Below the pieces are notes generated by a model. That model made no database searches, was not told where the DNA came from, and saw only the letters and a list, made by a program, of their open reading frames with translations. Shown piece by piece: positions 1 through 64,000 of a stretch of 64,000 bases of DNA (its first letter is position 1; each line of letters starts with the position of its first letter). Made by a program: the position numbers and the translations under genes. Origin of the DNA: Metabacillus endolithicus (lineage in GTDB: Bacteria > Bacillota > Bacilli > Bacillales > Bacillaceae); assembly GCF_023078335.1 (NCBI RefSeq), contig NZ_CP095550.1, forward strand, positions 4,322,001 through 4,386,000, in the 5' to 3' direction.

Positions 1-1033
1 CTTGTTTTTTTAGTGAAATATGTTTTAGACGTTCTTTTATCTCTTCATCACTTTCATTTTTTAACATTAAGTTCTTTTTAGAACCAGCTTCATCCAACAA
101 ATCGATTGCTTTATCAGGAAGATATCGGTCTTGAATATAACGATGTGAAAGGGAAACGCAGGCTTCAATAGCTTCATCAGAATAAGATACATGATGATAT
201 TGCTCGTACTTATCTTGAATACCTTTTAAGATTTCAATCGCTTTATCAATTGTTGGTTCATGAACCATTACTGGCTGAAAGCGTCGCTCAAGTGCAGCAT
301 CTTTTTCAATTTTTCTATATTCTTTTAATGTTGTAGCACCTACAACTTGTAGCTCTCCTCTTGCCAGAGCTGGTTTTAGGATATTACCTGCATCCATTGA
401 CCCCTCTGCTGAACCAGCCCCAACAAGCTGATGAATTTCATCTATGAATAATATAATGTTTTTACGATTTTGTAGCTCTTCTATAATCTTCTTCATTCGT
501 TCTTCAAATTGACCTCTAATCCCTGTATTTGCAACAAGTGATGCTACATCTAAGAGATAAACCTCTTTATTTGTAAGTTTTGCTGGAACAGATCCGTTTG
601 CAATCTTCAAAGCAAGACCTTCCACGACAGCTGTTTTACCTACGCCTGGTTCTCCAATTAACACGGGATTATTTTTGTTTCGGCGGTTTAAGATTTCAAT
701 CATTCGCTCAACTTCTTCATCACGGCCAATCACAGGATCGATTAAGCCTGCTCGTGCAGCATGAGTTAAATTACGGCCAAGTTGGTCAAGAATTCCACCA
801 CCGCTGGATTGAGTTTTTGGTTGAGCGTTTTCCGCTGATGATCCTTGTTGTTGAAATTCTTTCATAAATTGTTCAAATGGAAACGAAGGAAATCCCCCTG
901 CAAATCCTGAAGGGATAGCTTGTTTATACATTGAATAGCAGTCTTTACATAATGTTAGTTGCTTATGTTGATTATTTATTTGAACGTTTAAATGAACTGT
1001 AGCTTGCTTTGATTGACAATTTTCACACATCAT
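1..1033 (-). CDS. clpE: ATP-dependent Clp protease ATP-binding subunit ClpE (partial, C-terminus outside window)
   Basis: Reading the minus strand from 1033 gives an open frame to the window edge (344 codons). The N-terminus has a zinc finger with Cys at residues 3, 6, 29 and 32, a feature that separates ClpE from ClpC. A Gly-rich linker follows, then the first AAA+ domain with Walker A (GEPGVGKT), Walker B and IDEIH. ClpE unfolds aggregated proteins and feeds ClpP in the cytoplasm under heat stress. The ATG at 1033 has an AGGAG site just upstream. The promoter is covered by CtsR boxes, which fits the family's known class III heat-shock control. The second ATPase domain lies beyond the window. 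Confidence 0.93.
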
Positions 1034-1087
1034 CTTTAAAACTCCTTTTCATTAATAATTTATATAGAAAAGATTTCTGTGAAAGAG

Positions 1088-1175
1088 TTTGATCTTTATT
1101 GACCAATAGGATAAAAAGAAAGAGGTCTTATGTTTGACCTTCTTTGATCATAGTATACTTTGACCTTTTTTGACT
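1088..1175 (-). promoter_or_regulatory. Three CtsR operator boxes upstream of clpE
   Basis: On the minus strand three copies of the CtsR heptad direct repeat (consensus RGTCAAA-NNN-RGTCAAA) are visible: AGTCAAA-AAA-GGTCAAA at 1159-1175, GATCAAA-GAA-GGTCAAA at 1133-1149 and GGTCAAT-AAA-GATCAAA at 1088-1104. The first sits exactly inside the promoter spacer and the other two lie in the 5' leader, so bound CtsR would block both polymerase binding and elongation. Confidence 0.9.
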
Positions 1176-1180
1176 TTCAA
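1152..1180 (-). promoter_or_regulatory. Sigma-A promoter of clpE
   Basis: On the minus strand TTGAAA (1175-1180) and TATACT (1152-1157) are separated by 17 bp. The spacer is almost entirely the first CtsR box. Confidence 0.85.
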
Positions 1181-1312
1181 GTGTTTTGCCTGAATTTCTG
1201 AAATGGGATTTCTTTACAGGAATTTTAAAAGAGGTTATGAAAATGAAGTGAATCATCTCTATTTACGCTCATATAATGATACAAGCTGTTTAACTATAGT
1301 GAGGTGTAAAGG

Positions 1313-2341
1313 ATGAGGAGATCTTGGATTGCCTCGTTTCAAGTCGCTGCTGTTTATGTAGGAACAGTAGTAGGAGCTGGATTTGCGACTGGACGAGAAA
1401 TAGTTGAGTTTTTTACAAAATACGGTATTTTTGGACTTGCAGGTATTTTATTAGTGGGTTTTATTTTTGTTTATATTGGGACGAAAATGCTCATCCTATC
1501 AAAGCGAATTAACGCAGCTTCTTATCAAGATTTAATGATCTTTTTATTTGGTAAGAAAATAGGAAGATTTATAAATATTTTTATGCTCATCATATTATTA
1601 GGATTAACCTCTATCATGTTGTCAGGTGCAGGAGCAATATTTAAAGAACAGCTTGGTCTTTCTGTAAGGTTAGGTGTTATTATTACGATTTTATTAACAA
1701 TAGCTGTTATGTTTTTTGGAATTAAGGGGTTATTTAGTGTAAATATCATCGTAGTACCGATGCTGATTCTATTTAGTACAATTCTAGCTGTTCAATCTTT
1801 CTCTATTGAAGCTTTAAGTGTAATGCCCGATAAAACATCTGCCACGTTTAAATGGATTCTTTCTGCTGTTTCTTATGCAGCCTTTAATTTAACAATGGCT
1901 GCAGCTGTTTTAGTGCCTTTAGCAAATGAAATTCAAGATGAGAAAGTCTTGAAACGGGGAGGAATCCTTGGGGGAGTCTTTTTAACCGCAATCCTAATTA
2001 GCAGTCATATTGCTCTTTCGACTCTTCCTAACGTTATGGATTATGACATACCGATGGCCGAGGTAATGAAAACAACTTTTTATGCCATTTATTTTATTTA
2101 CATAGCTGTTATATATGGTGAAGTTTTTACCTCAGTTATAGGCAATTTATATGGTTTAGAAAGACAAGTAGCATCGTTTCTCAATATACCTAGTATGATT
2201 ATTGTTTGCTCTATACTATGTGTAGCCGCTTTTATAAGTAAATTTGGGTATAGTTCATTAATTTCTACATTATATCCGATCTTTGGTTATGTTTGTTTAG
2301 GAGTACTTCTGTTATTAATGATTAAAAGAGTTCCTGAGTAA
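1313..2341 (+). CDS. ykvI: YkvI family integral membrane protein
   Basis: This 342-residue protein is almost entirely hydrophobic, with roughly ten predicted membrane spans. It opens with a short cytoplasmic segment and a Gly-rich first helix (YVGTVVGAGFATGREI) of the kind seen in LeuT-fold transporters. Family members are annotated only as uncharacterised YkvI membrane proteins, so a transport role is an inference and the substrate is unknown. The ATG at 1313 has GAGGTG seven bases upstream. It lies between clpE and the que operon, as in B. subtilis, and is divergent from clpE. Confidence 0.85.
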   Translation: MRRSWIASFQVAAVYVGTVVGAGFATGREIVEFFTKYGIFGLAGILLVGFIFVYIGTKMLILSKRINAASYQDLMIFLFGKKIGRFINIFMLIILLGLTSIMLSGAGAIFKEQLGLSVRLGVIITILLTIAVMFFGIKGLFSVNIIVVPMLILFSTILAVQSFSIEALSVMPDKTSATFKWILSAVSYAAFNLTMAAAVLVPLANEIQDEKVLKRGGILGGVFLTAILISSHIALSTLPNVMDYDIPMAEVMKTTFYAIYFIYIAVIYGEVFTSVIGNLYGLERQVASFLNIPSMIIVCSILCVAAFISKFGYSSLISTLYPIFGYVCLGVLLLLMIKRVPE

Positions 2342-2351
2342 CTGTGCAAAT

Positions 2352-2405
2352 TTAACGACCGTGTTAGATGCTTGTATTGTTAAGCTATTTCAACACGGTC
2401 GTTAA
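2352..2405. repeat. 14-bp perfect inverted repeat after ykvI
   Basis: TTAACGACCGTGTT (2352-2365) is the exact reverse complement of AACACGGTCGTTAA (2392-2405), with a 26-base loop. There is no T-run behind it, so it is not a standard intrinsic terminator. It could end ykvI mRNA, stabilise its 3' end, or form two half-sites for a DNA-binding protein ahead of the next gene. Confidence 0.6.
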
Positions 2406-2449
2406 TGCTTTATACTAATAGGACAAGTTGTGCAAAGTGGAGGGCGAAT

Positions 2450-3183
2450 ATGGAACGAATTGCAATTATCTCGGATATTCATGGAAATATTCCTGCGTTA
2501 GATGCAGTTTTAGATGACATAAAACAAAAAAAGATTCAACGTATTTTTTGTTTAGGAGATTTAGTTGGAAAAGGACCTGATTCTTATAAAGTTATTCAGA
2601 AAATAAGACAAAGCTGTGAAAAAGTTATAAAAGGGAATTGGGATGACTTCATTACAAAGGAAACTGAATTTGAATCATTGAAGTGGCATCAACATCAATT
2701 AACAGCGGATCAAAATCTTTATTTGGAGTCATTGCCTTTTTCTTATGATTTTTATATGAGCGGAAAACTGATCCGATTATTTCATGCTTCACCACATAGC
2801 GTCTATACAAGAGTCCAGCCTTGGGATTCAATTGAGACACGATTAGGTATGTTTACTAATACGGATTACACCGGATTAAGCACTTATCAACCGGATGTTG
2901 TTGGTTATGGTGATGTTCATCATGCTTTTATTCAACATATAGATGGGAAAACACTATTTAATACAGGAAGTGTAGGCAATCCTTTAGACCTCACTCAGGC
3001 TTCTTATACGATCGTCGAAGGGGAATATGATTCTAAAAGGGAAGCGGCTTTAATATCACCTTTGTACGAGTACCATATAATATTGAAAGAGCTATCCAAT
3101 TAGCTAAAGATGCAGAAATGCCTGACCTAGAGCCATACATACAAGAGTTAACAACAGCAAAGTACAGAGGTTTAAACAATTAG
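2450..3183 (+). pseudogene. Calcineurin-like metallophosphoesterase (YfcE-like), single frameshift
   Basis: The start ATG at 2450 follows GTGGAGGG. The protein begins with the metal-binding pattern of the family (ISDIHGN at residues 6-12), then GDLVGKGP, GNWD and GDVHHAF, all expected of a small dimetal phosphodiesterase or phosphatase. The frame stops at 3103, but the neighbouring frame continues without a break as VRVPYNIERAIQLAKDAE to a stop at 3181-3183, the usual C-terminus of this family. One extra T in the run at 3061-3063 joins the frames. A sequencing error is more likely than a real mutation because the rest is intact. The substrate is not known. A terminator follows. Confidence 0.82.
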
Positions 3184-3200
3184 ATAGAGGTACTTTTATA

Positions 3201-3232
3201 AAAGCAATCAAAACAATCTTGATTGCTTTTTT
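3201..3232 (+). terminator. Intrinsic terminator after the phosphoesterase
   Basis: AAAGCAATCAA pairs with TTGATTGCTTT (11-bp stem, 7-base loop) and runs into TTTTTT. Confidence 0.8.
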
Positions 3233-3424
3233 ATATGTAAGGTCTAGTAAAATTTATAGGTGTCCTGGCAGGTTTTATTGAAAGAGGTTTTGAAAAAAAT
3301 ATGTAAATCCTGGTAAATTTTTAAATATGCTCATTTACGGTCAAATAATGTTGTTTTTCATTGAAAAAGGTATTATTAAACGAATTATCACATATTTATT
3401 AAGAAAATCACCAAAGTGTTACGT

Positions 3425-3641
3425 TTGACTGTATTGTTTCTTTCGTATTATGATAACTTTAACTAAAACTGTGGGGTGATAATATGGGGCAGTGTTAAAA
3501 ATAAATAGTATTGTTATCGCATCCCTTATTGTACTCCAAGCGGACGCCGATAATAAGAATAGATGTATATAGGTTTTGTGTTAGACTTAACTCTCAGGAG
3601 GTGACTCCTTTTCCGTTTTTTTACGGAGAAAGGAAGCTTAT
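3425..3641 (+). promoter_or_regulatory. Promoter and long structured 5' leader of the CNNM/CorC gene
   Basis: TTGACT (3425-3430), an 18-bp spacer and TATGAT (3449-3454) make a good sigma-A promoter. This leaves an untranslated leader of about 180 bases before the TTG start at 3642. A tiny frame (ATG at 3484, four codons) follows the promoter. Near the 3' end, AGGAG-GTGA-CTCCT can fold on itself, while the overlapping CTCCTTTTCCGT segment can instead pair with ACGGAGAAAGG, which contains the ribosome-binding site. Mutually exclusive hairpins of this sort suggest translational control. I do not recognise the M-box or yybP-ykoY consensus. Confidence 0.5.
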
Positions 3642-4984
3642 TTGGACATAGTAAATTTGTTGCTTGTTGCAATTTTAATCGCTCTTACGGGTTTTTTCGT
3701 TGCTTCTGAATTTGCGATCATTAGAATTAGGAGCTCTCGTATTGACCAATTAATTGCAGAAGGAAACAAAAAGGCAAGTGCCGCGAAGAAAGTCATTAAT
3801 AACCTTGATGAATATCTATCGGCTTGTCAATTAGGAATAACCATTACTGCTCTTGGGTTAGGTTGGTTAGGTGAACCAACCATAGAACACATGTTAAAAC
3901 CAGTGTTTCAGCAGTATGATCTACCTTCATCCGTGTCAACAGTGTTATCATTTTCAATTGCGTTTGTGACGATTACATTTTTGCATGTTGTTGTAGGTGA
4001 ATTAGCTCCAAAAACAGTAGCCATCCAAAAGGCTGAAGCTGTTAGTTTATGGTTTTCTAAGCCATTAATGGCATTCTATATTATAATGTACCCATTTATT
4101 TGGGCTTTAAACGGATCTGCTCGATTTATTACAGGATTATTTGGTTTTAAGCCTGTATCGGAACATGAAATGGCGCATAGTGAAGAAGAGCTTAGAATCA
4201 TTCTTTCTGAAAGTTTTAAAAGTGGTGAAATTAATCAATCTGAATTTAAGTATGTGAATAAAATATTTGAATTTGATAACCGAATTGCGAAGGAAATAAT
4301 GGTGCCTCGAACGGAGATTGTTTCGTTATCGATTGATGCTACAATTCAAGAGCAATTAGAAATTATTAAGGACGAAAAATATACACGATATCCAATTGTA
4401 GATGGTGATAAAGATCATATCGTTGGAATTGTAAATATTAAAGAAATATTCACTGACTTAATACACTTTGAAAATCAAAAAACGTTTACAATTGATAAAT
4501 ATGTAAGACCGATTATTCAGGTGATCGAATCAATACCTATCCATGAATTGTTGCTTAAAATGCAAAGAGAAAGAATTCATATGGCCATATTAATTGATGA
4601 ATATGGTGGTACAGCCGGCTTGTCACGGTTGAGGATATTCTAGAAGAAATTGTTGGAGAAATACGTGATGAATTCGATGCTGACGAAGTTCCGCTTGTTC
4701 AAAAATTAAATGATACAAAATATATCATTGATGGCAAAGTATTAGTAAGCGAAATAAATGAGCTATTAGGTCTTGATATCGATGATTCTGATGTTGATAC
4801 AATTGGTGGTTGGGTACTTACAGAACAATATGACATCAAAAAAGGTGACTATATTGAATTTGGATCACATATGTTTAAAGTACATGACATGGAAAACCAT
4901 CACATTCGTTCGCTAGAAATAACAAAGATTCCACAGGTTTTACCAAATCCAGCGTTGCTTGATAAAGAAGTAGCCACTTCATAA
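3642..4984 (+). pseudogene. CNNM/HlyC-CorC family membrane protein with CBS domains, single frameshift
   Basis: The protein starts at TTG 3642 behind GGAGAAAGG. It has the CNNM (DUF21) domain with about four membrane segments (residues 1-190, including the conserved [10 protein letters not shown] start and [17 protein letters not shown]), then a CBS pair (about 210-335), then a CorC_HlyC transporter-associated domain. The frame breaks at about 4623, in EYGGTAGL; adding one G restores [21 protein letters not shown] and reading continues to 4984. The family is linked to magnesium or cobalt efflux or homeostasis, and the exact ion cannot be deduced here. The complete length of about 447 residues is normal. 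A terminator follows at once. Confidence 0.85.
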
Positions 4985-4987
4985 TAG

Positions 4988-5017
4988 AAGAACCTACAAA
5001 AAATGTAGGTTCTTTTT
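4988..5017 (+). terminator. Terminator of the CNNM/CorC gene
   Basis: AAGAACCTACA and TGTAGGTTCTT form an 11-bp stem with an A5 loop, followed by a T-run. Confidence 0.85.
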
Positions 5018-5154
5018 GTTATTTAAGATTATTAGCCTCTTATACCAAGAAATGACTTTTGATATAAGATTGTTTAAGAATGAAAGTTCTCTTTAAGGTA
5101 AAAATATTAAAAGCTTCTGAAATGAGGCTAATACGCTAAAAAGGGGTTTTTGGT

Positions 5155-5274
5155 ATGACACAATCAAAATCACAAAAGAAACGTCAATGGACGGTTCGAA
5201 AACAATCTCAAAATCCTCATGGTAAAGTAAAATCCTTTGACCAGCTTTTAGAAGAAGCAGGTAAAAAAGAATAA
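5155..5274 (+). CDS. 39-residue basic hypothetical protein
   Basis: ATG at 5155 opens a 39-residue frame rich in Lys and Gln, starting MTQSKSQKKRQWTVRKQSQ and containing the phrase NPHGKVKSFDQLLEE. The upstream site (AAAAGGGG) is reasonable, and the frame ends just before a strong terminator. It resembles short conserved Bacillus proteins of unknown function. I assign no role. It lies between the CNNM gene and a convergent DUF2254 gene. Confidence 0.6.
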   Translation: MTQSKSQKKRQWTVRKQSQNPHGKVKSFDQLLEEAGKKE

Positions 5275-5279
5275 AATAA

Positions 5280-5313
5280 GAAAGGTGGGTGAGTGTTCAC
5301 CTCACCTTTCTTT
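5280..5313. terminator. Bidirectional terminator between the small gene and the DUF2254 gene
   Basis: GAAAGGTGGGTGA pairs with TCACCTCACCTTTC with one bulged base. The minus-strand gene's stop codon (5302-5304) lies inside the stem. Confidence 0.75.
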
Positions 5314-6654
5314 GAGAAGTAATTCTTGTATTTTCTTTTGTTTATTACATTCTTTTGCTATCGATTTTAATAGCTTATTTAAAAAATCCCGATCTTTTGA
5401 CAACCACTTTACTTCGTTTAATCCTTCCACAATATAAAAGGAAAAATCCCAAACAGAGTTTCTGATGTATTGGGTATTTCCTTGTGCAATAAACGAAAGG
5501 GCTTTTAATATTGAAGCCATAACAGAAACATCTTCTCTGGCATAATAACGAATTTGATAAAAGCATTCATATAGATAGTCATCAAAAGATGGCTTTTCAA
5601 AGATCAGACGCAATTGGTGATGTTCATCATAATGAAAAGGTGTGGCTAAATGTTTCTTTCCTAATAGTGACAAGATTTTTGCTAAATGATTGATACTATT
5701 TATCGCTGTATAAGGATCGTTGATTCCTGGTGAAACAGCTCTTAGTGCGATTTCAACTAATTTTTGTAAACCAAAATGAACATCCTGAACAGGCTCTTGA
5801 TCGGATGAAATTGTTATAAAAGTTGAATACATTTTTGATTTTGAGACATCTCTAAGGCCCCAGATTGAAAAAAGAACGGTATCTTCATCAACATACTTAC
5901 CAAGATCTTGTTCTAGCTTTATAATTAAATCATCTTTTGATGCTTGAGAAATTATTTTTTCAAGTTCAATATACTCAATATATCCCGAACGCTTGCTGTA
6001 AAGAGAGTAAGGCTTAACTGTTTGAATTTCATCATATTCCCAATTCTCCCATGGTGGGTCCTCCCTAAATTCCTGTTCATCAACAAAATGCTTATGAATA
6101 GATGTAATTGTTTTTTTCGTGATATTGAAAATTAAGTTACTTACTTTTATCCATGTTGTAACATGATGAATAAAAAAGACAAACATTCCCAAGCAAATGA
6201 TTGACACGAATATGGCTAGTGTTGGAACAATAAAAAGTGTACTGTTATCATTTTTTCGTACTAATAATAATAAAATAATTGTATAGATAAAACCTCCAAT
6301 AAAAATTCCGAGTACACGCTGTGTATGATGATCTGTAATAAAATTTTGTAATGTCCTGGGAGAAAACTGTGATAAATAGGTTGTTAGGACTACAAGAATT
6401 GATGAAAATGTAATAGTTGTCATCGTTAGTAAGGAAGTTGCTAAAGAACTTAATATTGTTTGTGAAAGGTTCATATCAGATAGAAAAAGATCTGGAATTT
6501 TTGTATAAAAAGGTTGATTCATCAGATAACGATCTAAAAACATGCTTAGTACGGCCAAAATAAAAGCAAATATTCCATATACTGTTGGCAAATACCAAAA
6601 GCTGGATCGAACCCGAATAATGAGTTGTTTTAGTGACAAAAGAAAGTTTCCCAA
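5302..6654 (-). CDS. DUF2254 family membrane protein
   Basis: This 450-residue protein has four membrane spans in the first 170 residues (two near 20-45 and 65-95, two near 115-170), followed by a long cytoplasmic part with VSPGINDPYTAINSINHLA and a His- and Arg-rich C-terminal half. This is the architecture of DUF2254 predicted membrane proteins, whose function is unknown. The start is a TTG at 6654, with only a weak GGAT upstream, so the exact N-terminus is uncertain. It is transcribed alone, convergent with the 39-residue gene. Confidence 0.8.
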   Translation of the reverse strand: MGNFLLSLKQLIIRVRSSFWYLPTVYGIFAFILAVLSMFLDRYLMNQPFYTKIPDLFLSDMNLSQTILSSLATSLLTMTTITFSSILVVLTTYLSQFSPRTLQNFITDHHTQRVLGIFIGGFIYTIILLLLVRKNDNSTLFIVPTLAIFVSIICLGMFVFFIHHVTTWIKVSNLIFNITKKTITSIHKHFVDEQEFREDPPWENWEYDEIQTVKPYSLYSKRSGYIEYIELEKIISQASKDDLIIKLEQDLGKYVDEDTVLFSIWGLRDVSKSKMYSTFITISSDQEPVQDVHFGLQKLVEIALRAVSPGINDPYTAINSINHLAKILSLLGKKHLATPFHYDEHHQLRLIFEKPSFDDYLYECFYQIRYYAREDVSVMASILKALSFIAQGNTQYIRNSVWDFSFYIVEGLNEVKWLSKDRDFLNKLLKSIAKECNKQKKIQELLLKER

Positions 6655-6747
6655 TCAATAAATCCATTGCAAATTGAATTTATTCGTGATATATTTTCTA
6701 AGTTGAAAATTTAACAGTAAATCCGATTTTAGACGTAAAGAAATCGG

Positions 6748-6783
6748 GAGAGGTTCTAGCACAACCCTCTATAAAAAACTATG
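6748..6783 (+). promoter_or_regulatory. preQ1-I riboswitch aptamer controlling queCDEF
   Basis: AGAGGTTCTAGC, then ACAACCCTCT and the A-rich tail ATAAAAAACTA, match the class I preQ1 aptamer almost base for base. AGAGG/CCTCT forms P1, the loop carries the specificity C, and the A-rich tail folds into the pseudoknot. It lies 160 bases before queC with a terminator between them, so preQ1 binding should lower que expression. Confidence 0.93.
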
Positions 6784-6821
6784 ATATCTTTGATATAAAG
6801 TTTTATATAGAACAATGCTGG

Positions 6822-6854
6822 ACACCTCGAATTTTTTATTCGAAGGTGTTTTTT
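6822..6854 (+). terminator. Riboswitch-controlled terminator before queC
   Basis: ACACCTCGAAT pairs with ATTCGAAGGTGT with one bulge and is followed by TTTTTT. A segment between aptamer and terminator, AGTTTTATATAGAAC (6799-6813), can pair with GTTCTA and TATAAAAAACT of the aptamer, a candidate alternative fold. Confidence 0.8.
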
Positions 6855-6941
6855 GTTTACCATATTACAAATAACGAACATATAGATTTTTTAAGTTTGT
6901 GTTATTTACCAATTGTTATTCATAGGAAAGGAACGGTTAGA

Positions 6942-7604
6942 ATGAAAAATGAAAAAGCAGTCGTTGTTTTCAGTGGCGGACAAGATAGTACAACATGCTT
7001 ATTTTGGGCGTTAAAGCAATTCAAGGAAGTAGTGGCTGTAACATTTAATTATAATCAACGCCACAGCTTAGAAATTGAGGTTGCAAAATCTATTGCTGAG
7101 GAACTTCATGTTAAGCATCATATTTTAGATATGCATTTACTAAATCAGCTAGCACCTAATGCGTTAACAAGAACGGATATTGAAATTGAACAAAAAGATA
7201 GTGAGCTACCATCTACTTTTGTACCAGGTCGTAATCTACTATTTTTATCGTTTGCAACAATTTTGGCAAATCAAATAGGTGCAAAACATATTGTAACAGG
7301 TGTGTGTGAAACTGATTTTAGCGGTTACCCAGATTGTCGAGATGCATTTGTTAAATCATGTAATGTAACGTTAAACCTAGCACTGGATAAACCATTTGTT
7401 ATTCATACACCGCTAATGTGGATTAATAAAGCGGAAACTTGGAAATTGGCTGACGAGCTTGGGGCGTTAGATTTTGTTCGAGAAAAAACATTAACATGCT
7501 ATAACGGTTTGATAGCAGAAGGCTGTGGTGAGTGTCCAGCTTGTGAGTTAAGAAGAAAGGGACTTGAGGAATATCTAGTTGAAAAAGGAGTGAGTGTTAA
7601 ATGA
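6942..7604 (+). CDS. queC: 7-cyano-7-deazaguanine synthase QueC
   Basis: QueC converts 7-carboxy-7-deazaguanine to preQ0 using ATP and ammonia. The 220-residue protein has the PP-loop SGGQDS at residues 11-16 and the zinc-binding Cys cluster GCGECPAC near residues 195-202. The ATG at 6942 follows AAAGGAACGG and matches family N-termini. An in-frame start at 6846 would lie inside the terminator and is rejected. First gene of queCDEF; it overlaps queD by four bases. Confidence 0.96.
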
Positions 7605-8038
7605 TTCAGCAGATTTATCCGCAGGTTCAGCATTCATATCAATTTGAGTTAAACAAAGATATGCATATAGCAGCAGCACATTATATCCCTCATGAAGATG
7701 CTGGGAAATGTCAGAAGGTACATGGACACACATATTTTGTCAATATTACAATTGCTGGTGATAAACTTGATGAATCAGGTTTTCTTGTGAATTTTGCTTC
7801 ATTAAAGAAACTTATTCATAACCGCTTTGATCATTCGCTATTAAACGATCATACTGATCTTTTTTCAGAGGAAGACTCTAATTATTTTCCGACGACTGAA
7901 GGAGTAGCCAGAGCCATTTATGAAGTAATTCAAAATGAGCTTGATACAAAAGCGAATAAACCAAAATGTGTTCAAGTTTTTGTAAGAGAAACACCTACAA
8001 GTTATGTTGTGTTCCGTCCTAAGCGCAAGGAGGGATAA
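7601..8038 (+). CDS. queD: 6-carboxy-5,6,7,8-tetrahydropterin synthase QueD
   Basis: QueD turns 7,8-dihydroneopterin triphosphate into 6-carboxytetrahydropterin. In this 145-residue protein the zinc ligands His27, His41 and His43 and the catalytic Cys37 are present (CQKVHGH). The start overlaps the queC stop (ATGA), showing translational coupling. The product is passed to QueE, encoded two bases downstream. Confidence 0.95.
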
Positions 8039-8040
8039 GA

Positions 8041-8769
8041 ATGAAGAAAGTTCCCGTATTAGAAATTTTTGGTCCAACCATACAAGGTGAGGGGATGGTC
8101 ATAGGTCAAAAAACAATGTTTGTTCGAACAGCTGGCTGTGATTATTCATGTAGTTGGTGTGATTCAGCTTTTACATGGGATGGATCGGCTAAAGATGATA
8201 TCAGACAAATGACAGCTGCTGATATTTGGACGGAACTAGTTGAAGTAGGCCAAGACCGGTTTTCGCATGTGACGATATCAGGAGGAAATCCAGCTTTGCT
8301 TGGAAATCTTCGAGAGCTTATCTTTTTGTTGAAGGAGAAAGGGATAAAAATAGCTATTGAAACTCAAGGTAGTAAATACCAAGAGTGGCTGAAGGATATC
8401 GATGATTTAACCATTTCTCCAAAGCCACCTAGCTCTGGAATGAAAACAGACTTTGAAAAACTAGACTTTATTATTACTGAATTAGATAGATTAGAAAGAT
8501 CTCATTGTATTAGTTTAAAAGTTGTTATCTTTAATAAAGAAGACATTCAGTATGCTAAAAATGTTCATCTTCGCTATCCAAACCTTCCATTTTATCTTCA
8601 AGTAGGAAATGATGATGTACTTGGAGGAGATACGGAAAAGCTTGTGCAGAACCTCTTAGGAAAATATGAGTGGCTAATTGATCAAGTGATAGATGATAAA
8701 GACCTAAATTCTGTGCGAGTGTTGCCGCAGCTTCATACGCTGGTCTGGGGAAATAAACGAGGTGTTTAA
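8041..8769 (+). CDS. queE: 7-carboxy-7-deazaguanine synthase QueE
   Basis: This 242-residue radical SAM enzyme contracts the pterin ring to give 7-carboxy-7-deazaguanine. The cluster cysteines are Cys33, Cys37 and Cys40 (GCDYSCSWC), preceded by the typical IQGEG. GGNPAL is the substrate or SAM-binding GGE-like motif. The ATG at 8041 has AAGGAGG upstream. Third gene of the operon. Confidence 0.95.
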
Positions 8770-8792
8770 TGTTGAAAGAGAGGGAAATTATT

Positions 8793-9290
8793 ATGGCTGG
8801 AAGAAAAAGCGATGAATTAAATGATGTTACGTTACTTGGGAATCAAGGAGTAAACTATTTGTTTGAATATTCTCCACAAATTTTAGAAACTTTTGATAAT
8901 AAGCATCCGAATCGCGATTACTTTGTAAAGTTTAATTGTCCGGAGTTTACTTCATTATGTCCGATTACGAATCAACCTGATTTTGCCACAATATATATTA
9001 GCTATATTCCTGATATAAAAATGGTTGAAAGCAAATCTCTGAAATTATATTTATTTAGCTTTAGAAACCATGGTGATTTTCACGAAGATTGTATGAATAT
9101 TATTATGAATGATTTAATTGAGTTAATGGATCCACGATATATCGAAGTATGGGGTAAGTTTACACCACGTGGTGGGATTTCAATTGATCCTTATACGAAT
9201 TATGGTAAGCCTGGTACAAAGTATGAGAAAATGGCTGAATACCGTATGATGAATCATGATCTATATCCAGAAACAGTTGATAATCGATAG
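8793..9290 (+). CDS. queF: NADPH-dependent preQ0 reductase QueF
   Basis: QueF reduces the nitrile of preQ0 to preQ1, the riboswitch ligand, so the last enzyme makes the signal that shuts the operon. The 165-residue protein shows the catalytic cysteine in FTSLCP (Cys56) and the QueF signature [20 protein letters not shown]. The ATG at 8793 has GAGAGGG upstream and gives the family N-terminus; an upstream frame extension to 8769 is less likely. A terminator follows. Confidence 0.96.
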
Positions 9291-9304
9291 ATTTTTGGTT
9301 TAAT

Positions 9305-9332
9305 AAGGTGTGTCCTATGGACATGCCTTTTT
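9305..9332 (+). terminator. Terminator of queCDEF
   Basis: AAGGTGTGTCC and GGACATGCCTT pair around a short loop, followed by TTTTTC. Confidence 0.75.
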
Positions 9333-9430
9333 CATTATTTATGTAATAAAAGTTACTGCTTGATTAAGAAGAGGAAAAGTGTAATAGTCATGAGAGGATG
9401 GTTATTTATACTGAGGGTTTGTTTCATTAT

Positions 9431-9580
9431 TTAGATTGTGTAATACATACCGATAAATTCAATATTTAACTCTTTTCCAAGGACTTCTGTAAGTAATTTA
9501 AGTTCTGCCATTGCTTCTAAAATATGGTTAGCATTAATGGTTAGTTCTTTTGAGTCGATAGCAAATACAAATTTCTTCAT
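9431..9580 (-). CDS. 49-residue hypothetical protein
   Basis: The ATG at 9580 (minus strand) has AAAGGGGA eight bases upstream. The frame encodes a compact 49-residue acidic protein with beta-strand then helix character (MKKFVFAIDSKELTINANH, then an LEAMAELKLLTEVLG helix). I do not recognise a family. The clean ribosome-binding site and amphipathic pattern argue that it is real. Confidence 0.5.
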   Translation of the reverse strand: MKKFVFAIDSKELTINANHILEAMAELKLLTEVLGKELNIEFIGMYYTI

Positions 9581-9673
9581 TTTATCGTCCCCTTTCACTT
9601 CTTTTCATTATAATATGTTAGAAAATCTCACAGTTATAGAGATATGTAAGAGAATCTGACAATGTTTATTATA

Positions 9674-9700
9674 AGAAACAGCGCATTTAGCGCTATTTCT
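9674..9700 (-). terminator. Terminator of the 52-residue gene
   Basis: On the minus strand AGAAATAGCGC and GCGCTGTTTCT form a stem with a five-base loop. The stop codon of the gene lies in the stem. The T-tract behind it is weak. Confidence 0.55.
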
Positions 9701-9851
9701 TATTTACATCTTTGCCTATGTTTTTAACAGCATCAGTTATCGCATTAGACACTTGGTCAACTGTTTCCATCATTCCACCGTGAAGCTGACCATCAGCACC
9801 AAGCTCATTCTTTTTCTTTTCTGAATCAATTGGATTAGAGATTCTCGCCAT
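9693..9851 (-). CDS. 52-residue hypothetical protein
   Basis: ATG at 9851 (minus strand) is preceded by a full AGGAGGTG site. The 52-residue product starts MARISNPIDSEKKKNELG and carries an HGGMMETVDQVSNAITDAV helix, hydrophilic throughout. No known domain is recognised. It is one of several very small, well-translated genes in this stretch that might be sporulation or stress proteins, but nothing in the sequence proves that. Confidence 0.6.
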   Translation of the reverse strand: MARISNPIDSEKKKNELGADGQLHGGMMETVDQVSNAITDAVKNIGKDVNKK

Positions 9852-9961
9852 ATTAACACCTCCTATTTCTTATGATGTGTATTGAATGTGTATTTAATCT
9901 AAATAATTTCCATAATAGTGAAATATGATAGAACTAAGGTGAATGGAAGGAGGTTTCGGTT

Positions 9962-10147
9962 ATGCAATTTGATGAAGCGGCGAAGCTACGAAAAGAATGG
10001 ATGGATAAAGGTGAACCAGCTTGTCAACATCCTGAACTTGAGCAACGGTACCTAGGACAGTATGCAGGTGATTACGCATGTATCGTTTGTGGTGAAACAT
10101 TTATATCACCACCACTAAAAGTTCAAAGTAGTGAAGATAAAAAATAA
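9962..10147 (+). CDS. 61-residue hypothetical protein with a CxxC pair
   Basis: ATG at 9962 follows AAGGAGG. The protein has an N-terminal charged helix (FDEAAKLRKEWMDKG), a Cys-His pair (ACQHPELE) and CIVCGE near residue 41, so three Cys and one His could bind one zinc ion. This is a zinc-ribbon-like small Bacillus protein of unknown function. It ends at a very strong bidirectional terminator shared with ykvS. Confidence 0.7.
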   Translation: MQFDEAAKLRKEWMDKGEPACQHPELEQRYLGQYAGDYACIVCGETFISPPLKVQSSEDKK

Positions 10148-10192
10148 AAGGTAAAGCGCGAAGAAATCGGTTTCTTCGCGCTTTACCTTTTA
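10145..10192. terminator. Bidirectional terminator with a 22-bp perfect stem
   Basis: The 22 bases starting TAAAAGGTAAAG are perfectly complementary to the 22 bases ending CTTTACCTTTTA, around a TCGG tetraloop. The hairpin serves both the 61-residue gene and convergent ykvS. Confidence 0.85.
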
Positions 10193-10381
10193 TTAAGAAA
10201 AAGAGTCTTTAATGATTTTATAGTTTTTATGATTTACAACAGTGCGTCTATCAAGATCTAAGTCTTTAAAATTTTCCATATATGTTAAATCAACAATGAC
10301 GGAATTTTCATTTACTTTTTCAACAACACCTGTTAAACCATCCCTGAATTCTATGATACTACCTACTTTAGCGATCTTCAT
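10193..10381 (-). CDS. ykvS: YkvS (DUF2187) small protein
   Basis: The 62-residue protein starts MKIAKVGSIIEFRDGLTGV and matches the KOW/SH3-like small beta-barrel pattern of DUF2187 in B. subtilis YkvS, with VVNHKNYKI near the C-terminus. Its function is unknown. The ATG at 10381 has AAAGGAG upstream. Its position between the que operon and ykvT fits B. subtilis synteny. Confidence 0.85.
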   Translation of the reverse strand: MKIAKVGSIIEFRDGLTGVVEKVNENSVIVDLTYMENFKDLDLDRRTVVNHKNYKIIKDSFS

Positions 10382-10670
10382 TGCCTCGCTCCTTTACATA
10401 TTCTTCTATGATTAGTTTTATTTACTAATCTTTCTCGTATACGCTTACGCCTTGAGCTTAGGCGCAATTTAAATTTATAAATATTCTCTATTAGAATTAT
10501 TTAACACTATTTTTGTTAGTAAGTAAAGCCTTTCTACTAAATTTGTTAAATAATTTACAAAACATGGAAGTGTTTTTTAGTGAAATGCAAATTATAATGC
10601 TAAGTCAATGATGGAATAGGAAGATTCATGGTATATTAATAAAATAATTTTTGTAATAAGGAGCGGTTTT

Positions 10671-11522
10671 ATGGTAAATACAGGTCTTGTATTAGAAGGT
10701 GGCGGTATGCGCGGAATTTATACTGCGGGGGTATTAGAGTATTTTATGGAAAAAGACTTATATTTTCCATATGTTATTGGTGTATCTGCTGGAGCGTGTT
10801 TTGGTGCCTCTTATCTTTCTAGGCAAAAAGGAAGAAATCGACAAGTTAACATTGATATGGTTTCACACCCAAAATATCTTTCTTTTAGAAATTTAGTGAA
10901 GCAACGACAATTATTTGGAATGGATTTTCTATTTGATGAAATACCAAATAAGCTTGTTCCTTTTGATTTTGAGACCTTTTATAACACCCCCGAAGAGTTT
11001 GTCGTTACGACAACGGATTGTCATACAGGGAAGCCTGTTTATTTTAGTAAAGAAGACTATGGTAAAGATCTATTGAATGTAATACGAGCTTCAAGCTCAT
11101 TACCTTTTATTGCTCCAGTTGTAGAATATAAAGGTAAACATTTGTTAGATGGAGGAATTGTGGATTCAGTTCCAATCAAAAAAGCTGAAAAGGATGGATT
11201 AAAAAAGAACGTAGTTATTCTTACAAGGGATCATACTTATACTAAGAAAAAATCTAATATTAAGTGGTTATTATCGAAAGTTTATGGACATTATCCAGAG
11301 TTGGTGGAATCTGTTTTATCAAGATATAACATGTATAATCAAACAATAGATCATATAAAAGAAGAAGAGAAGAAGGGGAATATTTTTGTTATTCAACCAA
11401 GTTCAAAAGTGAAAGTTGGGAGAATTGAAAGAAATCAAACAAAACTAGAGGAATTATATACACTTGGCTTCGAGGATGCCAGAAGAGAATATGATAAAAT
11501 GCAAAAATGGTTGGAGAGTTAA
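10671..11522 (+). CDS. Patatin-like phospholipase family protein
   Basis: This 283-residue cytoplasmic lipid acyl hydrolase candidate has the oxyanion loop GGGMRG (residues 10-15), the nucleophile elbow GVSAG with Ser39, and the catalytic Asp in LLDGGIVDSVP near residue 162. The Ser-Asp dyad is therefore complete. It belongs to the bacterial YjjU/RssA-like group; substrate unknown. The ATG at 10671 has AAGGAG upstream. It appears to be a single-gene unit. Confidence 0.88.
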   Translation: MVNTGLVLEGGGMRGIYTAGVLEYFMEKDLYFPYVIGVSAGACFGASYLSRQKGRNRQVNIDMVSHPKYLSFRNLVKQRQLFGMDFLFDEIPNKLVPFDFETFYNTPEEFVVTTTDCHTGKPVYFSKEDYGKDLLNVIRASSSLPFIAPVVEYKGKHLLDGGIVDSVPIKKAEKDGLKKNVVILTRDHTYTKKKSNIKWLLSKVYGHYPELVESVLSRYNMYNQTIDHIKEEEKKGNIFVIQPSSKVKVGRIERNQTKLEELYTLGFEDARREYDKMQKWLES

Positions 11523-11634
11523 GAGAAGCTATTGATTGGCAAATTTCAATAGATCTTTAAACTCGATTGATTTAAAATGAATGTGTTATTAGTCATTAAA
11601 TGTAGCTGAAAAAATAGGAATTGGAGAAAAAGCG

Positions 11635-11829
11635 ATGGATGGGCAAACTGTTACTGAAATACTGGATAAATTAAGAGACGGAGAATTAAACGAATACCAT
11701 GTCACAAAAGAACAATTTTTTATATTTCGTGAGGTTCTTGTGAACCGCGAAGATTTTAAACATTTTCGAGGAATTGCTAAACAAGGTGGAAGTGTAATAT
11801 ATCGCTATTTAAAAGAGCCAAGAAGTTAG
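11635..11829 (+). CDS. 64-residue hypothetical protein
   Basis: ATG at 11635 has TTGGAG upstream. The acidic/basic 64-residue product (MDGQTVTEILDKLRDGELN at the start, GSVIYRYLKEP at the end) looks like a compact helical domain. I recognise no family. Its stop is inside a terminator stem. Confidence 0.6.
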   Translation: MDGQTVTEILDKLRDGELNEYHVTKEQFFIFREVLVNREDFKHFRGIAKQGGSVIYRYLKEPRS

Positions 11830-11854
11830 ATGATCTAATTTCTCGGCTCTTTTT
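11811..11854 (+). terminator. Terminator of the 64-residue gene
   Basis: AAAGAGCC-AGAA-TTAGA pairs with TCTAA-TTCT-GGCTCTTT, followed by T-rich sequence. Confidence 0.8.
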
Positions 11855-12157
11855 ATATTGTTTAATAAAATTAAGCAAATTACACTATTTTTAAATAACA
11901 ATTACATTGATTAAGAGTATTAACAAGACCTCTATCCTAAAGGTTCATACCATACTATAAAAAAACGAGTCTTTTTGCTTACTTTCTACTAAGAAGTTTG
12001 GTAATTGACCGATTTTATGTCCGTACCACGGAACAAAACATTTGCCATTGCTACCAGATATTGAGGGGTGTATTAGAGGGAGTATCCTGTTAGTCTTGTG
12101 TATGTGGCCAAGCGAGCTTGGTTAATACATTACGAACCTTTAGGAGGTTACGAATCT
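11855..12157 (+). other. Intergenic leader region before ykvT, no gene seen
   Basis: Nothing codes here. It contains TCCGT-ACC-ACGGA (around 12031-12043), CCAAG-CGAG-CTTGG (12110-12123) and, over the start of ykvT, AACCTTTAGGAGGTT (12136-12150), which could fold over the ribosome-binding site. I tested it by eye against the c-di-AMP (ydaO) riboswitch, common before cell wall hydrolases, and did not find its conserved core. Confidence 0.4.
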
Positions 12158-12760
12158 ATGAAAAAAACAATCTTAAAACTTGTTGCTGTTTCAACATTAG
12201 CTTTTTCGCTTATTGCGATGACTGCTCCACAATCTAAAGCTAGTGCTGCAACAACACATCAAGTACAATCAGGAGATACGTTCTGGATAATTGGTAAAAA
12301 GTATGGAGTTCCTGTTAAAACTTTAATGTCAACAAATAAAAAGTCTTCTCATTTATTATTTATTGGTGAAAAACTTGTTATACCTCAAACGATCACAGCA
12401 GCAGAAATGGATTTATTAGCACGACTTGTAAATGCGGAAGCAAAAGGTGAACCATATGCCGGGAAGGTTGCTGTTGCATCGGTTGTACTAAACCGTGTTG
12501 ATAGTTCGTTATTCCCGAATTCGATTTCAAGTGTTATTTATCAGAAAGATCAAGGTTATTATGCTTTTACTCCTGTTCAAAATGGAGCAATTAATTCACC
12601 TGCAGATGCATCAGCAAAGGCAGCAGTAAAAGAAGCCTTAGCTTTCCGAGGAATGGGAAAAGGTTCATTATATTTCTATAACCCTAAAACAGCAAAAAGC
12701 ACTTGGATTACATCACGTCAAGTGACCGTGAATATTGGTAATCACCGCTTTGCAAAATAA
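12158..12760 (+). CDS. ykvT: Cell wall hydrolase YkvT (LysM plus SleB-type hydrolase_2 domain)
   Basis: The 200-residue secreted protein has a signal peptide (residues 1-31, ending near SKASA), a LysM peptidoglycan-binding motif (HQVQSGDTFWIIGKKYGVPV, residues 34-77) and a hydrolase_2/SleB domain (about 83-199) with the catalytic Glu in LVNAEAKGEPY. Such proteins are lytic transglycosylase-like enzymes acting on cortex or vegetative peptidoglycan. The ATG at 12158 follows TAGGAGG; an in-frame start 60 bases upstream would bury the signal peptide and is rejected. A terminator follows. Confidence 0.9.
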   Translation: MKKTILKLVAVSTLAFSLIAMTAPQSKASAATTHQVQSGDTFWIIGKKYGVPVKTLMSTNKKSSHLLFIGEKLVIPQTITAAEMDLLARLVNAEAKGEPYAGKVAVASVVLNRVDSSLFPNSISSVIYQKDQGYYAFTPVQNGAINSPADASAKAAVKEALAFRGMGKGSLYFYNPKTAKSTWITSRQVTVNIGNHRFAK

Positions 12761-12771
12761 TGAAATCACTT

Positions 12772-12802
12772 AGTACATCACAATTGTGATGTACTTTTTT
12801 GC
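12772..12802 (+). terminator. Terminator of ykvT
   Basis: AGTACATCACAA and TTGTGATGTACT form a perfect 24-base palindrome followed by TTTTTTG. Confidence 0.85.
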
Positions 12803-12830
12803 ATTATAAGATGTATTTCCATGACTAAAA

Positions 12831-12862
12831 TGAATAGTCTATTTTTTGTTATCACACTCCTA
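12831..12862 (+). promoter_or_regulatory. Possible sigma-G promoter of the ger operon
   Basis: TGAATA (12831-12836) is a perfect sigma-G -35 element, but the expected CATACTA is only loosely matched by CACTCCTA 18 bp downstream. Germinant receptor operons are known to use sigma-G. The call is weak. Confidence 0.3.
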
Positions 12863-12910
12863 TAATAGTAAGAATATTATCGCTAAAATTTGGCAACATA
12901 AGAAAAAAGT

Positions 12911-14419
12911 ATGTCAATGAAAGCGTGTGGAACGATGAATAAAATGACGTATGAAGGTGGCAGAGAAAAGCTATCGTTAGTACAGGTATTAGCAAGATTC
13001 AGAACTTCTTCTGACTTTATTCAATATGAAGCTGAGACTTCTCAGGTTAAGTACTGGGTATCTTACTTAAGGACAATGGTTGATATGCAGACTCTTCAAA
13101 AAAGTATTATGCCTTTTTTAAAGAGTGGAGATTGGAAGACTCTGGATGAACTACAAAATGGAATACCAATCGAAAATATCATTATCACGATCGATACAGA
13201 TGTGATTAAGGAAAAGCTATTAGACGGATACATTCTTATTTGCTTAACAGAATATGGATTGCCTGGTTTATTAATTAAAGCAACAATTAATAAAGCGCGT
13301 GATGTTTCACTACCAGAAGTTGAGTTTAGTGTAGTAGGTCCTAAAGAAGCCTTTGTAGAATCAATTGAATCTAACATTAATTTAATCCGAAAACGAATTC
13401 CTGATGAAAAACTACGTATTTTTGAATTAAAAGTCGGTAAGCTTTCAAAAACAAAGGTAGCAATATTGTATATAGAAGGAATTGCGAATGAGGAGAATGT
13501 TAACACGGTTAAACAAAGGATTAAAAACATTAAATTTGATCAAATTAGTGACAGCTCCTTTATTACACAAATGATTTCTGATAATCATAATTCTCCTTTT
13601 CCACAGCTATTGGATACGGAACGCCCTGACAGGGTATCATCCATTTTAGCGGAAGGAAAGGTTGGTGTTATTGTTGATGGATCTCCACATGTATTAATTG
13701 GACCCACAACGTTAGTGGAGTTTTTTTCAGCATTTGATGACTATTTTTATAATTGGTTAAATGCTTCTTTTTTTAGACTGATTCGATTATTTGCAGTAGC
13801 ATTTTCTATTTTAGTAACACCTATTTATGTTGCAACCTTAACTTACCATTATGAATTAATACCAGGTGATTTATTAAATACTCTCATTTCATCGAGAAGG
13901 GTCGTACCATTGCCACCTATACTAGAGGCATTGTTTTTAGAATTAACAATTGAGCTTTTACGTGAAGCAGGGGCACGCCTTCCTACCAAAGTTGGGCAAA
14001 CAATAGGTATTGTTGGAGGGATTGTTATTGGAACAGCTTCTGTAGAAGCAGGTCTAACAAGTAACATATTACTGATTATTGTTGCATTATCTGCACTTGC
14101 ATCTTTTACAACACCTATTTATGCAATGGGTAACACTATACGAATGCTGCGCTTCCCATTTTTATTATTAGCAGAATGGTTGGGGCTGCTGGGGTTAATG
14201 CTCTGTTTTTGTTTTCTTATGACACATTTATTAAGATTAACCTCCTTAGGCAGACCTTTTTTAGAGCCAATTTACCCTCCTAGAACAAAAGATATGAAAG
14301 ATGCTTTAATTAGACTTCCATTTTCCTTATTGTCTAAACGACCGTCACAATTGCGAACAAATAACCCAATTAGATTTCCTTCTAAAAAGGCAAAAATGAA
14401 TAAAGATATAGATGAATGA
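12911..14419 (+). CDS. Spore germination protein, GerA/GerKA family (A subunit)
   Basis: This 502-residue A subunit of a germinant receptor sits in the spore inner membrane. It has a large hydrophilic N-terminal domain (1-260) followed by about four to five membrane segments (280-460) and a basic Pro-rich tail, as in GerAA/GerKA/YndD. Conserved family phrases such as ERPDRVSSILAEGKVGVIVDGSPH are present. The start is uncertain: ATG 12911 gives the longest frame, while ATG 12935 has a slightly better GTGGAAC upstream. It is the first gene of a three-gene operon. Confidence 0.88.
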   Translation: MSMKACGTMNKMTYEGGREKLSLVQVLARFRTSSDFIQYEAETSQVKYWVSYLRTMVDMQTLQKSIMPFLKSGDWKTLDELQNGIPIENIIITIDTDVIKEKLLDGYILICLTEYGLPGLLIKATINKARDVSLPEVEFSVVGPKEAFVESIESNINLIRKRIPDEKLRIFELKVGKLSKTKVAILYIEGIANEENVNTVKQRIKNIKFDQISDSSFITQMISDNHNSPFPQLLDTERPDRVSSILAEGKVGVIVDGSPHVLIGPTTLVEFFSAFDDYFYNWLNASFFRLIRLFAVAFSILVTPIYVATLTYHYELIPGDLLNTLISSRRVVPLPPILEALFLELTIELLREAGARLPTKVGQTIGIVGGIVIGTASVEAGLTSNILLIIVALSALASFTTPIYAMGNTIRMLRFPFLLLAEWLGLLGLMLCFCFLMTHLLRLTSLGRPFLEPIYPPRTKDMKDALIRLPFSLLSKRPSQLRTNNPIRFPSKKAKMNKDIDE

Positions 14420-14437
14420 GTGAGGTGAGTGGACAAA

Positions 14438-15526
14438 ATGAAAGTAGCAGAGCGTTTCCAAGTATCACATTTTTTGGTGTTCTATTTGATCCACTCACTT
14501 CAATTTGGTGTAGGTGTATTAGGATTTCAAAGAATTGTAGCTGAAAAATCGGGAAGAGATGCTTGGATTGCGGTTATTATATCGGGAGTTCTTGTGCATA
14601 TATCAGTATGGATGATTTTCCGTATTTTGAAAGATTTTGAAGGCAACATAATTGATGTACATAAAGACCTTTTTGGGAAATGGATTGGTGGACTTTTTAG
14701 TACTATTTTCGGTTTGTATTTTTGTTTACTTGCTATTACTGTTTTAAGGACTTATATAGAAATTATTGAAGTTTGGATGTTTCCAGATTTAAATATTTGG
14801 CTATTTACACTGATTTTCTTATTATTAGTCTACTATGTCATTAGTGGTGGTTTTAGAATTGTGACGGGGATCTGTTTTTTTGGGGTCGTTCTGCCTAGTT
14901 ATTTATTATTCACCTTCTTATTTCCTGTGGAGTTCTCTGATTTATCTAATCTTGCCCCACCACTTAATCATTCTTTTAAAGACATGGCCAGTTCTACAAA
15001 AAGTATGTCATTAACCATCTTAGGCTTTGAGGCGTTATTAGTCTATTATCCATTTATTAAACGGCCTGAAAAGTCAAAAAAATGGGCGCATCTCGGAGTT
15101 GCATATAGTACATTACTATTCACGCTAATGATGATGGTTTCACTGGCTTATTTTAGTGAAGAACAATTACAAAAAAACGTGTGGGCAACGTTAACAATCT
15201 GGAAGATTGTTGAAATGCCTTTTGTGGAGCGGTTTGAATACATAGGAATTGCCAATTGGTGTTTAATCATTCTACCTAATGTTTGTTTAACATTTTGGTG
15301 TGCAAGCAGGTGCTTAAAGGATACTTATAAATTTAACCAAAGAATATTACTTGTGCTTGTTTTACTTCTGTCGTATTTTATTGTTTCTATGATGAAAACA
15401 AGGGATCAGATTAACTTTTTAAATGACTTTGTCGCACAGACAGGTTTTTATATGATGTTTGGGTATATTCCGGTCCTTTTCTTTCTCACTATATTGATAA
15501 AAAAAATAAAGGGGAGAAAAGTGTGA
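14438..15526 (+). CDS. Spore germination protein, GerB/GerKB family (B subunit, permease-like)
   Basis: The 362-residue B subunit has ten predicted membrane segments and the amino acid permease (APC) fold of GerAB, which is thought to hold the germinant-binding pocket. ATG 14438 lies eight bases after GAGGTGAG and is preferred to the GTG at 14429. It starts 18 bases after the A subunit and its stop overlaps the C subunit start. Confidence 0.88.
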   Translation: MKVAERFQVSHFLVFYLIHSLQFGVGVLGFQRIVAEKSGRDAWIAVIISGVLVHISVWMIFRILKDFEGNIIDVHKDLFGKWIGGLFSTIFGLYFCLLAITVLRTYIEIIEVWMFPDLNIWLFTLIFLLLVYYVISGGFRIVTGICFFGVVLPSYLLFTFLFPVEFSDLSNLAPPLNHSFKDMASSTKSMSLTILGFEALLVYYPFIKRPEKSKKWAHLGVAYSTLLFTLMMMVSLAYFSEEQLQKNVWATLTIWKIVEMPFVERFEYIGIANWCLIILPNVCLTFWCASRCLKDTYKFNQRILLVLVLLLSYFIVSMMKTRDQINFLNDFVAQTGFYMMFGYIPVLFFLTILIKKIKGRKV

Positions 15527-16599
15527 AGTATAGAGACTTAATCATACTTTTTCTAATGATAACGATTTTAACAGGATGTGTGGAAAAGGAGATCATAGAT
15601 GATGTTAACCTGATTACAGCTCTTGGAGTTGATCTTGTTGAAGATCAAAAAATAAAAGGATCGGCAAATATTGATACATACATAAAAGATCAGCCGGTTA
15701 CAGATCGTGTTATTGTCGAAGAATCTAAATTGGCTCGTGAGCTAGTGTCGAATATGCAAAAACAATCACCAGATCCCCTTGTTTTAGGTAAATTACAAAT
15801 TGTTTTATTTGGTGAGAGTCTAGCGAAACAAGGGCTTACCGAGATGGTTGATACCCTTCAGCGCGATGCTTCAATTGGTGAGCGATTATTGCTGGTGATT
15901 ACCAGGGGTGAAGCGAACGCCATTTTAGAATCTGATTTTGCAACTTTAGGTGCTGCCAAGTATTTAACAAATTTGGTCTTACAAAACAAACTGAATAGAG
16001 ATCTGCCACGAACGAATTTACATTTGTTTCTTTATCAACATTATTCAAAGGGACAAGATCCATTTCTTCCAATTATAAAAAAAAATGAGAAGTCAGGTAG
16101 TGTTGAAATTGATGGGTTAGCTCTTATGAATGAAAAGAAAATGGTTGGTGAAATTTCGAATGAAAAGTTGTTGTTTTTTAAAGTATTAGCAGATCAATAT
16201 ACTAAAGGGGCTTATACAGTTGAAATGCCAGCTACAGGTGAATCAGTTGGTATTAAAAGTATTGCCTCGTCACGTGAGCTAAAGGTGGTTTCAACAAATC
16301 CAATCAAGGTGAAAATTAAGGTTCATATTGAAGGGTATATAAATGAGTTTACCGGAAAGAAAATTACACCTGAGGTAACAGGAGAAGTTGAGAAAGCCTT
16401 TAAAGAAATAGTAGAAAAAGAATCGTTAGCTCTAATTGAAAAATTTAAAGAGCTAAAAATAGATCCAATCGGAATAGGTGATGATCTTCGTTCACAGTCT
16501 CGTGCATTTCTGATCGATGAGTGGCGGGACAGAATACCTGAGTTAGAGGTGGACTTAGAGGCGGATGTTGTGATCACTGAGTCAGGTGTTATTGATTAG
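15523..16599 (+). CDS. Spore germination lipoprotein, Ger(x)C/GerKC family
   Basis: The 358-residue C subunit has a signal peptide with a lipobox (LTGC, Cys19), followed by the Ger(x)C domains. It anchors to the spore inner membrane by lipid. The GTG start at 15523 overlaps the permease stop by four bases and follows AAGGGGAG. The set of three subunits is complete and intact, so a functional receptor is likely. Which germinant it detects cannot be read from the sequence. Confidence 0.88.
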   Translation: MKYRDLIILFLMITILTGCVEKEIIDDVNLITALGVDLVEDQKIKGSANIDTYIKDQPVTDRVIVEESKLARELVSNMQKQSPDPLVLGKLQIVLFGESLAKQGLTEMVDTLQRDASIGERLLLVITRGEANAILESDFATLGAAKYLTNLVLQNKLNRDLPRTNLHLFLYQHYSKGQDPFLPIIKKNEKSGSVEIDGLALMNEKKMVGEISNEKLLFFKVLADQYTKGAYTVEMPATGESVGIKSIASSRELKVVSTNPIKVKIKVHIEGYINEFTGKKITPEVTGEVEKAFKEIVEKESLALIEKFKELKIDPIGIGDDLRSQSRAFLIDEWRDRIPELEVDLEADVVITESGVID

Positions 16600-16711
16600 G
16601 CTATAAATTATGTGAATTTTAATGGAAAATAAAAGATGATTGTTTTATTTACAGGTCTTGTCTCATATCGTTTACTAATGGACTAGTCTAAAGATAAGGG
16701 GACAAGACATC

Positions 16712-18038
16712 ATGAACACTTTTGTAAAAGGAACATTAATGCTTGTTATAGCGGCCTTTTTTGGTGAATGTTTAGAATTTTACATTAATATGATTTTAGC
16801 TCGTGAGTTAGGAGAAGAGGGTATGGGGCTTATATATGTCCATTTTACCGATTATCTTTTTTATTGTTATTATTGCGAGTTTAGAGCTGCCGATTTCTAT
16901 TTCAAAATTTGTTGCTGAAAAGCATCGTGAAACACATTACTATATGTTAAAACATACTCTTTTGCTGACGATTATTTTTACATGTATATTTGTTGCAGCT
17001 GCTGTACTAACCTTTCCCCACTTACCATTTTTAAATACCTACCATCCTTATGTAAAGTGGTTGTTCGTCATTCTCATACCTGTTGTGTCATTTACATCGA
17101 TTGCGAGAGGTTATTTTATGGGAGTACAACACATGGGGAAAATTGCATTTTCAAATTTTTTGAAAAAACTAGTGCAACTTGGAATTCTTTATTGGGTCTA
17201 TCAATCCTTTCAGTTTCAGATTGAGCTAGCACTTCTTATTGCTTTAGCTACATTGATTGGAAGTGAGCTACTTGTAAGTGCATATTTAATTGCTGTCTAT
17301 TTTATGGAATATCAAGTTCTCAGTAAGGAAAATAAAAAGTTTATACGTGGTAATAAGGTAAGGAGGTCTCTTTTTTCCGTCTCTTTTCCAACCACTGGAT
17401 TGAGACTTTTTCATTCTTTTACACATGCTATTCAGCCATTCCTTGTAAAGGGTGCTTTAATAGCTGCTGGCTTTTCAAGTGTCATGGCCACTGAACATTA
17501 TGGAATGCTAGCTGGTGTAGCTATGTCAATTGGATTTTTTCCAGCTTTTATTGGACATTCCTTAATGGTCATGCTTATTCCGAACGTATCAGAAGCATAT
17601 GCGAATAACGATAATAACAAGTTAGTACGATTGTTGCAGCAGTCAATGGTCATTACATTACTTTATGGATCTATTTCAGTTATTGTCATGTATATGTTTG
17701 CAGAACCACTTTCTCGCTTATTTTTTGACTCTTCAACTGCTGCTTTTTATTTAAAGCTATTATGGCCGTACTTTCTTTTCCATTTTTTCATCATTCCTAT
17801 GCAAGCCTATTTAATTGGTTTGGAACTCGTCAAGGATGCCCTTTTTCATACTGTATGGTCACATATCATATCATTTGGGATGATGTATGTATTAGGTTCT
17901 ATGGAAGTTTTGCAAATGAAAGGAATTATTTTGGGGATGAATATGGGAGCTGTGCTCCTTATGCTCATGCATTACGTAACAATCTGCAATAAGCTTGAAG
18001 TAAGTGTGTATTTTATGAAAAAAAGATATACGTATTAA
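16712..18038 (+). pseudogene. ykvU: YkvU, SpoVB-like spore membrane protein, frameshifted
   Basis: YkvU belongs to the polysaccharide-biosynthesis/MATE-like flippase superfamily with SpoVB, usually a 12-14 span membrane protein of the forespore. The first frame (from ATG 16712, RBS AGGGGACA) gives MNTFVKGTLMLVIAAFFGE up to GLIY. The next frame resumes at 16836 with MSILPIIFFIVIIASLELP and runs to 18038. The break is in TATATAT at 16832-16838 and is repaired by adding two bases (one more TA unit). All conserved segments are otherwise present, giving about 442 residues. It may be a sequencing artefact. Confidence 0.82.
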
Positions 18039-18051
18039 TTGGAGATGAGAT

Positions 18052-18108
18052 ATGAGTAAAGGACCAGAAACAGCATCCTTTATTCATATTTTTTTTGTTT
18101 TATGGTAA
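18052..18108 (+). CDS. Possible 18-residue microprotein
   Basis: ATG 18052 has TTGGAG upstream and opens an 18-codon frame (MSKGPETASFIHIFFVLW) lying between ykvU and stoA. It has a polar start and hydrophobic end. It may be a genuine small peptide or simply leader sequence; no homology is recognised. Confidence 0.25.
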   Translation: MSKGPETASFIHIFFVLW

Positions 18109-18145
18109 CAGTAAGCAGAGGAAATATCTTCAGGAGGGTGATTTA

Positions 18146-18649
18146 ATGAACACATATAGCTTGTTACTCAAGACGCTACTCATCATTTTTATTATTTTTC
18201 CTGTTCATGCTGATAGTTCGCTCGCTCTTGAAAAAGGAGAAAAAGTAATTGATTTTACATTAAATACAACAGAAGATAAGAAATTAAATTTGGGAAATTT
18301 AAAAGGAAATGTAATGGTTCTTACTTTTTGGACTACATGGTGTTCTTATTGTCAGGAAGAAATGGCGGAATTGACGAAGTTTTACAAAGAAAAAAGATTG
18401 GATGGTATTGAGGTAGTTGGGGTTAACATAACTTCTGCAGAAAATAGCCAAAAAGAAGTTATCCATTTTGTAAAGCAATCAAAATTACCTTTTCCAGTAG
18501 TTTTGGATGTAAAGGGAGAGGTTTCAAAAAGTTATCAAGTCATTGGTATTCCAACGAGTTATATTATAGATGAAAATGGAATGATTAGAGAAAAAGTATT
18601 AGGGCCAATAACTGCCGAAATGTTACATCAGGCATTATTAGATCTTTAG
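18146..18649 (+). CDS. stoA: Thiol-disulfide oxidoreductase StoA (SpoIVH)
   Basis: StoA is a membrane-tethered thioredoxin-like protein working in the intermembrane space of the forespore during cortex synthesis. The 167-residue product has an uncleaved or cleaved signal segment (residues 6-24) and a TlpA/AhpC-like thioredoxin domain with the redox motif WCSYC (near residues 66-70) and the cis-Pro in GIPTSYI. ATG 18146 follows CAGGAGGGTG; an in-frame extension to 18095 is rejected. Synteny with ykvU and zosA supports the name. Confidence 0.9.
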   Translation: MNTYSLLLKTLLIIFIIFPVHADSSLALEKGEKVIDFTLNTTEDKKLNLGNLKGNVMVLTFWTTWCSYCQEEMAELTKFYKEKRLDGIEVVGVNITSAENSQKEVIHFVKQSKLPFPVVLDVKGEVSKSYQVIGIPTSYIIDENGMIREKVLGPITAEMLHQALLDL

Positions 18650-18750
18650 GTCACTTTAAATAAACTTGATAAATGTTATAGCCTTTAATTGTTTTGCTTA
18701 TAGTTGTTATTCTCACAGATTAATGAAAATTTAATATTATTAGGTAAGGG

Positions 18751-18800
18751 AGTACAGTTAGTGACAAGGATACTTGCATGATCTGTACTTTCTTTTTTTC
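18751..18800 (+). terminator. Probable terminator of stoA
   Basis: AGTACAG (18751-18757) and CTGTACT (18783-18789) enclose a 25-base loop and are followed by TTCTTTTTTTC. The loop is long, so the call is moderate. Confidence 0.5.
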
Positions 18801-18867
18801 TTTTAAAAGGTTAGCGCCTTATTTAGAGGGTATTGTTATTAATTAACTTATTGAGAATGCTTATTAT

Positions 18868-18905
18868 TAATAATAATTATCATTTAATAATTATAATAAT
18901 TATTA
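18868..18905 (+). promoter_or_regulatory. Tandem Fur-like and PerR-like boxes upstream of zosA
   Basis: TAATAATAATTATCA (18868-18882) matches the 7-1-7 Fur consensus TGATAATNATTATCA at 14 of 15 positions. TTATAATAATTATTA (18891-18905) matches the PerR consensus TTATAATNATTATAA at 14 of 15. They are spaced 23 bp centre to centre and end just upstream of the -35 element. B. subtilis zosA is known to be repressed by PerR. Confidence 0.75.
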
Positions 18906-18906
18906 C

Positions 18907-18934
18907 TTGAAAATAAAATGTTGTTTGCTATAAT
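18907..18934 (+). promoter_or_regulatory. Sigma-A promoter of zosA
   Basis: TTGAAA (18907-18912), a 16-bp spacer and the perfect TATAAT (18929-18934). Transcription would start near 18941, which rules out the in-frame start at 18918. Confidence 0.8.
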
Positions 18935-19043
18935 CATATTATACCTTAATTTAATCACATTTTGTTTGAATAGACCTAGGGAATTAATGAAAAATAAAGA
19001 CTTTGATTATGAATGTTATTCTCAATTAGAGAGGCGGATGATT

Positions 19044-20975
19044 ATGGAGACAAACACGGTAACTGGAATAAAACATCAAACAAATACGAAAAGTGAAAAT
19101 CACTTTCTTAAAAATTGGATGGAACATATAGAGCTTATTAATGCACTCATTTCTGGTATTTTAATAGGTTTTGGATGGTTTTATAACAATCAGGGAAATG
19201 AAGCAATCGCGATTCCACTGTTTATTTTAGCCTTTATTATAGGGGGATTTGCAAAAGCAAAGGAAGGGATAGAGGAAACAATAGCAGAGAAAAACTTGAA
19301 CGTTGAGCTGCTAATGATCTTTGCAGCAGTTGGTTCTGCTATTATAGGTTATTGGACAGAGGGTGCCATCCTTATTTTTATTTTTGCTCTAAGTGGTGCA
19401 TTGGAGACCTATACAATGAATAAAAGTCAACGGGAAATTTCTGCATTAATGAGTTTGCAGCCTGAAGAGGCAGTGCTGTTAGTTGACGGAAAGGAAAGTC
19501 GAATTCATGTATCTTCCTTAGATATTGGTGATACGATTTTAGTTAAACCTGGTGAAAGAATCGCAACAGATGGTTTTATACTAACTGGTAAAACAAATAT
19601 AGATCAATCTGCTATTACAGGAGAGTCTATGCCTGTTGAAAAAGATATAAATGATGAAGTATATGCTGGTACAGTTAATGGAAATGGGTCTATTACTGTA
19701 TCTGTTACGAAGAAAAGTACAGAAACAATGTTTCAAAAAATATTAGATCTAGTTCAATCTGCACAATCGGAAAAATCACCTTCCCAACAATTTATTGAAC
19801 GTTTTGAAGGCACATATGTAAAAGGAGTTTTATTATTAGTTGCTGCGATGATGGTATTACCACACTTTTTATTAGGGTGGACATGGAACGAAACAATATA
19901 TCGTGCACTTGTCTTGATGGTGGTGGCATCACCTTGTGCTTTAGTTGCATCGATTATGCCGGCAACTTTATCAGCTATTTCAAACGGGGCAAGAAATGGT
20001 CTCTTATTTAAAGGCGGTATGCATTTAGAGAGTTTAAGTAAAACAAATGTTGTTGTCTTTGATAAAACAGGAACTTTAACAAAAGGCGAGCCAGCTGTTA
20101 CAAATCTTATTACATCTGAAAATGTGAATCTTGAAGAATTCTACGAGGCAGTTCACTCAATTGAAAATCAATCAACACATCCACTTGCAAAAGCTATTGT
20201 TTCCAAAATGAACAAAGATTACCCAAATCTCCCGGCTAAAATGATCTCAGTGGATGAAAAGTCTGGATTTGGAGTAAGTGCAGTTATCAATGGAGTGAAT
20301 TGGAAAATCGGTAAGTCAGACTTTGTTGGACGAAGTTTAGCTGAGGCATATCAAGGTGGAATAAGTGAGCAACTTGCTAAAGAGGGAAAAACAATTGTAT
20401 ATGTTCTGCGTAATGATGAAATGATTGTACTAATTGCATTAAAGGATGTTTTAAGACAAGAGGCAAAGGCTGCAATTGAAACATTACAGCGAAATGGAAT
20501 TAAGACAGTTATGTTAACAGGTGATAGTCTTTCAACTGCAGAAGCAATCGCAAACGAGTTAAATGTGGATCTATTTAAGGCTGAATGTTTGCCTGAAGAC
20601 AAGGTGACAGAAATTAAAGCGTTAAAAGAGAGATACGGAACAGTAACAATGATTGGGGACGGCATTAATGATGCTCCAGCACTTGCCATTTCCGATGTTG
20701 GAATTGCAATGGGGGAAGGGACAGATGTTGCACTGGAAACAGCAGATATTGTTTTGATGAAAAATGAACTTTCAAAGCTTACAAATGCGTTGAAATTGTC
20801 AAAAAAGATGAACAGTATTGTAAAACAAAATATTGTATTTTCTATGTCTGTTATTGCGTTATTAATTTGTTCCAACTTCCTCCAAGTACTGGATTTACCT
20901 CTAGGTGTTATTGGACACGAAGGAAGTACCATTTTGGTTATTTTGAATGGACTACGATTATTAAGAGGGATATAG
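19044..20975 (+). CDS. zosA: P1B-type metal-transporting ATPase ZosA (zinc)
   Basis: ZosA is a heavy-metal P-type ATPase of the plasma membrane, linked in B. subtilis to zinc uptake under peroxide stress. The 643-residue protein lacks an N-terminal metal-binding domain. It has the TGES actuator motif, the intramembrane SPC motif (near residue 296), DKTGTLT with Asp340 as phosphorylation site, HP (STHPLAK) and GDGIND. ATG 19044 has AGAGAGG nine bases upstream and gives the family N-terminus. The PerR/Fur-like boxes support oxidative or metal control. A terminator follows. Confidence 0.9.
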   Translation: METNTVTGIKHQTNTKSENHFLKNWMEHIELINALISGILIGFGWFYNNQGNEAIAIPLFILAFIIGGFAKAKEGIEETIAEKNLNVELLMIFAAVGSAIIGYWTEGAILIFIFALSGALETYTMNKSQREISALMSLQPEEAVLLVDGKESRIHVSSLDIGDTILVKPGERIATDGFILTGKTNIDQSAITGESMPVEKDINDEVYAGTVNGNGSITVSVTKKSTETMFQKILDLVQSAQSEKSPSQQFIERFEGTYVKGVLLLVAAMMVLPHFLLGWTWNETIYRALVLMVVASPCALVASIMPATLSAISNGARNGLLFKGGMHLESLSKTNVVVFDKTGTLTKGEPAVTNLITSENVNLEEFYEAVHSIENQSTHPLAKAIVSKMNKDYPNLPAKMISVDEKSGFGVSAVINGVNWKIGKSDFVGRSLAEAYQGGISEQLAKEGKTIVYVLRNDEMIVLIALKDVLRQEAKAAIETLQRNGIKTVMLTGDSLSTAEAIANELNVDLFKAECLPEDKVTEIKALKERYGTVTMIGDGINDAPALAISDVGIAMGEGTDVALETADIVLMKNELSKLTNALKLSKKMNSIVKQNIVFSMSVIALLICSNFLQVLDLPLGVIGHEGSTILVILNGLRLLRGI

Positions 20976-20983
20976 AAAGAGCA

Positions 20984-21032
20984 AAGAGGGTGATTTCATA
21001 CACTAAAAAGGGTATAAGTCTCCCTCTTTTTT
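20984..21032 (+). terminator. Terminator of zosA
   Basis: AAGAGGG (20984-20990) and CCCTCTT (21022-21028) enclose a long loop and are followed by TTTT. Confidence 0.6.
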
Positions 21033-21044
21033 ATTTCTTACAGT

Positions 21045-21260
21045 TTATGTTGATTCTTTTGGTGTGTTAACTGCTCCTTCTTCTTCATCTGGACGGTTGC
21101 TAACAATGATATATGAAATAACAAAGCAGCAAAAGCCAATAATCCATCCAAAAATCGTACTATAGTAAAAGGTGTCAATTAATGACATTCCTATAAAAGG
21201 AGCCATAACCCCTATGATACAAAGTATAGAAACTAAATGACGTTTTACCCAATGAAGCAA
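21045..21260 (-). CDS. Small membrane protein, about 71 residues
   Basis: The minus-strand frame could open at ATG 21296, but that start has no ribosome-binding site. A TTG at 21260 has AAGGAG eight bases upstream and gives a 71-residue protein with two membrane spans (VSILCIIGVMAPFIGMSLI and FGWIIGFCCFVISYIIV) and an acidic tail. No family is recognised. It is convergent with zosA and precedes the carotenoid-type genes on the same strand. Confidence 0.55.
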   Translation of the reverse strand: MLHWVKRHLVSILCIIGVMAPFIGMSLIDTFYYSTIFGWIIGFCCFVISYIIVSNRPDEEEGAVNTPKEST

Positions 21261-21364
21261 TACGAACAACTCCTTAGTAGGAAGAAAGATAGACATATAA
21301 TGTTATTATACAAGAAAAAGAACTTTTGGAGTATCAATGAAATATTAAGAACATGTTACAAATA

Positions 21365-22480
21365 TTAGTGATATTTACGACCTTTCCATATATAACCCTT
21401 TTTCATAATTGATGTAACCATTGAAGAGATTAGTAATGCGATAAAGAATGTTGCAATTAAAGGCATTGCAAAACTGATTGATACATTTTGTTTGGTTTTT
21501 CGATCAACAAACCCTTTTTGTGAAACAATAAGAAAGTAAGGTAAAATATTAGATATAGTAATATAATCTTTAACCAGTAAATTGTATACTTCATAGACGA
21601 CAAGTAAACCGGGAAAGATAAAGAAACAAGAATAAAAGGAAATAAGAATAATAGCTAAAAAACGAGAACGCCCAATTCCGACAAAAGTATTCTTTTTAAA
21701 CCCTTCCCATACTTCTTTATTATTCTTATACATGTAGCATGTAACAAAAGAAGTTATATTGGACAGTATGACTTTGTAGCCTTGCTTTTTCATAAGCCTA
21801 GCTAAATGAACATCATCAAGCAAGGAATTTTTAATGGTTTCGTGACCACCAATAGAAAAATATGCTTGTCGTTCAAATAACATAAACGACCCGTGTGCGG
21901 CAGCAGCGGAAGACATTTGCGTATAGTTTGCTAAAAAAAGCGGTAAATGGAAATAAATTAAAAAATGCTGCATGGGAACAAGCCATTTTTCTAAAAGATG
22001 ATGTACTGGAAAACGTGGAAAGCCAGTGATTAGATGACCATTTTGTTTATCAAGCATATGAATAACGGATTGAATAACATCTGGACTTAATCGAATATCT
22101 GCATCTAAAAATAAAAAATAATCACCTTTTGCATGCTTACTTAATTGGTTACATGCATGAACTTTTCCTGTCCAGCCTTGGGGTAAATCAGTTCCATAGA
22201 GTAAAGTAAAACGCTTATCGTTCGATATTAAAGACTTAATAATTGATGATGTTCGATCTGATGATTGATCATCAAGTAAATGAAATTCTAGGTTTTGATA
22301 AGTTAATTTTTTTAGAGATGTAATAAGCTCCATTGCATTGTCTTCTTCGTTGCGTAAGGGTATTAAAATGGAGACAAGTTTATTGTGATTAACTTTTTGT
22401 TTTTTTACTTCAGGCATAAAGAAAGAGTTGAAAATGGTCCAAATCAAAAACAAACTTAAAATGATGATATAGATAAGCAT
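21365..22480 (-). CDS. Family 2 glycosyltransferase (CrtQ-like)
   Basis: The 371-residue protein has an N-terminal membrane anchor (residues 1-20), a GT-A domain with LLDDQSSDRT and the DxD motif LDADIRL, an acceptor-side DDVHLARLMKKQG, and two to three C-terminal membrane spans. That layout matches the glycosyltransferase that glycosylates 4,4'-diaponeurosporenoate in staphyloxanthin-type pathways. It lies directly behind a carotenoid desaturase-type gene, which supports the link. ATG 22480 has ACGGGGGATC upstream. The acceptor cannot be proven. Confidence 0.75.
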   Translation of the reverse strand: MLIYIIILSLFLIWTIFNSFFMPEVKKQKVNHNKLVSILIPLRNEEDNAMELITSLKKLTYQNLEFHLLDDQSSDRTSSIIKSLISNDKRFTLLYGTDLPQGWTGKVHACNQLSKHAKGDYFLFLDADIRLSPDVIQSVIHMLDKQNGHLITGFPRFPVHHLLEKWLVPMQHFLIYFHLPLFLANYTQMSSAAAAHGSFMLFERQAYFSIGGHETIKNSLLDDVHLARLMKKQGYKVILSNITSFVTCYMYKNNKEVWEGFKKNTFVGIGRSRFLAIILISFYSCFFIFPGLLVVYEVYNLLVKDYITISNILPYFLIVSQKGFVDRKTKQNVSISFAMPLIATFFIALLISSMVTSIMKKGYIWKGRKYH

Positions 22481-22560
22481 AATGATCCCCCGTTTTCCGT
22501 TTATCAAATATATTGTACTGACTAGGGAGAGATTTTACATTTTTTAAGGTGCTTCAGTTA

Positions 22561-22595
22561 AAAAAACCACGTAGATTGATATGTTATCTACATGG
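22561..22595 (-). terminator. Terminator of the desaturase-like gene
   Basis: On the minus strand CCATGTAGAT and ATCTACGTGG enclose a nine-base loop, followed by TTTTTTT. Confidence 0.75.
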
Positions 22596-22608
22596 GTACG
22601 TACACAAG

Positions 22609-24119
22609 CTAGCCGATTTCTCTTTCATGATCATATTTCAAATCGTTTTCTAAAATAAGATCTGCGGTAAGTTGACCTGATAATGTTACCATAGGTACTC
22701 CTCCTCCAGGATGTGTTGATCCTCCTACAAAGTAAAGATTTTGTAAGTATGAGCTTTTACTAGGAAATTTAAAACCACCGTTTTTCTTCCGGTCTGTGGC
22801 AACGCCATAAATGGAGCCGCCATTTGCGCCGTATAATTGCTGAAGGTCATTAGGTGTAAACATGTATTCAAATTCGATGGAATTTGATAAATCTGTAACA
22901 CCCATTTTTTCAAGTTTAGCCATAATTATTTCCCGGTATTCTAATGCTTTATTATCCCATGTTTCTCCTTCTTTTAATGGGGGTACATGAGTTAAAACAA
23001 ATAAGTTTTCCTTGCCCTCAGGTGCTTGTGTTGGATCAGATTTTGAGGATATTCCAACATAAATTGTTGGATCTTCTGGCGGTGTTTCCTCATTGTAAAG
23101 TTGATTAAACTCTTTTTCAGGTGATGCTGAAAAGAAAAAATTATGATGTGTAAGATGTTCGTATTTTTTATTAACTCCTAATAATAGTACTAGGCCGGAA
23201 ACAGTTGGAGGGAACTTCTCCTGTTCCTGATTAAAATCAGGATGTAAAGAGTGATTCTCTAGCAATGTTTGATAAGTAGGTACAACCTCTAAATTGGAGA
23301 CTATAATGTCAGCTTCTACTATTTGTCCATTTTCAAGCTCTACGCCTGTTGCTTTTTTCCATTTGATATGATCTTTTTTACTTTTGTGTTTAGATGTACA
23401 TTAACTTGTAATTCATGTAAGACCTTCGACATCGCGTTTGCAATTTCATACATGCCTCCATCAACATAATATATTCCAAGTCCTAATTGAACATGTGCTA
23501 ACTGTGATAAAACGGCAGGAGCATGATAGGGTGAAGACCCGATATACATGATTAAAAAATTAAACAATTGCTGAATTTTTTTATCTTTAAAGAATTTACG
23601 TGTTCCTTGGTGCATTGTTTTCATCGGATCCATTGATAATAATTCTTTAACCGTATGCATGGATCTTAAATCCTGTAGTCCACTTAAACTTTTTTTGTAA
23701 ACACTTTTTAAGCTGTATTCATACATTTTGCTACAATAATTTAAATAATTGAAAAGCTCACCTGCGTCTTCTTTAGATACTGATCTTAGTTGTCTAATTA
23801 ACTCAGGTAAATCACTTGTAAGTTCGATGGTCGTGCCGTCTTCAAAAAATGTTTTCCACTGTGGCTCGATTCTTTTCAATTTAATATAGTCTGTAAGGTT
23901 TCGATTGGCATTTTGAAATAATTGTTCAAGTACCCATGGCATGGTTAGAATAGAAGGTCCCGTATCAAAAGAAAACCCTTTTCCACCTCTTTTGTTCATC
24001 TTTCCGCCAAGTCGCTCGCCTTTTTCAATAATCGTAACATCATAGTTATCTAAAGCAAGACGTATACCTGCTGACATCCCACCTAAACCTCCACCGATGA
24101 TAATAACTTTTTTGTTCAT
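22609..24119 (-). pseudogene. Phytoene desaturase family oxidoreductase (CrtN/CrtP-like), single frameshift
   Basis: The FAD-dependent enzyme reads from ATG 24119 (RBS GGAGG) as MNKKVIIIGGGLGGMSAGI, a perfect dinucleotide-binding fold, then GGKMNKRGGKGFSFDTGPS. The frame stops at 23340, but the adjacent frame continues as ATGVELENGQIVEADIIVSN through to GGSTHPGGGVPMVTLSGQL, the conserved C-terminal FAD motif. The break is in a run of six T (plus strand 23353-23358); one more base restores a normal 503-residue protein. It would desaturate or oxidise a C30 or C40 carotene. No phytoene synthase-type gene is nearby. Confidence 0.82.
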
Positions 24120-24325
24120 TTTTTCCTCCAAAAGTTTATAGTAAAGTAATGTGAAAAATGACTTCTATAAAAACTCATTTTATCCATCATTTTCCTATTC
24201 GAGACAGTATATTTCTTTCTTAATTGATATTTTTTAACACAGTAGTTCCTAAGGGTTGTGTTAAATTGTACTTTTTTATGTTCATTGCTATCATGTAAAG
24301 AGAAGTGTAGAAGGGTAGTGAAATA

Positions 24326-25429
24326 ATGAAAAATCGTATAGAAAATGTAATGAAATGGCTTCAAGCACAAGACATAGATATGTGTTTTGTTCAATCTAAA
24401 GAAAATGTCTTTTATTTAACTCATTTTTATACTGACCCACATGAAAGACTATTGGGGGTTTTTATATTTAAAGAAGCTGATCCTATTATGGTTTGTCCAA
24501 ATATGGAGATTAATCAGGCAAAGGCAGCTGGATGGGAAAATGAAATGATTGGTTATAGTGATCACGAAGATCCATGGGAGTTAATTAAGGAAAGAGTGAA
24601 ACTTAGATATAAACATTCTTTAAATAAAGTTGCAGTGGAAATAGATACTATTTCTTACAGTAGGGTTGAAAAGTTAAAACAACTTTCTAATGAAGATGTT
24701 CAAATTGTTACAGCTGAGGACATGTTAAATCAACTTAGACTAATAAAGGACAAAAGTGAAATTAAAATTTTAACTGAAGCTGCTAAACTTGCAGACTATG
24801 GAGTCCAAATTGGAGTAGAGGCTCTTAAAAGTGGCGTTACTGAAATGGATGTATTGGCCACGATTGAATACGAGCTAAAGAAAAAAGGGATAAGAGAAAT
24901 GTCTTTTTCAACAATGGTATTGTTCGGAGAAAAGTCGGGGGATCCTCATGGTAATCCAGGATTGACGCAACTTACTGATGGAGATTTTGTATTATTTGAT
25001 CTAGGTGTTGTATTAGATGGTTATTGCTCCGACATTACAAGAACCTTTGTGTATAAACAGGCTGATGAAAAGCAAGAAGAAATTTATCATACTGTATTAC
25101 AGTCGCAATTAGCTGCACTGGAAGCAAGTAAACCTGGTACACGAATTGGCGATTTAGATGAAATAGCTAGAAAAGTTATAACAGATGCAGGTTATGGCGA
25201 TTATTTCCCACATCGACTTGGGCATGGATTAGGAATTAATGTTCATGAATATCCTTCTATGAGTCATATCAATGACAACTTGTTAACAGAAGGGATGGTT
25301 TATACAATCGAACCTGGAATATACATTCCTTCAATTGGAGGAGTACGTATCGAAGATGATGTGTTAATAACCGAAGATGGGTATAAAACTTTAACAACAT
25401 TTCCTAAGAATCTTACTGTAATAAAATAA
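24326..25429 (+). CDS. ykvY: M24 family Xaa-Pro dipeptidase (YkvY)
   Basis: This 367-residue cytoplasmic metallopeptidase has a creatinase-like N-terminal domain (1-130) and the pita-bread catalytic domain. The five metal ligands are visible: Asp in LFDLGVVLDG, Asp in YCSDITRTF, His in RLGHGLGINVHE, Glu in TIEPGIYIP and Glu in VRIEDDVLI. It hydrolyses X-Pro dipeptides. The start has GAAGGGTAG upstream. Divergent from the desaturase gene; synteny agrees with B. subtilis. Confidence 0.9.
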   Translation: MKNRIENVMKWLQAQDIDMCFVQSKENVFYLTHFYTDPHERLLGVFIFKEADPIMVCPNMEINQAKAAGWENEMIGYSDHEDPWELIKERVKLRYKHSLNKVAVEIDTISYSRVEKLKQLSNEDVQIVTAEDMLNQLRLIKDKSEIKILTEAAKLADYGVQIGVEALKSGVTEMDVLATIEYELKKKGIREMSFSTMVLFGEKSGDPHGNPGLTQLTDGDFVLFDLGVVLDGYCSDITRTFVYKQADEKQEEIYHTVLQSQLAALEASKPGTRIGDLDEIARKVITDAGYGDYFPHRLGHGLGINVHEYPSMSHINDNLLTEGMVYTIEPGIYIPSIGGVRIEDDVLITEDGYKTLTTFPKNLTVIK

Positions 25430-25463
25430 CCAAAGTGCATAAAAGGGATTGACATAATTTAAG

Positions 25464-26180
25464 ATGAGAAATAAATTAACCATCCTATTTTTCTCGATGC
25501 TTATGTTTTTACTAACAATAGCATGCTCTGCAAATCAAGATAGCAAAGACCTTGTTTCTGCGAAAGTGGCAAAGGTCGTAGACGGTGATACATTAAACGT
25601 TATGATTAGCGGTAAAGAAGAAACAATACGATTACTATTAGTAGATACTCCTGAGACGGTTCACCCTTCTAAACCTGTTCAACCGTTTGGGCCAGAGGCA
25701 AGTAACTATTTAAAAAAGCTGTTAAATGGAAAAGAAGTCCAGGTTGAATTAGGAATAGGTGAACGTGATAAATATGGCAGGTTGTTGGCATATGTGTATA
25801 TTGATGAACAAATGGTAAATAAGATGCTTTTGCAAAAAGGTTTAGCTAGAGTGGCTTATGTGTTTGAACCTAACACAAAATACATTGATGAATTCAATTC
25901 GATTCAAAAGCAAGCTCAACAAAATGAAGTTGGAATTTGGAGTATTGAAAACTATGCAACAGATGAAGGTTTCCAGACAACACTAAATGAAGACCGAAAC
26001 GAATTAAATCCAAGCTTACAAGTGGATGAAAAGTGTACAATTAAGGGGAACATTAATTCAAAGGGTGAAAAAATCTTTCATACAGAGCAATCTCCTTCAT
26101 ATGAATTGACAAAGCTCGAAGAAATGTTTTGTACAGAAGATGAAGCCATAGCGGCAGGATATCGAGCAGTTAAAAGATAA
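25464..26180 (+). CDS. Secreted thermonuclease (SNase) lipoprotein
   Basis: This 238-residue protein has a signal peptide with a lipobox (LTIAC, Cys21) and a staphylococcal nuclease domain (about 33-155) with the Arg and Asp of IRLLLVDTPET and the RDKYGRLLAYVY segment. A C-terminal cysteine-paired module (about 190-235, CTIKGNI ... MFCTEDEAIAAGYRAVK) resembles the short sunset/excalibur-type extracellular domain. It would degrade extracellular nucleic acids at the cell surface. It is 34 bases behind the dipeptidase and ends in a strong terminator. Confidence 0.88.
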   Translation: MRNKLTILFFSMLMFLLTIACSANQDSKDLVSAKVAKVVDGDTLNVMISGKEETIRLLLVDTPETVHPSKPVQPFGPEASNYLKKLLNGKEVQVELGIGERDKYGRLLAYVYIDEQMVNKMLLQKGLARVAYVFEPNTKYIDEFNSIQKQAQQNEVGIWSIENYATDEGFQTTLNEDRNELNPSLQVDEKCTIKGNINSKGEKIFHTEQSPSYELTKLEEMFCTEDEAIAAGYRAVKR

Positions 26181-26217
26181 CACAAAAGGGATTCAATTTT
26201 TGAATCCCTTTTGTGTT
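26179..26217 (+). terminator. Terminator of the nuclease gene
   Basis: AACACAAAAGGGATTCAA and TTGAATCCCTTTTGTGTT form a near-perfect 18-bp stem around a short T-rich loop. It includes the stop codon and can also serve the opposite strand. Confidence 0.85.
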
Positions 26218-26281
26218 ATATAGAAGGATCTGTAACATCTATGTTTTTGCTTACAGACCTGCCAGTTGTCGATGTTCTTTA

Positions 26282-27310
26282 TCAAATAAAAGTAATGAAG
26301 GATTTGATTTTTGGCTTTCCAATAAAATATCCTTGTGCTAAATCAATACCAATTTCCTTTAAAAATTGAAATTCTTCTTTAGTTTCAATACCTTCACCTA
26401 ACACTGTAATACCTAGTTCTTTTGCTAAGTTCATTACACCGAGTAAAAAAGTTTGATTGTCTTTGCTAATATGACAATCTTGAATATACATTCTATCAAT
26501 TTTTATATAATCAGGACGAAGCTTAGAAAGCATATCTAATGTAGAATATCCGGCACCAACATCGTCCAATGCAACTTTCATACCGTGTTCTCTATATGTT
26601 TCTAGAATTGATTTTAAATGTTGTACATCATGTATCTTCTCTGTCTCTACTACTTCAAACACGAGGTCATTTGGATCCACATTGTATTTTTCAACAATTT
26701 GAAATGTGTGTTTTAAGCAATGTGCAGGGTTATATATTGTAGATGGTAAGAAGTTGATGAAGCTTTTAATTCCTTGTGGGATACGATTAGTTCGAGATTC
26801 TATGGCTATCTCACGAGCCTTTTTATCTAAAATGGAATGCATTTCTGTTTTTCTGGCAACTTCAAAAAGTTGACTTGGAAAAATCGAATGATCCTTTACC
26901 CTTAGAAGTGATTCATATCCATAAATATCACCACTGTCCATATTAATAATGGGCTGCAGATAACTAATAAACTCTCCATTTTTTATAATGTTAACTGTAT
27001 TTTCATGAAAAGTGTGTTCATATATTGTTTGTAATGAATAACTTTCAAAAGGTCCCGGCACTTCTTCCTGGTGTATGGCTCCTTTAAATTCTTCAAGAGT
27101 ATTACCCAACTCATAATGGATAAAAGAAAGAAACTCCTTTAATGCACTTTTTGACTCAAAAGCTTTAATAAAATGATTTGTATTAACCTGTTTAAAATAA
27201 AGTTTCGTCAAGGTTTTTGTTAATTTATCATGCTTGCTAGGAAATATTGATAAAAAACCTTGATTATGTATTTTAAGAGGTTGAAAGCAGGATCTACAAT
27301 AATTGACCAT
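26282..27310 (-). CDS. EAL domain protein, probable cyclic di-GMP phosphodiesterase
   Basis: The 342-residue soluble protein has an N-terminal CRSC pair and about 85 residues of unassigned sequence, then an EAL domain (about 95-340). The catalytic set looks complete: Glu in YESLLR, Asn in INFLP, Glu in VFEVVETE, the Asp pair in LDDVGAGYS, Lys in DYIKID, Glu in GEGIET and Gln in AQGYF. An active phosphodiesterase is therefore expected. ATG 27310 has CGAGGG seven bases upstream; the in-frame ATG at 27334 is weaker. A GGDEF protein lies at the other end of the window. Confidence 0.88.
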   Translation of the reverse strand: MVNYCRSCFQPLKIHNQGFLSIFPSKHDKLTKTLTKLYFKQVNTNHFIKAFESKSALKEFLSFIHYELGNTLEEFKGAIHQEEVPGPFESYSLQTIYEHTFHENTVNIIKNGEFISYLQPIINMDSGDIYGYESLLRVKDHSIFPSQLFEVARKTEMHSILDKKAREIAIESRTNRIPQGIKSFINFLPSTIYNPAHCLKHTFQIVEKYNVDPNDLVFEVVETEKIHDVQHLKSILETYREHGMKVALDDVGAGYSTLDMLSKLRPDYIKIDRMYIQDCHISKDNQTFLLGVMNLAKELGITVLGEGIETKEEFQFLKEIGIDLAQGYFIGKPKIKSFITFI

Positions 27311-27575
27311 CTTTATCCCTCGATTCAATATCATATTTTAGATTGATTTTATTTTACCAAAGATTATACAAAAGTTAAACAAAAATAATTCACGAATGGA
27401 ATTATTAATTTATATTAGTGAATTGATTAACTTGTCCAATGTTTGGGTATAGCATAAAAATAAAAGGAAATTTAAATGAGTTCTTTTGACATTGTTTATT
27501 TAAACTGAGAGCATTCTAACCGAAGTGTTTTGGTTAAAAAGATAAAAATGGGAAAGTTTAAAGGAGTGATGGTAG

Positions 27576-29196
<1,621 letters not shown>

Positions 29197-29231
29197 GATA
29201 TAGTCTAGAATAATAAAGCTTATCATTGACA

Positions 29232-29270
29232 GAGGCTGACTGTTTCAAGTGAACAGTCAGCCTCCTTTTT
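29232..29270 (+). terminator. Terminator of the phosphofructokinase gene
   Basis: GAGGCTGACTGTT and AACAGTCAGCCTC pair perfectly around a six-base loop, followed by CTTTTTG. Confidence 0.88.
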
Positions 29271-29746
29271 GTTGAAAGTCGAGAAACCATATTCAGTATA
29301 CTTTCACGACCTTCTTTTCTTGTTGTTTATGTAAGCTTTTTAGCTTTTAATTGATTTTTTTGTTAAAGTCTATTTTATTGACGCCTTAAGATATAAAGCC
29401 TGCCTCTCTTATATCGTTGCGGCTCCTTGGCCGCGCCACTGATTATGCGTCTTGTAGTTGTATCATGATGTTGCTTCATTGCGCGCTTAATTATGTAATA
29501 CCCATATTGACCATTACAAAACATAGAGACAAGCTATTTTTGAGAATTTAAGTTAACAGAACTACAATCATCCTATGCTGTTTATGGAAAAAATGTTATT
29601 GAGAAGAGGAATTATCAACGATTGATCTGCAAATCCTTCTATCTAAAATAAACAAAGTCTTCTTTTAAAGCTGACTAAGGTTATCCAAGATAAATATTTG
29701 CCGAGGAAGGACTGTTTGCGGGATAAAGTAAATACTTTGATAATTC
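29271..29746. other. 476-bp region with no convincing gene
   Basis: Stops are frequent in all frames. A 34-codon minus-strand frame (29375-29479) has no ribosome-binding site. GCGGC-TCCTTG-GCCGC (29428-29443) is a small hairpin. Nothing else is recognised; this may be decayed sequence or hold an unlisted RNA. Confidence 0.5.
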
Positions 29747-29962
29747 CTAAATTGCTTTTAAAGAAGGGTCCATTCCTGCAGAAAGTACATTTTTAAGTGA
29801 AAAGGTACGAATTTCTTTTCGTAAATAACAATAAGCTATTATTTTCTCATTTGTCATTTTTCGAATAAGTATTTTTCTTTTTGAAAAGCTTCCTGATGCT
29901 GATAAGTAAATAATTGTGATCGGCAATTTGTTTTCTAAACTTAATTTTAAAAAGTATTTCAT
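29747..29962 (-). CDS. Solo WYL-domain-like small protein under LexA-like boxes
   Basis: The 71-residue protein starts MKYFLKLSLENKLPITIIY and ends near IIAYCYLRKEIRTFSLKNVLSAG. The second half fits the WYL signature (aromatic-Leu-Arg, then an Arg-x-Phe-x-Leu-x-x-Val/Ile pattern) of Sm-like WYL ligand-binding domains, here without the usual HTH. ATG 29962 follows GGAGGTG; the frame's earlier ATG is less well placed. Two LexA-like boxes lie 37-80 bases upstream, so SOS control is likely. A role in the DNA damage response is an inference. Confidence 0.6.
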   Translation of the reverse strand: MKYFLKLSLENKLPITIIYLSASGSFSKRKILIRKMTNEKIIAYCYLRKEIRTFSLKNVLSAGMDPSLKAI

Positions 29963-29998
29963 AAGAACACCTCCATCTGTCTTCATCTCTATTATATA

Positions 29999-30042
29999 CG
30001 AACATACATTCTTTTATCCACTAAAAAACGAACATATATTCG
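29999..30042 (-). promoter_or_regulatory. Two LexA (SOS) boxes upstream of the WYL-like gene
   Basis: On the minus strand CGAATATATGTTCG (30029-30042) differs at one position, and AGAATGTATGTTCG (29999-30012) at two, from the Bacillus LexA consensus CGAACRNRYGTTCG. Their centres are 30 bp apart. A TATAAT-like -10 (GTATATAATAG, minus strand) lies just downstream. The region could also influence the divergent 88-residue gene. Confidence 0.6.
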
Positions 30043-30130
30043 ATGTATTTTAGCCATATTTCTTCCTTTTTAGGCGTAAGATGTAAGGATAACTTTTTTA
30101 GATTAAATCCTTTAGAGGGGAGAGATAAGG

Positions 30131-30397
30131 ATGACAGAACGAGAAAAAATACAATTAATTCAAGAAATTTCAAAAGAAATGATGAAACATTCTGTGAAGG
30201 ATCAAAAAGGGGCACATGCTAGTGAGCAGGAAAAAGCAGTAGAACTACTTGCAAGAGCATTACATGATTTTTCTGATCTGTATTTAAAGCAACAAAACGA
30301 GGATGAAGTTTTAAAAGGAATATTAGCAAAAGTAAAAATTGCCTGCAATACTATGGAACGAGTTAAGAAACCAACTATAGTTATAAAAAGAGTATAA
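30131..30397 (+). CDS. 88-residue hypothetical protein
   Basis: ATG 30131 follows AGAGGGGAGAGATAAGG. The product is hydrophilic and almost wholly helical (MTEREKIQLIQEISKEMMK at the start, then LLARALHDFSDLYLKQ), ending in a basic tail. No family is recognised. It is divergent from the WYL-like gene across the LexA-like boxes and upstream of the toxin gene, so it may belong to the same damage-inducible neighbourhood. Confidence 0.55.
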   Translation: MTEREKIQLIQEISKEMMKHSVKDQKGAHASEQEKAVELLARALHDFSDLYLKQQNEDEVLKGILAKVKIACNTMERVKKPTIVIKRV

Positions 30398-30452
30398 ATC
30401 ACAATTTTATAAATAAAGGGGGTGATTAATATAGGAGAATTGAATTAAAAAG

Positions 30453-30492
30453 GGAACGCGTGTTCCAATTTGGGTTTACTTTATGATACAAT
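30453..30492 (+). promoter_or_regulatory. LexA-like box overlapping the toxin promoter
   Basis: GGAACGCGTGTTCC (30453-30466) is a perfect palindrome containing the strict GAAC-N4-GTTC core of Bacillus LexA sites. TATGAT (30482-30487) or TACAAT (30487-30492) can serve as -10, which places the box over the -35 region. This suggests that the toxin is repressed by LexA. Confidence 0.55.
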
Positions 30493-30545
30493 AAGTTTGC
30501 AGTCAAGCGATCGAACAAGCCCCTTCTAAAAGGAGGTGATGCTTG

Positions 30546-30629
30546 TTGACGATTTATGAAAGTCTAATATCTATGTTTACATTTGCTTCTTTAGTTATTG
30601 CCATTTTGGCTTTTTCACAAAAAAAATAG
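30546..30629 (+). CDS. Type I toxin, putative holin-like (TxpA/BsrG-type) peptide
   Basis: The 27-residue peptide is MTIYESLISMFTFASLVIAI followed by LAFSQKK: a short polar N-terminus with YESL, one membrane helix and a Lys tail. That is the hallmark of the putative holin-like type I toxins and of TxpA and BsrG N-termini. TTG 30546 is read from a perfect AGGAGGTGAT site. Overexpressed peptides of this class damage the membrane. An antisense RNA is predicted on the other strand. Confidence 0.78.
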   Translation: MTIYESLISMFTFASLVIAILAFSQKK

Positions 30630-30715
30630 ACCTTTTAGAGGTCTAATCATTTTTATCTATTTTTAAGATCTGTCGACTGCAGACTGTGGATGCTGCAACA
30701 TCCACGGTCAATTAT
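30618..30715 (-). ncRNA. Predicted antisense antitoxin RNA of the type I toxin
   Basis: On the minus strand an extended -10 promoter (TGGTATAAT, -10 at 30722-30727) would start RNA near 30715. It folds a strong stem (GACCGTGGATG with CATCCACAGTC, 30682-30709) and ends in a perfect intrinsic terminator (TAGACC-TCTAAAA-GGTCTA plus eight T, 30618-30643) overlapping the toxin stop codon. A roughly 95-base RNA antisense to the toxin mRNA 3' end is the standard layout of txpA/RatA-like pairs. No good -35 is visible, as is usual for extended -10 promoters. Confidence 0.65.
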
Positions 30716-30770
30716 AATCCTATTATACCACAATAGGAAGAATAATTAGTTAGCAGAAACATATTGATTA

Positions 30771-30881
30771 TTATTTTTGTTTCTTTTTCTTAGTTGTCAT
30801 CTCTTTAGAAGTTGCTGATTCCATTGCTTCGTTTTGTTGTTTTTGAAATTTTTGTTCTTTACTATCATTGTTGTTTTGCAT
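30771..30881 (-). CDS. 36-residue hydrophilic hypothetical protein
   Basis: ATG 30881 (minus strand) has a full GGAGGTG site. The peptide is very rich in Gln, Asn and Lys (MQNNNDSKEQKFQKQQNEAM, then a poly-Lys tail) and should be unstructured. Its role is unknown. It lies just beyond the antitoxin promoter. Confidence 0.5.
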   Translation of the reverse strand: MQNNNDSKEQKFQKQQNEAMESATSKEMTTKKKKQK

Positions 30882-30935
30882 GCTTTTCACCTCCGTAGCT
30901 TTTTCCTTCCCTATTTTCTACAAACAGGTAAGTTC

Positions 30936-31363
30936 TTATTCTTTAATGTCCAAAGTTTTCAAAAAATCGGTAAAATTATATTCTATATCAAAAAACATAG
31001 GTGTATTTTCATCGTCATACAAAATTAATCTTCCTTGATGTTCTGTTGACGGATCATATATTAATATAATTTCTGTGATTAGTGATTCAAACCATTTGTT
31101 TTTAACTTTATATGATTTTGTTAAGGGTATTCTGATAAGATATCCTTTTTTAGGTATAGGATTTGCTTGAACTGTGACCTTCTGAACGCCCTTAATTGCG
31201 CTAATTGCATATTGATCCATTTTAGAAGATTGTTCAGCTCGTTTAACAATTGCATTTGTTTCAATATCCATTACTTTTATTTGCTGGTTTTCAGCTATAA
31301 CAACATTACTAAAACTAACAAAGAGAAAAAAATAACGTGAAGCAAAAGGTATGTTTTCTTCAT
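30936..31363 (-). pseudogene. Secreted hypothetical protein, frameshift in the signal peptide
   Basis: ATG 31363 (minus strand, RBS GAGGTG) reads MKKTYLLLHVIFF and soon stops. The next frame supplies LFVSFSNVVIAENQQIKVM and continues for 111 residues to 30936. The break is in a run of seven A (plus strand 31327-31332 region); one more base gives a continuous protein of about 142 residues with a classical signal peptide cleaved near VIAE. The mature part is beta-rich with no recognised family. An exported protein is a confident inference; its function is not. Confidence 0.6.
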
Positions 31364-31472
31364 TTTTTCACCTCATTTATTACTCTTTCCAACAAGAAAG
31401 ATAATCAACATGGAATTATTACCCTAATAGAACTTGCCGAAAGTCGCCATCCTAACTATAGGAGGTGATAAG

Positions 31473-31895
31473 ATGATACAAAAACTACTCCTTATTACAG
31501 GATGTTTCCTTTTTGTTATTGGTTGTAAACAAGATGATCAGGTGTCTTCTCGAACATTCTTAATACCAGAAGGATATGTAGGTTGGGTTCAAGTAAAATA
31601 TGATCAACAGTTACCTAAAAAAGTAATGAATGATGGAAATAATCAGGTATATAAAGTTAGTCAAAACGGAATGACATACACAGATGAAGAACATATCCAT
31701 GAGGGTTGGGCAACTAATAAATATTATTATGTAAACGATAAAGGAGAACGAACGTCACTAGTACCAGGTAAGATGGTTCATGGACCATCAAGTGGGAGAG
31801 AATTAGCTGGTGAAACGGTTGAATATTTTTTTATAGGATCATCAGATCAGTTTCATCAGGATGAATATGTCCCTAATGAATATGAAGTAAATTAG
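31473..31895 (+). CDS. DUF6843-like lipoprotein
   Basis: The 140-residue lipoprotein has a signal peptide with lipobox (VIGC, Cys18) and the conserved start FLIPEGYVGWVQVKY typical of the IPEGYxGWV family (DUF6843). ATG 31473 follows a perfect GGAGGTGATAAG. Its function is unknown. It lies just before the glucose PTS genes, on the same strand but with its own terminator. Confidence 0.75.
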   Translation: MIQKLLLITGCFLFVIGCKQDDQVSSRTFLIPEGYVGWVQVKYDQQLPKKVMNDGNNQVYKVSQNGMTYTDEEHIHEGWATNKYYYVNDKGERTSLVPGKMVHGPSSGRELAGETVEYFFIGSSDQFHQDEYVPNEYEVN

Positions 31896-31897
31896 CG

Positions 31898-31922
31898 GCT
31901 GCAATATGCAGCTTTTCTTTTT
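31898..31922 (+). terminator. Terminator of the lipoprotein gene
   Basis: GCTGC-AATAT-GCAGC followed by TTTTCTTTTT. Confidence 0.7.
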
Positions 31923-32040
31923 CTCTTAAAATAAAACAAGTCAAGAAGAGTAAAAAGAAATTTTTCTACAATAAGCGACAAATTCATTGACGTCCATACA
32001 TAACTTTTGTACGATATGAAGGATTGAATGAAAAGGAGCT

Positions 32041-32889
32041 GTGGATTTCGCGATGGAGTCCTTTAAAATAAAAAAAACTTTAAATAACAACGTTTTGATA
32101 GCATTTCATGATTCCTATGGAGAAGTTGTATTAATTGGAAAAGGAATCAGTTTCGGTAAAAAAGAAGGAGACATTATTCAAGAAGATAGCTATGAAAAAA
32201 TGTTTGTTTTAACAAATCAAAAGGAGCAGGAGCAATATAAGTTACTGCTATCAGATATTGATGAAGAAATGCTCGAAATTATGCAGGAAGTGATTCAATA
32301 TATTTTTGAACGTGTTAACAAGCCTCTAAATGAACATATTCACATAGCACTTACTGACCATATAGCATTTGCTTTAAAGCGTTTGCAGCAAGGTATGGAT
32401 TTGAAGAATCCGTTTCTTCTTGAAACAAAGTCTTTATATCCCTTTGAATATGAGCTGGCAACAGAAGTTATTAATATGCTGAATGATAAACTAAACGTAC
32501 AACTACCCCATGGTGAAATTGGTTTTATTGCGCTTCATATTCATAGCTCAATATCTAATAAGCCGCTTTCAGAAGTGAATCAATATTCTCAGCTTATTAG
32601 CAGGTTAACAGAAGTAATAGAAGAGTCTTTAAAAATTAAAGTGGATCGAGAAAGTGTTAACTATTTACGATTAATTCGCCATCTTCGATACACAATTGAA
32701 AGAGTGAATTCAGGAGAATCTGTTTCAGAACCAGAAAAATTAGCTTTTTTGTTGAAAAAGGAATATCCGTTATGCTACAATACTTCTTGGAAAATGATAA
32801 AAGTCATGCAACAGGTTTTAAAGAAATCTGTTTATGAAGCTGAAGCAGTTTACTTAACAATGCATTTATATCGACTAACAAACAAATAA
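32041..32889 (+). CDS. glcT: PtsGHI operon antiterminator GlcT
   Basis: GlcT is a BglG-family RNA-binding antiterminator for ptsG. The 282-residue protein has the N-terminal CAT RNA-binding domain (1-60, with NNNVLIAF and LIGKGISFGKK) and two PTS regulation domains (about 65-170 and 175-280) with paired His (EHIHIALTDHIAF, GFIALHIHSS, ESVNYLRLIRHLRY, AVYLTMHLYRL). HPr and EIIGlc phosphorylate these. The start is unclear: GTG 32041 is only two bases behind AAGGAG, and ATG 32053 is an alternative. Its target RAT lies immediately downstream. Confidence 0.93.
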   Translation: MDFAMESFKIKKTLNNNVLIAFHDSYGEVVLIGKGISFGKKEGDIIQEDSYEKMFVLTNQKEQEQYKLLLSDIDEEMLEIMQEVIQYIFERVNKPLNEHIHIALTDHIAFALKRLQQGMDLKNPFLLETKSLYPFEYELATEVINMLNDKLNVQLPHGEIGFIALHIHSSISNKPLSEVNQYSQLISRLTEVIEESLKIKVDRESVNYLRLIRHLRYTIERVNSGESVSEPEKLAFLLKKEYPLCYNTSWKMIKVMQQVLKKSVYEAEAVYLTMHLYRLTNK

Positions 32890-32910
32890 ATAATTGTAAC
32901 CGATATTATT

Positions 32911-33018
32911 CACGTGTTACTGATTCGATCAGGCATGAGTGAACAAGGTGTTTTTAATTGCTATTTTGGGGAACTATACCTAATAGCAGCTAAAATACAT
33001 GTTCACCATGCCTTTTTT
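32911..33018 (+). promoter_or_regulatory. GlcT ribonucleic antiterminator (RAT) and overlapping ptsG terminator
   Basis: The stretch from CACGTGTTACTGATTCGATC to GGCATGAGTGAA (32911-32943) is the RAT recognised by GlcT. Its 3' part, AGGCATGAGTGAACA, also forms the left arm of a terminator whose right arm is TGTTCACCATGCCT (33000-33013) followed by TTTTT. The two structures exclude each other, so glucose-activated GlcT allows read-through into ptsG. Confidence 0.9.
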
Positions 33019-33047
33019 GTATGCATTGGGACAATTCCTGAGCTTAA

Positions 33048-33062
33048 TGTAAACGGTTAATA
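33048..33062 (+). promoter_or_regulatory. Near-consensus CcpA (cre) site before ptsG
   Basis: ATGTAAACGGTTAAT matches WTGNAANCGNWNNCW except at one position near the 3' end. Carbon catabolite control of the ptsG region is plausible but the call is weak. Confidence 0.3.
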
Positions 33063-33130
33063 GTAGATTGTTTTTTTAGGCTTTGTACTTTTATTGACTA
33101 CAGAAATGAACAAAATAGGAGGAAATGATT

Positions 33131-35239
33131 ATGTTTAAAAATGCATTCGGCGTCTTGCAAAAAGTTGGACGTGCACTAATGCTGCCAGTTGCATTATTAC
33201 CTGCTGCTGGTTTATTGCTTGCAATAGGTAATGCCCTTCAAAATCCAACACTTACTGATTTAGCACCATTCTTAACAGCTGATTGGATCGTGTTAATTGC
33301 AAGTGTTATGGAGAATGCGGGTAATATTGTATTCTCGAATTTACCCGTATTATTCGCAGTTGGGGTTGCAATAGGCTTAGCAAACGGTGATGGAGTTGCC
33401 GGTATTGCTGCTTTAATTGGTTACTTAATAATGAATATTACAATGAGTAGTATTCTTAAGGGAGTTGGTACACTTCCATCTGGTGGACAGGAGCTTACTG
33501 ACTTTTTAGCTAATAACGGTGCTGCCTATGGAAATGTACTAGGCATCCCAACCCTACAAACAGGGGTATTTGGTGGTATTATCGTAGGTATTATTGCTGC
33601 TGCCATGTATAATCGCTTTTTCACGATTGATTTACCATCTTATTTAGGATTCTTTGCTGGTAAGCGTTTCGTACCGATTGTAACGGCTGGAGCAACTGTA
33701 TTACTTGGTATTGTCATGTATTTTGTTTGGCCTCCAATTCAAACAGGCTTAAACGCTTTTTCTACAAACTTATTAGATGCAAACAGAACGTTGGCAGCCT
33801 TCATATTTGGTGTAATTGAACGTTCGTTAATTCCATTCGGTCTTCATCATATCTTCTATTCACCATTCTGGTTTGAATTTGGAAGCTATGTAAATGCTGC
33901 TGGAGAAACTGTACGTGGAGATCAAACAATCTTCTTCTCTCAAATTAGAGATGGTGTTCAAGATTTAACAGCAGGTACATTTATGACAGGTAAATTCCCA
34001 TTCATGATGTTTGGTTTACCAGCTGCAGCACTTGCAATTTACCATGAAGCAAAACCAGAGCATAAAAAAGTTGTTGCAGGTTTAATGGGTTCTGCGGCCC
34101 TAACTTCTTTCTTAACAGGTATTACAGAACCACTTGAATTCTCATTCTTATTCGTAGCACCTGTATTATTCGGTATCCATGCAATCTTTGCTGGTTTATC
34201 ATTTATGATCATGCACATTCTTAATGTTAAAATTGGTATGACGTTCTCTGGAGGATTAATTGATTTCCTATTATTTGGGGTGTTAAACCCACAAACAAAT
34301 TGGTGGCTAGTTATTCCTGTAGGTTTAGTTTTTGCAGTTGTTTATTACTTTGGTTTCCGTTTTGCAATTAGAAAGTGGAATCTTGCCACTCCTGGTCGTG
34401 AGGAAACAGATGTTGAAACTTCTGATGAAGGTCAACCAAAAGCTAATGCTGGAGATTTACCATTCCAAGTGTTAGAATCCTTAGGTGGTTCTGGAAACAT
34501 TAAGCATTTAGATGCTTGTATTACACGTTTACGTGTTACAGTTAACGACATTAAAGATGTTGACAAAGATCGTTTGAAAAAACTTGGTGCATCTGGTGTA
34601 CTAGAAATTGGAAACAACATTCAAGCAATCTTTGGACCTAAATCTGATAATTTAAAAACTCAAATCCAAGATGTTATGTCTGGAAAACGTCCTAAAGCAA
34701 CACAAACTCATTCTCAAGAAAAAGAAGTTCAAGAGCAAGTTGAGGATGTAGTAGCTGATGGATTGAAAAATGATGTAATAGATGAAACATTTGTTTCGCC
34801 TCTTACAGGTGAGATTAAAGAGATTACAGAAGTTCCAGACCAAGTATTCTCTGGAAAAATGATGGGTGACGGTTTTGCCATTCTTCCATCTAACGGAACA
34901 GTCGTTTCACCTGTTAATGGTAAAATCTTAAATGTTTTCCCTACAAAACATGCTATTGGTATTCAATCTGATGGTGGAAAAGAAATTCTTATTCACTTTG
35001 GTATTGATACAGTTAATTTGAAAGGTGAAGGATTCGAAGCATTTGTCCAAGAAGGTGACATAGTTGAGCAAGGTCAAAAACTTCTAGAAGTTGATCTGGA
35101 TTTTGTAAAATCTAACGCACCTTCAATTATAACTCCGATCGTATTCACGAACTTAAAAGAAGGTCAATCAATTAAACTGCAAACAAAAGGTAATGTTGCA
35201 GCAAATGATACTGATATCATTGGAATCGAAGGTAAGTAA
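33131..35239 (+). CDS. ptsG: PTS glucose transporter subunit IICBA
   Basis: The 702-residue permease phosphorylates glucose on entry. Domain IIC (1-400) has about ten membrane spans. IIB (about 425-510) has phosphoryl Cys463 in [14 protein letters not shown] (about 550-680) has active-site His622 in [11 protein letters not shown]. All three domains and both phospho-sites are intact. ATG 33131 has AGGAGG eight bases upstream and is preferred to ATG 33125. Expression is controlled by the upstream RAT. A hairpin separates it from ptsH. Confidence 0.96.
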
Positions 35240-35252
35240 TTTTAATATCTAA

Positions 35253-35283
35253 AAGCCACACTTGTATTTTTACATGTGTGGCT
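35253..35283 (+). other. Intercistronic hairpin between ptsG and ptsH
   Basis: AGCCACACTTGT pairs with ACATGTGTGGCT with one mismatch and is followed by ATAG, not T residues. It may protect mRNA ends or reduce read-through, as known between these genes in B. subtilis. Confidence 0.6.
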
Positions 35284-35334
35284 ATAGAATTAATTTTTGA
35301 ATAATATGAATGATTTTAAAGGAGATTGATGAAA

Positions 35335-35601
35335 ATGGCAGAAAAAACATTTACAGTAACAGCAGATACAGGAATTCACGCTCGTCCAGCAACTGTGTTG
35401 GTACAAGCAGCAAGCAAATATGATGCAGATGTAAACCTTGAATACAATGGTAAAACTGTTAACTTAAAATCCATCATGGGTGTTATGTCTCTAGGAATTC
35501 CAAAAGGTTCTCAAATCAAAATTATTGCTTCAGGTTCTGATGCAGACGAAGCAGTTGCAGGTCTTGGTGAAACTTTAAAAAATGAAGGGTTAGGCGAATA
35601 A
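35335..35601 (+). CDS. ptsH: Phosphocarrier protein HPr
   Basis: HPr is the 88-residue general PTS phosphocarrier. His15 (GIHARPAT) accepts phosphate from enzyme I, and Ser46 ([11 protein letters not shown]) is the HPr kinase site that links it to CcpA. ATG 35335 has AAAGGAG upstream and gives the exact family length. Its stop overlaps the ptsI start by one base. Confidence 0.97.
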
Positions 35602-37319
35602 TGAATAACCTTAAAGGGATTGGAGCTTCGGCAGGTATTGCTATAGCTAAAGCATACCGTCTAGAAGAACCAGCACTAAATATTGAACAAAAAACAATAG
35701 CAGATAAAGAAGCAGAAAAGCAACGTTTTGATGATGCAATAAACAAGTCAAAATCAGAGCTTGAAAAAATCAAAGACCATGCTAATCGTGAATTAGGTGC
35801 AGACAAAGCTGAAATTTTTGCAGCACACTTACTAGTTTTAAGTGATCCAGAGTTGTTAAATCCAGTAGTGGATAAAATTAACGCTGAAGGTGTTAATGCT
35901 GAGTTTGCAATGAAGGAAACAGCTGATATGTTTGTTTCTATGTTCGAATCAATGGATAATGAATATATGAAAGAACGTGCAGCTGACATTCGTGACGTAA
36001 CTAAACGTGTTATTGCTCACTTATTAGGAGTGCAAATTCCAAACCCTAGTTTGATTTCTGAAGAAGTGGTCATTATTGCTGAAGATTTAACACCATCTGA
36101 TACTGCTCAATTAAATCGTCAATATGTAAAAGGATTTACAACAGACATTGGTGGACGTACGTCTCACTCTGCAATTATGGCCCGCTCTATGGAAATTCCA
36201 GCTGTTGTTGGAACAAAGCAAGCTACATCAACGATCGAAAATGGTGTAATGGTTATTGTTGATGGATTAGATGGTGATGTTATTATTGATCCATCTTCAG
36301 ATGTTATTGCTCAATATGAAGAGAAAAAAGCAAAATATGAAGCTCAAAAGACAGAATGGGCAAAGCTTGTAAATGAACCTACCGTTACAAGTGATGGTCA
36401 GCATGTTGAGCTTGCTGCGAACATTGGAACACCTGATGATGTTAAAGGTGTACTAGAAAACGGCGGTGAAGGTGTTGGACTTTATCGTACGGAATTCTTA
36501 TATATGGGAAGAGATCAGCTTCCAACTGAAGATGAACAATATGATGCTTATAAAACTGTTTTAGAAAGAATGGGTGATAAGCCGGTTGTTGTTCGTACTT
36601 TAGACATCGGTGGAGACAAAGAATTACCATACTTACATCTTCCAAAAGAAATGAACCCGTTCCTTGGTTTTAGAGCGATTCGTTTATGCTTGGAAGAACA
36701 AGAAATTTTCAGAACTCAATTACGTGCATTATTACGTGCAAGTAGTTACGGAAATCTAAAGATTATGTTCCCAATGATTGCGACAGTTTCTGAATTCAGA
36801 GAAGCTAAGGCAATTCTTTTAGAAGAAAAAGAAAAGCTAGTTGCCAATGGTGTACAAGTATCTGATTCAATTGAAATTGGTATGATGGTAGAAATTCCGT
36901 CTACAGCTGTAATGGCTGATCAATTTGCAAAAGAAGTAGATTTCTTCAGTATTGGAACAAATGATTTAATTCAATACACAATGGCTGCAGATCGTATGAA
37001 TGAGCGTGTGTCATACTTATATCAACCATATAACCCAGCTATTTTGCGCCTGGTTTCTATGGTAATCGATGCAGCACATAAGGAAGGCAAATGGGCCGGT
37101 ATGTGTGGTGAAATGGCTGGCGATACTATCGCTACCCCATTATTATTAGGTTTAGGTCTAGATGAATTCTCTATGAGTGCTACATCAATCCTACCAGCAC
37201 GTACTCAAATTAAAGGTCTATCTAAAGAAAAAGCCCAAAGCATAAAAGAAACTGTTTTATCTATGAGTACAACTGAAGAAGTCGTTGCATTTGTGAAAGA
37301 AACTTTCCAAATTGACTGA
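35601..37319 (+). CDS. ptsI: Phosphoenolpyruvate-protein phosphotransferase (enzyme I)
   Basis: Enzyme I takes phosphate from PEP to HPr. The 572-residue protein has the N-terminal HPr-binding domain, the phospho-His189 in [13 protein letters not shown] and the PEP-binding TIM barrel with the catalytic Cys in MCGEMAGD. The length is normal. Translationally coupled to ptsH (TAATG). A terminator follows. Confidence 0.97.
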
Positions 37320-37325
37320 TAACCG

Positions 37326-37354
37326 AAAGACAGGCAGAATTTGCCTGTCTTTTT
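37326..37354 (+). terminator. Terminator of the pts operon
   Basis: AAAGACAGGCA and TGCCTGTCTTT pair around GAATT, then T residues. Confidence 0.85.
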
Positions 37355-37381
37355 GATGTTTTTTAAAGATAATACATACAC
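37354..37381 (+). promoter_or_regulatory. Possible sigma-G promoter of splAB
   Basis: CATACAC (37375-37381) resembles the sigma-G -10 CATACTA, with TGATG (37354-37358) 16 bp upstream as a partial -35. The spl operon is forespore-specific in B. subtilis. Weak call. Confidence 0.3.
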
Positions 37382-37430
37382 TTCATTATGGGAAAGCTAA
37401 CCCTAGTATAGATGGGAGGAGTTTTCCAAA

Positions 37431-37667
37431 ATGGACAATTTCAAAATAGGTGAAGAAGTATATGTGATCTATAGAAATCCTCATGCTGTAAATGTGGCAA
37501 ATATTGAAAAAGCAGAAATTGTTGAGCACCCTACTAATCAAAAGGAATTGGCTATTTTCCTACATGATGCATACCATCCATTAGCAGAAGATGATGCTGT
37601 CTTTTCTAGTTTTGAGGAAGCCGAAGAGCTTTACAATCAGCTATTTGATTACCAACAATTCGATTAA
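37431..37667 (+). CDS. splA: Transcriptional regulator SplA
   Basis: The 78-residue acidic protein (MDNFKIGEEVYVIYRNPHA at the start) matches SplA, the small TRAP-like negative regulator of the spore photoproduct lyase operon. ATG 37431 follows GGGAGGAG. Immediately upstream of splB, as expected. Confidence 0.88.
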   Translation: MDNFKIGEEVYVIYRNPHAVNVANIEKAEIVEHPTNQKELAIFLHDAYHPLAEDDAVFSSFEEAEELYNQLFDYQQFD

Positions 37668-37763
37668 GTTAATAGGAAATATTTGAATCGATTATTAGAT
37701 AACGATTAAGCAAAAGGTAAATATGTATAGAATCTTTGATTATATATAAAGGAAGGTACTATC

Positions 37764-38791
37764 ATGATAAAACCTTTTGTTCCACAATTAGTTTATATAG
37801 AACCTAGAGCTCTGGAATACCCACGTGGTGTTGAACTAAAAGAAAAATTTGAAAAAATGGGTCTTGAGATTAGAGAAACAACCTCTCATAACCAAGTCCG
37901 AAATATTCCAGGTAAGAACCACCTTCAGCAATACCGAACAGCCAAATCTACATTAGTTGTCGGTGTTAGAAAAACGCTCGAATTTGATAGCTCCAAGCCA
38001 TCAGCTGAGTATGCAATTCCTTTAGCAACTGGATGTATGGGTCATTGTCATTATTGCTATTTACAAACTACAATGGGTAGTAAACCGTATATTAGAACAT
38101 ATGTCAATGTAGATGAAATACTTGAGCAAGCTAAGGATTATATGGAGGAGCGTGCTCCAGAAATTACACGGTTTGAAGCCTCTTGTACATCTGACATAGT
38201 AGGGATTGACCATCTTACTCATTCTTTAAAATCAGCAATTGAATTTTTTGGACAAACAGATATAGGAAGGTTGCGTTTTGTAACAAAATTTCATCATGTT
38301 GACCATTTATTGGATGCAAAACATAATGGAAAGACTCGTTTTCGTTTTAGCATTAATGCTGATTATGTTATAAAAAACTTTGAACCAGGAACATCTCCTC
38401 TTGATAAAAGAATTGAAGCTGCAGTAAAAGTGGCAAAGGCTGGGTATCCGTTAGGGTTTATTGTAGCTCCAATTTATATTCATGAGGCTGGCAAGAAGGG
38501 TACAAAACACTCTTTGAAAAGCTGGATGCATCTCTCCCAGCAGATGTACGAGATGATATAACGTTTGAAATGATTCAACACCGTTTTACAAAGCCAGCAA
38601 AACGAGTAATTCAAAAAAATTATCCGAAAACGAAGCTTGAATTAAATGAGGAAGAAAGACGTTATAAATGGGGCAGATATGGGATTGGTAAATATATTTA
38701 TCAAAAAGATCAAGAACAGGAATTACGTGATACTTTAGAGGATTATGTGGATCATTATTTTCCAACTGCCAAGGTTGAATATTTCACCTAA
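37764..38791 (+). pseudogene. splB: Spore photoproduct lyase SplB, single frameshift
   Basis: SplB is a radical SAM enzyme that reverses the spore photoproduct (5-thyminyl-5,6-dihydrothymine) during germination. The cluster cysteines are in GCMGHCHYC near residues 91-98, and the conserved catalytic Cys is in FEASCTSDIVG. The first frame drifts after APIYIHEAGKKG and stops at 38561. Adding one G at 38486-38487 (to give GWQEGYKTLFEKLDASLPAD) joins it to the C-terminal frame ending at 38791. The restored protein has 342 residues, normal for SplB. A strong terminator follows. Confidence 0.88.
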
Positions 38792-38837
38792 CAAAAAAAC
38801 TCTCATCGTAACATTGATGAGAGTTTTTTTGTTATTT
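38789..38837 (+). terminator. Terminator of splAB
   Basis: AACAAAAAAACTCTCATC and GATGAGAGTTTTTTTGTT form an 18-bp stem around an eight-base loop. Confidence 0.88.
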
Positions 38838-38910
38838 TTTAGCCTTCAACTTCATATTCAACTTCATATATATGGTAAAATTACTTTAATCATACATAAG
38901 GGGTGTAACT

Positions 38911-39696
38911 ATGGATATGTCATTAAATGGTAAAAGTGCATTAGTTATTGCTTCCAGCCAAGGACTTGGTAAAGCCATTGCTCAAAAGCTTGCAGAACAA
39001 GGGGCAAATGTTATGTTATCTAGTCGGGATGAAGAAAAGCTAAAAAAAATAAAACATGAGCTTGGGCAAAATAGTCATGGACGTATTGAATACAAAGTAT
39101 GTGATATAAAAAACAAAGAAGAAATAGAACAACTTGTTACTTTTACACAAACTGAATTTGGTGCAATCGATCTGCTTGTTAATAATGCAGGAGGTCCACC
39201 AGCAGGTACATTTGAAGAAATGACTGATGAAGATTGGCAGCATGCATTTGAATTAAACTTACTTAGTTATATCCGAATTATAAGAGAAGTGCTCCCCTAT
39301 ATGAAGAAAAGCGGTGGAAAGATCGTAAATATTGCTTCCTCCTCCGTAAAGGAACCAATCCCTGGTTTAATTTTATCTAATACTTTTCGAACGGGTATTG
39401 TCGGTTTAACAAAAACTCTGGCTTCAGAATTTGCATCATATGGAATTTTAATAAATACAGTTGCTCCAGGACGTATCTCAACAGATCGCGTCGCCTCTTT
39501 AGATGAGATTGCAGCAAAGAAACAAGGAGTATCAAAACAAGATGTTGAGGAAAGTGTAAAAGATAAAATTCCACTAGGCCGTTACGGATTACCGGAAGAA
39601 TTTGCAAACTATGCTACGTTCCTCTTATCTGACTTAAACTCCTACATGACAGGTCAAACATTTTTAGTTGATGGTGGAATGGTGAAATCAATTTAA
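38911..39696 (+). CDS. SDR family protein, BKR3-like, lacking the usual Tyr-x3-Lys pair
   Basis: This 261-residue short-chain dehydrogenase has the cofactor loop (ASSQGLGKA, a variant of TGxxxGIG), NNAG (LLVNNAGGPPAG) and the Ser of IASSSVK. Where YxxxK is expected the sequence reads SNTFR (LILSNTFRTGIVG), so the catalytic Tyr and Lys are replaced by Ser and Arg. The same substitution is typical of one SDR subgroup labelled beta-ketoacyl-ACP-reductase-like, so it is probably not an error. Activity and substrate are unknown. RBS AAGGGG. Confidence 0.8.
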   Translation: MDMSLNGKSALVIASSQGLGKAIAQKLAEQGANVMLSSRDEEKLKKIKHELGQNSHGRIEYKVCDIKNKEEIEQLVTFTQTEFGAIDLLVNNAGGPPAGTFEEMTDEDWQHAFELNLLSYIRIIREVLPYMKKSGGKIVNIASSSVKEPIPGLILSNTFRTGIVGLTKTLASEFASYGILINTVAPGRISTDRVASLDEIAAKKQGVSKQDVEESVKDKIPLGRYGLPEEFANYATFLLSDLNSYMTGQTFLVDGGMVKSI

Positions 39697-39756
39697 AGGA
39701 AGATAAGGAGAGGTTAGCTTCTCCTTATTTTTACTTGTAAGAAGGAGAGGAGTAAT

Positions 39757-40773
39757 TTGATAACATATCCAATTTTACAAAAAGGGGCAACAATTGGAGT
39801 AACAGCACCGTCATCTGGGATACCTGATGAACTTCACTTAATGTTTAAACATGCCTTAGTTAGCATGGAGAAAAAAGGATATAAAACACGATGTGGGGAA
39901 ACAGTATGGACACAGTATAAAGCTAAATCTTCATCAGCTAAAAAACGAGCAGATGAATTTATGTCAATGTTAAAAGATGATGAAATTTCACTTATTATTC
40001 CCCCGTGGGGTGGTGAGTTATTAATAGAAATTCTTGAACATATTAATTTTGATAGCTTACAAAATAAATGGATAATGGGATATTCTGATACAAGTGCATT
40101 ACTCCTTGCCATTACTTTAAAAACGGGAATTGCAACAGCTCATGGAACGAATCTTGTAGATCTACGAGGTGTATACTCTGATTCGACCACTGCAAAATGG
40201 GAAAGTGTTTTAAAGACGAAAAGAGGAGAGCAAATTTTACAGAATTCCTCAGAAAAATATCAAAAGCAATGGGATCATAACAATCCTTCGCCGTGTGTTT
40301 TTCATTTAACTGAACAAACTGATTGGAAGACAATTTCTAAAGATGTGCAAGAATGTAAAGGTCGTTTGCTTGGTGGGTGTATTGATATAATCAGACACTT
40401 AGTAGGAACACCCTATGGCCAAGTTAACAAATTTCAAGATTCTTATTTAGAGCACGGTGATAAAATAATTTGGTATTTTGAAAACTGTGAGCTAAATACA
40501 ACAGATCTACGCAGATCTCTTGTACAAATGAAACTGGCTGGTTGGTTTAATCATTGTTCAGGAATATTATTTGGAAGAAGTTCTGCAAATCAATCTATAG
40601 ATAATTATCACGTAATAGATGTTTATCAAGATTTACATAACGAACTTCAAATTCCAATTATATATGATATTGACTGTGGACATGTACCACCACAATTAAC
40701 ATTAATAAATGGAGCATATGCTGAAGTTTCAGTTCAAAATGGAGAAGGAAGAGTTTCACAAATGTTCATTTAG
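39757..40773 (+). CDS. S66 family peptidase (LD-carboxypeptidase/MccF-like)
   Basis: The 338-residue protein has the nucleophile Ser in GYSDTSALL (near residue 111), a Glu in WYFENCELNT and His in IDCGHVPPQLTL near the C-terminus, giving the Ser-Glu-His triad of S66. Members cleave L,D-bonds of muropeptides or detoxify microcin C-like conjugates; the sequence alone does not decide which. TTG 39757 follows AAGGAGAGGAG. Confidence 0.85.
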   Translation: MITYPILQKGATIGVTAPSSGIPDELHLMFKHALVSMEKKGYKTRCGETVWTQYKAKSSSAKKRADEFMSMLKDDEISLIIPPWGGELLIEILEHINFDSLQNKWIMGYSDTSALLLAITLKTGIATAHGTNLVDLRGVYSDSTTAKWESVLKTKRGEQILQNSSEKYQKQWDHNNPSPCVFHLTEQTDWKTISKDVQECKGRLLGGCIDIIRHLVGTPYGQVNKFQDSYLEHGDKIIWYFENCELNTTDLRRSLVQMKLAGWFNHCSGILFGRSSANQSIDNYHVIDVYQDLHNELQIPIIYDIDCGHVPPQLTLINGAYAEVSVQNGEGRVSQMFI

Positions 40774-40812
40774 TAAAAGGAGTCGTTACTAGTACATTAA
40801 GGAGGATGTAAG

Positions 40813-41694
40813 ATGAAACAAACAATTGGCTTTATTGGTCTTGGTGTTATGGGTAAAAGTATGGCAAAACATGTATTAGAAGCTGGATATCCATTGAAAG
40901 TTTATACTAGAACAAAGGAAAAGGCAGAGGAACTACTATCTTTAGGAGCTGAATGGAAAAGTACGGTTGCAGAGCTTTCGAATGAGTCTGATATTATTAT
41001 TACAATGATTGGCTATCCGCAAGATGTTGAGGATGTTTATTTAGATGAAGCAGGTATTATTTCATCTTCAAGACCAGGTACATACGTTATCGACATGACT
41101 ACTTCTCAGCCCTCCTTGGCAAAGAGAATTTATGAACAAGCGAAACAAAAAAATATTTACGCACTAGATGCACCAGTGTCTGGGGGAGATATCGGTGCAC
41201 GTGAAGCTCGATTAGCGATTATGGTTGGTGGAGATAGAGAGGCTTTTGATTATTGTTACCCGTTGTTTGAAAAAATGGGACAAAATATTGTGTACCAAGG
41301 AGAAGCTGGTTCTGGACAACATACGAAAATGTGCAATCAAATTGCGATTGCATCGGGTATGATAGGTGTTTGTGAAGCCATTTCTTATGCACAAAAATCA
41401 GGGTTAGACCCGTCTAATGTGCTTAAAAGTATTACAACTGGGGCGGCAGGAAGTTGGTCGTTAAGTAATCTTGCTCCACGTATGTTAGAGGGAGATTATG
41501 AACCAGGTTTTTTTGTAAAGCATTTTATTAAAGATATGGGAATTGCATTAGATGAATCAAACGAAATGGATCTTTTCACACCAGGATTAAAGCTTGCACA
41601 TGAGCTTTATGAGAAACTCGCTGAAGAGGGGAATGAGAATAAAGGGACACAGGCTTTAGTTAAGCTGTGGGATAAAGCTGAAGTTAATAACTAA
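40813..41694 (+). CDS. ykwC: NAD(P)-dependent 3-hydroxyisobutyrate dehydrogenase family protein YkwC
   Basis: The 293-residue beta-hydroxyacid dehydrogenase has the N-terminal Rossmann motif GFIGLGVMGKSMA and the substrate-binding DAPVSGGDIGAREARLAIMVGG. The catalytic Lys is in GSGQHTKMCNQ. It oxidises a small beta-hydroxyacid; the physiological substrate of YkwC is not certain. RBS AAGGAGG. In synteny just before pbpH. Confidence 0.88.
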   Translation: MKQTIGFIGLGVMGKSMAKHVLEAGYPLKVYTRTKEKAEELLSLGAEWKSTVAELSNESDIIITMIGYPQDVEDVYLDEAGIISSSRPGTYVIDMTTSQPSLAKRIYEQAKQKNIYALDAPVSGGDIGAREARLAIMVGGDREAFDYCYPLFEKMGQNIVYQGEAGSGQHTKMCNQIAIASGMIGVCEAISYAQKSGLDPSNVLKSITTGAAGSWSLSNLAPRMLEGDYEPGFFVKHFIKDMGIALDESNEMDLFTPGLKLAHELYEKLAEEGNENKGTQALVKLWDKAEVNN

Positions 41695-41946
41695 AAATAT
41701 TGTAGTTATTTGAAACTTTTTCTTTAAATATACGTCAATTAAAGTGATGGAAAGGCAATGTGAAACTATTCATGTTGTCTTTTCTTTTTAACGACATTGT
41801 ATGCTTCCCATTACTTCATTTTTCTTCACATGAATGTCATAAAGCAAAGCTACCTCTTCATTGATGATAATGGTAAAATAAAGGGTAGCCTAAAAAAATA
41901 AAAAGTTATCTTGAAATAGATATAAATTGATAGGAGGAAAGCGACT

Positions 41947-44031
41947 TTGACAGAACAAAACACAAATAAATCAGAAGAGCGTAAACTACGGAAGTCCAGA
42001 TATGTCAGAATCAATGTGTTCTTTTTTCTTGTCTTTCTGTTGTTTGTCGCCCTTATCGTTCGCTTAGGAGTTGTACAAATAGTTCAAGGAGAAGAGTTTT
42101 CAAAGGAAGTCTCTAGAACAGAATCCGATTATGCAAGCTTACCTGCACCACGTGGGAAAATGTATGACCGTTACAATCGTGTTGTAGTAGACAATACAAG
42201 GGTACCAGCCATCACATATACAGTTGATAAAACAACATCAGCTGAGGATAAAATTGAAACGTCGAAAAAGCTCGCAGAATATATTAGTTATGATAACGAA
42301 TTCTTAACAGATGAGCTAAAAGATCGTGACATTAAAGATTATTGGTTAGCTTCTCACCCAACTGAAGCGAAAGAACTTCTTTCTAAAAAAGAACTTGAGC
42401 TGAAGCCTGCTGAAACATACAAATTACAAGTAGAGCGTGTGCCAGAGGATGAATTTAATACAATTAAGTCTGATCCTGAACAGATGGAGTTAGCGTACAT
42501 CTATACACGCTTTTCTTCAGGATATCAGTACGAACCACAAGTTGTGAAATCACTAAACCTAACCGATGAGGAGGTATCACTCGTTGCTGAGCATTTGGAG
42601 CAGCTTCCTGGAGTAGATGTGATTACTGACTGGGGAAGATCTTATCCATATGAATCACTTGGGTCTATTTTTGGTACTGTAACCTCTCCTGAGGAAGGTA
42701 TTCTTCAATCTCGTGAAGATTATTACAAGGCAAGAGGCTATGCTAGAAATGAAAGAGTCGGGAGAAGTTATTTAGAATATCAATACGAAGATTATTTAAA
42801 TCCTCGTAAAGCAAAAGTAGAATATATTTCAGATAAAGATGGTAACATCATTTCTGAAGAAGTTGTAGATGAAGGACAAAGAGGTTATGATCTGAAGCTT
42901 TCTTTTGATATGGAACTTCAAATGGAAGTGGAAAAAATTGTAGAAGAAGAATTACTTCAGGCAAGTAAAAGTCACTTTTTAATGGACCGGGCATTTGTTG
43001 TAATGATGGACCCTTACCAAGGTGATGTATTAGCAATGGTTGGGAAACAATTAGATTCCAAAAACCGTAACAACATAATAGATTATCCTTATGGGACGTT
43101 CACTACCCAATATGAGGCAGGGTCCACAGTTAAAGGTGCGACTGTTTTAGCAGGATACCAGAAAGGAATTCCTATTGGAAAGGGATATTACGATACAAAG
43201 CTCTACTTTAAAGGAACTCCACCAAAAGGTTCTTATTCAAATCTTGGTTATATGACAGATTTGAATGCACTAAAGAAATCATCAAACGTGTACATGTTTC
43301 ATGTAGCCTTAGAAATTGCTGATCTGGAATATGTCAAAAACGGCCCGTTAAATGTATCAAGTGAGGATTTCCAAAGACTGCGAAATTATTTTGCACAATT
43401 TGGATTAGGTGTTCCTACAGGTATTGACTTACCTCAGGAATCCTCTGGATTATTGAGTACACCAGATACAGCTGGTAAGCTTTTAGATATTGCTATAGGT
43501 CAGTTTGACACATATACACCACTTCAGTTGGCACAGTATGTTTCGGCTGTTGCAAATGGTGGTTCAAGGGTTCAACCACGTATCGTTACAAGTATTCATA
43601 CACCTCTAGAAGACTCAACATTAGGTCCAATTGCCGTTGATAAGTCTCCAAATGTGTTAAATAAAGTTAATAACACACCGGAGGAAATTGAGAGAGTTCA
43701 GCAAGGCTTCAGGTTAGTTGTTACCTCTGGAACAGCTTCTGCTTATATTGATTATGATGTTGCTGGTAAAACTGGAACATCTCAAACCAATTACTATGGT
43801 CCAAAGCGAGAGTATTGGGGTAGAAAAACAAATAACTTAAACTTTATAGGATATTATCCTTCAGAGAACCCTGAAGTGGCTTTCAGTGTTGTTGTTCCGT
43901 GGGCTAGTAACGATAAAGATGCAGTTAATAAACACATTGCAAATCGAATCGTAAAAGCTTATATGGATTTACAAAAGAAGTACTTAACAACAACAGAGAT
44001 TGAAACACAAGAAGTTACAGAAACCGAATAA
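41947..44031 (+). CDS. pbpH: Class B penicillin-binding protein PbpH
   Basis: This 694-residue peptidoglycan transpeptidase makes side-wall cross-links and is partly redundant with PBP2A in B. subtilis. It has an N-terminal cytoplasmic tail, one membrane helix (about 24-46), a dimerisation domain, and the transpeptidase domain with SxxK (Ser393 in AGSTVKGA), SxN (KSSNVYMF) and KTG (AGKTGTSQTN). TTG 41947 follows AGGAGGAAAG. Gene order ykwC-pbpH is conserved. Confidence 0.93.
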   Translation: MTEQNTNKSEERKLRKSRYVRINVFFFLVFLLFVALIVRLGVVQIVQGEEFSKEVSRTESDYASLPAPRGKMYDRYNRVVVDNTRVPAITYTVDKTTSAEDKIETSKKLAEYISYDNEFLTDELKDRDIKDYWLASHPTEAKELLSKKELELKPAETYKLQVERVPEDEFNTIKSDPEQMELAYIYTRFSSGYQYEPQVVKSLNLTDEEVSLVAEHLEQLPGVDVITDWGRSYPYESLGSIFGTVTSPEEGILQSREDYYKARGYARNERVGRSYLEYQYEDYLNPRKAKVEYISDKDGNIISEEVVDEGQRGYDLKLSFDMELQMEVEKIVEEELLQASKSHFLMDRAFVVMMDPYQGDVLAMVGKQLDSKNRNNIIDYPYGTFTTQYEAGSTVKGATVLAGYQKGIPIGKGYYDTKLYFKGTPPKGSYSNLGYMTDLNALKKSSNVYMFHVALEIADLEYVKNGPLNVSSEDFQRLRNYFAQFGLGVPTGIDLPQESSGLLSTPDTAGKLLDIAIGQFDTYTPLQLAQYVSAVANGGSRVQPRIVTSIHTPLEDSTLGPIAVDKSPNVLNKVNNTPEEIERVQQGFRLVVTSGTASAYIDYDVAGKTGTSQTNYYGPKREYWGRKTNNLNFIGYYPSENPEVAFSVVVPWASNDKDAVNKHIANRIVKAYMDLQKKYLTTTEIETQEVTETE

Positions 44032-44048
44032 ACTAACACATTAGACAT

Positions 44049-44078
44049 CAGTCTGTCATTGAACATGGCAGGCTGTTT
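44049..44078 (+). terminator. Probable terminator of pbpH
   Basis: CAGTCTGTCAT pairs with ATGGCAGGCTG (two G-U pairs) around TGAAC, followed by TTTTG. Confidence 0.6.
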
Positions 44079-44165
44079 TGTATTTTTAAAACAATAATAT
44101 GGAATCACACATAAATCCCTTCTCTTTTCACAAAATAACATTGAAAACGAAAGGGAGTGAACAAC

Positions 44166-44342
44166 TTGGCAAAAAGAACAAAGAAAAATGATCCGCAGCA
44201 AAAAAACAAAAAAGGTTTTGATTCAAGTGTAATCGATTCTGAATTCAGTCATGAAGTAGGAAGTACTGACACAAATAAGATACACAAAGATAAAGCGAAG
44301 AAAGAAAAAGCTTCTAAAAACAATGGTGAATATAAAGGATAA
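44166..44342 (+). CDS. 58-residue basic hypothetical protein
   Basis: TTG 44166 lies about nine bases after AAAGGGAG and gives a very hydrophilic Lys-rich protein (MAKRTKKNDPQQKNKKGFD, with SEFSHEVGS in the middle). The in-frame GTG at 44157 is too close to the ribosome-binding site. Likely disordered. It may be a small spore or stress protein, but no family is recognised. Confidence 0.55.
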   Translation: MAKRTKKNDPQQKNKKGFDSSVIDSEFSHEVGSTDTNKIHKDKAKKEKASKNNGEYKG

Positions 44343-44369
44343 AAACTTGGTGCTTAGCCAAGTTTTTTC
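44342..44369 (+). terminator. Terminator of the 58-residue gene
   Basis: AAAACTTGG and CCAAGTTTT pair around a seven-base loop and continue into TTCT. Confidence 0.75.
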
Positions 44370-44415
44370 TTATATTTCATAATCATTATTAGTAAGCAAA
44401 TTTTTTAAGATTATG

Positions 44416-44473
44416 TTGAATATTTTATTAGTTTCATTATATGATAGAGATAGAAACATACCGACCGGTTAGT
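44416..44473 (+). promoter_or_regulatory. Promoter and TetR-type operator 1 of the acyl-CoA cluster
   Basis: TTGAAT (44416-44421), an 18-bp spacer and TATGAT (44440-44445) form the promoter. Just past the start point lies ACATACCGACCGGTTAGT (44456-44473), an imperfect dyad (AC..ACCG..CGGT..GT). A near-identical copy lies at 48926-48943, ahead of the second half of the cluster. Confidence 0.7.
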
Positions 44474-44499
44474 TGGTGTGGGAGAAGGAGTGAGATTGG

Positions 44500-45708
44500 T
44501 TGAATTTTTCTTATTCAGAGAAGGTAATATCACTTCAAGAGAAACTACATACATTTATGAAAGAAAATATTTATCCTAATGAATATTTGTACGAACAACA
44601 GTTAGGTGAACAACAATCAAGATGGACAACAATTCCTCCTATAATGGAAGAACTCAAGGAGAAAGCAAAGGCAGAAGGTTTATGGAATCTATTTCTACCA
44701 GATAGTGAGTATGGGGCAGGTCTTACGAATATTGAATATGCTCCGTTGTGTGAAATTATGGGGAGGTCACTAATTGCTCCGGAGGTTTTCAACTGCAATG
44801 CTCCTGACACAGGCAATATGGAAGTGCTAGTTAGGTATGGAACAGAAGAGCAGAAGAAACAATGGCTTAGGCCATTATTAGATGGAAAAATTCGTTCTTG
44901 CTTTTCTATGACAGAGCCTGATGTAGCTTCAGCTGATGCGACAAATATTTGTGCAACGATTGAAAAAGACGGGGATGAGTATGTAATCAATGGTCGTAAA
45001 TGGTGGTCCTCAGGTGCAGGAGATCCAAGATGCAAAATTGCTATCGTTATGGGAAAAAATGATCCAGATGCTTCAAAGCATGAACAGCAATCTATGATCC
45101 TTGTACCACTAGATACTCCAGGAGTAAAGATTGAGCGGGTTCTTCCTGTTTTTGGATATGATCATGCACCACATGGTCATGCTGAAATTTCTTTTGAGTC
45201 AGTTCGTGTCCCAGCATCAAATATGATTCTAGGAGAGGGAAAGGGCTTTGCTATTGCACAGGGAAGATTAGGTCCTGGAAGAATACATCATTGTATGCGT
45301 TTAATTGGAGCAGCAGAAAGAGCGCTTGAACTTTTATGTAAGCGCGTACAAAACAGGGGAGCTTTTGGAAGAAGCCTTTCACAGCAAGGAGTAATTAGAG
45401 AGTGGATTGCTGACTCTAGAATTGAAATTGAACAAGCAAGGTTACTAACCCTCAAAGCAGCATATATGATGGATACAGTTGGGAATAAACAAGCTAAAGC
45501 AGAAATTGCCATGATTAAGGTTGTCGCCCCTTCTATGGCACTAAAGGTGCTAGATCGTGCCATTCAGGCTTTTGGAGGAGCTGGTGTGAGTGAAGATTTT
45601 CCATTAGCAGCTCAATGGGCAAATGCAAGAACACTAAGAATAGCTGATGGTCCAGATGAAGTTCATCGCGCACAAATAGGAAAGCTTGAATTGAAAAAAT
45701 ATCAGTAG
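44500..45708 (+). CDS. Acyl-CoA dehydrogenase, ACAD10/ACAD11 (LvaC) type
   Basis: This 402-residue FAD-dependent flavoprotein has the usual N-terminal helical domain, FAD segments ([27 protein letters not shown]) and C-terminal helices. It ends with [19 protein letters not shown]. The ADGPDEVH phrase is typical of the ACAD10/ACAD11 and LvaC group, in contrast to the EGTxE phrase of ordinary enzymes (present in the second dehydrogenase at 52142). In that group the enzyme removes phosphate from a 4-phosphoacyl-CoA. TTG 44500 follows GGAGAAGGAG. First gene after operator 1. Confidence 0.85.
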
Positions 45709-45726
45709 ACAGTAAGTAAGGAGGGA

Positions 45727-46506
45727 ATGAATTTGCATATTAAGGATTTATTTGATTTATCAGGTAAAACTGCTGTTATTACAGGTGGTGGAAGAGGACT
45801 CGGAGAACAAATTGCAGAGGGATTTGCAGAAGCTGGAGCTAATATTGTTTTATGTTCACGAAAAGAAGAGGCATGTGTTGAAGTTGCAAATCGTTTAGCC
45901 AAAAATGGCGTTCAAGCACTTGGTCTTCGGTGTGATATTACTAAAAAAGAAGATATTACCTATGTTGTTAATGAAACAATGAAACGATTCGGACAAATAG
46001 ATATTCTCGTTAATAATAGTGGAGCAACATGGGGAGCTCCTGCCGTAGAGATGCCACTAGAGGCATGGCAGAAAGTAATTGATGTAAATGTGACCGGAAC
46101 ATTTTTAATGAGCCAAGCGGTTGGTAAAGAGATGATTAAACAAAAAAGTGGAAAAATCATAAATATTTCATCTGTTGCCGGCTTAGGGGGAACAGATCCC
46201 AATTTAATGGACACAATCGGGTATAACACAAGTAAAGGAGCTGTTATTACTCTTACAAAAGATTTAGCCGCTAAATGGGGACAGTACAATATTAATGTAA
46301 ATGCTATTGCTCCAGGATTTTTTCCAACAAAAATGTCTAAGGTGATCATTGAGCATGGTAAAGATCATTTCCTTTCAGGAACACCTTTGAAGCGATTTGG
46401 TTCTGATCAAGATTTAAAAGGGGTAGCGGTGTTTTTAGCCTCAAGAGCATCTGACTTTATAACAGGTGATGTACTTGTTGTCGATGGTGGAACACATGTG
46501 TTATAA
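45727..46506 (+). CDS. SDR family oxidoreductase
   Basis: This 259-residue classical SDR has ITGGGRGLGEQ (cofactor loop), NNSG, the catalytic Ser in INISSVAG and the Tyr-Lys pair in GYNTSKGAV. It is 18 bases downstream of the dehydrogenase, so the two are probably co-transcribed. By analogy with LvaD it could interconvert a 4-oxoacyl-CoA and a 4-hydroxyacyl-CoA. The substrate is an inference from context. RBS AAGGAGGG. Confidence 0.85.
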   Translation: MNLHIKDLFDLSGKTAVITGGGRGLGEQIAEGFAEAGANIVLCSRKEEACVEVANRLAKNGVQALGLRCDITKKEDITYVVNETMKRFGQIDILVNNSGATWGAPAVEMPLEAWQKVIDVNVTGTFLMSQAVGKEMIKQKSGKIINISSVAGLGGTDPNLMDTIGYNTSKGAVITLTKDLAAKWGQYNINVNAIAPGFFPTKMSKVIIEHGKDHFLSGTPLKRFGSDQDLKGVAVFLASRASDFITGDVLVVDGGTHVL

Positions 46507-46552
46507 AGATAGCTTTATCGCTTTCTATCATTATTCTTTAGGAGGTATGTAA

Positions 46553-48165
46553 ATGGAAAACAATGAAAAGTGGTTTGCAAAGTACACTGATTCAATGTCT
46601 AATAATGTGGATATTCCTCATATTTCTCTACCTGAAATGCTTCAAAATACCATTAATAAATACGGAAATCATGAGGCAATTTCTTTCTATGGTAAGAAAT
46701 TTACGTATCATGAGGTTGCAAATATGGTTTTTGCGTTTACATCAGCACTTCAACAGTCAGGCGTGCAAAAAGGTGATAGAGTTGCGATTATGCTGCCCAA
46801 CTGTCCACAGTATGTTGTCTCCTATTACGGTGCCTTAAATGCTGGTGGGATTGTGACTCAGCTCAATCCTATGCTTGTTGAAAGAGAGCTAGAGTACATT
46901 TTAAATGATGCTGGTGCTGAAACAATTGTTGTTTTTGATAGTATTTACCCGAGAGTAAAGTCTATTCAGTCAAAAACACAGTTGAAAAATATCATTACTG
47001 TTAGTCTTCAACCTTCTGGAAAAATTCAGGAAGAGGATGACACATTTGAGAGCTTTCTAGCTAAACAGAACGGTCAGGTTTTACCAGTTGATATTGAGCC
47101 GGAACACGATATCGCGGTTTTACAATATACGGGAGGAACGACTGGACGTTCAAAAGGGCTATGCTGACTCATAGAAATGTTGTGGCAAATGCTGTGCAAT
47201 CTTATGAATTTTTTAAAGAAGAAATTATTATGGGACAAGAAAAATGTTTGACTGTCATTCCATTATTTCATGTTTTCGGAATGTCTAGCTGCATGAATCT
47301 TACCATCTTGTGTGGAAACTGCTTAATCATGCTCCCGAGATTTGATTTAGAGGAAGTGCTACAAACAATTAAGAAGGAACAGCCTACAGTATTTCCAGGC
47401 GTACCAACGATGTATGTAGCAATTACTAACCATCCAAAAGCTGAGGAATATGGAATTGATTCAATTAAAACGTGCAACAGTGGAAGTGCTCCAATGCCGG
47501 TTGAGTTGTTGAATGAATTTGAAAGAAAAACTGGTGCCAAAATTTTAGAAGGCTATGGGCTTTCCGAGGCTTCACCCACTACCCATTGTAACCCGCCATT
47601 TGCAGAAAGAAAGGCTGGTACTGTTGGGTTAGGGTTGCCTAACACTGCATATAAAATAGTGGATGTAGCAACAGGTAAACAGGAAGTACCAATTGGAGAG
47701 CTGGGAGAACTGATTATTAGTGGGCCACAGGTGATGAAAGGCTACTGGAATATGCCTGAGGAAACAGCTGTTACACTTAGAGATGGCTGGTTGTTTACAG
47801 GTGATATTGCAAGAATGGATGAAGAAGGCTATGTTTCAATTGTGGATCGAAAAAAAGACCTAATTATTGCGAGCGGTTACAATGTCTATCCGAGAGATAT
47901 TGAAGAAGTTCTCTATGAACATCCTAGCGTTCAAGAAGCAGTTGTCATTGGTATACCTGATGAGTATCGAGGGGAAACGGTAAAAGCATTTATTGTCTTA
48001 AAATCAGGGAAAACAGCAACAGAAGAGGAAATGATTGAATACAGCCGTAAACATTTGGCTACTTATAAAGTTCCGAGGTTTATTGAATTTCGGAAGGAAT
48101 TACCTAAAACAAATGTCGGAAAGATTTTAAGACGTGCTTTGAGGGAAGAAGTATTAAAACAATAA
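46553..48165 (+). pseudogene. Long-chain-type fatty acid-CoA ligase (AMP-binding), single frameshift
   Basis: The adenylate-forming enzyme has the P-loop YTGGTTGRSKG, the GYGLSEASP motif, the TGDIARMDEEGYV hinge and the catalytic Lys in KTNVGKILRR near the C-terminus. The first frame ends just after SKG at 47167. The next resumes with AMLTHRNVVANAVQSYEF. One extra G in the GGG at 47156-47158 gives a continuous protein of about 537 residues. It would activate the cluster's carboxylic acid substrate (compare LvaE). RBS AGGAGG. Confidence 0.85.
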
Positions 48166-48309
48166 AGAATTCAATCTATTTTACTGATAACTGAAAGGAA
48201 AAAATACTTGAATTTAACCATAGTTAAAACTGATGATAGCTCTAAACAAAGACGTCTTAGCCTATGGTATAATCTGAAAAAAGTAGAATAGATTGAGAGG
48301 ATATGAAAA

Positions 48310-48873
48310 ATGAAAGAGAAAATAAGAGAGCAAAGTATTCAACTATTTGCAACAAAAGGGTTTAAAGAAACATCCATCCAAGATATTGTAGATGCTCTCA
48401 ATGTCACTAAAGGAACTTTTTATTATTACTTCACTTCTAAGGAACAGCTGTTAATGGATATACATTTACAGTATATTGATGATTTGTTAGAAAAACAGGA
48501 AAACATCATTAAAAACGAATCCATGAATTGTAAGGATAAGTTGTATAACATCGTTTATATGCTCATTCATGATATTGAAAAAGAAGGATTAAGTGCAAAG
48601 GTGTTCTTTCGTGAAATGCGTAACCTTAATGAAGATCATCTTACATTAATAGTCCCGAAAAGAGATCAATTTCGAATCAATATCCAAAAATTATTAGATG
48701 AAGGTATTGAACAAAACGAAATTCGCTCTGATTTACCGACAGATATTGTAACACTTAGTATATTAGGAATGACTAACTGGAGCTATTTTTGGTTTGATCC
48801 TCAAGGTAGGGCATCAGATAAGGACGTTTCAGAGGTGTTTATTAAAGTGTTATTGGAAGGATTGGCTGTATAG
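48310..48873 (+). CDS. TetR/AcrR family transcriptional regulator
   Basis: The 187-residue regulator has an N-terminal helix-turn-helix (residues 4-50, with GFKETSIQDIVDALNVTKGTFYYYFTSKEQLL) and a C-terminal ligand-binding domain. It lies between the two parts of the cluster, each preceded by the same operator-like sequence, so it is the probable repressor, relieved by an acyl-CoA. RBS GAGAGGA. Confidence 0.88.
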   Translation: MKEKIREQSIQLFATKGFKETSIQDIVDALNVTKGTFYYYFTSKEQLLMDIHLQYIDDLLEKQENIIKNESMNCKDKLYNIVYMLIHDIEKEGLSAKVFFREMRNLNEDHLTLIVPKRDQFRINIQKLLDEGIEQNEIRSDLPTDIVTLSILGMTNWSYFWFDPQGRASDKDVSEVFIKVLLEGLAV

Positions 48874-48925
48874 TTGCCTGATGATGCAAGATTAACTTGC
48901 ATCATCAGAAAAAAATTTACAAAAA

Positions 48926-48943
48926 ACATACCGACTGGTTAGT
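48926..48943 (+). promoter_or_regulatory. TetR-type operator 2 of the acyl-CoA cluster
   Basis: ACATACCGACTGGTTAGT differs from operator 1 (44456-44473) at one of 18 positions. It lies 22 bases before the start codon of the 3-hydroxyacyl-CoA dehydrogenase gene. Confidence 0.7.
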
Positions 48944-48964
48944 AAGTAAAGGGAGGATTTATTC

Positions 48965-49849
48965 ATGTTGAAAAATCAAGTTAGATCAATTTGTGTAGTT
49001 GGGGCAGGACAAATGGGTCATCAAATTGCCATGTTAAGTGCATTAGCTGGATTTGAAACAGTTATTCAAGATGTAAATGTAGATGCTCTTCAAAAAGCAG
49101 AATCAACTCTACATACAATAATGGACAAATGGGTAGCAAAAGGGAAAATCAGTATTGAAACCAAGGAGCAGGCTTTCCAAAGATTAATATTTTCAACTGA
49201 TTTACTGGATTCTGTGCAAGATGCAGATTTTATTATAGAAGCAATTGTTGAAAAATTAGATGCAAAGCAAGAATTGTTCCGTAAGCTTGATGAATATGCA
49301 AAGCCAGAAGCAATCCTAGCTTCAAATAGTTCAACAATTGTAAATTCACTCTTAGCTGATGTAACGAATCGTCCTGATAAGGTTGTGAATATGCATTTCT
49401 TTTTTCCACCCCTTGTGATGGATTGTGTAGAGGTTGTGAAAAGTGAAGAAACATCTGAGCTTACAGCTCATATGACGATGTTTGTTTGTGAAAAAATGAA
49501 TCGAACGGCCGTTCTTTTACAAAAGGAGATTTCAGGATTTATTGCAAATCGAATTTTAGGGGCATTACAGCGTGAAGCCGTTTATCTGTATGAAAACGGT
49601 TATGCAGATTTTAAAGATATTGATCTTATTTGTAAAAAGGCTCTAAGTCATCCAATAGGACCATTTGAATTAATGGATTTGTCGGGAATCGATGTTGGTT
49701 ACTTTGTTATGCAACAAAGATTTTCAGAAACTGGTGATCCGGCGGATAGACCTGCTGCATGTATTGAGGAAAAAGTAAAGCAAGGCCATTTAGGAAGAAA
49801 AACCGGTAAGGGTTGGTATGAGTATAAGAAAGAAGAGGTCAGAGGCTAA
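48965..49849 (+). CDS. 3-hydroxyacyl-CoA dehydrogenase
   Basis: The 294-residue enzyme has the NAD-binding motif VVGAGQMGHQIA, the catalytic His segment NMHFFFPPLVMDCVEVV and the helical C-terminal dimerisation domain with FIANRIL. It oxidises 3-hydroxyacyl-CoA to the 3-oxo form (Hbd/PaaH type). RBS GGGAGG. First gene of the second operon; it overlaps the thioesterase gene by one base. Confidence 0.9.
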   Translation: MLKNQVRSICVVGAGQMGHQIAMLSALAGFETVIQDVNVDALQKAESTLHTIMDKWVAKGKISIETKEQAFQRLIFSTDLLDSVQDADFIIEAIVEKLDAKQELFRKLDEYAKPEAILASNSSTIVNSLLADVTNRPDKVVNMHFFFPPLVMDCVEVVKSEETSELTAHMTMFVCEKMNRTAVLLQKEISGFIANRILGALQREAVYLYENGYADFKDIDLICKKALSHPIGPFELMDLSGIDVGYFVMQQRFSETGDPADRPAACIEEKVKQGHLGRKTGKGWYEYKKEEVRG

Positions 49850-50253
49850 TGAAGCATGAAACATTAGTAAAAGTTCGTTTTTGTGAAACTGATGCCTTAG
49901 GACATGTAAACAACACCAGCTTTTTTATTTATTTGGAGGAAGCACGGGTTTTATTTTTTGAAAGCATCGGTTATTCGATGAAAATGGATGGCTGGGAATT
50001 TATTCTTGCTTCTACAAAATGTGATTTCATTGGGCAAGCTTTTTTTAATCAAAAACTAAAGATCGAAACAGAGGTTAGCAAAATTGGCAATAAAAGCTTT
50101 CATTTAGCTCACTCCATTATTGATGATGTAACAGGTGAATTGGTTGCTAGAGGTGAGGCAATCATTGTTTATTTTAATTTTGAAATGCAAAAAAGTATGC
50201 CAATTCCGAATGAGTTAAAAGAAGCATTACAAAGTCATCATACCCTTATTTAA
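49849..50253 (+). CDS. Acyl-CoA thioesterase, 4HBT hotdog family
   Basis: This 134-residue hotdog-fold protein has the active-site loop FCETDALGHVNNTSFFIYLEE with the catalytic Asp. It releases free CoA or prevents CoA trapping. Its coupling to the upstream stop (TAATG) supports a shared role with the dehydrogenase. Confidence 0.85.
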   Translation: MKHETLVKVRFCETDALGHVNNTSFFIYLEEARVLFFESIGYSMKMDGWEFILASTKCDFIGQAFFNQKLKIETEVSKIGNKSFHLAHSIIDDVTGELVARGEAIIVYFNFEMQKSMPIPNELKEALQSHHTLI

Positions 50254-50299
50254 ATTAGTAACGATCTAGTTTTATATCCTATTAAAAGGAGTGAAAATC

Positions 50300-51364
50300 A
50301 TGAGTGATATAATTCCAGTCAGAAGTGGAGAGGAGCTTAATGATAAAACAGTTAAAGAATTTTTAATACATCATTTTCCGCAGCTTTCTGAAGAAGATCC
50401 CCTAATCATTAATCAATTTGGAACAGGTGCTTCAAATTTAACGTATGAGCTTAAGCTAGGAAACTGGGAAGGAGTGTTAAGAAGGCCACCACTTGGTCCT
50501 GTTGCACCTAAAGCTCATGATATGAAACGAGAATTTAAAATTTTGAGTGCCCTTCACCCTATGTTTCCACCTGCACCGAAACCGTATCTGTTTTCAGAAG
50601 ACGAAGAGGTGGTCGGAAGTCCATTTCTTATTATGGAAAGAAGGCATGGAATATTGTTAAATACTGATTTTCCTCCCGATACTCCGTCTTCACATGAGCT
50701 TGGAGAAAAGTTAAGCGAAATGATGATTGATACTCTTGTTCAGCTTCACCAAGTTAATTATAAAGGAACAGTTTTAGAAGAACTGAGTAACCCTGATGGC
50801 TTTTTGGAACGTCAGGTTTATGGTTGGATAAAGCGATATCACAGTGCAAAAACAGATGATATTAAAATAATAGATGAATTAACAAATTGGCTAGTAAAAA
50901 ATATTCCTTCTTCACAAGAAGCCACGATCATACATTATGACTTTAAATTCAACAATGCATTATTCTCTCATGATTTTAGTCAACTAACTGGATTGTTTGA
51001 TTGGGAAATGACAACTGTTGGTGATCCATTAGCAGATGTTGGTGCAGCGTTAAGCTATTGGTGTCAGAACGATGATCCGGACCTATTGAAATATGGACTT
51101 GGTAAGCCACCAATAACAGTTAAAGAAGGATTTTATACTAGAAATCAATTTATCGAACGATATGCTGCAAAAAGTGGCCGTGATTTGTCACAAATCCATT
51201 ACTATATGACATTTGCTTATTTTAAGCTAGCGGTCATTTGTCAGCAGATTTATTATCGTTATCATAATGGGCAAACAAATGATAAACGGTTTAAAGACTT
51301 TCATCTATATGTGAAAACACTTATTGAGCATGCTGTATCTGTAAGTCGAGAAAAGGCAAGGTGA
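50300..51364 (+). CDS. Aminoglycoside phosphotransferase-like kinase (ACAD10/11 kinase-domain, LvaA type)
   Basis: This 354-residue protein kinase-like enzyme has the ATP loop and Arg-rich segment TYELKLGNWEGVLRRPPLGP followed by KAHDMKREFKIL, then the catalytic IIHYDFKFNN and the metal-binding FDWEMTTVGDPLADVG. These phrases are characteristic of the kinase domain of ACAD10/ACAD11 and LvaA, which phosphorylates the 4-hydroxyl of a 4-hydroxyacyl-CoA. ATG 50300 has AAAGGAG upstream. Together with the ACAD at 44500 it provides, as two genes, what is one fused protein in animals. Confidence 0.85.
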   Translation: MSDIIPVRSGEELNDKTVKEFLIHHFPQLSEEDPLIINQFGTGASNLTYELKLGNWEGVLRRPPLGPVAPKAHDMKREFKILSALHPMFPPAPKPYLFSEDEEVVGSPFLIMERRHGILLNTDFPPDTPSSHELGEKLSEMMIDTLVQLHQVNYKGTVLEELSNPDGFLERQVYGWIKRYHSAKTDDIKIIDELTNWLVKNIPSSQEATIIHYDFKFNNALFSHDFSQLTGLFDWEMTTVGDPLADVGAALSYWCQNDDPDLLKYGLGKPPITVKEGFYTRNQFIERYAAKSGRDLSQIHYYMTFAYFKLAVICQQIYYRYHNGQTNDKRFKDFHLYVKTLIEHAVSVSREKAR

Positions 51365-51413
51365 ACTCAGGTATGGGCGTTAGGAGATCTCCTTCAAGAA
51401 AGGGGTGTAAAGG

Positions 51414-52145
51414 GTGACAAAGGTACATGTGATCATGAAAAAAGAAGAAATTATTGAGGAGAAAATGGAGGGGAATATTGCAATTGTTATCGATGTCTTA
51501 CTGGCAACCTCAACAATCACCTGTGCACTTGTGGATGGGGCGAAAGCGGTTATTCCTGTTCATAATGCAGAAGAAGCTCGTGTAGCCTCAAATCTTATCA
51601 GAGCAGAAAATCACATACTAGTTGGAGAATATGAGGGGAAAACAATTGAGGGTTTTTATGATCCAATGCCAACCATTTTAAAAGACAGCATTCAAGGCAA
51701 GCATATGATCTTATCTACAACAAATGGAACAGTAGCAATTAATAAATCAAAAAAAGCAAATAAAATTTATATTTGTTCTCTATTAAATGGAAAAGCAGTT
51801 GCAAATACAATTACTCATTTTCATAAAGATGATTCTATTATTATTGTGTGTTCTGGATCTTCAGATCAGTTTTGTTTAGAAGATTTTTATGGAGCGGGGC
51901 ATCTTATCTATCATTTACAAGAAAAGATGCATTTACAGCTAACAGATTCGGCTAAGGCAGCTCGACTTTTTTATGAAAGCAATAAATCTGTTGCTGAAAC
52001 GATTCTTCTTTCATCAAGGGTAGGAGAAATGCTTGAAAAATATGGATTCATTGATGAAGTGAAAGTTGTTAGCCAAAAAGATTGCTTTGAAATTGTTCCA
52101 TTTTTTGACGGAGAAAAAATTATAGCAGGGGGAGAGTGTGTATGA
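51414..52145 (+). CDS. ComB (2-phosphosulfolactate phosphatase) family protein
   Basis: The 243-residue protein shows the ComB pattern: IAIVIDVLLATSTITCALVD, VGEYEGKTIEGFYDP and LSTTNGTVAI. Known members are magnesium-dependent phosphatases that form sulfolactate for coenzyme M, or in Bacillus relatives sulfolactate of spores. Here it sits between the kinase and a dehydrogenase in a catabolic operon, so another phosphorylated acid is a plausible substrate. GTG 51414 follows AAGGGGTG. It overlaps the next gene by four bases. Confidence 0.82.
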   Translation: MTKVHVIMKKEEIIEEKMEGNIAIVIDVLLATSTITCALVDGAKAVIPVHNAEEARVASNLIRAENHILVGEYEGKTIEGFYDPMPTILKDSIQGKHMILSTTNGTVAINKSKKANKIYICSLLNGKAVANTITHFHKDDSIIIVCSGSSDQFCLEDFYGAGHLIYHLQEKMHLQLTDSAKAARLFYESNKSVAETILLSSRVGEMLEKYGFIDEVKVVSQKDCFEIVPFFDGEKIIAGGECV

Positions 52146-53890
52146 CTTTACTAGCTAATAAAGGCGGTAGCTTTTTATATGACTATGATTTACCTTTAAA
52201 TCTATTTACTCCTGAAGATGTAACAGATGAACAAAAAATGATTGAAAAAACGGCAAAACAGTTTGTAGAAAAAGATGTAACACCTGTTAGAGAGAGAATT
52301 GAAAATCAAGATTTTGATAAAGTAGTAGAGTTGTTAAAAAAAGCCGGTGAGCTTGGACTCCTTGCACACAGTGTACCGGAGCAGTATGGTGGGCTAGGTC
52401 TTGACAAGGTTAGTAAAGGTATTGTTGGAGAAGTTGTCGGAAGGTCTGGTGGATATGGTGTTGCCCATTCAAATCATACATGTATCGCTACTCTTCCGAT
52501 CACTTATTTTGGTACAAAGCAACAAAAAGAACGTTACTTACCTAAATTGGCTTCAGGAGAATATCTTGGTGCATATTGCTTAACGGAGCCGAATGCGGGT
52601 TCAGATGCTCTGGCGTCACAAACAACTGCAAAACTAAATGACCAAGGAACTCATTATCTGTTAAACGGTACAAAACTTTATATTACAAATGCAATATTTT
52701 CAGATACATTCATTGTATATGCGAAAGTAGATGGTGATAAATTTTCGGCCTTTATTGTTGAAAAGAACTATCCTGGAATTTCTTTAGGACCTGAGGAACA
52801 AAAGATGGGTATTAAAGGTTCCTCTACAAGAGCTGTTATTTTAGAGGATTGTCTAGTTCCTAAAGAAAATCTATTAGGAGAAATCGGGAAAGGTCATGTT
52901 ATAGCTCTAAATGTTCTAAATTTAGGGCGGTTTAACTTAGGGTCTGCGTGTGTAGGGGGTGCAAAGTATGCATTAGAACTTGCACTTTCTTATACAAAAC
53001 AGCGGATTCAATTTGGTAAATCAATTGCAGATTTCCCTGCCACAAAGGAAAAAATAGCCCTGATGTCAGCACGTATATTCGCCGCTGAGTCTATTCAATA
53101 TCGAACTGCAGGGTTGCTCGAAGAAATTCTAGGTAACATAACAGAAGATGAAGATATCACAGCTATCGGAAAGAAATTAATGGAATACGCTACAGAATGT
53201 GCCATCTGTAAAGTATATGGATCTGAAACACTTGATTCAGTCAGTGATGAGGCTCTTCAATTACACGGTGGGGCAGGCTTTATTAAGGAATATACGATCG
53301 AGCAAGTTTATCGAGATTCACGTATTAATCGAATTTTCGAAGGAACAAATGAGATTAATCGCTTGTTATTACCGACCCATTTATTTAGAAAAGCTTTAAA
53401 AGGAGAAATTCCTCTAGAAGAGATGATTCAAACAGCGATTCAAAATTTGGCCGTGAACCCAAGTCAAGATAATGGGGAGTTTTCTCAGGAAAAGGCGGCA
53501 ATAAGCGCAATGAGAAACGTTTTTTTAGCTTGTATTGGAGCTGTTTATGAGCAATTCGGCGAAAAACTTTTTGATGAACAAGAAACACTAATGAAATTAT
53601 CAAATATAGCAATAGAGCTTTATGCAGCTGAATCGACTCTTGCTAGGTCAATAAAGCGGGATGATCGATTAAAAAGGTTACTAGCAAGAACAGTCTTGGA
53701 ACAGTCACTGCTTTCTGTTGAAGTCATGTCAAGACAACTTGTGAATGGCGTGGTAAACGGTAAAAAAAGAAGCTTATTTATACAAATGATAACGAGTCAC
53801 CTTCAATCAGTTGACGTTACGTCAACGGTAGAAGAAAAGCGTGAAATTGCACGGGCTCAATTTGAAGCTGAACGATTTGTAACGAAATGA
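52142..53890 (+). CDS. Acyl-CoA dehydrogenase, long FadE-like type
   Basis: This 582-residue dehydrogenase has YCLTEPNAGSDALAS, the FAD-binding core, the conventional IFEGTNEINRLLLP segment and an extra C-terminal helical extension as in B. subtilis FadE. It introduces the first double bond in beta-oxidation. ATG 52142 follows GGGGGAG and overlaps the comB-like stop (ATGA). Confidence 0.88.
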   Translation: MTLLANKGGSFLYDYDLPLNLFTPEDVTDEQKMIEKTAKQFVEKDVTPVRERIENQDFDKVVELLKKAGELGLLAHSVPEQYGGLGLDKVSKGIVGEVVGRSGGYGVAHSNHTCIATLPITYFGTKQQKERYLPKLASGEYLGAYCLTEPNAGSDALASQTTAKLNDQGTHYLLNGTKLYITNAIFSDTFIVYAKVDGDKFSAFIVEKNYPGISLGPEEQKMGIKGSSTRAVILEDCLVPKENLLGEIGKGHVIALNVLNLGRFNLGSACVGGAKYALELALSYTKQRIQFGKSIADFPATKEKIALMSARIFAAESIQYRTAGLLEEILGNITEDEDITAIGKKLMEYATECAICKVYGSETLDSVSDEALQLHGGAGFIKEYTIEQVYRDSRINRIFEGTNEINRLLLPTHLFRKALKGEIPLEEMIQTAIQNLAVNPSQDNGEFSQEKAAISAMRNVFLACIGAVYEQFGEKLFDEQETLMKLSNIAIELYAAESTLARSIKRDDRLKRLLARTVLEQSLLSVEVMSRQLVNGVVNGKKRSLFIQMITSHLQSVDVTSTVEEKREIARAQFEAERFVTK

Positions 53891-53900
53891 GGTGCTGTTA

Positions 53901-54665
53901 ATGAGGTTTTTAAATAAACTTGCTGTTATTACCGGAGCTGGGAGTGGAATTGGAGAAGCAACAGCGATACGCTTAGCTAAGGAAGGAGCAACAGTTGTTT
54001 TAGTAGGAAGAACAAAAGAAAAGCTTGAAAAAGTTGCTAGAATTATTAATGAATCTAAAGCTTGTGAAAAAGCTATTCCATACCCGGCCGATGTGACTTC
54101 TGAGGATAGTATAAAGAAACTTGCTATTTTTTTAGAAAGCGAATATCCATCACTTGATATTGTTGTAAACAACGCTGGAGGCTCATCAAAATCTACCATT
54201 CTTGAAACTACGGAAGAGCAGTGGGACACAGTACAGGCTGTTAATTTGAAAAGTATCTTTTTAGTTTCGAAACATCTCGGGAAACTAATGAAAGAACAAA
54301 ACTTAACAGATTACCGTTCAATCGTAAATGTTGCTTCATTATCGGGGTATAAGGCTGGTGCTCAAATTCCACATTATAGCTCGGCAAAAGCTGGGGTTAT
54401 TAATTTTTCAAGAGCCTTAGCATTAGAGCTTGCTCCTTATAAAATTCGTGTTAATTCTGTTTCACCTGGATTTGTTGAAACACCGTTAACTGAGAAGGGG
54501 TTGGAAAATGAGGCTTTTGTAAAAGCGATTAAACGTAGTACTGCGCTTGAACGCGTTGGGCAACCTGATGAAGTAGCAAATGTAATTGCTTTTGTTGCAT
54601 CTAATGAGGCTTCATATATGACAGGATCAGATGTGTTGGTTGATGGAGGCTGGCTTATTAAATAA
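53901..54665 (+). CDS. SDR family oxidoreductase
   Basis: This 254-residue classical SDR has TGAGSGIGEA, NNAGG, the Ser in VNVASLSG and the Tyr-Lys pair in HYSSAKAGV. ATG 53901 has GAGGTG six bases upstream and is preferred to GTG 53892. Ten bases separate it from the dehydrogenase gene, so it is in the same operon. It probably acts on a hydroxyacyl or oxoacyl-CoA. Confidence 0.85.
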   Translation: MRFLNKLAVITGAGSGIGEATAIRLAKEGATVVLVGRTKEKLEKVARIINESKACEKAIPYPADVTSEDSIKKLAIFLESEYPSLDIVVNNAGGSSKSTILETTEEQWDTVQAVNLKSIFLVSKHLGKLMKEQNLTDYRSIVNVASLSGYKAGAQIPHYSSAKAGVINFSRALALELAPYKIRVNSVSPGFVETPLTEKGLENEAFVKAIKRSTALERVGQPDEVANVIAFVASNEASYMTGSDVLVDGGWLIK

Positions 54666-54717
54666 CGGTATGCCAATTCAAAGGTTTTTACTAGTTTATT
54701 AAAAAGGAGTCAATCAA

Positions 54718-55485
54718 ATGAGTGATTTATTGATAGAAAGAGAAGGGGCAGTGTTAACTCTTTGTCTTAATAGACCTGAAAATTTGAATGCTTTTAGTGC
54801 AGAAATGATTAGAATGTTAACAAAAACATTTCAAGACGCTCAACTTGATGAGGAAGTACGTGTGATTGTATTGAAGGGATCGGGGCGATCTTTCTCTGCC
54901 GGTGGAGATGTAAAAACAATGGGAACATCAACTGGTTCAGAGGTTTATGAACATATTGGTCAATTAAATGAATGCATTAAAGCAATGACAGAACTTGAAA
55001 AACCAATTATTGCGGCTGTACATGGTTTTGCAGCAGGAGCAGCTTTTAATTTGGCATTAGCTTGTGACATGATTTATGCATCAGAAGAAAGTAAATTTGT
55101 CATGAGCTTTTCACAAGTAGGATTGATATCTGATGGTGGTGGATTACACTTTCTTCCAAAAATAATTGGACCTTATCGGGCAAAAGAGCTCTTCTTTTCA
55201 GCAAAACCAATAACTGCTCAGCAGGCTTACCAATACGGGATTGTTAACGAGCTTATTCCGTTAGATGAATTATCAAGCCGTGTGGCTGCAATTGCTAATG
55301 AACTTTCACAAGGTGCTGTAAGAGCATACGGACTCATGAAAAAAATTATTCATTCTGCAGGTTCATTAGAAAATGTGTTGGAGATAGAAAGAATTACTCA
55401 AACGTATATGATTCAAACGGAAGATCATAAAGAAGGTGTTAAAGCATTTAAAGAAAAACGGAAACCACAATTCAAAGGGAAGTAG
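54718..55485 (+). CDS. Enoyl-CoA hydratase/isomerase family protein
   Basis: The 255-residue crotonase-fold protein has the oxyanion hole segments FSAGGDVKTMG and AAVHGFAAGAAFNLALACD. The residues of the second loop (VGLISDGGGLHFLP) resemble the PaaG/isomerase-like group, where Asp replaces the hydratase Glu, so isomerase activity is possible. RBS AAAAGGAG. Confidence 0.85.
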   Translation: MSDLLIEREGAVLTLCLNRPENLNAFSAEMIRMLTKTFQDAQLDEEVRVIVLKGSGRSFSAGGDVKTMGTSTGSEVYEHIGQLNECIKAMTELEKPIIAAVHGFAAGAAFNLALACDMIYASEESKFVMSFSQVGLISDGGGLHFLPKIIGPYRAKELFFSAKPITAQQAYQYGIVNELIPLDELSSRVAAIANELSQGAVRAYGLMKKIIHSAGSLENVLEIERITQTYMIQTEDHKEGVKAFKEKRKPQFKGK

Positions 55486-55497
55486 GAGGATATTAAG

Positions 55498-56481
55498 ATG
55501 AAAGCTATTCAATTTGAACAATATGGCGGACCTGAGGTATTAAAATATATAGATTTAGATTATCCAAAACCAAGAGATTTTGAGGTTGTTATAAAAATTG
55601 AAGCAATAGGTGTAAACTATGCAGACACAGCAAGAAGAGAGGGACAGTATGTAGTCGATACACCTCTTCCTTATGTACCAGGCTCAGAAGTCGCAGGTAC
55701 AGTGGTCGAGGTGGGCAAGGATGTTAAAGGAATTTCGGTTGGTAGCCGAGTTGTTACATTACTAAGCTCACGAAAAGCTACGGGTTATGCTGAATACACA
55801 GTTGCGGATGGAAGAGCACTTATTCCAGTGCCGGACAATGTGGAGTTTAGTACAGCTGTAGCCTTACCGTTACAAGGGCTGAGTGCTTATCATATATTAA
55901 AAACAATGGGAAGACTAGAGAAAGGAGAGACGGTATTAATTCATGCAGCAGCAGGTGGGGTTGGAACATTAGCTGTACAACTTGCTAAATTGTTTGGAGC
56001 TGGGAAAGTTATTGCTACGGCAAGTACAGATGAAAAACTGGCATTAGCAAAAGAACTTGGAGCTGATGTTCTAATCAATTATACAAAAGAGGGATGGGAA
56101 AAAGAGGTATTAACCGCAACAAATGGAGTTGGAGCGGATGTTGCATTAGAGATGGCAGGTGGAGATGTTTTCCGAAAAACACTGGATTGTTTAGCACCTT
56201 TTGGTCGGTTAGTTATTTATGGGGTTGCCAGTGGAGAACAAGCTAGATTATATCCTTCATCTTTAATGGCAGAAAATAAATCGGTCATTGGCTTCTTTTT
56301 ACCGGGAATTATGAAAAAACAAGAGTTGTATAGTAGTAGCTTAACAGAACTATTAACATATGTTAACGATGGAACACTCTTACTTAAAATAGGTGGAGTT
56401 TTCCCTTTAGAAAAAGCAGCAGATGTACATCGTCTACTTCAAAGTAGGAAAACTCAGGGGAAGTTGGTATTAGTTCCATAA
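55498..56481 (+). CDS. Quinone oxidoreductase family (zinc-independent MDR)
   Basis: This 327-residue medium-chain dehydrogenase/reductase has the nucleotide-binding motif HAAAGGVGTLAVQLAK and no structural zinc cysteines. Typical members reduce quinones or enoyl compounds with NADPH. It is the last gene of the operon, 12 bases behind the hydratase-like gene, and a terminator follows. It may reduce an alpha,beta-unsaturated by-product. Confidence 0.85.
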   Translation: MKAIQFEQYGGPEVLKYIDLDYPKPRDFEVVIKIEAIGVNYADTARREGQYVVDTPLPYVPGSEVAGTVVEVGKDVKGISVGSRVVTLLSSRKATGYAEYTVADGRALIPVPDNVEFSTAVALPLQGLSAYHILKTMGRLEKGETVLIHAAAGGVGTLAVQLAKLFGAGKVIATASTDEKLALAKELGADVLINYTKEGWEKEVLTATNGVGADVALEMAGGDVFRKTLDCLAPFGRLVIYGVASGEQARLYPSSLMAENKSVIGFFLPGIMKKQELYSSSLTELLTYVNDGTLLLKIGGVFPLEKAADVHRLLQSRKTQGKLVLVP

Positions 56482-56546
56482 TCTAAAGGATATTTTTTGC
56501 TACAAAACGTGGTAAACTTCAGCAGTATGCATTTAATTTTTATCTA

Positions 56547-56575
56547 CAAAAAAGTCGGAAATTCCGGCTTTTTTA
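56547..56575 (+). terminator. Terminator of the acyl-CoA cluster
   Basis: AAAAAGTCGGAA and TTCCGGCTTTTTT pair with one G-T wobble, followed by TTAA. Confidence 0.85.
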
Positions 56576-56774
56576 ACTTTATTAGTCATAATTCACACCC
56601 TATATCATATATTAATTTTGTCGAGGTTATTTTTCATATATTGACAAACTTTTATTACTATGTACACTTATTTTAAAGGTATAAACATTTATATATGTAA
56701 ATTCAATAGGAATATGTTCGTTATATAAAACTAATGTACTAGTATAGAGGTCATGAAAAAGGGGAAGGGAAGCA

Positions 56775-58574
56775 ATGAATAGTGAAATAACAAATCAAGA
56801 GGAAGCTATACAAACACTGGAACTTTATGCTGTTGTATCCTCAAATGGGAGATTTCAATACATTTCTTCTAATTCTTTTGAATTAATAGGCTACACAAGT
56901 ACGGATCTAATTGGACGATATATAAAAGATTTTATTCATAATGAAGATTTATTTTTAATAGAGAGTTATTTTTATAACGAACATCATTTATATCCATGTT
57001 CCATACGATTTTTGATGCAAAATGGTAGATATATTTGGCTAGAATCAAATGCTGATTTTATCCGAAGTAACATCCAAAAAGAAGGACATGATATTATTCT
57101 CAAGATGAAAGCATTAACACCTCATTCGATTAATGATACGGCTACCGTTGAAGATCAATCGAATGATGTAATAAATGAACATGATGAATGGGCTATATTA
57201 CAGGATTTACCTACACCAGTCTTTATTTCTAGGAAAGGTAAGTTACTCTTTGTAAACAAGGCATTCCAAGAGTTGTTAGGTGCTAGATCTTCGGATCAAT
57301 TAATAGGTAAGCATACGTTTGATTTTATCGATGAATCTTTTCATTCGGTTATTAAAAATAGAGAGTCGCGGTTACATAAAGGAGAAAGAGTAGGTATTAT
57401 TGAGGAAACATGGCGCAGGATTGATGGGCGTGAAATAAATGTAGAGATTATGGCATCTTTAACAAATGTTGATGGGGGACAAGCAGAAATTGTCATATTA
57501 AATGATATCTCATCCCGAAGGAATTTCCAAAAAATTCTTCAAAAGAGTAGGGAACGGTATCAGCGTTTAATTGATAATTCGATTGATACAATTGCAGTTA
57601 TTCATAAGGATCAATTTGTTTTCATGAACGAGTCTGGTATTAAGCTTTTTGATGCGGAGTGCTACCCTGACTTGTTAGGGCGGAATATATATGATTACCT
57701 ACATCCTAATGACCATCAAACAATGAAAAATACATTGAAAAACATACAAGATGGGGTTGCTGATGTTCAAGTAACAAACCAATCTTGGTTAATTTCCAAT
57801 GAAAAAAAGGTTTTTACAGAAATGGTTTGTATTCCAACTACATATTTTGGTGAGCAAGCTGTTCAAGTTATCCTTCGTGATATTTCGTATAGGAAAAAAA
57901 CAGAGGAGCTCATGTTGCGTTCTGAAAAACTATCTATAGCAGGCCAATTAGCTGCTGGAATTGCCCATGAAATACGAAATCCATTGACTGCGATTAAGGG
58001 ATTTTTACAAATTATGCATCCCGATTTAGAACATCACCGTCAATATTTGAATATTATCTTTTCTGAGCTGAATCGAATTGAGATGATATTAAGTGAACTT
58101 CTTGTTCTTGCAAAACCACAGGAAACAAAATTTAAAAAAACGAATTTAATTACCTTATTAAACGATGTAGCGATGCTACTTGAAACACAAGGTAATATGA
58201 AAAATGTTGCTATTGTTCAAAATCATGACAATCAATCTTTATCAATTAATTGTGATGAAAATCAATTAAAGCAATTGTTTATAAATTTATATAAAAATGC
58301 TATTGATGCGATGCCTAAAGGCGGAAAAGTATCTGTATTAACAAAAAAATCAAATCATAATGTTCAAATTATTGTTAAAGATGATGGAGAGGGAATTCCT
58401 CCAAGCGTTTTAAAAAGAATAGGTGAGCCGTTTCTTACAACAAAAGAAAAAGGAAACGGATTAGGTTTAATGATAAGTTATAAAATCGTTGAAAATCATA
58501 ATGGAAGTATGTCGGTCGATAGTCAACAAGGAATAGGGAGTACTTTCACCATTACATTACCTTTTATAGAATAA
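56775..58574 (+). CDS. kinA: Sporulation-type sensor histidine kinase KinA
   Basis: This 599-residue soluble kinase has three PAS domains (about 10-115, 140-255, 265-375), a dimerisation HisKA domain with phospho-His398 in AAGIAHEIRNPLTAIKGF, and an HATPase_c domain with N, G1 (VKDDGEGIP) and G2 (GNGLGLMI) boxes. No membrane span is present. The length and three-PAS layout match B. subtilis KinA (606 residues), which feeds the Spo0F/Spo0B/Spo0A phosphorelay. The pbpH-kinA-patA synteny agrees, though the acyl-CoA cluster separates pbpH here. RBS GGGGAAGGGAAG. Confidence 0.87.
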   Translation: MNSEITNQEEAIQTLELYAVVSSNGRFQYISSNSFELIGYTSTDLIGRYIKDFIHNEDLFLIESYFYNEHHLYPCSIRFLMQNGRYIWLESNADFIRSNIQKEGHDIILKMKALTPHSINDTATVEDQSNDVINEHDEWAILQDLPTPVFISRKGKLLFVNKAFQELLGARSSDQLIGKHTFDFIDESFHSVIKNRESRLHKGERVGIIEETWRRIDGREINVEIMASLTNVDGGQAEIVILNDISSRRNFQKILQKSRERYQRLIDNSIDTIAVIHKDQFVFMNESGIKLFDAECYPDLLGRNIYDYLHPNDHQTMKNTLKNIQDGVADVQVTNQSWLISNEKKVFTEMVCIPTTYFGEQAVQVILRDISYRKKTEELMLRSEKLSIAGQLAAGIAHEIRNPLTAIKGFLQIMHPDLEHHRQYLNIIFSELNRIEMILSELLVLAKPQETKFKKTNLITLLNDVAMLLETQGNMKNVAIVQNHDNQSLSINCDENQLKQLFINLYKNAIDAMPKGGKVSVLTKKSNHNVQIIVKDDGEGIPPSVLKRIGEPFLTTKEKGNGLGLMISYKIVENHNGSMSVDSQQGIGSTFTITLPFIE

Positions 58575-58577
58575 GCA

Positions 58578-58616
58578 AAAAAGAACCAACAGATAATATT
58601 CGTTGGTTCTTTTTGT
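58578..58616. terminator. Bidirectional terminator between kinA and patA
   Basis: AAAAAGAACCAAC pairs with GTTGGTTCTTTTT around an eleven-base loop. Confidence 0.88.
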
Positions 58617-58623
58617 AAATGAG

Positions 58624-59772
58624 CTACAAACTTTTTAAATAATCTTCAATTCGATCCATAGCTTCAATTAATTGTTCCATGGAATAGGCATAAGACAGCC
58701 TTACATATCCTTCACCGTATGTAGAAAAAGCACTGCCAGGAACAAGGGCAACTCCTGCTTTTTCTACAAGAGAGAGAGCAAATTCAAAGGAAGTTTGTTC
58801 AAACTTCTTAATACTTGGGAAAAGATAAAAAGCTCCATTAGGCTTTATCACATCAAATCCCATTTTAACTAAACGGTCATAAACATAATCTAATCGCTCT
58901 TTATATGCTGTTTTCATTTCTTCTGCATCATTCATTCCAATTGTTAAGGCTTCATATGCTGCTTTTTGAGAAATCGATGTGGCACAGGAGACATTATATT
59001 GGTGAACTTTTAATAAATGTTTTGCTACAGAATGGGGTGCAAATAACAAACCAATTCTCCAGCTCGTCATGCTATGTGATTTTGACAGTCCATTAATAAC
59101 AATTGTCTGCTCTCTAAGATAAGAAGCAATTGAATTGTGTGTCCCGTTATAAACTAACTCACTATAGATTTCATCCGATAAAACAAAAATATCTTTCCCT
59201 CTTAAAAGGTTTGCAATTTCTTCAAGTTCTTCATTACTAAGTGTAGCACCTGTAGGGTTTGAAGGATATGGGAGAACAATACATCTTGTTTTTTCTGTTA
59301 TGTAAGAAGCGAGCAATTCAGCAGTTAATTTAAAATCATTTTCAGTTGTATCTACATAGACTGGAACACCACCAGCCAATTTAATTAGTGGTTCATATCC
59401 AGGATATACAGGACTTGGTAATATTACTTCACTGCCTTCTTCTAATAATGTTCGGAAAGTACAATCAATTGCTTGACTAGCACCTACTGTAACAATAACT
59501 TCATTTTCAGGAGAGTAGGTAAGACCGTATTTTTTTGAGACAAATTGGCATGCCGCTTCACGAAGCTCAAAAAAACCAGCATTGTGCGTATATGTCGTAA
59601 AGTCATGCTGAATAGCAGTTACACCAGCATTTTTTACATGGTTAGGTGTTGTAAAGTCCGGTTGACCAATAGTTAGAGAGATAACATTCTCATAGTCAGC
59701 CACCATGTTAAAGAACTTTCTAATTCCTGATAATTCAATTTCCTTAACTTTTGAGTTAACCAAATGCTCCAT
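58624..59772 (-). CDS. patA: Pyridoxal phosphate-dependent aminotransferase PatA
   Basis: The 382-residue class I aminotransferase has the PLP Lys in INGLSKSHSMT (around residue 233), the substrate Asn/Asp pair in YPSNPTGATLS and SDEIYSEL, and the C-terminal Arg in GYVRLSYAY. In B. subtilis PatA serves N-acetyl-diaminopimelate or lysine-related transamination. ATG 59772 follows ATAGGAGG; the in-frame extension to 59823 has no ribosome-binding site and is rejected. Confidence 0.9.
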   Translation of the reverse strand: MEHLVNSKVKEIELSGIRKFFNMVADYENVISLTIGQPDFTTPNHVKNAGVTAIQHDFTTYTHNAGFFELREAACQFVSKKYGLTYSPENEVIVTVGASQAIDCTFRTLLEEGSEVILPSPVYPGYEPLIKLAGGVPVYVDTTENDFKLTAELLASYITEKTRCIVLPYPSNPTGATLSNEELEEIANLLRGKDIFVLSDEIYSELVYNGTHNSIASYLREQTIVINGLSKSHSMTSWRIGLLFAPHSVAKHLLKVHQYNVSCATSISQKAAYEALTIGMNDAEEMKTAYKERLDYVYDRLVKMGFDVIKPNGAFYLFPSIKKFEQTSFEFALSLVEKAGVALVPGSAFSTYGEGYVRLSYAYSMEQLIEAMDRIEDYLKSL

Positions 59773-59996
59773 ACTAATAAACCTCCTATAAATCTTATTA
59801 TAAGCATCAAAATTACTAATCATATTAAATGGTGTAGAAGGTTAGTAAATAAATGAATGCGTTAATAAATGAACTAAAAAGTTTCATAACAGTTATTTTA
59901 CCATTTTTCTTATACAAGTCATCCCTTTCTAACTCGTTTAGTCAATATAAAGAACGGGAATAGTAAAAGGGAATGCAAAAAGAGGGTAGTGAAGAA

Positions 59997-60965
59997 ATGA
60001 TTAGAACATTAGCAATAACAACTGAGGAAGAGGTTATCTATGATCTTTCTCTAAGTGAACTAAAAAAAGGAAACATAGAGTGGTATTGGGTTGACTTTCA
60101 AGAGCCAACCGATGACGAAGTGAAAAAGCTTTCAACTTTTTTCCATTTCCATCCACTAGCTATTGAAGACTGCTTAGAGTTTGTTCAAAGACCTAAAATG
60201 GATTTTTATGACCATTATTTTTTTGTTGTCATTCATTCTATTAATCAAAGTACATTTGAAGCGGATGAGATTGATCTTTTTGTTTCGAATCGCTTTATCG
60301 TTACTTTTCATAAAAACCCTGTTAGGGATATAACAAACATATGGCAGCGTGTAAAAAAAGAAGTTAGCCTTCAAAAAAGTCCAATGCAAATTCTGTATCA
60401 AATCGTGGACAAGATTGTTGATGAATATTTTCCTCCTGTTTACAAATTAGAAGATTCAATCAATCAGGTTGAGGATAATACTAGTGACCAAACAATAAGT
60501 GAACTCATGGAGCAAGTATTTGATATTCGATCAGAGTTAAATAAATTAAGAAGAACCATAGTCCCAATGAGGGACCTACTCTATCGAATCATCTCCTCAT
60601 CAAGGCTCAATTCACTAAAGGAAAAGCATATTTATTTTCAAGACATTTATGATCACTTGTTAAAGCTAGTTGAAATGATTGATGCTAACAGAGAATTATC
60701 TTCTGATATACGTGATAGCTATTTATCAATAAGTTCTGATCGCATGAACAGAGTCATGATGACGTTAACAGTTATGTCTTCGATTTTTCTGCCTTTAACG
60801 TTTATTGCAGGAGTTTACGGTATGAATTTTCAATATATGCCTGAATTGACAGGGAAATATAGCTATTTTATTGTGCTTGGACTTATGGGCTTAATTGGTC
60901 TTGGGATGATATGGTTTTTCTATAAAATGGGATGGTTTCGGTTTCATAAAGGAACAAAATTGTAA
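59997..60965 (+). CDS. CorA family magnesium/cobalt transporter
   Basis: This 322-residue ion channel has a cytoplasmic alpha/beta funnel (1-250) and two C-terminal membrane helices around the pore motif YGMNFQYMPE. ATG 59997 follows GAGGG and is preferred to ATG 59973, which is too near its ribosome-binding site. It is divergent from patA. Together with the CNNM/CorC gene this window holds two divalent cation transporter candidates. Confidence 0.9.
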   Translation: MIRTLAITTEEEVIYDLSLSELKKGNIEWYWVDFQEPTDDEVKKLSTFFHFHPLAIEDCLEFVQRPKMDFYDHYFFVVIHSINQSTFEADEIDLFVSNRFIVTFHKNPVRDITNIWQRVKKEVSLQKSPMQILYQIVDKIVDEYFPPVYKLEDSINQVEDNTSDQTISELMEQVFDIRSELNKLRRTIVPMRDLLYRIISSSRLNSLKEKHIYFQDIYDHLLKLVEMIDANRELSSDIRDSYLSISSDRMNRVMMTLTVMSSIFLPLTFIAGVYGMNFQYMPELTGKYSYFIVLGLMGLIGLGMIWFFYKMGWFRFHKGTKL

Positions 60966-61044
60966 CAACGGACAAATATCTCTTGAACTCTACGAACTAT
61001 ATAGTAAGATACAAATAGTACTTATTTACTAGAAGAGGTGGTAA

Positions 61045-61236
61045 ATGATGAACGATATGAACTCATTATTAACCGAAGAAGAACAAAAGCTCATTTTAAA
61101 ATTAGAATCAGAAATGCTTTTTGCCCTTACTGTCTCGCATATGACTTTTTATAAAAATGAAATTCAAGCAATCATTTCACAGGCAAAACGTAGACATTCA
61201 TTTCTTGAAAAGCTTGAAAAAGAAGCTTTAGTATAA
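61045..61236 (+). CDS. 63-residue hypothetical protein
   Basis: ATG 61045 follows AGAAGAGGTGG. The protein is a charged helix-rich product (LLTEEEQKLILKLESEM, then IISQAKRRHSFLEKLEKEA). No family recognised. It has its own terminator. Confidence 0.6.
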   Translation: MMNDMNSLLTEEEQKLILKLESEMLFALTVSHMTFYKNEIQAIISQAKRRHSFLEKLEKEALV

Positions 61237-61240
61237 AAAT

Positions 61241-61290
61241 GAGGTTCCTCCGGACTTGAGAAAAAGTCTTAATGGGAACCTCTTTTTTTA
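61241..61290 (+). terminator. Terminator of the 63-residue gene
   Basis: GAGGTTCC (61241-61248) and GGAACCTC pair around a 26-base loop, followed by TTTTTTT. Confidence 0.75.
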
Positions 61291-61360
61291 TTTGAGTGAT
61301 AATGACTATCTTCCTAAGTAATCCTTCATAAGGAATATGGTAGGTCCTTTTGTTTAGTTC

Positions 61361-61489
61361 TTATTGATTACGAGGGCGTGTTTTTTCTGCCTTTTTATTT
61401 GTAGAAGTAAGTTCTTTTGAGAACTCAGGGTCTGTTAAAGGTTTTGCTGTTTGAAGACCTGATTTTGAACGTACATTTCTCTTTGTCAT
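61361..61489 (-). CDS. 42-residue basic hypothetical protein
   Basis: ATG 61489 (minus strand) follows a perfect AGGAGG. The peptide (MTKRNVRSKSGLQTAKPLTD, then FSKELTSTNKKAEKTRPRNQ) is basic and hydrophilic. It resembles other very small Bacillus proteins such as the 58-residue one in this window (both share an F-S-x-E core). Function unknown. Confidence 0.6.
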   Translation of the reverse strand: MTKRNVRSKSGLQTAKPLTDPEFSKELTSTNKKAEKTRPRNQ

Positions 61490-61622
61490 GTAAGTGCCTC
61501 CTAAAATAATTTAACAATACCCTTTTATTTTTTAACGAATCATATCATTTTATTTTAACAATTTCTACCTTAATGGAGGTATGATATAAGAAAGTTGTTT
61601 CTAAATATAGGAGGTTTAATTA

Positions 61623-62090
61623 ATGAATAATCATAGTTTAAGTATTGCTTATCACAAGTGGGCAACTTTAAAGGTGGTAGGGCATATCCTAACCTTACCT
61701 AAAGAGATACATAAACAAGAAATAATAAGTGTGTTCCCCTCATTATTTGATACACTCTTACACATGATAGAGGTAGATGAACTATGGCTATCAAGAATAA
61801 AAAATAGAGAAATTAGCATAAATGAAAATAACACAATTGAACAACTATTTGAAAATTATGAAGCGTTATTAAATGAATATGAACAACTGGGACATGATGT
61901 TTTGGATCAATTAGTTACATATAAAAGTTCAGAGGGAATAGCACATGAAAATACATATTATGAGATCATTCAACATGTAGTAAACCATGGTACATATCAT
62001 AGAGGCAATATTTCCGCTATGTTAAGACAATTGGGAAATAAAACAGTATCAACAGATTATATTTATTTTCTAAGAGAACGGCAAGAGTGA
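61623..62090 (+). CDS. DinB family protein
   Basis: The 155-residue four-helix-bundle protein has the metal-binding His of HMIEVDELWL (near residue 47) and the HVVNHGTYHRGNI pair near 118-127, giving three His ligands. DinB/YfiT proteins are metal-dependent hydrolase or thiol transferase-like enzymes; this one's role is unknown. RBS AGGAGG. Confidence 0.85.
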   Translation: MNNHSLSIAYHKWATLKVVGHILTLPKEIHKQEIISVFPSLFDTLLHMIEVDELWLSRIKNREISINENNTIEQLFENYEALLNEYEQLGHDVLDQLVTYKSSEGIAHENTYYEIIQHVVNHGTYHRGNISAMLRQLGNKTVSTDYIYFLRERQE

Positions 62091-62113
62091 TTAAGTATAG
62101 AAATATCAACATA

Positions 62114-62142
62114 AAGAAGGAACCGTAACAACGGTTCCTTCC
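62114..62142. terminator. Bidirectional terminator
   Basis: AAGGAACCGT and ACGGTTCCTT pair around AACA, between the DinB gene and the convergent Pro/Gly-rich gene. Confidence 0.8.
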
Positions 62143-62146
62143 TGAG

Positions 62147-62590
62147 TTAACGACAACTAAATGATTGAATACGATCTAAATCAATACCGAAATAAACCCA
62201 ACGATATTGACGTCTACGCCAACGATATCCTGCGATAGAGTTGCGCCCTACAAATGTTGGATAGAACCAGAAGCCACGTCCATTGTTTAAACGAATATAT
62301 GTGTATCGATATAAACAACCACGAATTCCACCTGGATCTACAGCAAAAACACTTGCTTGACCTTGTGCTTGAAGGGGTGGTATTTCACTTGGTGGTGGAC
62401 CAGGGGGAGGGCCTGCCTGGTCAAATCCACCTACAAATCCACCTTGACCGTAGCCAGGTGGTCCAAATGGAGCTTGTTGATCAAAATCATTTTGTGGACC
62501 ATAAGGATATTGATCAAAACCATTACCAACTGGTGGACCATAAGGCGGAAATCCGGGCACTTGAATTGAAAACTGACGATATGGATACAT
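62147..62590 (-). CDS. Pro/Gly-rich protein of unknown function (spore-coat-like composition)
   Basis: ATG 62590 follows GAGAGGAGAG. The 147-residue protein has a low-complexity N-terminal half with many Pro, Gly, Phe and Tyr (QVPGFPPYGPP, QAGPPPGPPPSEIPP) and a conserved C-terminal domain with CLYRYTYIRLNNGRGFWFYP and GYRWRRRQYRWVYFG. Such composition is common in exosporium or coat proteins, but no signal is seen and no family is named. The frame extends upstream to 62704 without a ribosome-binding site; that extension is rejected. Confidence 0.65.
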   Translation of the reverse strand: MYPYRQFSIQVPGFPPYGPPVGNGFDQYPYGPQNDFDQQAPFGPPGYGQGGFVGGFDQAGPPPGPPPSEIPPLQAQGQASVFAVDPGGIRGCLYRYTYIRLNNGRGFWFYPTFVGRNSIAGYRWRRRQYRWVYFGIDLDRIQSFSCR

Positions 62591-62705
62591 ATTTTTCTCT
62601 CCTCTCATGAACCTTCGTATTACATTATGCAAGAAAATTAGATAGGTGAGTGTCCCGAATTTGTTTATTGAAGGTATCATTCTGATGAAAACACGGCGGA
62701 ACAAA

Positions 62706-62746
62706 AAAAGATAATGAAAAAAGAAGTTTCTTCTTCATTATCTTTC
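62706..62746 (-). terminator. Terminator of the GGDEF gene
   Basis: AAAGATAATGAA and TTCATTATCTTT (plus-strand view) form a 12-bp stem around an A/G-rich loop. Confidence 0.7.
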
Positions 62747-62750
62747 CTTA

Positions 62751-63740
62751 TTATTGTTGTGGTGCACAACAATCCTTCTTAGCATTCAAATCATAGCTCA
62801 CATAACAGCTATCTTCTTGTAACTTACAGAGTTTTTTTACTTCTGCAGCAATTTTACTAATCTCATCAATTGAATGGTAAATATGATTTTGATTTGTAAT
62901 AGTAGCTATAGAGAGAGCTACTAATGGTATTTTGTTGAAATTACCGTTCCGATCTTTTGTGTAAACAAATTTATTATTCCAGTCATGAGGATCGTAATAT
63001 TGTTTTATGCGAATTTCATATTCCTGGATAATAAGTTGGCAAATCTCTTCATAATGGTAATGAGGAAGAATGGCTACAAAATCATCTCCACCGATATGTC
63101 CAACAAAGGCATCTCTATCATCAATTAATAAAATATTTTTGCTTAATAGGTTGGCTACTTCTTTTATTAACAAGTCACCTTTTTTAAATCCATATGTGTC
63201 GTTGTATTCCTTGAAATGATCAAGATCAACATAAAGAAATGAAAATTCTTTTTGTTTAGTAGTAAGAAATTCATTCATCTTTTCTTCAATAAGAACATTT
63301 CCAGGTAATCCTGATAAGGGGTTAGTATACATTGCTAGATTCACTTGTACTTCTGCTAGCTTAATCAGCAGATTTTTTATACTGACTATTCCCTTTAGCA
63401 TTTGATCTTTAGTAACAACTACATAATCATACAGGTTTTTTTGGCTGCGCCCCATTGCTTTTGAACTAACGACAGTAATTGCTTCAGTATGTTCGACAAT
63501 AAGTGGAGCTGTATCCATGACTAGATCAATTGGTCTTCCCATAAAAAGATCAAAACCATATTTGGTAGAAATTTTTTGGTAAAATTGTGCTTTCATGACA
63601 AGTCCAACGGGTTGATTTTCACTAGCAACAACGATTCCTTCAAGATCAGGTAAATCTTCAAAAATCTGATTTACCTCCGAACTTTTTGTTTCTATTGAAA
63701 CAACTGGTACTTTTTCGATAATATCTCCAATGGTTACCAT
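62751..63740 (-). CDS. CBS-domain GGDEF protein, probable diguanylate cyclase
   Basis: This 329-residue soluble protein starts with a CBS-like pair (about 1-130), then a GGDEF domain with the active-site variant GGDDF (near residue 213) preceded by FLYVDLDHFKEYND (metal Asp). The allosteric RxxD site five residues before the motif is not evident. It ends with a Cys pair (DCCAPQQ). ATG 63740 follows AGGAGTCG. It would make cyclic di-GMP and so oppose the EAL protein at 26.3 kb. Confidence 0.82.
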   Translation of the reverse strand: MVTIGDIIEKVPVVSIETKSSEVNQIFEDLPDLEGIVVASENQPVGLVMKAQFYQKISTKYGFDLFMGRPIDLVMDTAPLIVEHTEAITVVSSKAMGRSQKNLYDYVVVTKDQMLKGIVSIKNLLIKLAEVQVNLAMYTNPLSGLPGNVLIEEKMNEFLTTKQKEFSFLYVDLDHFKEYNDTYGFKKGDLLIKEVANLLSKNILLIDDRDAFVGHIGGDDFVAILPHYHYEEICQLIIQEYEIRIKQYYDPHDWNNKFVYTKDRNGNFNKIPLVALSIATITNQNHIYHSIDEISKIAAEVKKLCKLQEDSCYVSYDLNAKKDCCAPQQ

Positions 63741-63969
63741 GTACTCACGACTCCTATTTTAATGAACAGGCTGATATATTACCTACTATTTTACTATAAA
63801 AACAGAAGATTTTTGTTAAATAAATGTAAATTTTTTAGGATTGAGAAATAATATGAAGGATTTCGCTCGTTAGATTAAAGTAAATAGGTATAAATATCTA
63901 TATTGCTTTTTTGCCTAAAACATTGATATCCTATACTTATTATTGAATTATCATCATTGGAGGATCATT

Positions 63970-64000
63970 TTGTTATCACTTATAAAACCACTTATTGTGA
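63970..64000 (+). CDS. Start of an unidentified gene (cut by the window edge)
   Basis: TTG 63970 follows TTGGAGGATCATT and begins MLSLIKPLIV. Only ten residues are visible; the hydrophobic start suggests a membrane protein. Too short to identify. Confidence 0.35.
   Translation, partial: MLSLIKPLIV

Follow-up and report, generated by a model that had tools for sequence, protein, structure and literature searches.

A block of genes in Metabacillus endolithicus, located within the 64-kb stretch of DNA analysed here (the window), looks from its sequence like a bacterial counterpart of the animal ACAD11 pathway, which channels 4-hydroxy acids into ordinary fat degradation via a phosphorylated intermediate, and an unexpected phosphatase encoded in the same block may keep this intermediate in check. 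We regard it as likely that the block is a TetR-controlled regulon, which would take 4-hydroxy acids into β-oxidation by ACAD10/11 (LvaA/LvaC) chemistry, with a co-opted phosphatase; for the core of kinase and phosphate elimination alone, the predicted activities appear very likely. The reading builds on the family identity of the kinase and the dehydrogenase, on their diagnostic residues and co-occurrence, on shared operators, and on a kinase-tied ComB subfamily that is mostly found without ComA, all of which are features of the sequences themselves.

All named genes of the cluster were located on the plus strand (Table 1). The two SDRs, the 3-hydroxyacyl-CoA dehydrogenase, the hydratase, the EGTNE dehydrogenase, the thioesterase and the TetR regulator, which an earlier note on this DNA had listed, are all present. 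That note missed the PF04029 ComB-like phosphatase, which we judge to be the most novel part of the cluster. The zinc-type alcohol dehydrogenase/quinone oxidoreductase gene was likewise absent from its list.

Table 1. Features of the cluster in window coordinates
Feature	Position	Strand	Basis or predicted role
Operator 1, AACATACCGACCGGTTAGT	44455..44473	+	26 bp from dehydrogenase start codon; one of two such genome sites
ACAD10/11/LvaC-type dehydrogenase	44500..45708	+	Predicted 4-phosphoacyl-CoA phosphate elimination; residues and ACAD11 match
SDR oxidoreductase 1	45727..46506	+	Candidate for C4 oxo/hydroxy interconversion; putative LvaD-like role
Fatty acyl-CoA ligase	46553..48165	+	Two frames, 46553-47167 and 47161-48165
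TetR-family regulator (TetR_C_24)	48310..48873	+	Profile match
Operator 2, AACATACCGACTGGTTAGT	48925..48943	+	21 bp from 3-hydroxyacyl-CoA dehydrogenase start codon
3-hydroxyacyl-CoA dehydrogenase	48965..49849	+	Profile match
4HBT-fold thioesterase	49849..50253	+	Profile match
APH-fold kinase, LvaA/ACAD11-kinase type	50300..51364 (ORF from 50291, ATG 50300)	+	Predicted 4-hydroxyacyl-CoA kinase
ComB-family (PF04029) phosphatase, kinase-linked subfamily	51414..52145	+	Profile match, 213 bits
Conventional acyl-CoA dehydrogenase FadE, EGTNE catalytic motif	52136..53890	+	NF058590, 783 bits, cut-off 600
SDR oxidoreductase 2	53892..54665	+	Profile match
Enoyl-CoA hydratase/isomerase	54718..55485	+	Predicted β-oxidation step
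Zinc-type alcohol dehydrogenase/quinone oxidoreductase family	55498..56481	+	In many relatives' clusters too
Terminator-like hairpin 3' of last gene	56548..56574	+	Consensus match only; 11 such hairpins, 7.0 expected in shuffles

In the proposed pathway, the acid would be activated by the CoA ligase, and its C4 position would be set, or oxidized or reduced, by an SDR. The kinase would then phosphorylate the 4-hydroxyl of the acyl-CoA, from which the ACAD11-like flavoenzyme would eliminate the phosphate to yield a 2-enoyl-CoA, and the hydratase, the 3-hydroxyacyl-CoA dehydrogenase and FadE would perform ordinary β-oxidation. The ComB-family phosphatase of the same regulon would most likely keep CoA and phosphate from being trapped, as a kind of safety valve, a role in which the thioesterase might, with less certainty, have a share.

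The handling of 4-hydroxy fatty acids by ACAD10 and ACAD11 is a recent discovery, and the role of the phosphatase-like HAD domain of ACAD10 is not settled. Like the mammalian proteins (PMC12440821, PMC11342911), the window proteins combine an APH-fold kinase with an atypical ACAD that has equivalents of R626, H634, R637 and D753. Unlike them, they are encoded by two separate genes and have no HAD domain, and their regulon adds a ComB-type phosphatase and a β-oxidation set. With its two separate genes and a dehydrogenase that shares 60% identity with human ACAD11, the bacterial version is a handy test bed. How a build-up of phospho-acyl-CoA is avoided can be tested directly on its co-regulated phosphatase, whose family was unexpected.

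Kinase and dehydrogenase of the ACAD11 type

The dehydrogenase ending in ADGPDEVH is, by its residues and tree position, of the ACAD10/11/LvaC type, as the earlier note had supposed. It scores 492 bits against ACAD11 (2wbi), compared with 149 bits against the best conventional ACAD, and has all four diagnostic active-site residues. These lie in the HCMR motif, the upstream Arg (R626) and the catalytic Asp of ADGPDEVH (D753), which mutations in mouse ACAD10/11 identified as required (PMC12440821); they are found in 85/85 close homologues, the window protein counted, and are missing from the conventional motifs of the FadE type. Rather than outside the ACAD10/11–LvaA/C clades, the outcome that the earlier note had held against its own proposal, the dehydrogenase falls into one clade of 19 rows with human ACAD11 (98/95), in a tree that left out P. 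putida LvaC and ACAD10. In the same tree, the ACAD11-like family is split from the eight conventional ACAD rows at 100/99, and the highest identity of human ACAD11 to any row (60% over 381 columns) is to the window dehydrogenase.

The ACAD10/11-like motifs noted earlier in the kinase hold up as well: it matches the ACAD11 kinase domain with E = 3e-46 and retains the catalytic Asp, the Asn and the CoA-contacting Arg. On an alignment mapped by hand, in which R86 has no certain counterpart, its D214, N219 and R171 correspond to D220, N225 and R176 of ACAD11 and are invariant in 11/11 sequences. Its phylogeny is less clear-cut. The Bacillota kinases form a clade (97/100), and the branch of the ACAD11 kinase domain is very long (3.06) and pairs with a second long one; the exact place of the window kinase beside it is unsure. 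The comparators for these checks were ACAD11 and, in place of P. putida LvaA and LvaC, LvaC-like proteins from Streptomyces and from other Pseudomonadota. The nearest solved relative by sequence is PDB 9o56, an 'Aminoglycoside phosphotransferase' (475 bits over kinase residues 5-348). By its distribution, the kinase is the partner of the ACAD11-like dehydrogenase, because, of the 60 related genomes, the 32 that have one also have the other, a count that takes related genomes as independent and uses score limits chosen after the hits were seen. For a second kinase, a plasmid search and a PDB search gave weak, unspecific matches only.

Both proteins come from broad superfamilies, which would allow for an ordinary β-oxidation cluster with a conventional ACAD and an unrelated, aminoglycoside-type phosphotransferase. 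This is hardly credible, as it is contradicted by the ACAD11-type residues, the tree and the co-occurrence, and the APH(3') model reaches just 26 bits on the kinase, against a cut-off of 205.

A kinase-linked branch of the ComB family

The phosphatase matches PF04029 with 213 bits, far above the gathering cut-off of 26.4. By contrast, the 2-phosphosulfolactate phosphatase equivalog TIGR00298 scores 131 bits, under its cut-off of 175, and seven further models listed for the protein are likewise below cut-off. With the solved family members 1vr0 and 2yyv it shares Asp27, Glu72, TNG 103-105, Gly148 and Asp157, and with 2yyv only, Cys146 and Glu156. Unlike both, which retain them, it has lost the Arg of the DxLRATS motif and the NSP loop: in 47/47 kinase-linked ComB proteins, Arg30 is replaced by Leu, Phe or Met, and the NSP-loop Asn by Pro (position 84). 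Ordinary-type ComB proteins have the Arg in 9/10 and the Asn in 8/10 cases, and the intermediate type has both in 2/2.

Within the 60 genomes, this subfamily occurs in 28 of the 32 with the kinase (in one as a 73-aa relic), compared with none of the 28 without it. ComA is missing from 24 of these 28 genomes; in the window's own genome (completeness 99.71), a search for it with PF02679 gave no match. In genomes with other ComB types it is present in 10/12. One could nevertheless suppose that the protein has the usual 2-phosphosulfolactate phosphatase role in making the sulfolactate of spores and is located here by chance. The strong PF04029 match would fit, as would the presence of both PF04029 and ComA in the control genome of B. 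subtilis and the two genomes (G042 and G056) that pair ComA with only a kinase-linked ComB. Given the altered motifs, the restriction to kinase genomes and the usual absence of ComA, we consider this very improbable, all the more as one relative has relocated its ComB, in a ComB-hydratase pair, and retained the operator. Three further genomes (G050, G051 and G054) have ComA and no PF04029 protein, which, with G042 and G056, makes ComA an imperfect marker.

The phosphatase appears to be an accessory, because 33 of 79 Bacillota kinase loci have no ComB in the kinase stretch. Three same-genus relatives with the cluster (G001, G011 and G014) have no PF04029 match anywhere in their genomes, and in G042 the ComB accompanies the ACAD11-like gene, but lies outside any stretch with a kinase. 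Outside Bacillota, a histidine phosphatase replaces ComB in the stretch at 24/46 kinase loci. That loci lacking both would generally have a neighbour from yet another phosphatase family was weakly rejected: among the ten neighbour proteins scanned, there was one phosphatase-superfamily match (PAP2, at locus L173) and no HAD.

We see about an even chance that the ComB-like protein hydrolyses the phospho-acyl-CoA or a phospho-acid set free from this ester. With slightly less confidence than that, we propose that a ComB-fold subfamily was recruited in Bacillota as a dedicated 4-phosphoacyl-CoA phosphatase, and that the kinase tends to travel with a lineage-specific, unrelated phosphatase or phosphatase-like domain. 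The partners would be ComB in Bacillota, the histidine phosphatase in Pseudomonadota, Actinomycetota, Acidobacteriota and others, and, equally tentatively, the HAD domain in animal ACAD10. If true, these differing partners would point to a common need to limit the phospho-intermediate. The co-regulated phosphatase also hints at what its ComB subfamily may do; family models would call the members 2-phosphosulfolactate phosphatases, although most of the genomes that have them lack ComA.

Substrate range and comparison with lva operons

The earlier note proposed a phosphorylation-dependent route into β-oxidation for 4-hydroxy or 4-oxo acids. The route is supported for 4-hydroxy acids; the levulinate/4-oxo specificity is not, in view of the TetR regulator, the missing LvaB-sized gene, the broken ligase and FadE. 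Sources on the lva operon of P. putida KT2440 (PMC6692424, PMC11342911, PMC12440821) describe a kinase, an LvaC-type dehydrogenase, an SDR and a CoA ligase, which the window has as well. Unlike the operon described there, the window cluster has no LvaB-sized gene (LvaB has 12 kDa), no sigma54 regulator of the LvaR type and no LvaF/LvaG-like transporter; it has a TetR regulator with two operators, FadE, a hydratase and a 3-hydroxyacyl-CoA dehydrogenase instead. The absence of an LvaB-like small protein, claimed earlier, stands for ORFs of at least 80 aa on the ORF list, where the only unassigned plus-strand ORF of that size in the cluster lies inside the ligase in another frame.

A true levulinate operon, functionally equal to lvaABCDE, is quite unlikely. 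The grouping of genes would suit it, and the levulinate-induced cluster of P. citronellolis LA18T also does without LvaB and has a phosphatase gene beside the kinase, although of the histidine phosphatase and not the ComB family (PMC6692424). Yet neither the regulator nor the lack of a transporter among the cluster's genes fits, and in the tree the ACAD sits with ACAD11, apart from the LvaC-like proteins that Pseudomonadota have. When scanned separately, a setting in which whole-protein cut-offs do not apply, both ligase pieces match a long-chain-fatty-acid ligase model best. We infer the substrate chain length: the FadE and hydratase set would fit longer chains, and a C5 acid would hardly need FadE.

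It is also unlikely, if somewhat less so, that the kinase and the ACAD11-like enzyme use another hydroxyacyl-CoA than those of general 4-hydroxy fatty acids, for example a 4-hydroxy intermediate of a terpenoid or of a hydroxylated or peroxidized lipid. A cytochrome P450 gene follows the kinase in two Planococcus-type loci, and MaoC-type hydratases occur in some loci or regulon members; the genes common to many Bacillota loci, however, are of ordinary straight-chain β-oxidation types, in line with 4-hydroxy fatty acids.

Operators, gene order and the ligase frame

Two probable operators of one type lie upstream of the two cluster halves, and the cluster's TetR is predicted to bind them. In the 64-kb window, 0.02 such sites (up to three mismatches) would be expected by chance, and genome-wide all other matches deviate at three or more positions. 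The genome contains 40 more sites, every one with three mismatches, which we regard as background rather than as further targets, because a reversed control pattern has more (84). The operator also precedes orthologous genes in many relatives: in 29 of the 32 kinase genomes there are 41 exact sites, compared with one for the reversed pattern, and 34 of the 41 are at the cluster. The other seven precede an unlinked acyl-CoA dehydrogenase (four), the relocated ComB-hydratase pair, a relocated β-oxidation half and a carboxyltransferase-ligase pair (one each). A promoter-like site upstream of operator 1 is no evidence, since such sites are rarer than in shuffles (33 versus 44.3).

The TetR gene sits between the two cluster halves in many relatives as well. 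An SDR of the first type follows the ACAD gene in many Bacillota loci, with copies 58-60% identical in two Acidobacteriota loci (L184 and L189), and the thioesterase gene adjoins the kinase in 36/79 Bacillota loci. The presence of FadE and of a second hydratase varies among the relatives' clusters.

The CoA ligase gene is present as the earlier note had it, but not as one open frame: a one-base frameshift splits it in two. In relatives, orthologous ligase frames of at least 65% identity are single in 33/33 cases (532-560 aa), for which reason we reject a programmed frameshift; the break may be an error of the assembly or a mutation that arose recently. With its ligase gene broken, the assembled cluster might depend on a different ligase. 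In comparisons with the related genomes G002 and G015, no coding indel of the cluster other than the one-base gap near 47158 breaks a frame. G015 also has a three-base difference at the start of the 3-hydroxyacyl-CoA dehydrogenase gene and an extra hydratase gene.

The ACAD11-type cluster and its key enzymes

Bacillota do carry an ACAD11-type pathway, with what is probably a regulon of its own, and the phosphatase described below represents a new and testable component of that pathway. The window corresponds to bases 4322001-4386000 of contig 1 in a 5.30 Mb genome. All genes named in the earlier note, which had compared the region to the lva and ACAD10/11 pathways for 4-hydroxy or 4-oxo acids, are found in the cluster; its inventory overlooked the gene for ComB, the final gene of the run and a frame break in the CoA ligase. 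Family and profile scans of the cluster proteins revealed no thiolase. Among named relatives, Bacillus pinisoli (L133) is an example that carries the complete cluster.

Features of the cluster in order of occurrence, with positions in the window
Feature	Position	Strand	Remarks
Gene run of the cluster	44455 to ~56575	+	ORF listing
Operator 1, AACATACCGAC(C/T)GGTTAGT	44455		26 bp before the first gene of the first half
ACAD11-like dehydrogenase	44500-45708	+	First half; family/profile match
SDR		+	First half; family/profile match
CoA ligase	46553-48165	+	First half; family/profile match; two frames
TetR regulator	48310-48873	+	Between the two halves; family/profile match
Strong hairpin after TetR, ahead of operator 2	48878-48908		-20.8 kcal/mol, z -7.4; the + strand continues with A, not T
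Operator 2, same pattern	48925		21 bp before the second half's first gene
3-Hydroxyacyl-CoA dehydrogenase (HAD)	48965-49849	+	Second half; family/profile match
Thioesterase		+	Second half; family/profile match
APH-fold kinase	50300-51364	+	Second half; family/profile match
ComB-family phosphatase	51414-52145	+	Second half; family/profile match
FadE-type dehydrogenase		+	Second half; family/profile match
SDR		+	Second half; family/profile match
Enoyl-CoA hydratase		+	Second half; family/profile match
Zinc-type alcohol dehydrogenase/quinone oxidoreductase		+	Second half; family/profile match

The first dehydrogenase is of the ACAD10/11 type, as had been proposed. In sequence comparisons, it matches the ACAD11 chains (2wbi, 8v3u, 8v3v) with 489-492 bits and 4hr3 with 500 bits, its best conventional ACAD match being 149 bits. 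For mouse ACAD11, Rashan et al. (PMC12440821) report that R626, H634 and R637 hold the 4-phosphate in their model, that non-conservative changes at these positions are the most disruptive, and that changing the catalytic Asp abolishes the activity of the dehydrogenase domain. Equivalents of all four residues, with the Asp located in ADGPDEVH, are found in the window dehydrogenase and in every sequence that scores above 500 bits against our own profile (85/85, the window included). Nineteen more remote sequences (300-500 bits) retain both Arg, the His and the Asp in variable surroundings, and of the 52 rows with lower scores most are FadE-type or other conventional ACADs with differing motifs, and one or two are fragments of the family. 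In a 45-row tree, the ACAD11-like family is set apart from the eight conventional rows (support 100/99), and human ACAD11 falls into one 19-row clade with the window protein (98/95), which is also the row most identical to it (60% over 381 columns). Five LvaC-like proteins from Pseudomonadota and Streptomyces lie outside this clade, in a tree built without P. putida LvaC.

The kinase, too, has the ACAD10/11-like motifs ascribed to it: D220, N225 and R176 of ACAD11 correspond to its D214, N219 and R171 and are invariant in 11/11 aligned kinases, the equivalences being mapped by hand and that of R86 placed without certainty. Its match scores are 475 bits to 9o56 and 161 bits to the kinase domain of ACAD11. 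A tree of 47 rows places the Bacillota kinases in a single clade (97/100) and the ACAD11 kinase on a very long branch of unsure position. Among 60 related genomes, the kinase (E below 1e-90) and the ACAD11-like gene (at least 75% identity in 30 genomes, about 43% in two) occur in the identical 32; in the other 28, APH-fold matches are weak (2.8e-6 at best) and the ACADs, if any, are conventional (Fisher 1e-17, ignoring kinship and with limits chosen after the hits were seen).

Two loci (L160:8001-11845 and L114) encode a second kinase, 25% identical, followed by a 150-151-aa protein that matched no Pfam family and an ACAD of the remote group with HCMR. This arrangement resembles lvaA-lvaB-lvaC, the likeness being one of gene order. 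A cytochrome P450, a possible source of the hydroxyl, is encoded immediately 3' of the kinase at L171:9116-10315 and L132:9123-10310, loci from Planococcus beigongshangi and Planomicrobium stackebrandtii.

A ComB-like phosphatase linked to the kinase

The ComB-like protein matches PF04029 with 213 bits and 1vr0 at E = 1e-34, and it scores below the cut-off in all eight NCBIfam models listed. The comparison drew on 79 kinase loci of Bacillota (36 from the related genomes, one plasmid and the window, and 43 named ones), which are not a tally of independent cases, since the two sets may have species in common. ComB is the next gene 3' of the kinase in 38 of them, one being the relic of G038, and is found anywhere in the examined stretch in 46; it is absent from 33, where some stretches are ended by contig ends. 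Other placements are two or three genes 5' of the kinase (L120, L163, L164, L166, L172), behind an additional ACAD-like gene (L165, L167) or ahead of the ACAD11-like gene (L108). Both main branches of Bacillota in the kinase tree include loci with ComB, the second branch being weakly supported.

The kinase-linked subfamily, assigned by score against a profile of kinase-linked copies, is present in 28/32 kinase genomes, including a 73-aa relic adjoining the kinase in G038, and in 0/28 other genomes. In three kinase genomes (G001, G011, G014), profile searches found no PF04029 at all, and the only one in G055 is of another type. In G042, ComB accompanies an ACAD11-like gene in a stretch without kinase. 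A cluster version in Cytobacillus spongiae (L063) lies next to thiamine and sulfate assimilation genes on a plasmid of 690 kb, with no ComB within the 25-kb stretch examined.

ComA (PF02679) produces phosphosulfolactate. It was found neither in the window's genome nor in 24 of the 28 genomes with kinase-linked ComB; of the four that have it (G022, G040, G042, G056), G022 and G040 possess a second, ordinary ComB beside it. ComA occurs in 10/12 genomes with other ComB types, and also in G050, G051 and G054 without any PF04029, which makes it an imperfect marker. We compared 47 kinase-linked sequences (leaving out the G038 relic) with 10 ordinary and two intermediate ones. All 47 have Leu, Phe or Met in place of the DxLRATS Arg, and Pro where NSP has its Asn. 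Asp27, Glu72, TNG and Asp157 are highly frequent in every type; Cys146, Gly148 and Glu156 are retained in the 47 and the intermediate type and differ in most ordinary Bacillales ComB. We infer that the kinase-linked proteins retain the phosphatase core, with a sulfonate/carboxylate site altered for a more hydrophobic substrate. The intermediate-scoring third type (L209 and L210, from G013 and G024) retains the Arg and NSP; its genomes lack the kinase, and ComA lies 2-3.5 kb away.

We also examined 46 kinase loci of other phyla, from nine plasmid records and 37 named contigs. A histidine phosphatase lies in the examined stretch of 24, adjacent and on the same strand in 16, and is absent from 22. 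Some of these proteins had themselves gone into the search profile, two of them are confirmed as PF00300, and matches several genes off may be chance. ComB was found in 0/46 of these loci, and the histidine phosphatase in 0/79 of the Bacillota loci. Annotated loci with this neighbor come from Pseudoalteromonas, Azospirillum, Ideonella, a Rhodobacteraceae strain and Streptomyces, and those without it from Rhodococcus DMU1, Halomarina and D. aetherius. Such pairing outside Bacillota is partly published: for P. citronellolis, no LvaB but a histidine phosphatase close to the LvaA homologue has been described, with the suggestion that this enzyme may take the phosphate off 4-phosphovaleryl-CoA (PMC6692424). 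The HAD domain of ACAD10, a phosphatase-like domain, is reported to have negligible phosphatase activity, to restrain the kinase and to limit the phospho-intermediate (Paquay et al., PMC11342911). Among the matches listed from the open-access literature, with subscription papers outside the scope, no paper ties PF04029 or ComB to this pathway, judged by the listings; two microbiome surveys among them contain both terms.

In the proposed mechanism, the ligase would activate the acid to a CoA thioester, an SDR would perform redox chemistry at C4, the kinase would phosphorylate the 4-position and the ACAD11-like enzyme would eliminate the phosphate in an FAD-dependent manner to yield a 2-enoyl-CoA, leaving the final steps to the hydratase, 3-hydroxyacyl-CoA dehydrogenase and FadE. 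The kinase and ACAD chemistry is established for ACAD10/11, and residues and phylogeny suggest that it carries over to the window proteins. ComB, perhaps with the thioesterase, which adjoins the kinase in 36/79 Bacillota loci, may act as a phosphatase on phospho-acyl-CoA left unprocessed by the ACAD, so that CoA and hydroxy acid would be recovered.

Putative operators and regulon

The operator pattern has a chance expectation of 0.02 in the window, and its two sites are the only ones in the whole genome with fewer than three mismatches. Forty further sites with three mismatches each were dismissed as background, since the reversed pattern reaches 84. A looser form gives 59 hits in 41/94 stretches, one palindromic place being counted twice. 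By automatic call, 50 of them have an ACAD, SDR, HAD, thioesterase or kinase gene of the cluster as their nearest downstream neighbor; the remaining nine are L220, one each in L088, L092, L098, L110, L154 and L157, and the window's own two, uncounted because its genes are absent from that gene table. Of the 15 stretches without kinase (L111, L116, L209-L221), one, L220, has a hit.

We searched for the exact form in all 32 kinase genomes except G037, G042 and G044. In these 29 genomes, it occurs at 41 sites spread over 25 genomes, against one for the reversed pattern, and 34 of the 41 lie at the cluster by coordinates. Four of the seven off-cluster sites precede an unlinked acyl-CoA dehydrogenase gene in four genomes of one genus (two seen directly, two inferred from coordinates), whose cluster stretches show no FadE. 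The others precede a ComB-hydratase pair in G052, whose ComB lies outside the cluster and starts 11 bp after the operator, a relocated ligase-TetR-HAD-hydratase-SDR half in G059 and a carboxyltransferase-ligase pair in G041. The TetR of the cluster presumably binds these putative sites.

The ligase break and a mosaic region

The ligase frame is broken by one base near 47158, where G002 and G015 are intact, and orthologous frames of at least 65% identity are single in 33/33 cases. Compared with G002, the 3' part shows five synonymous and no non-synonymous changes in 330 codons, and the 5' part 25 and 11 in 198. Any loss is probably recent, or else the break is an assembly error. Window and G002 (L086) are nearly identical over ~47300-58496 (0-0.6% difference per 500 bp) and likewise over 38595-39500, and differ by 1-13% per 500 bp over 39500-47000. 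This mosaic over 38595-58496 suggests a recent exchange with a breakpoint inside the ligase gene. Unlike the window and G002, G015 has an additional enoyl-CoA hydratase gene (L085 10588-11380) between HAD and thioesterase, at the junction corresponding to 49849.
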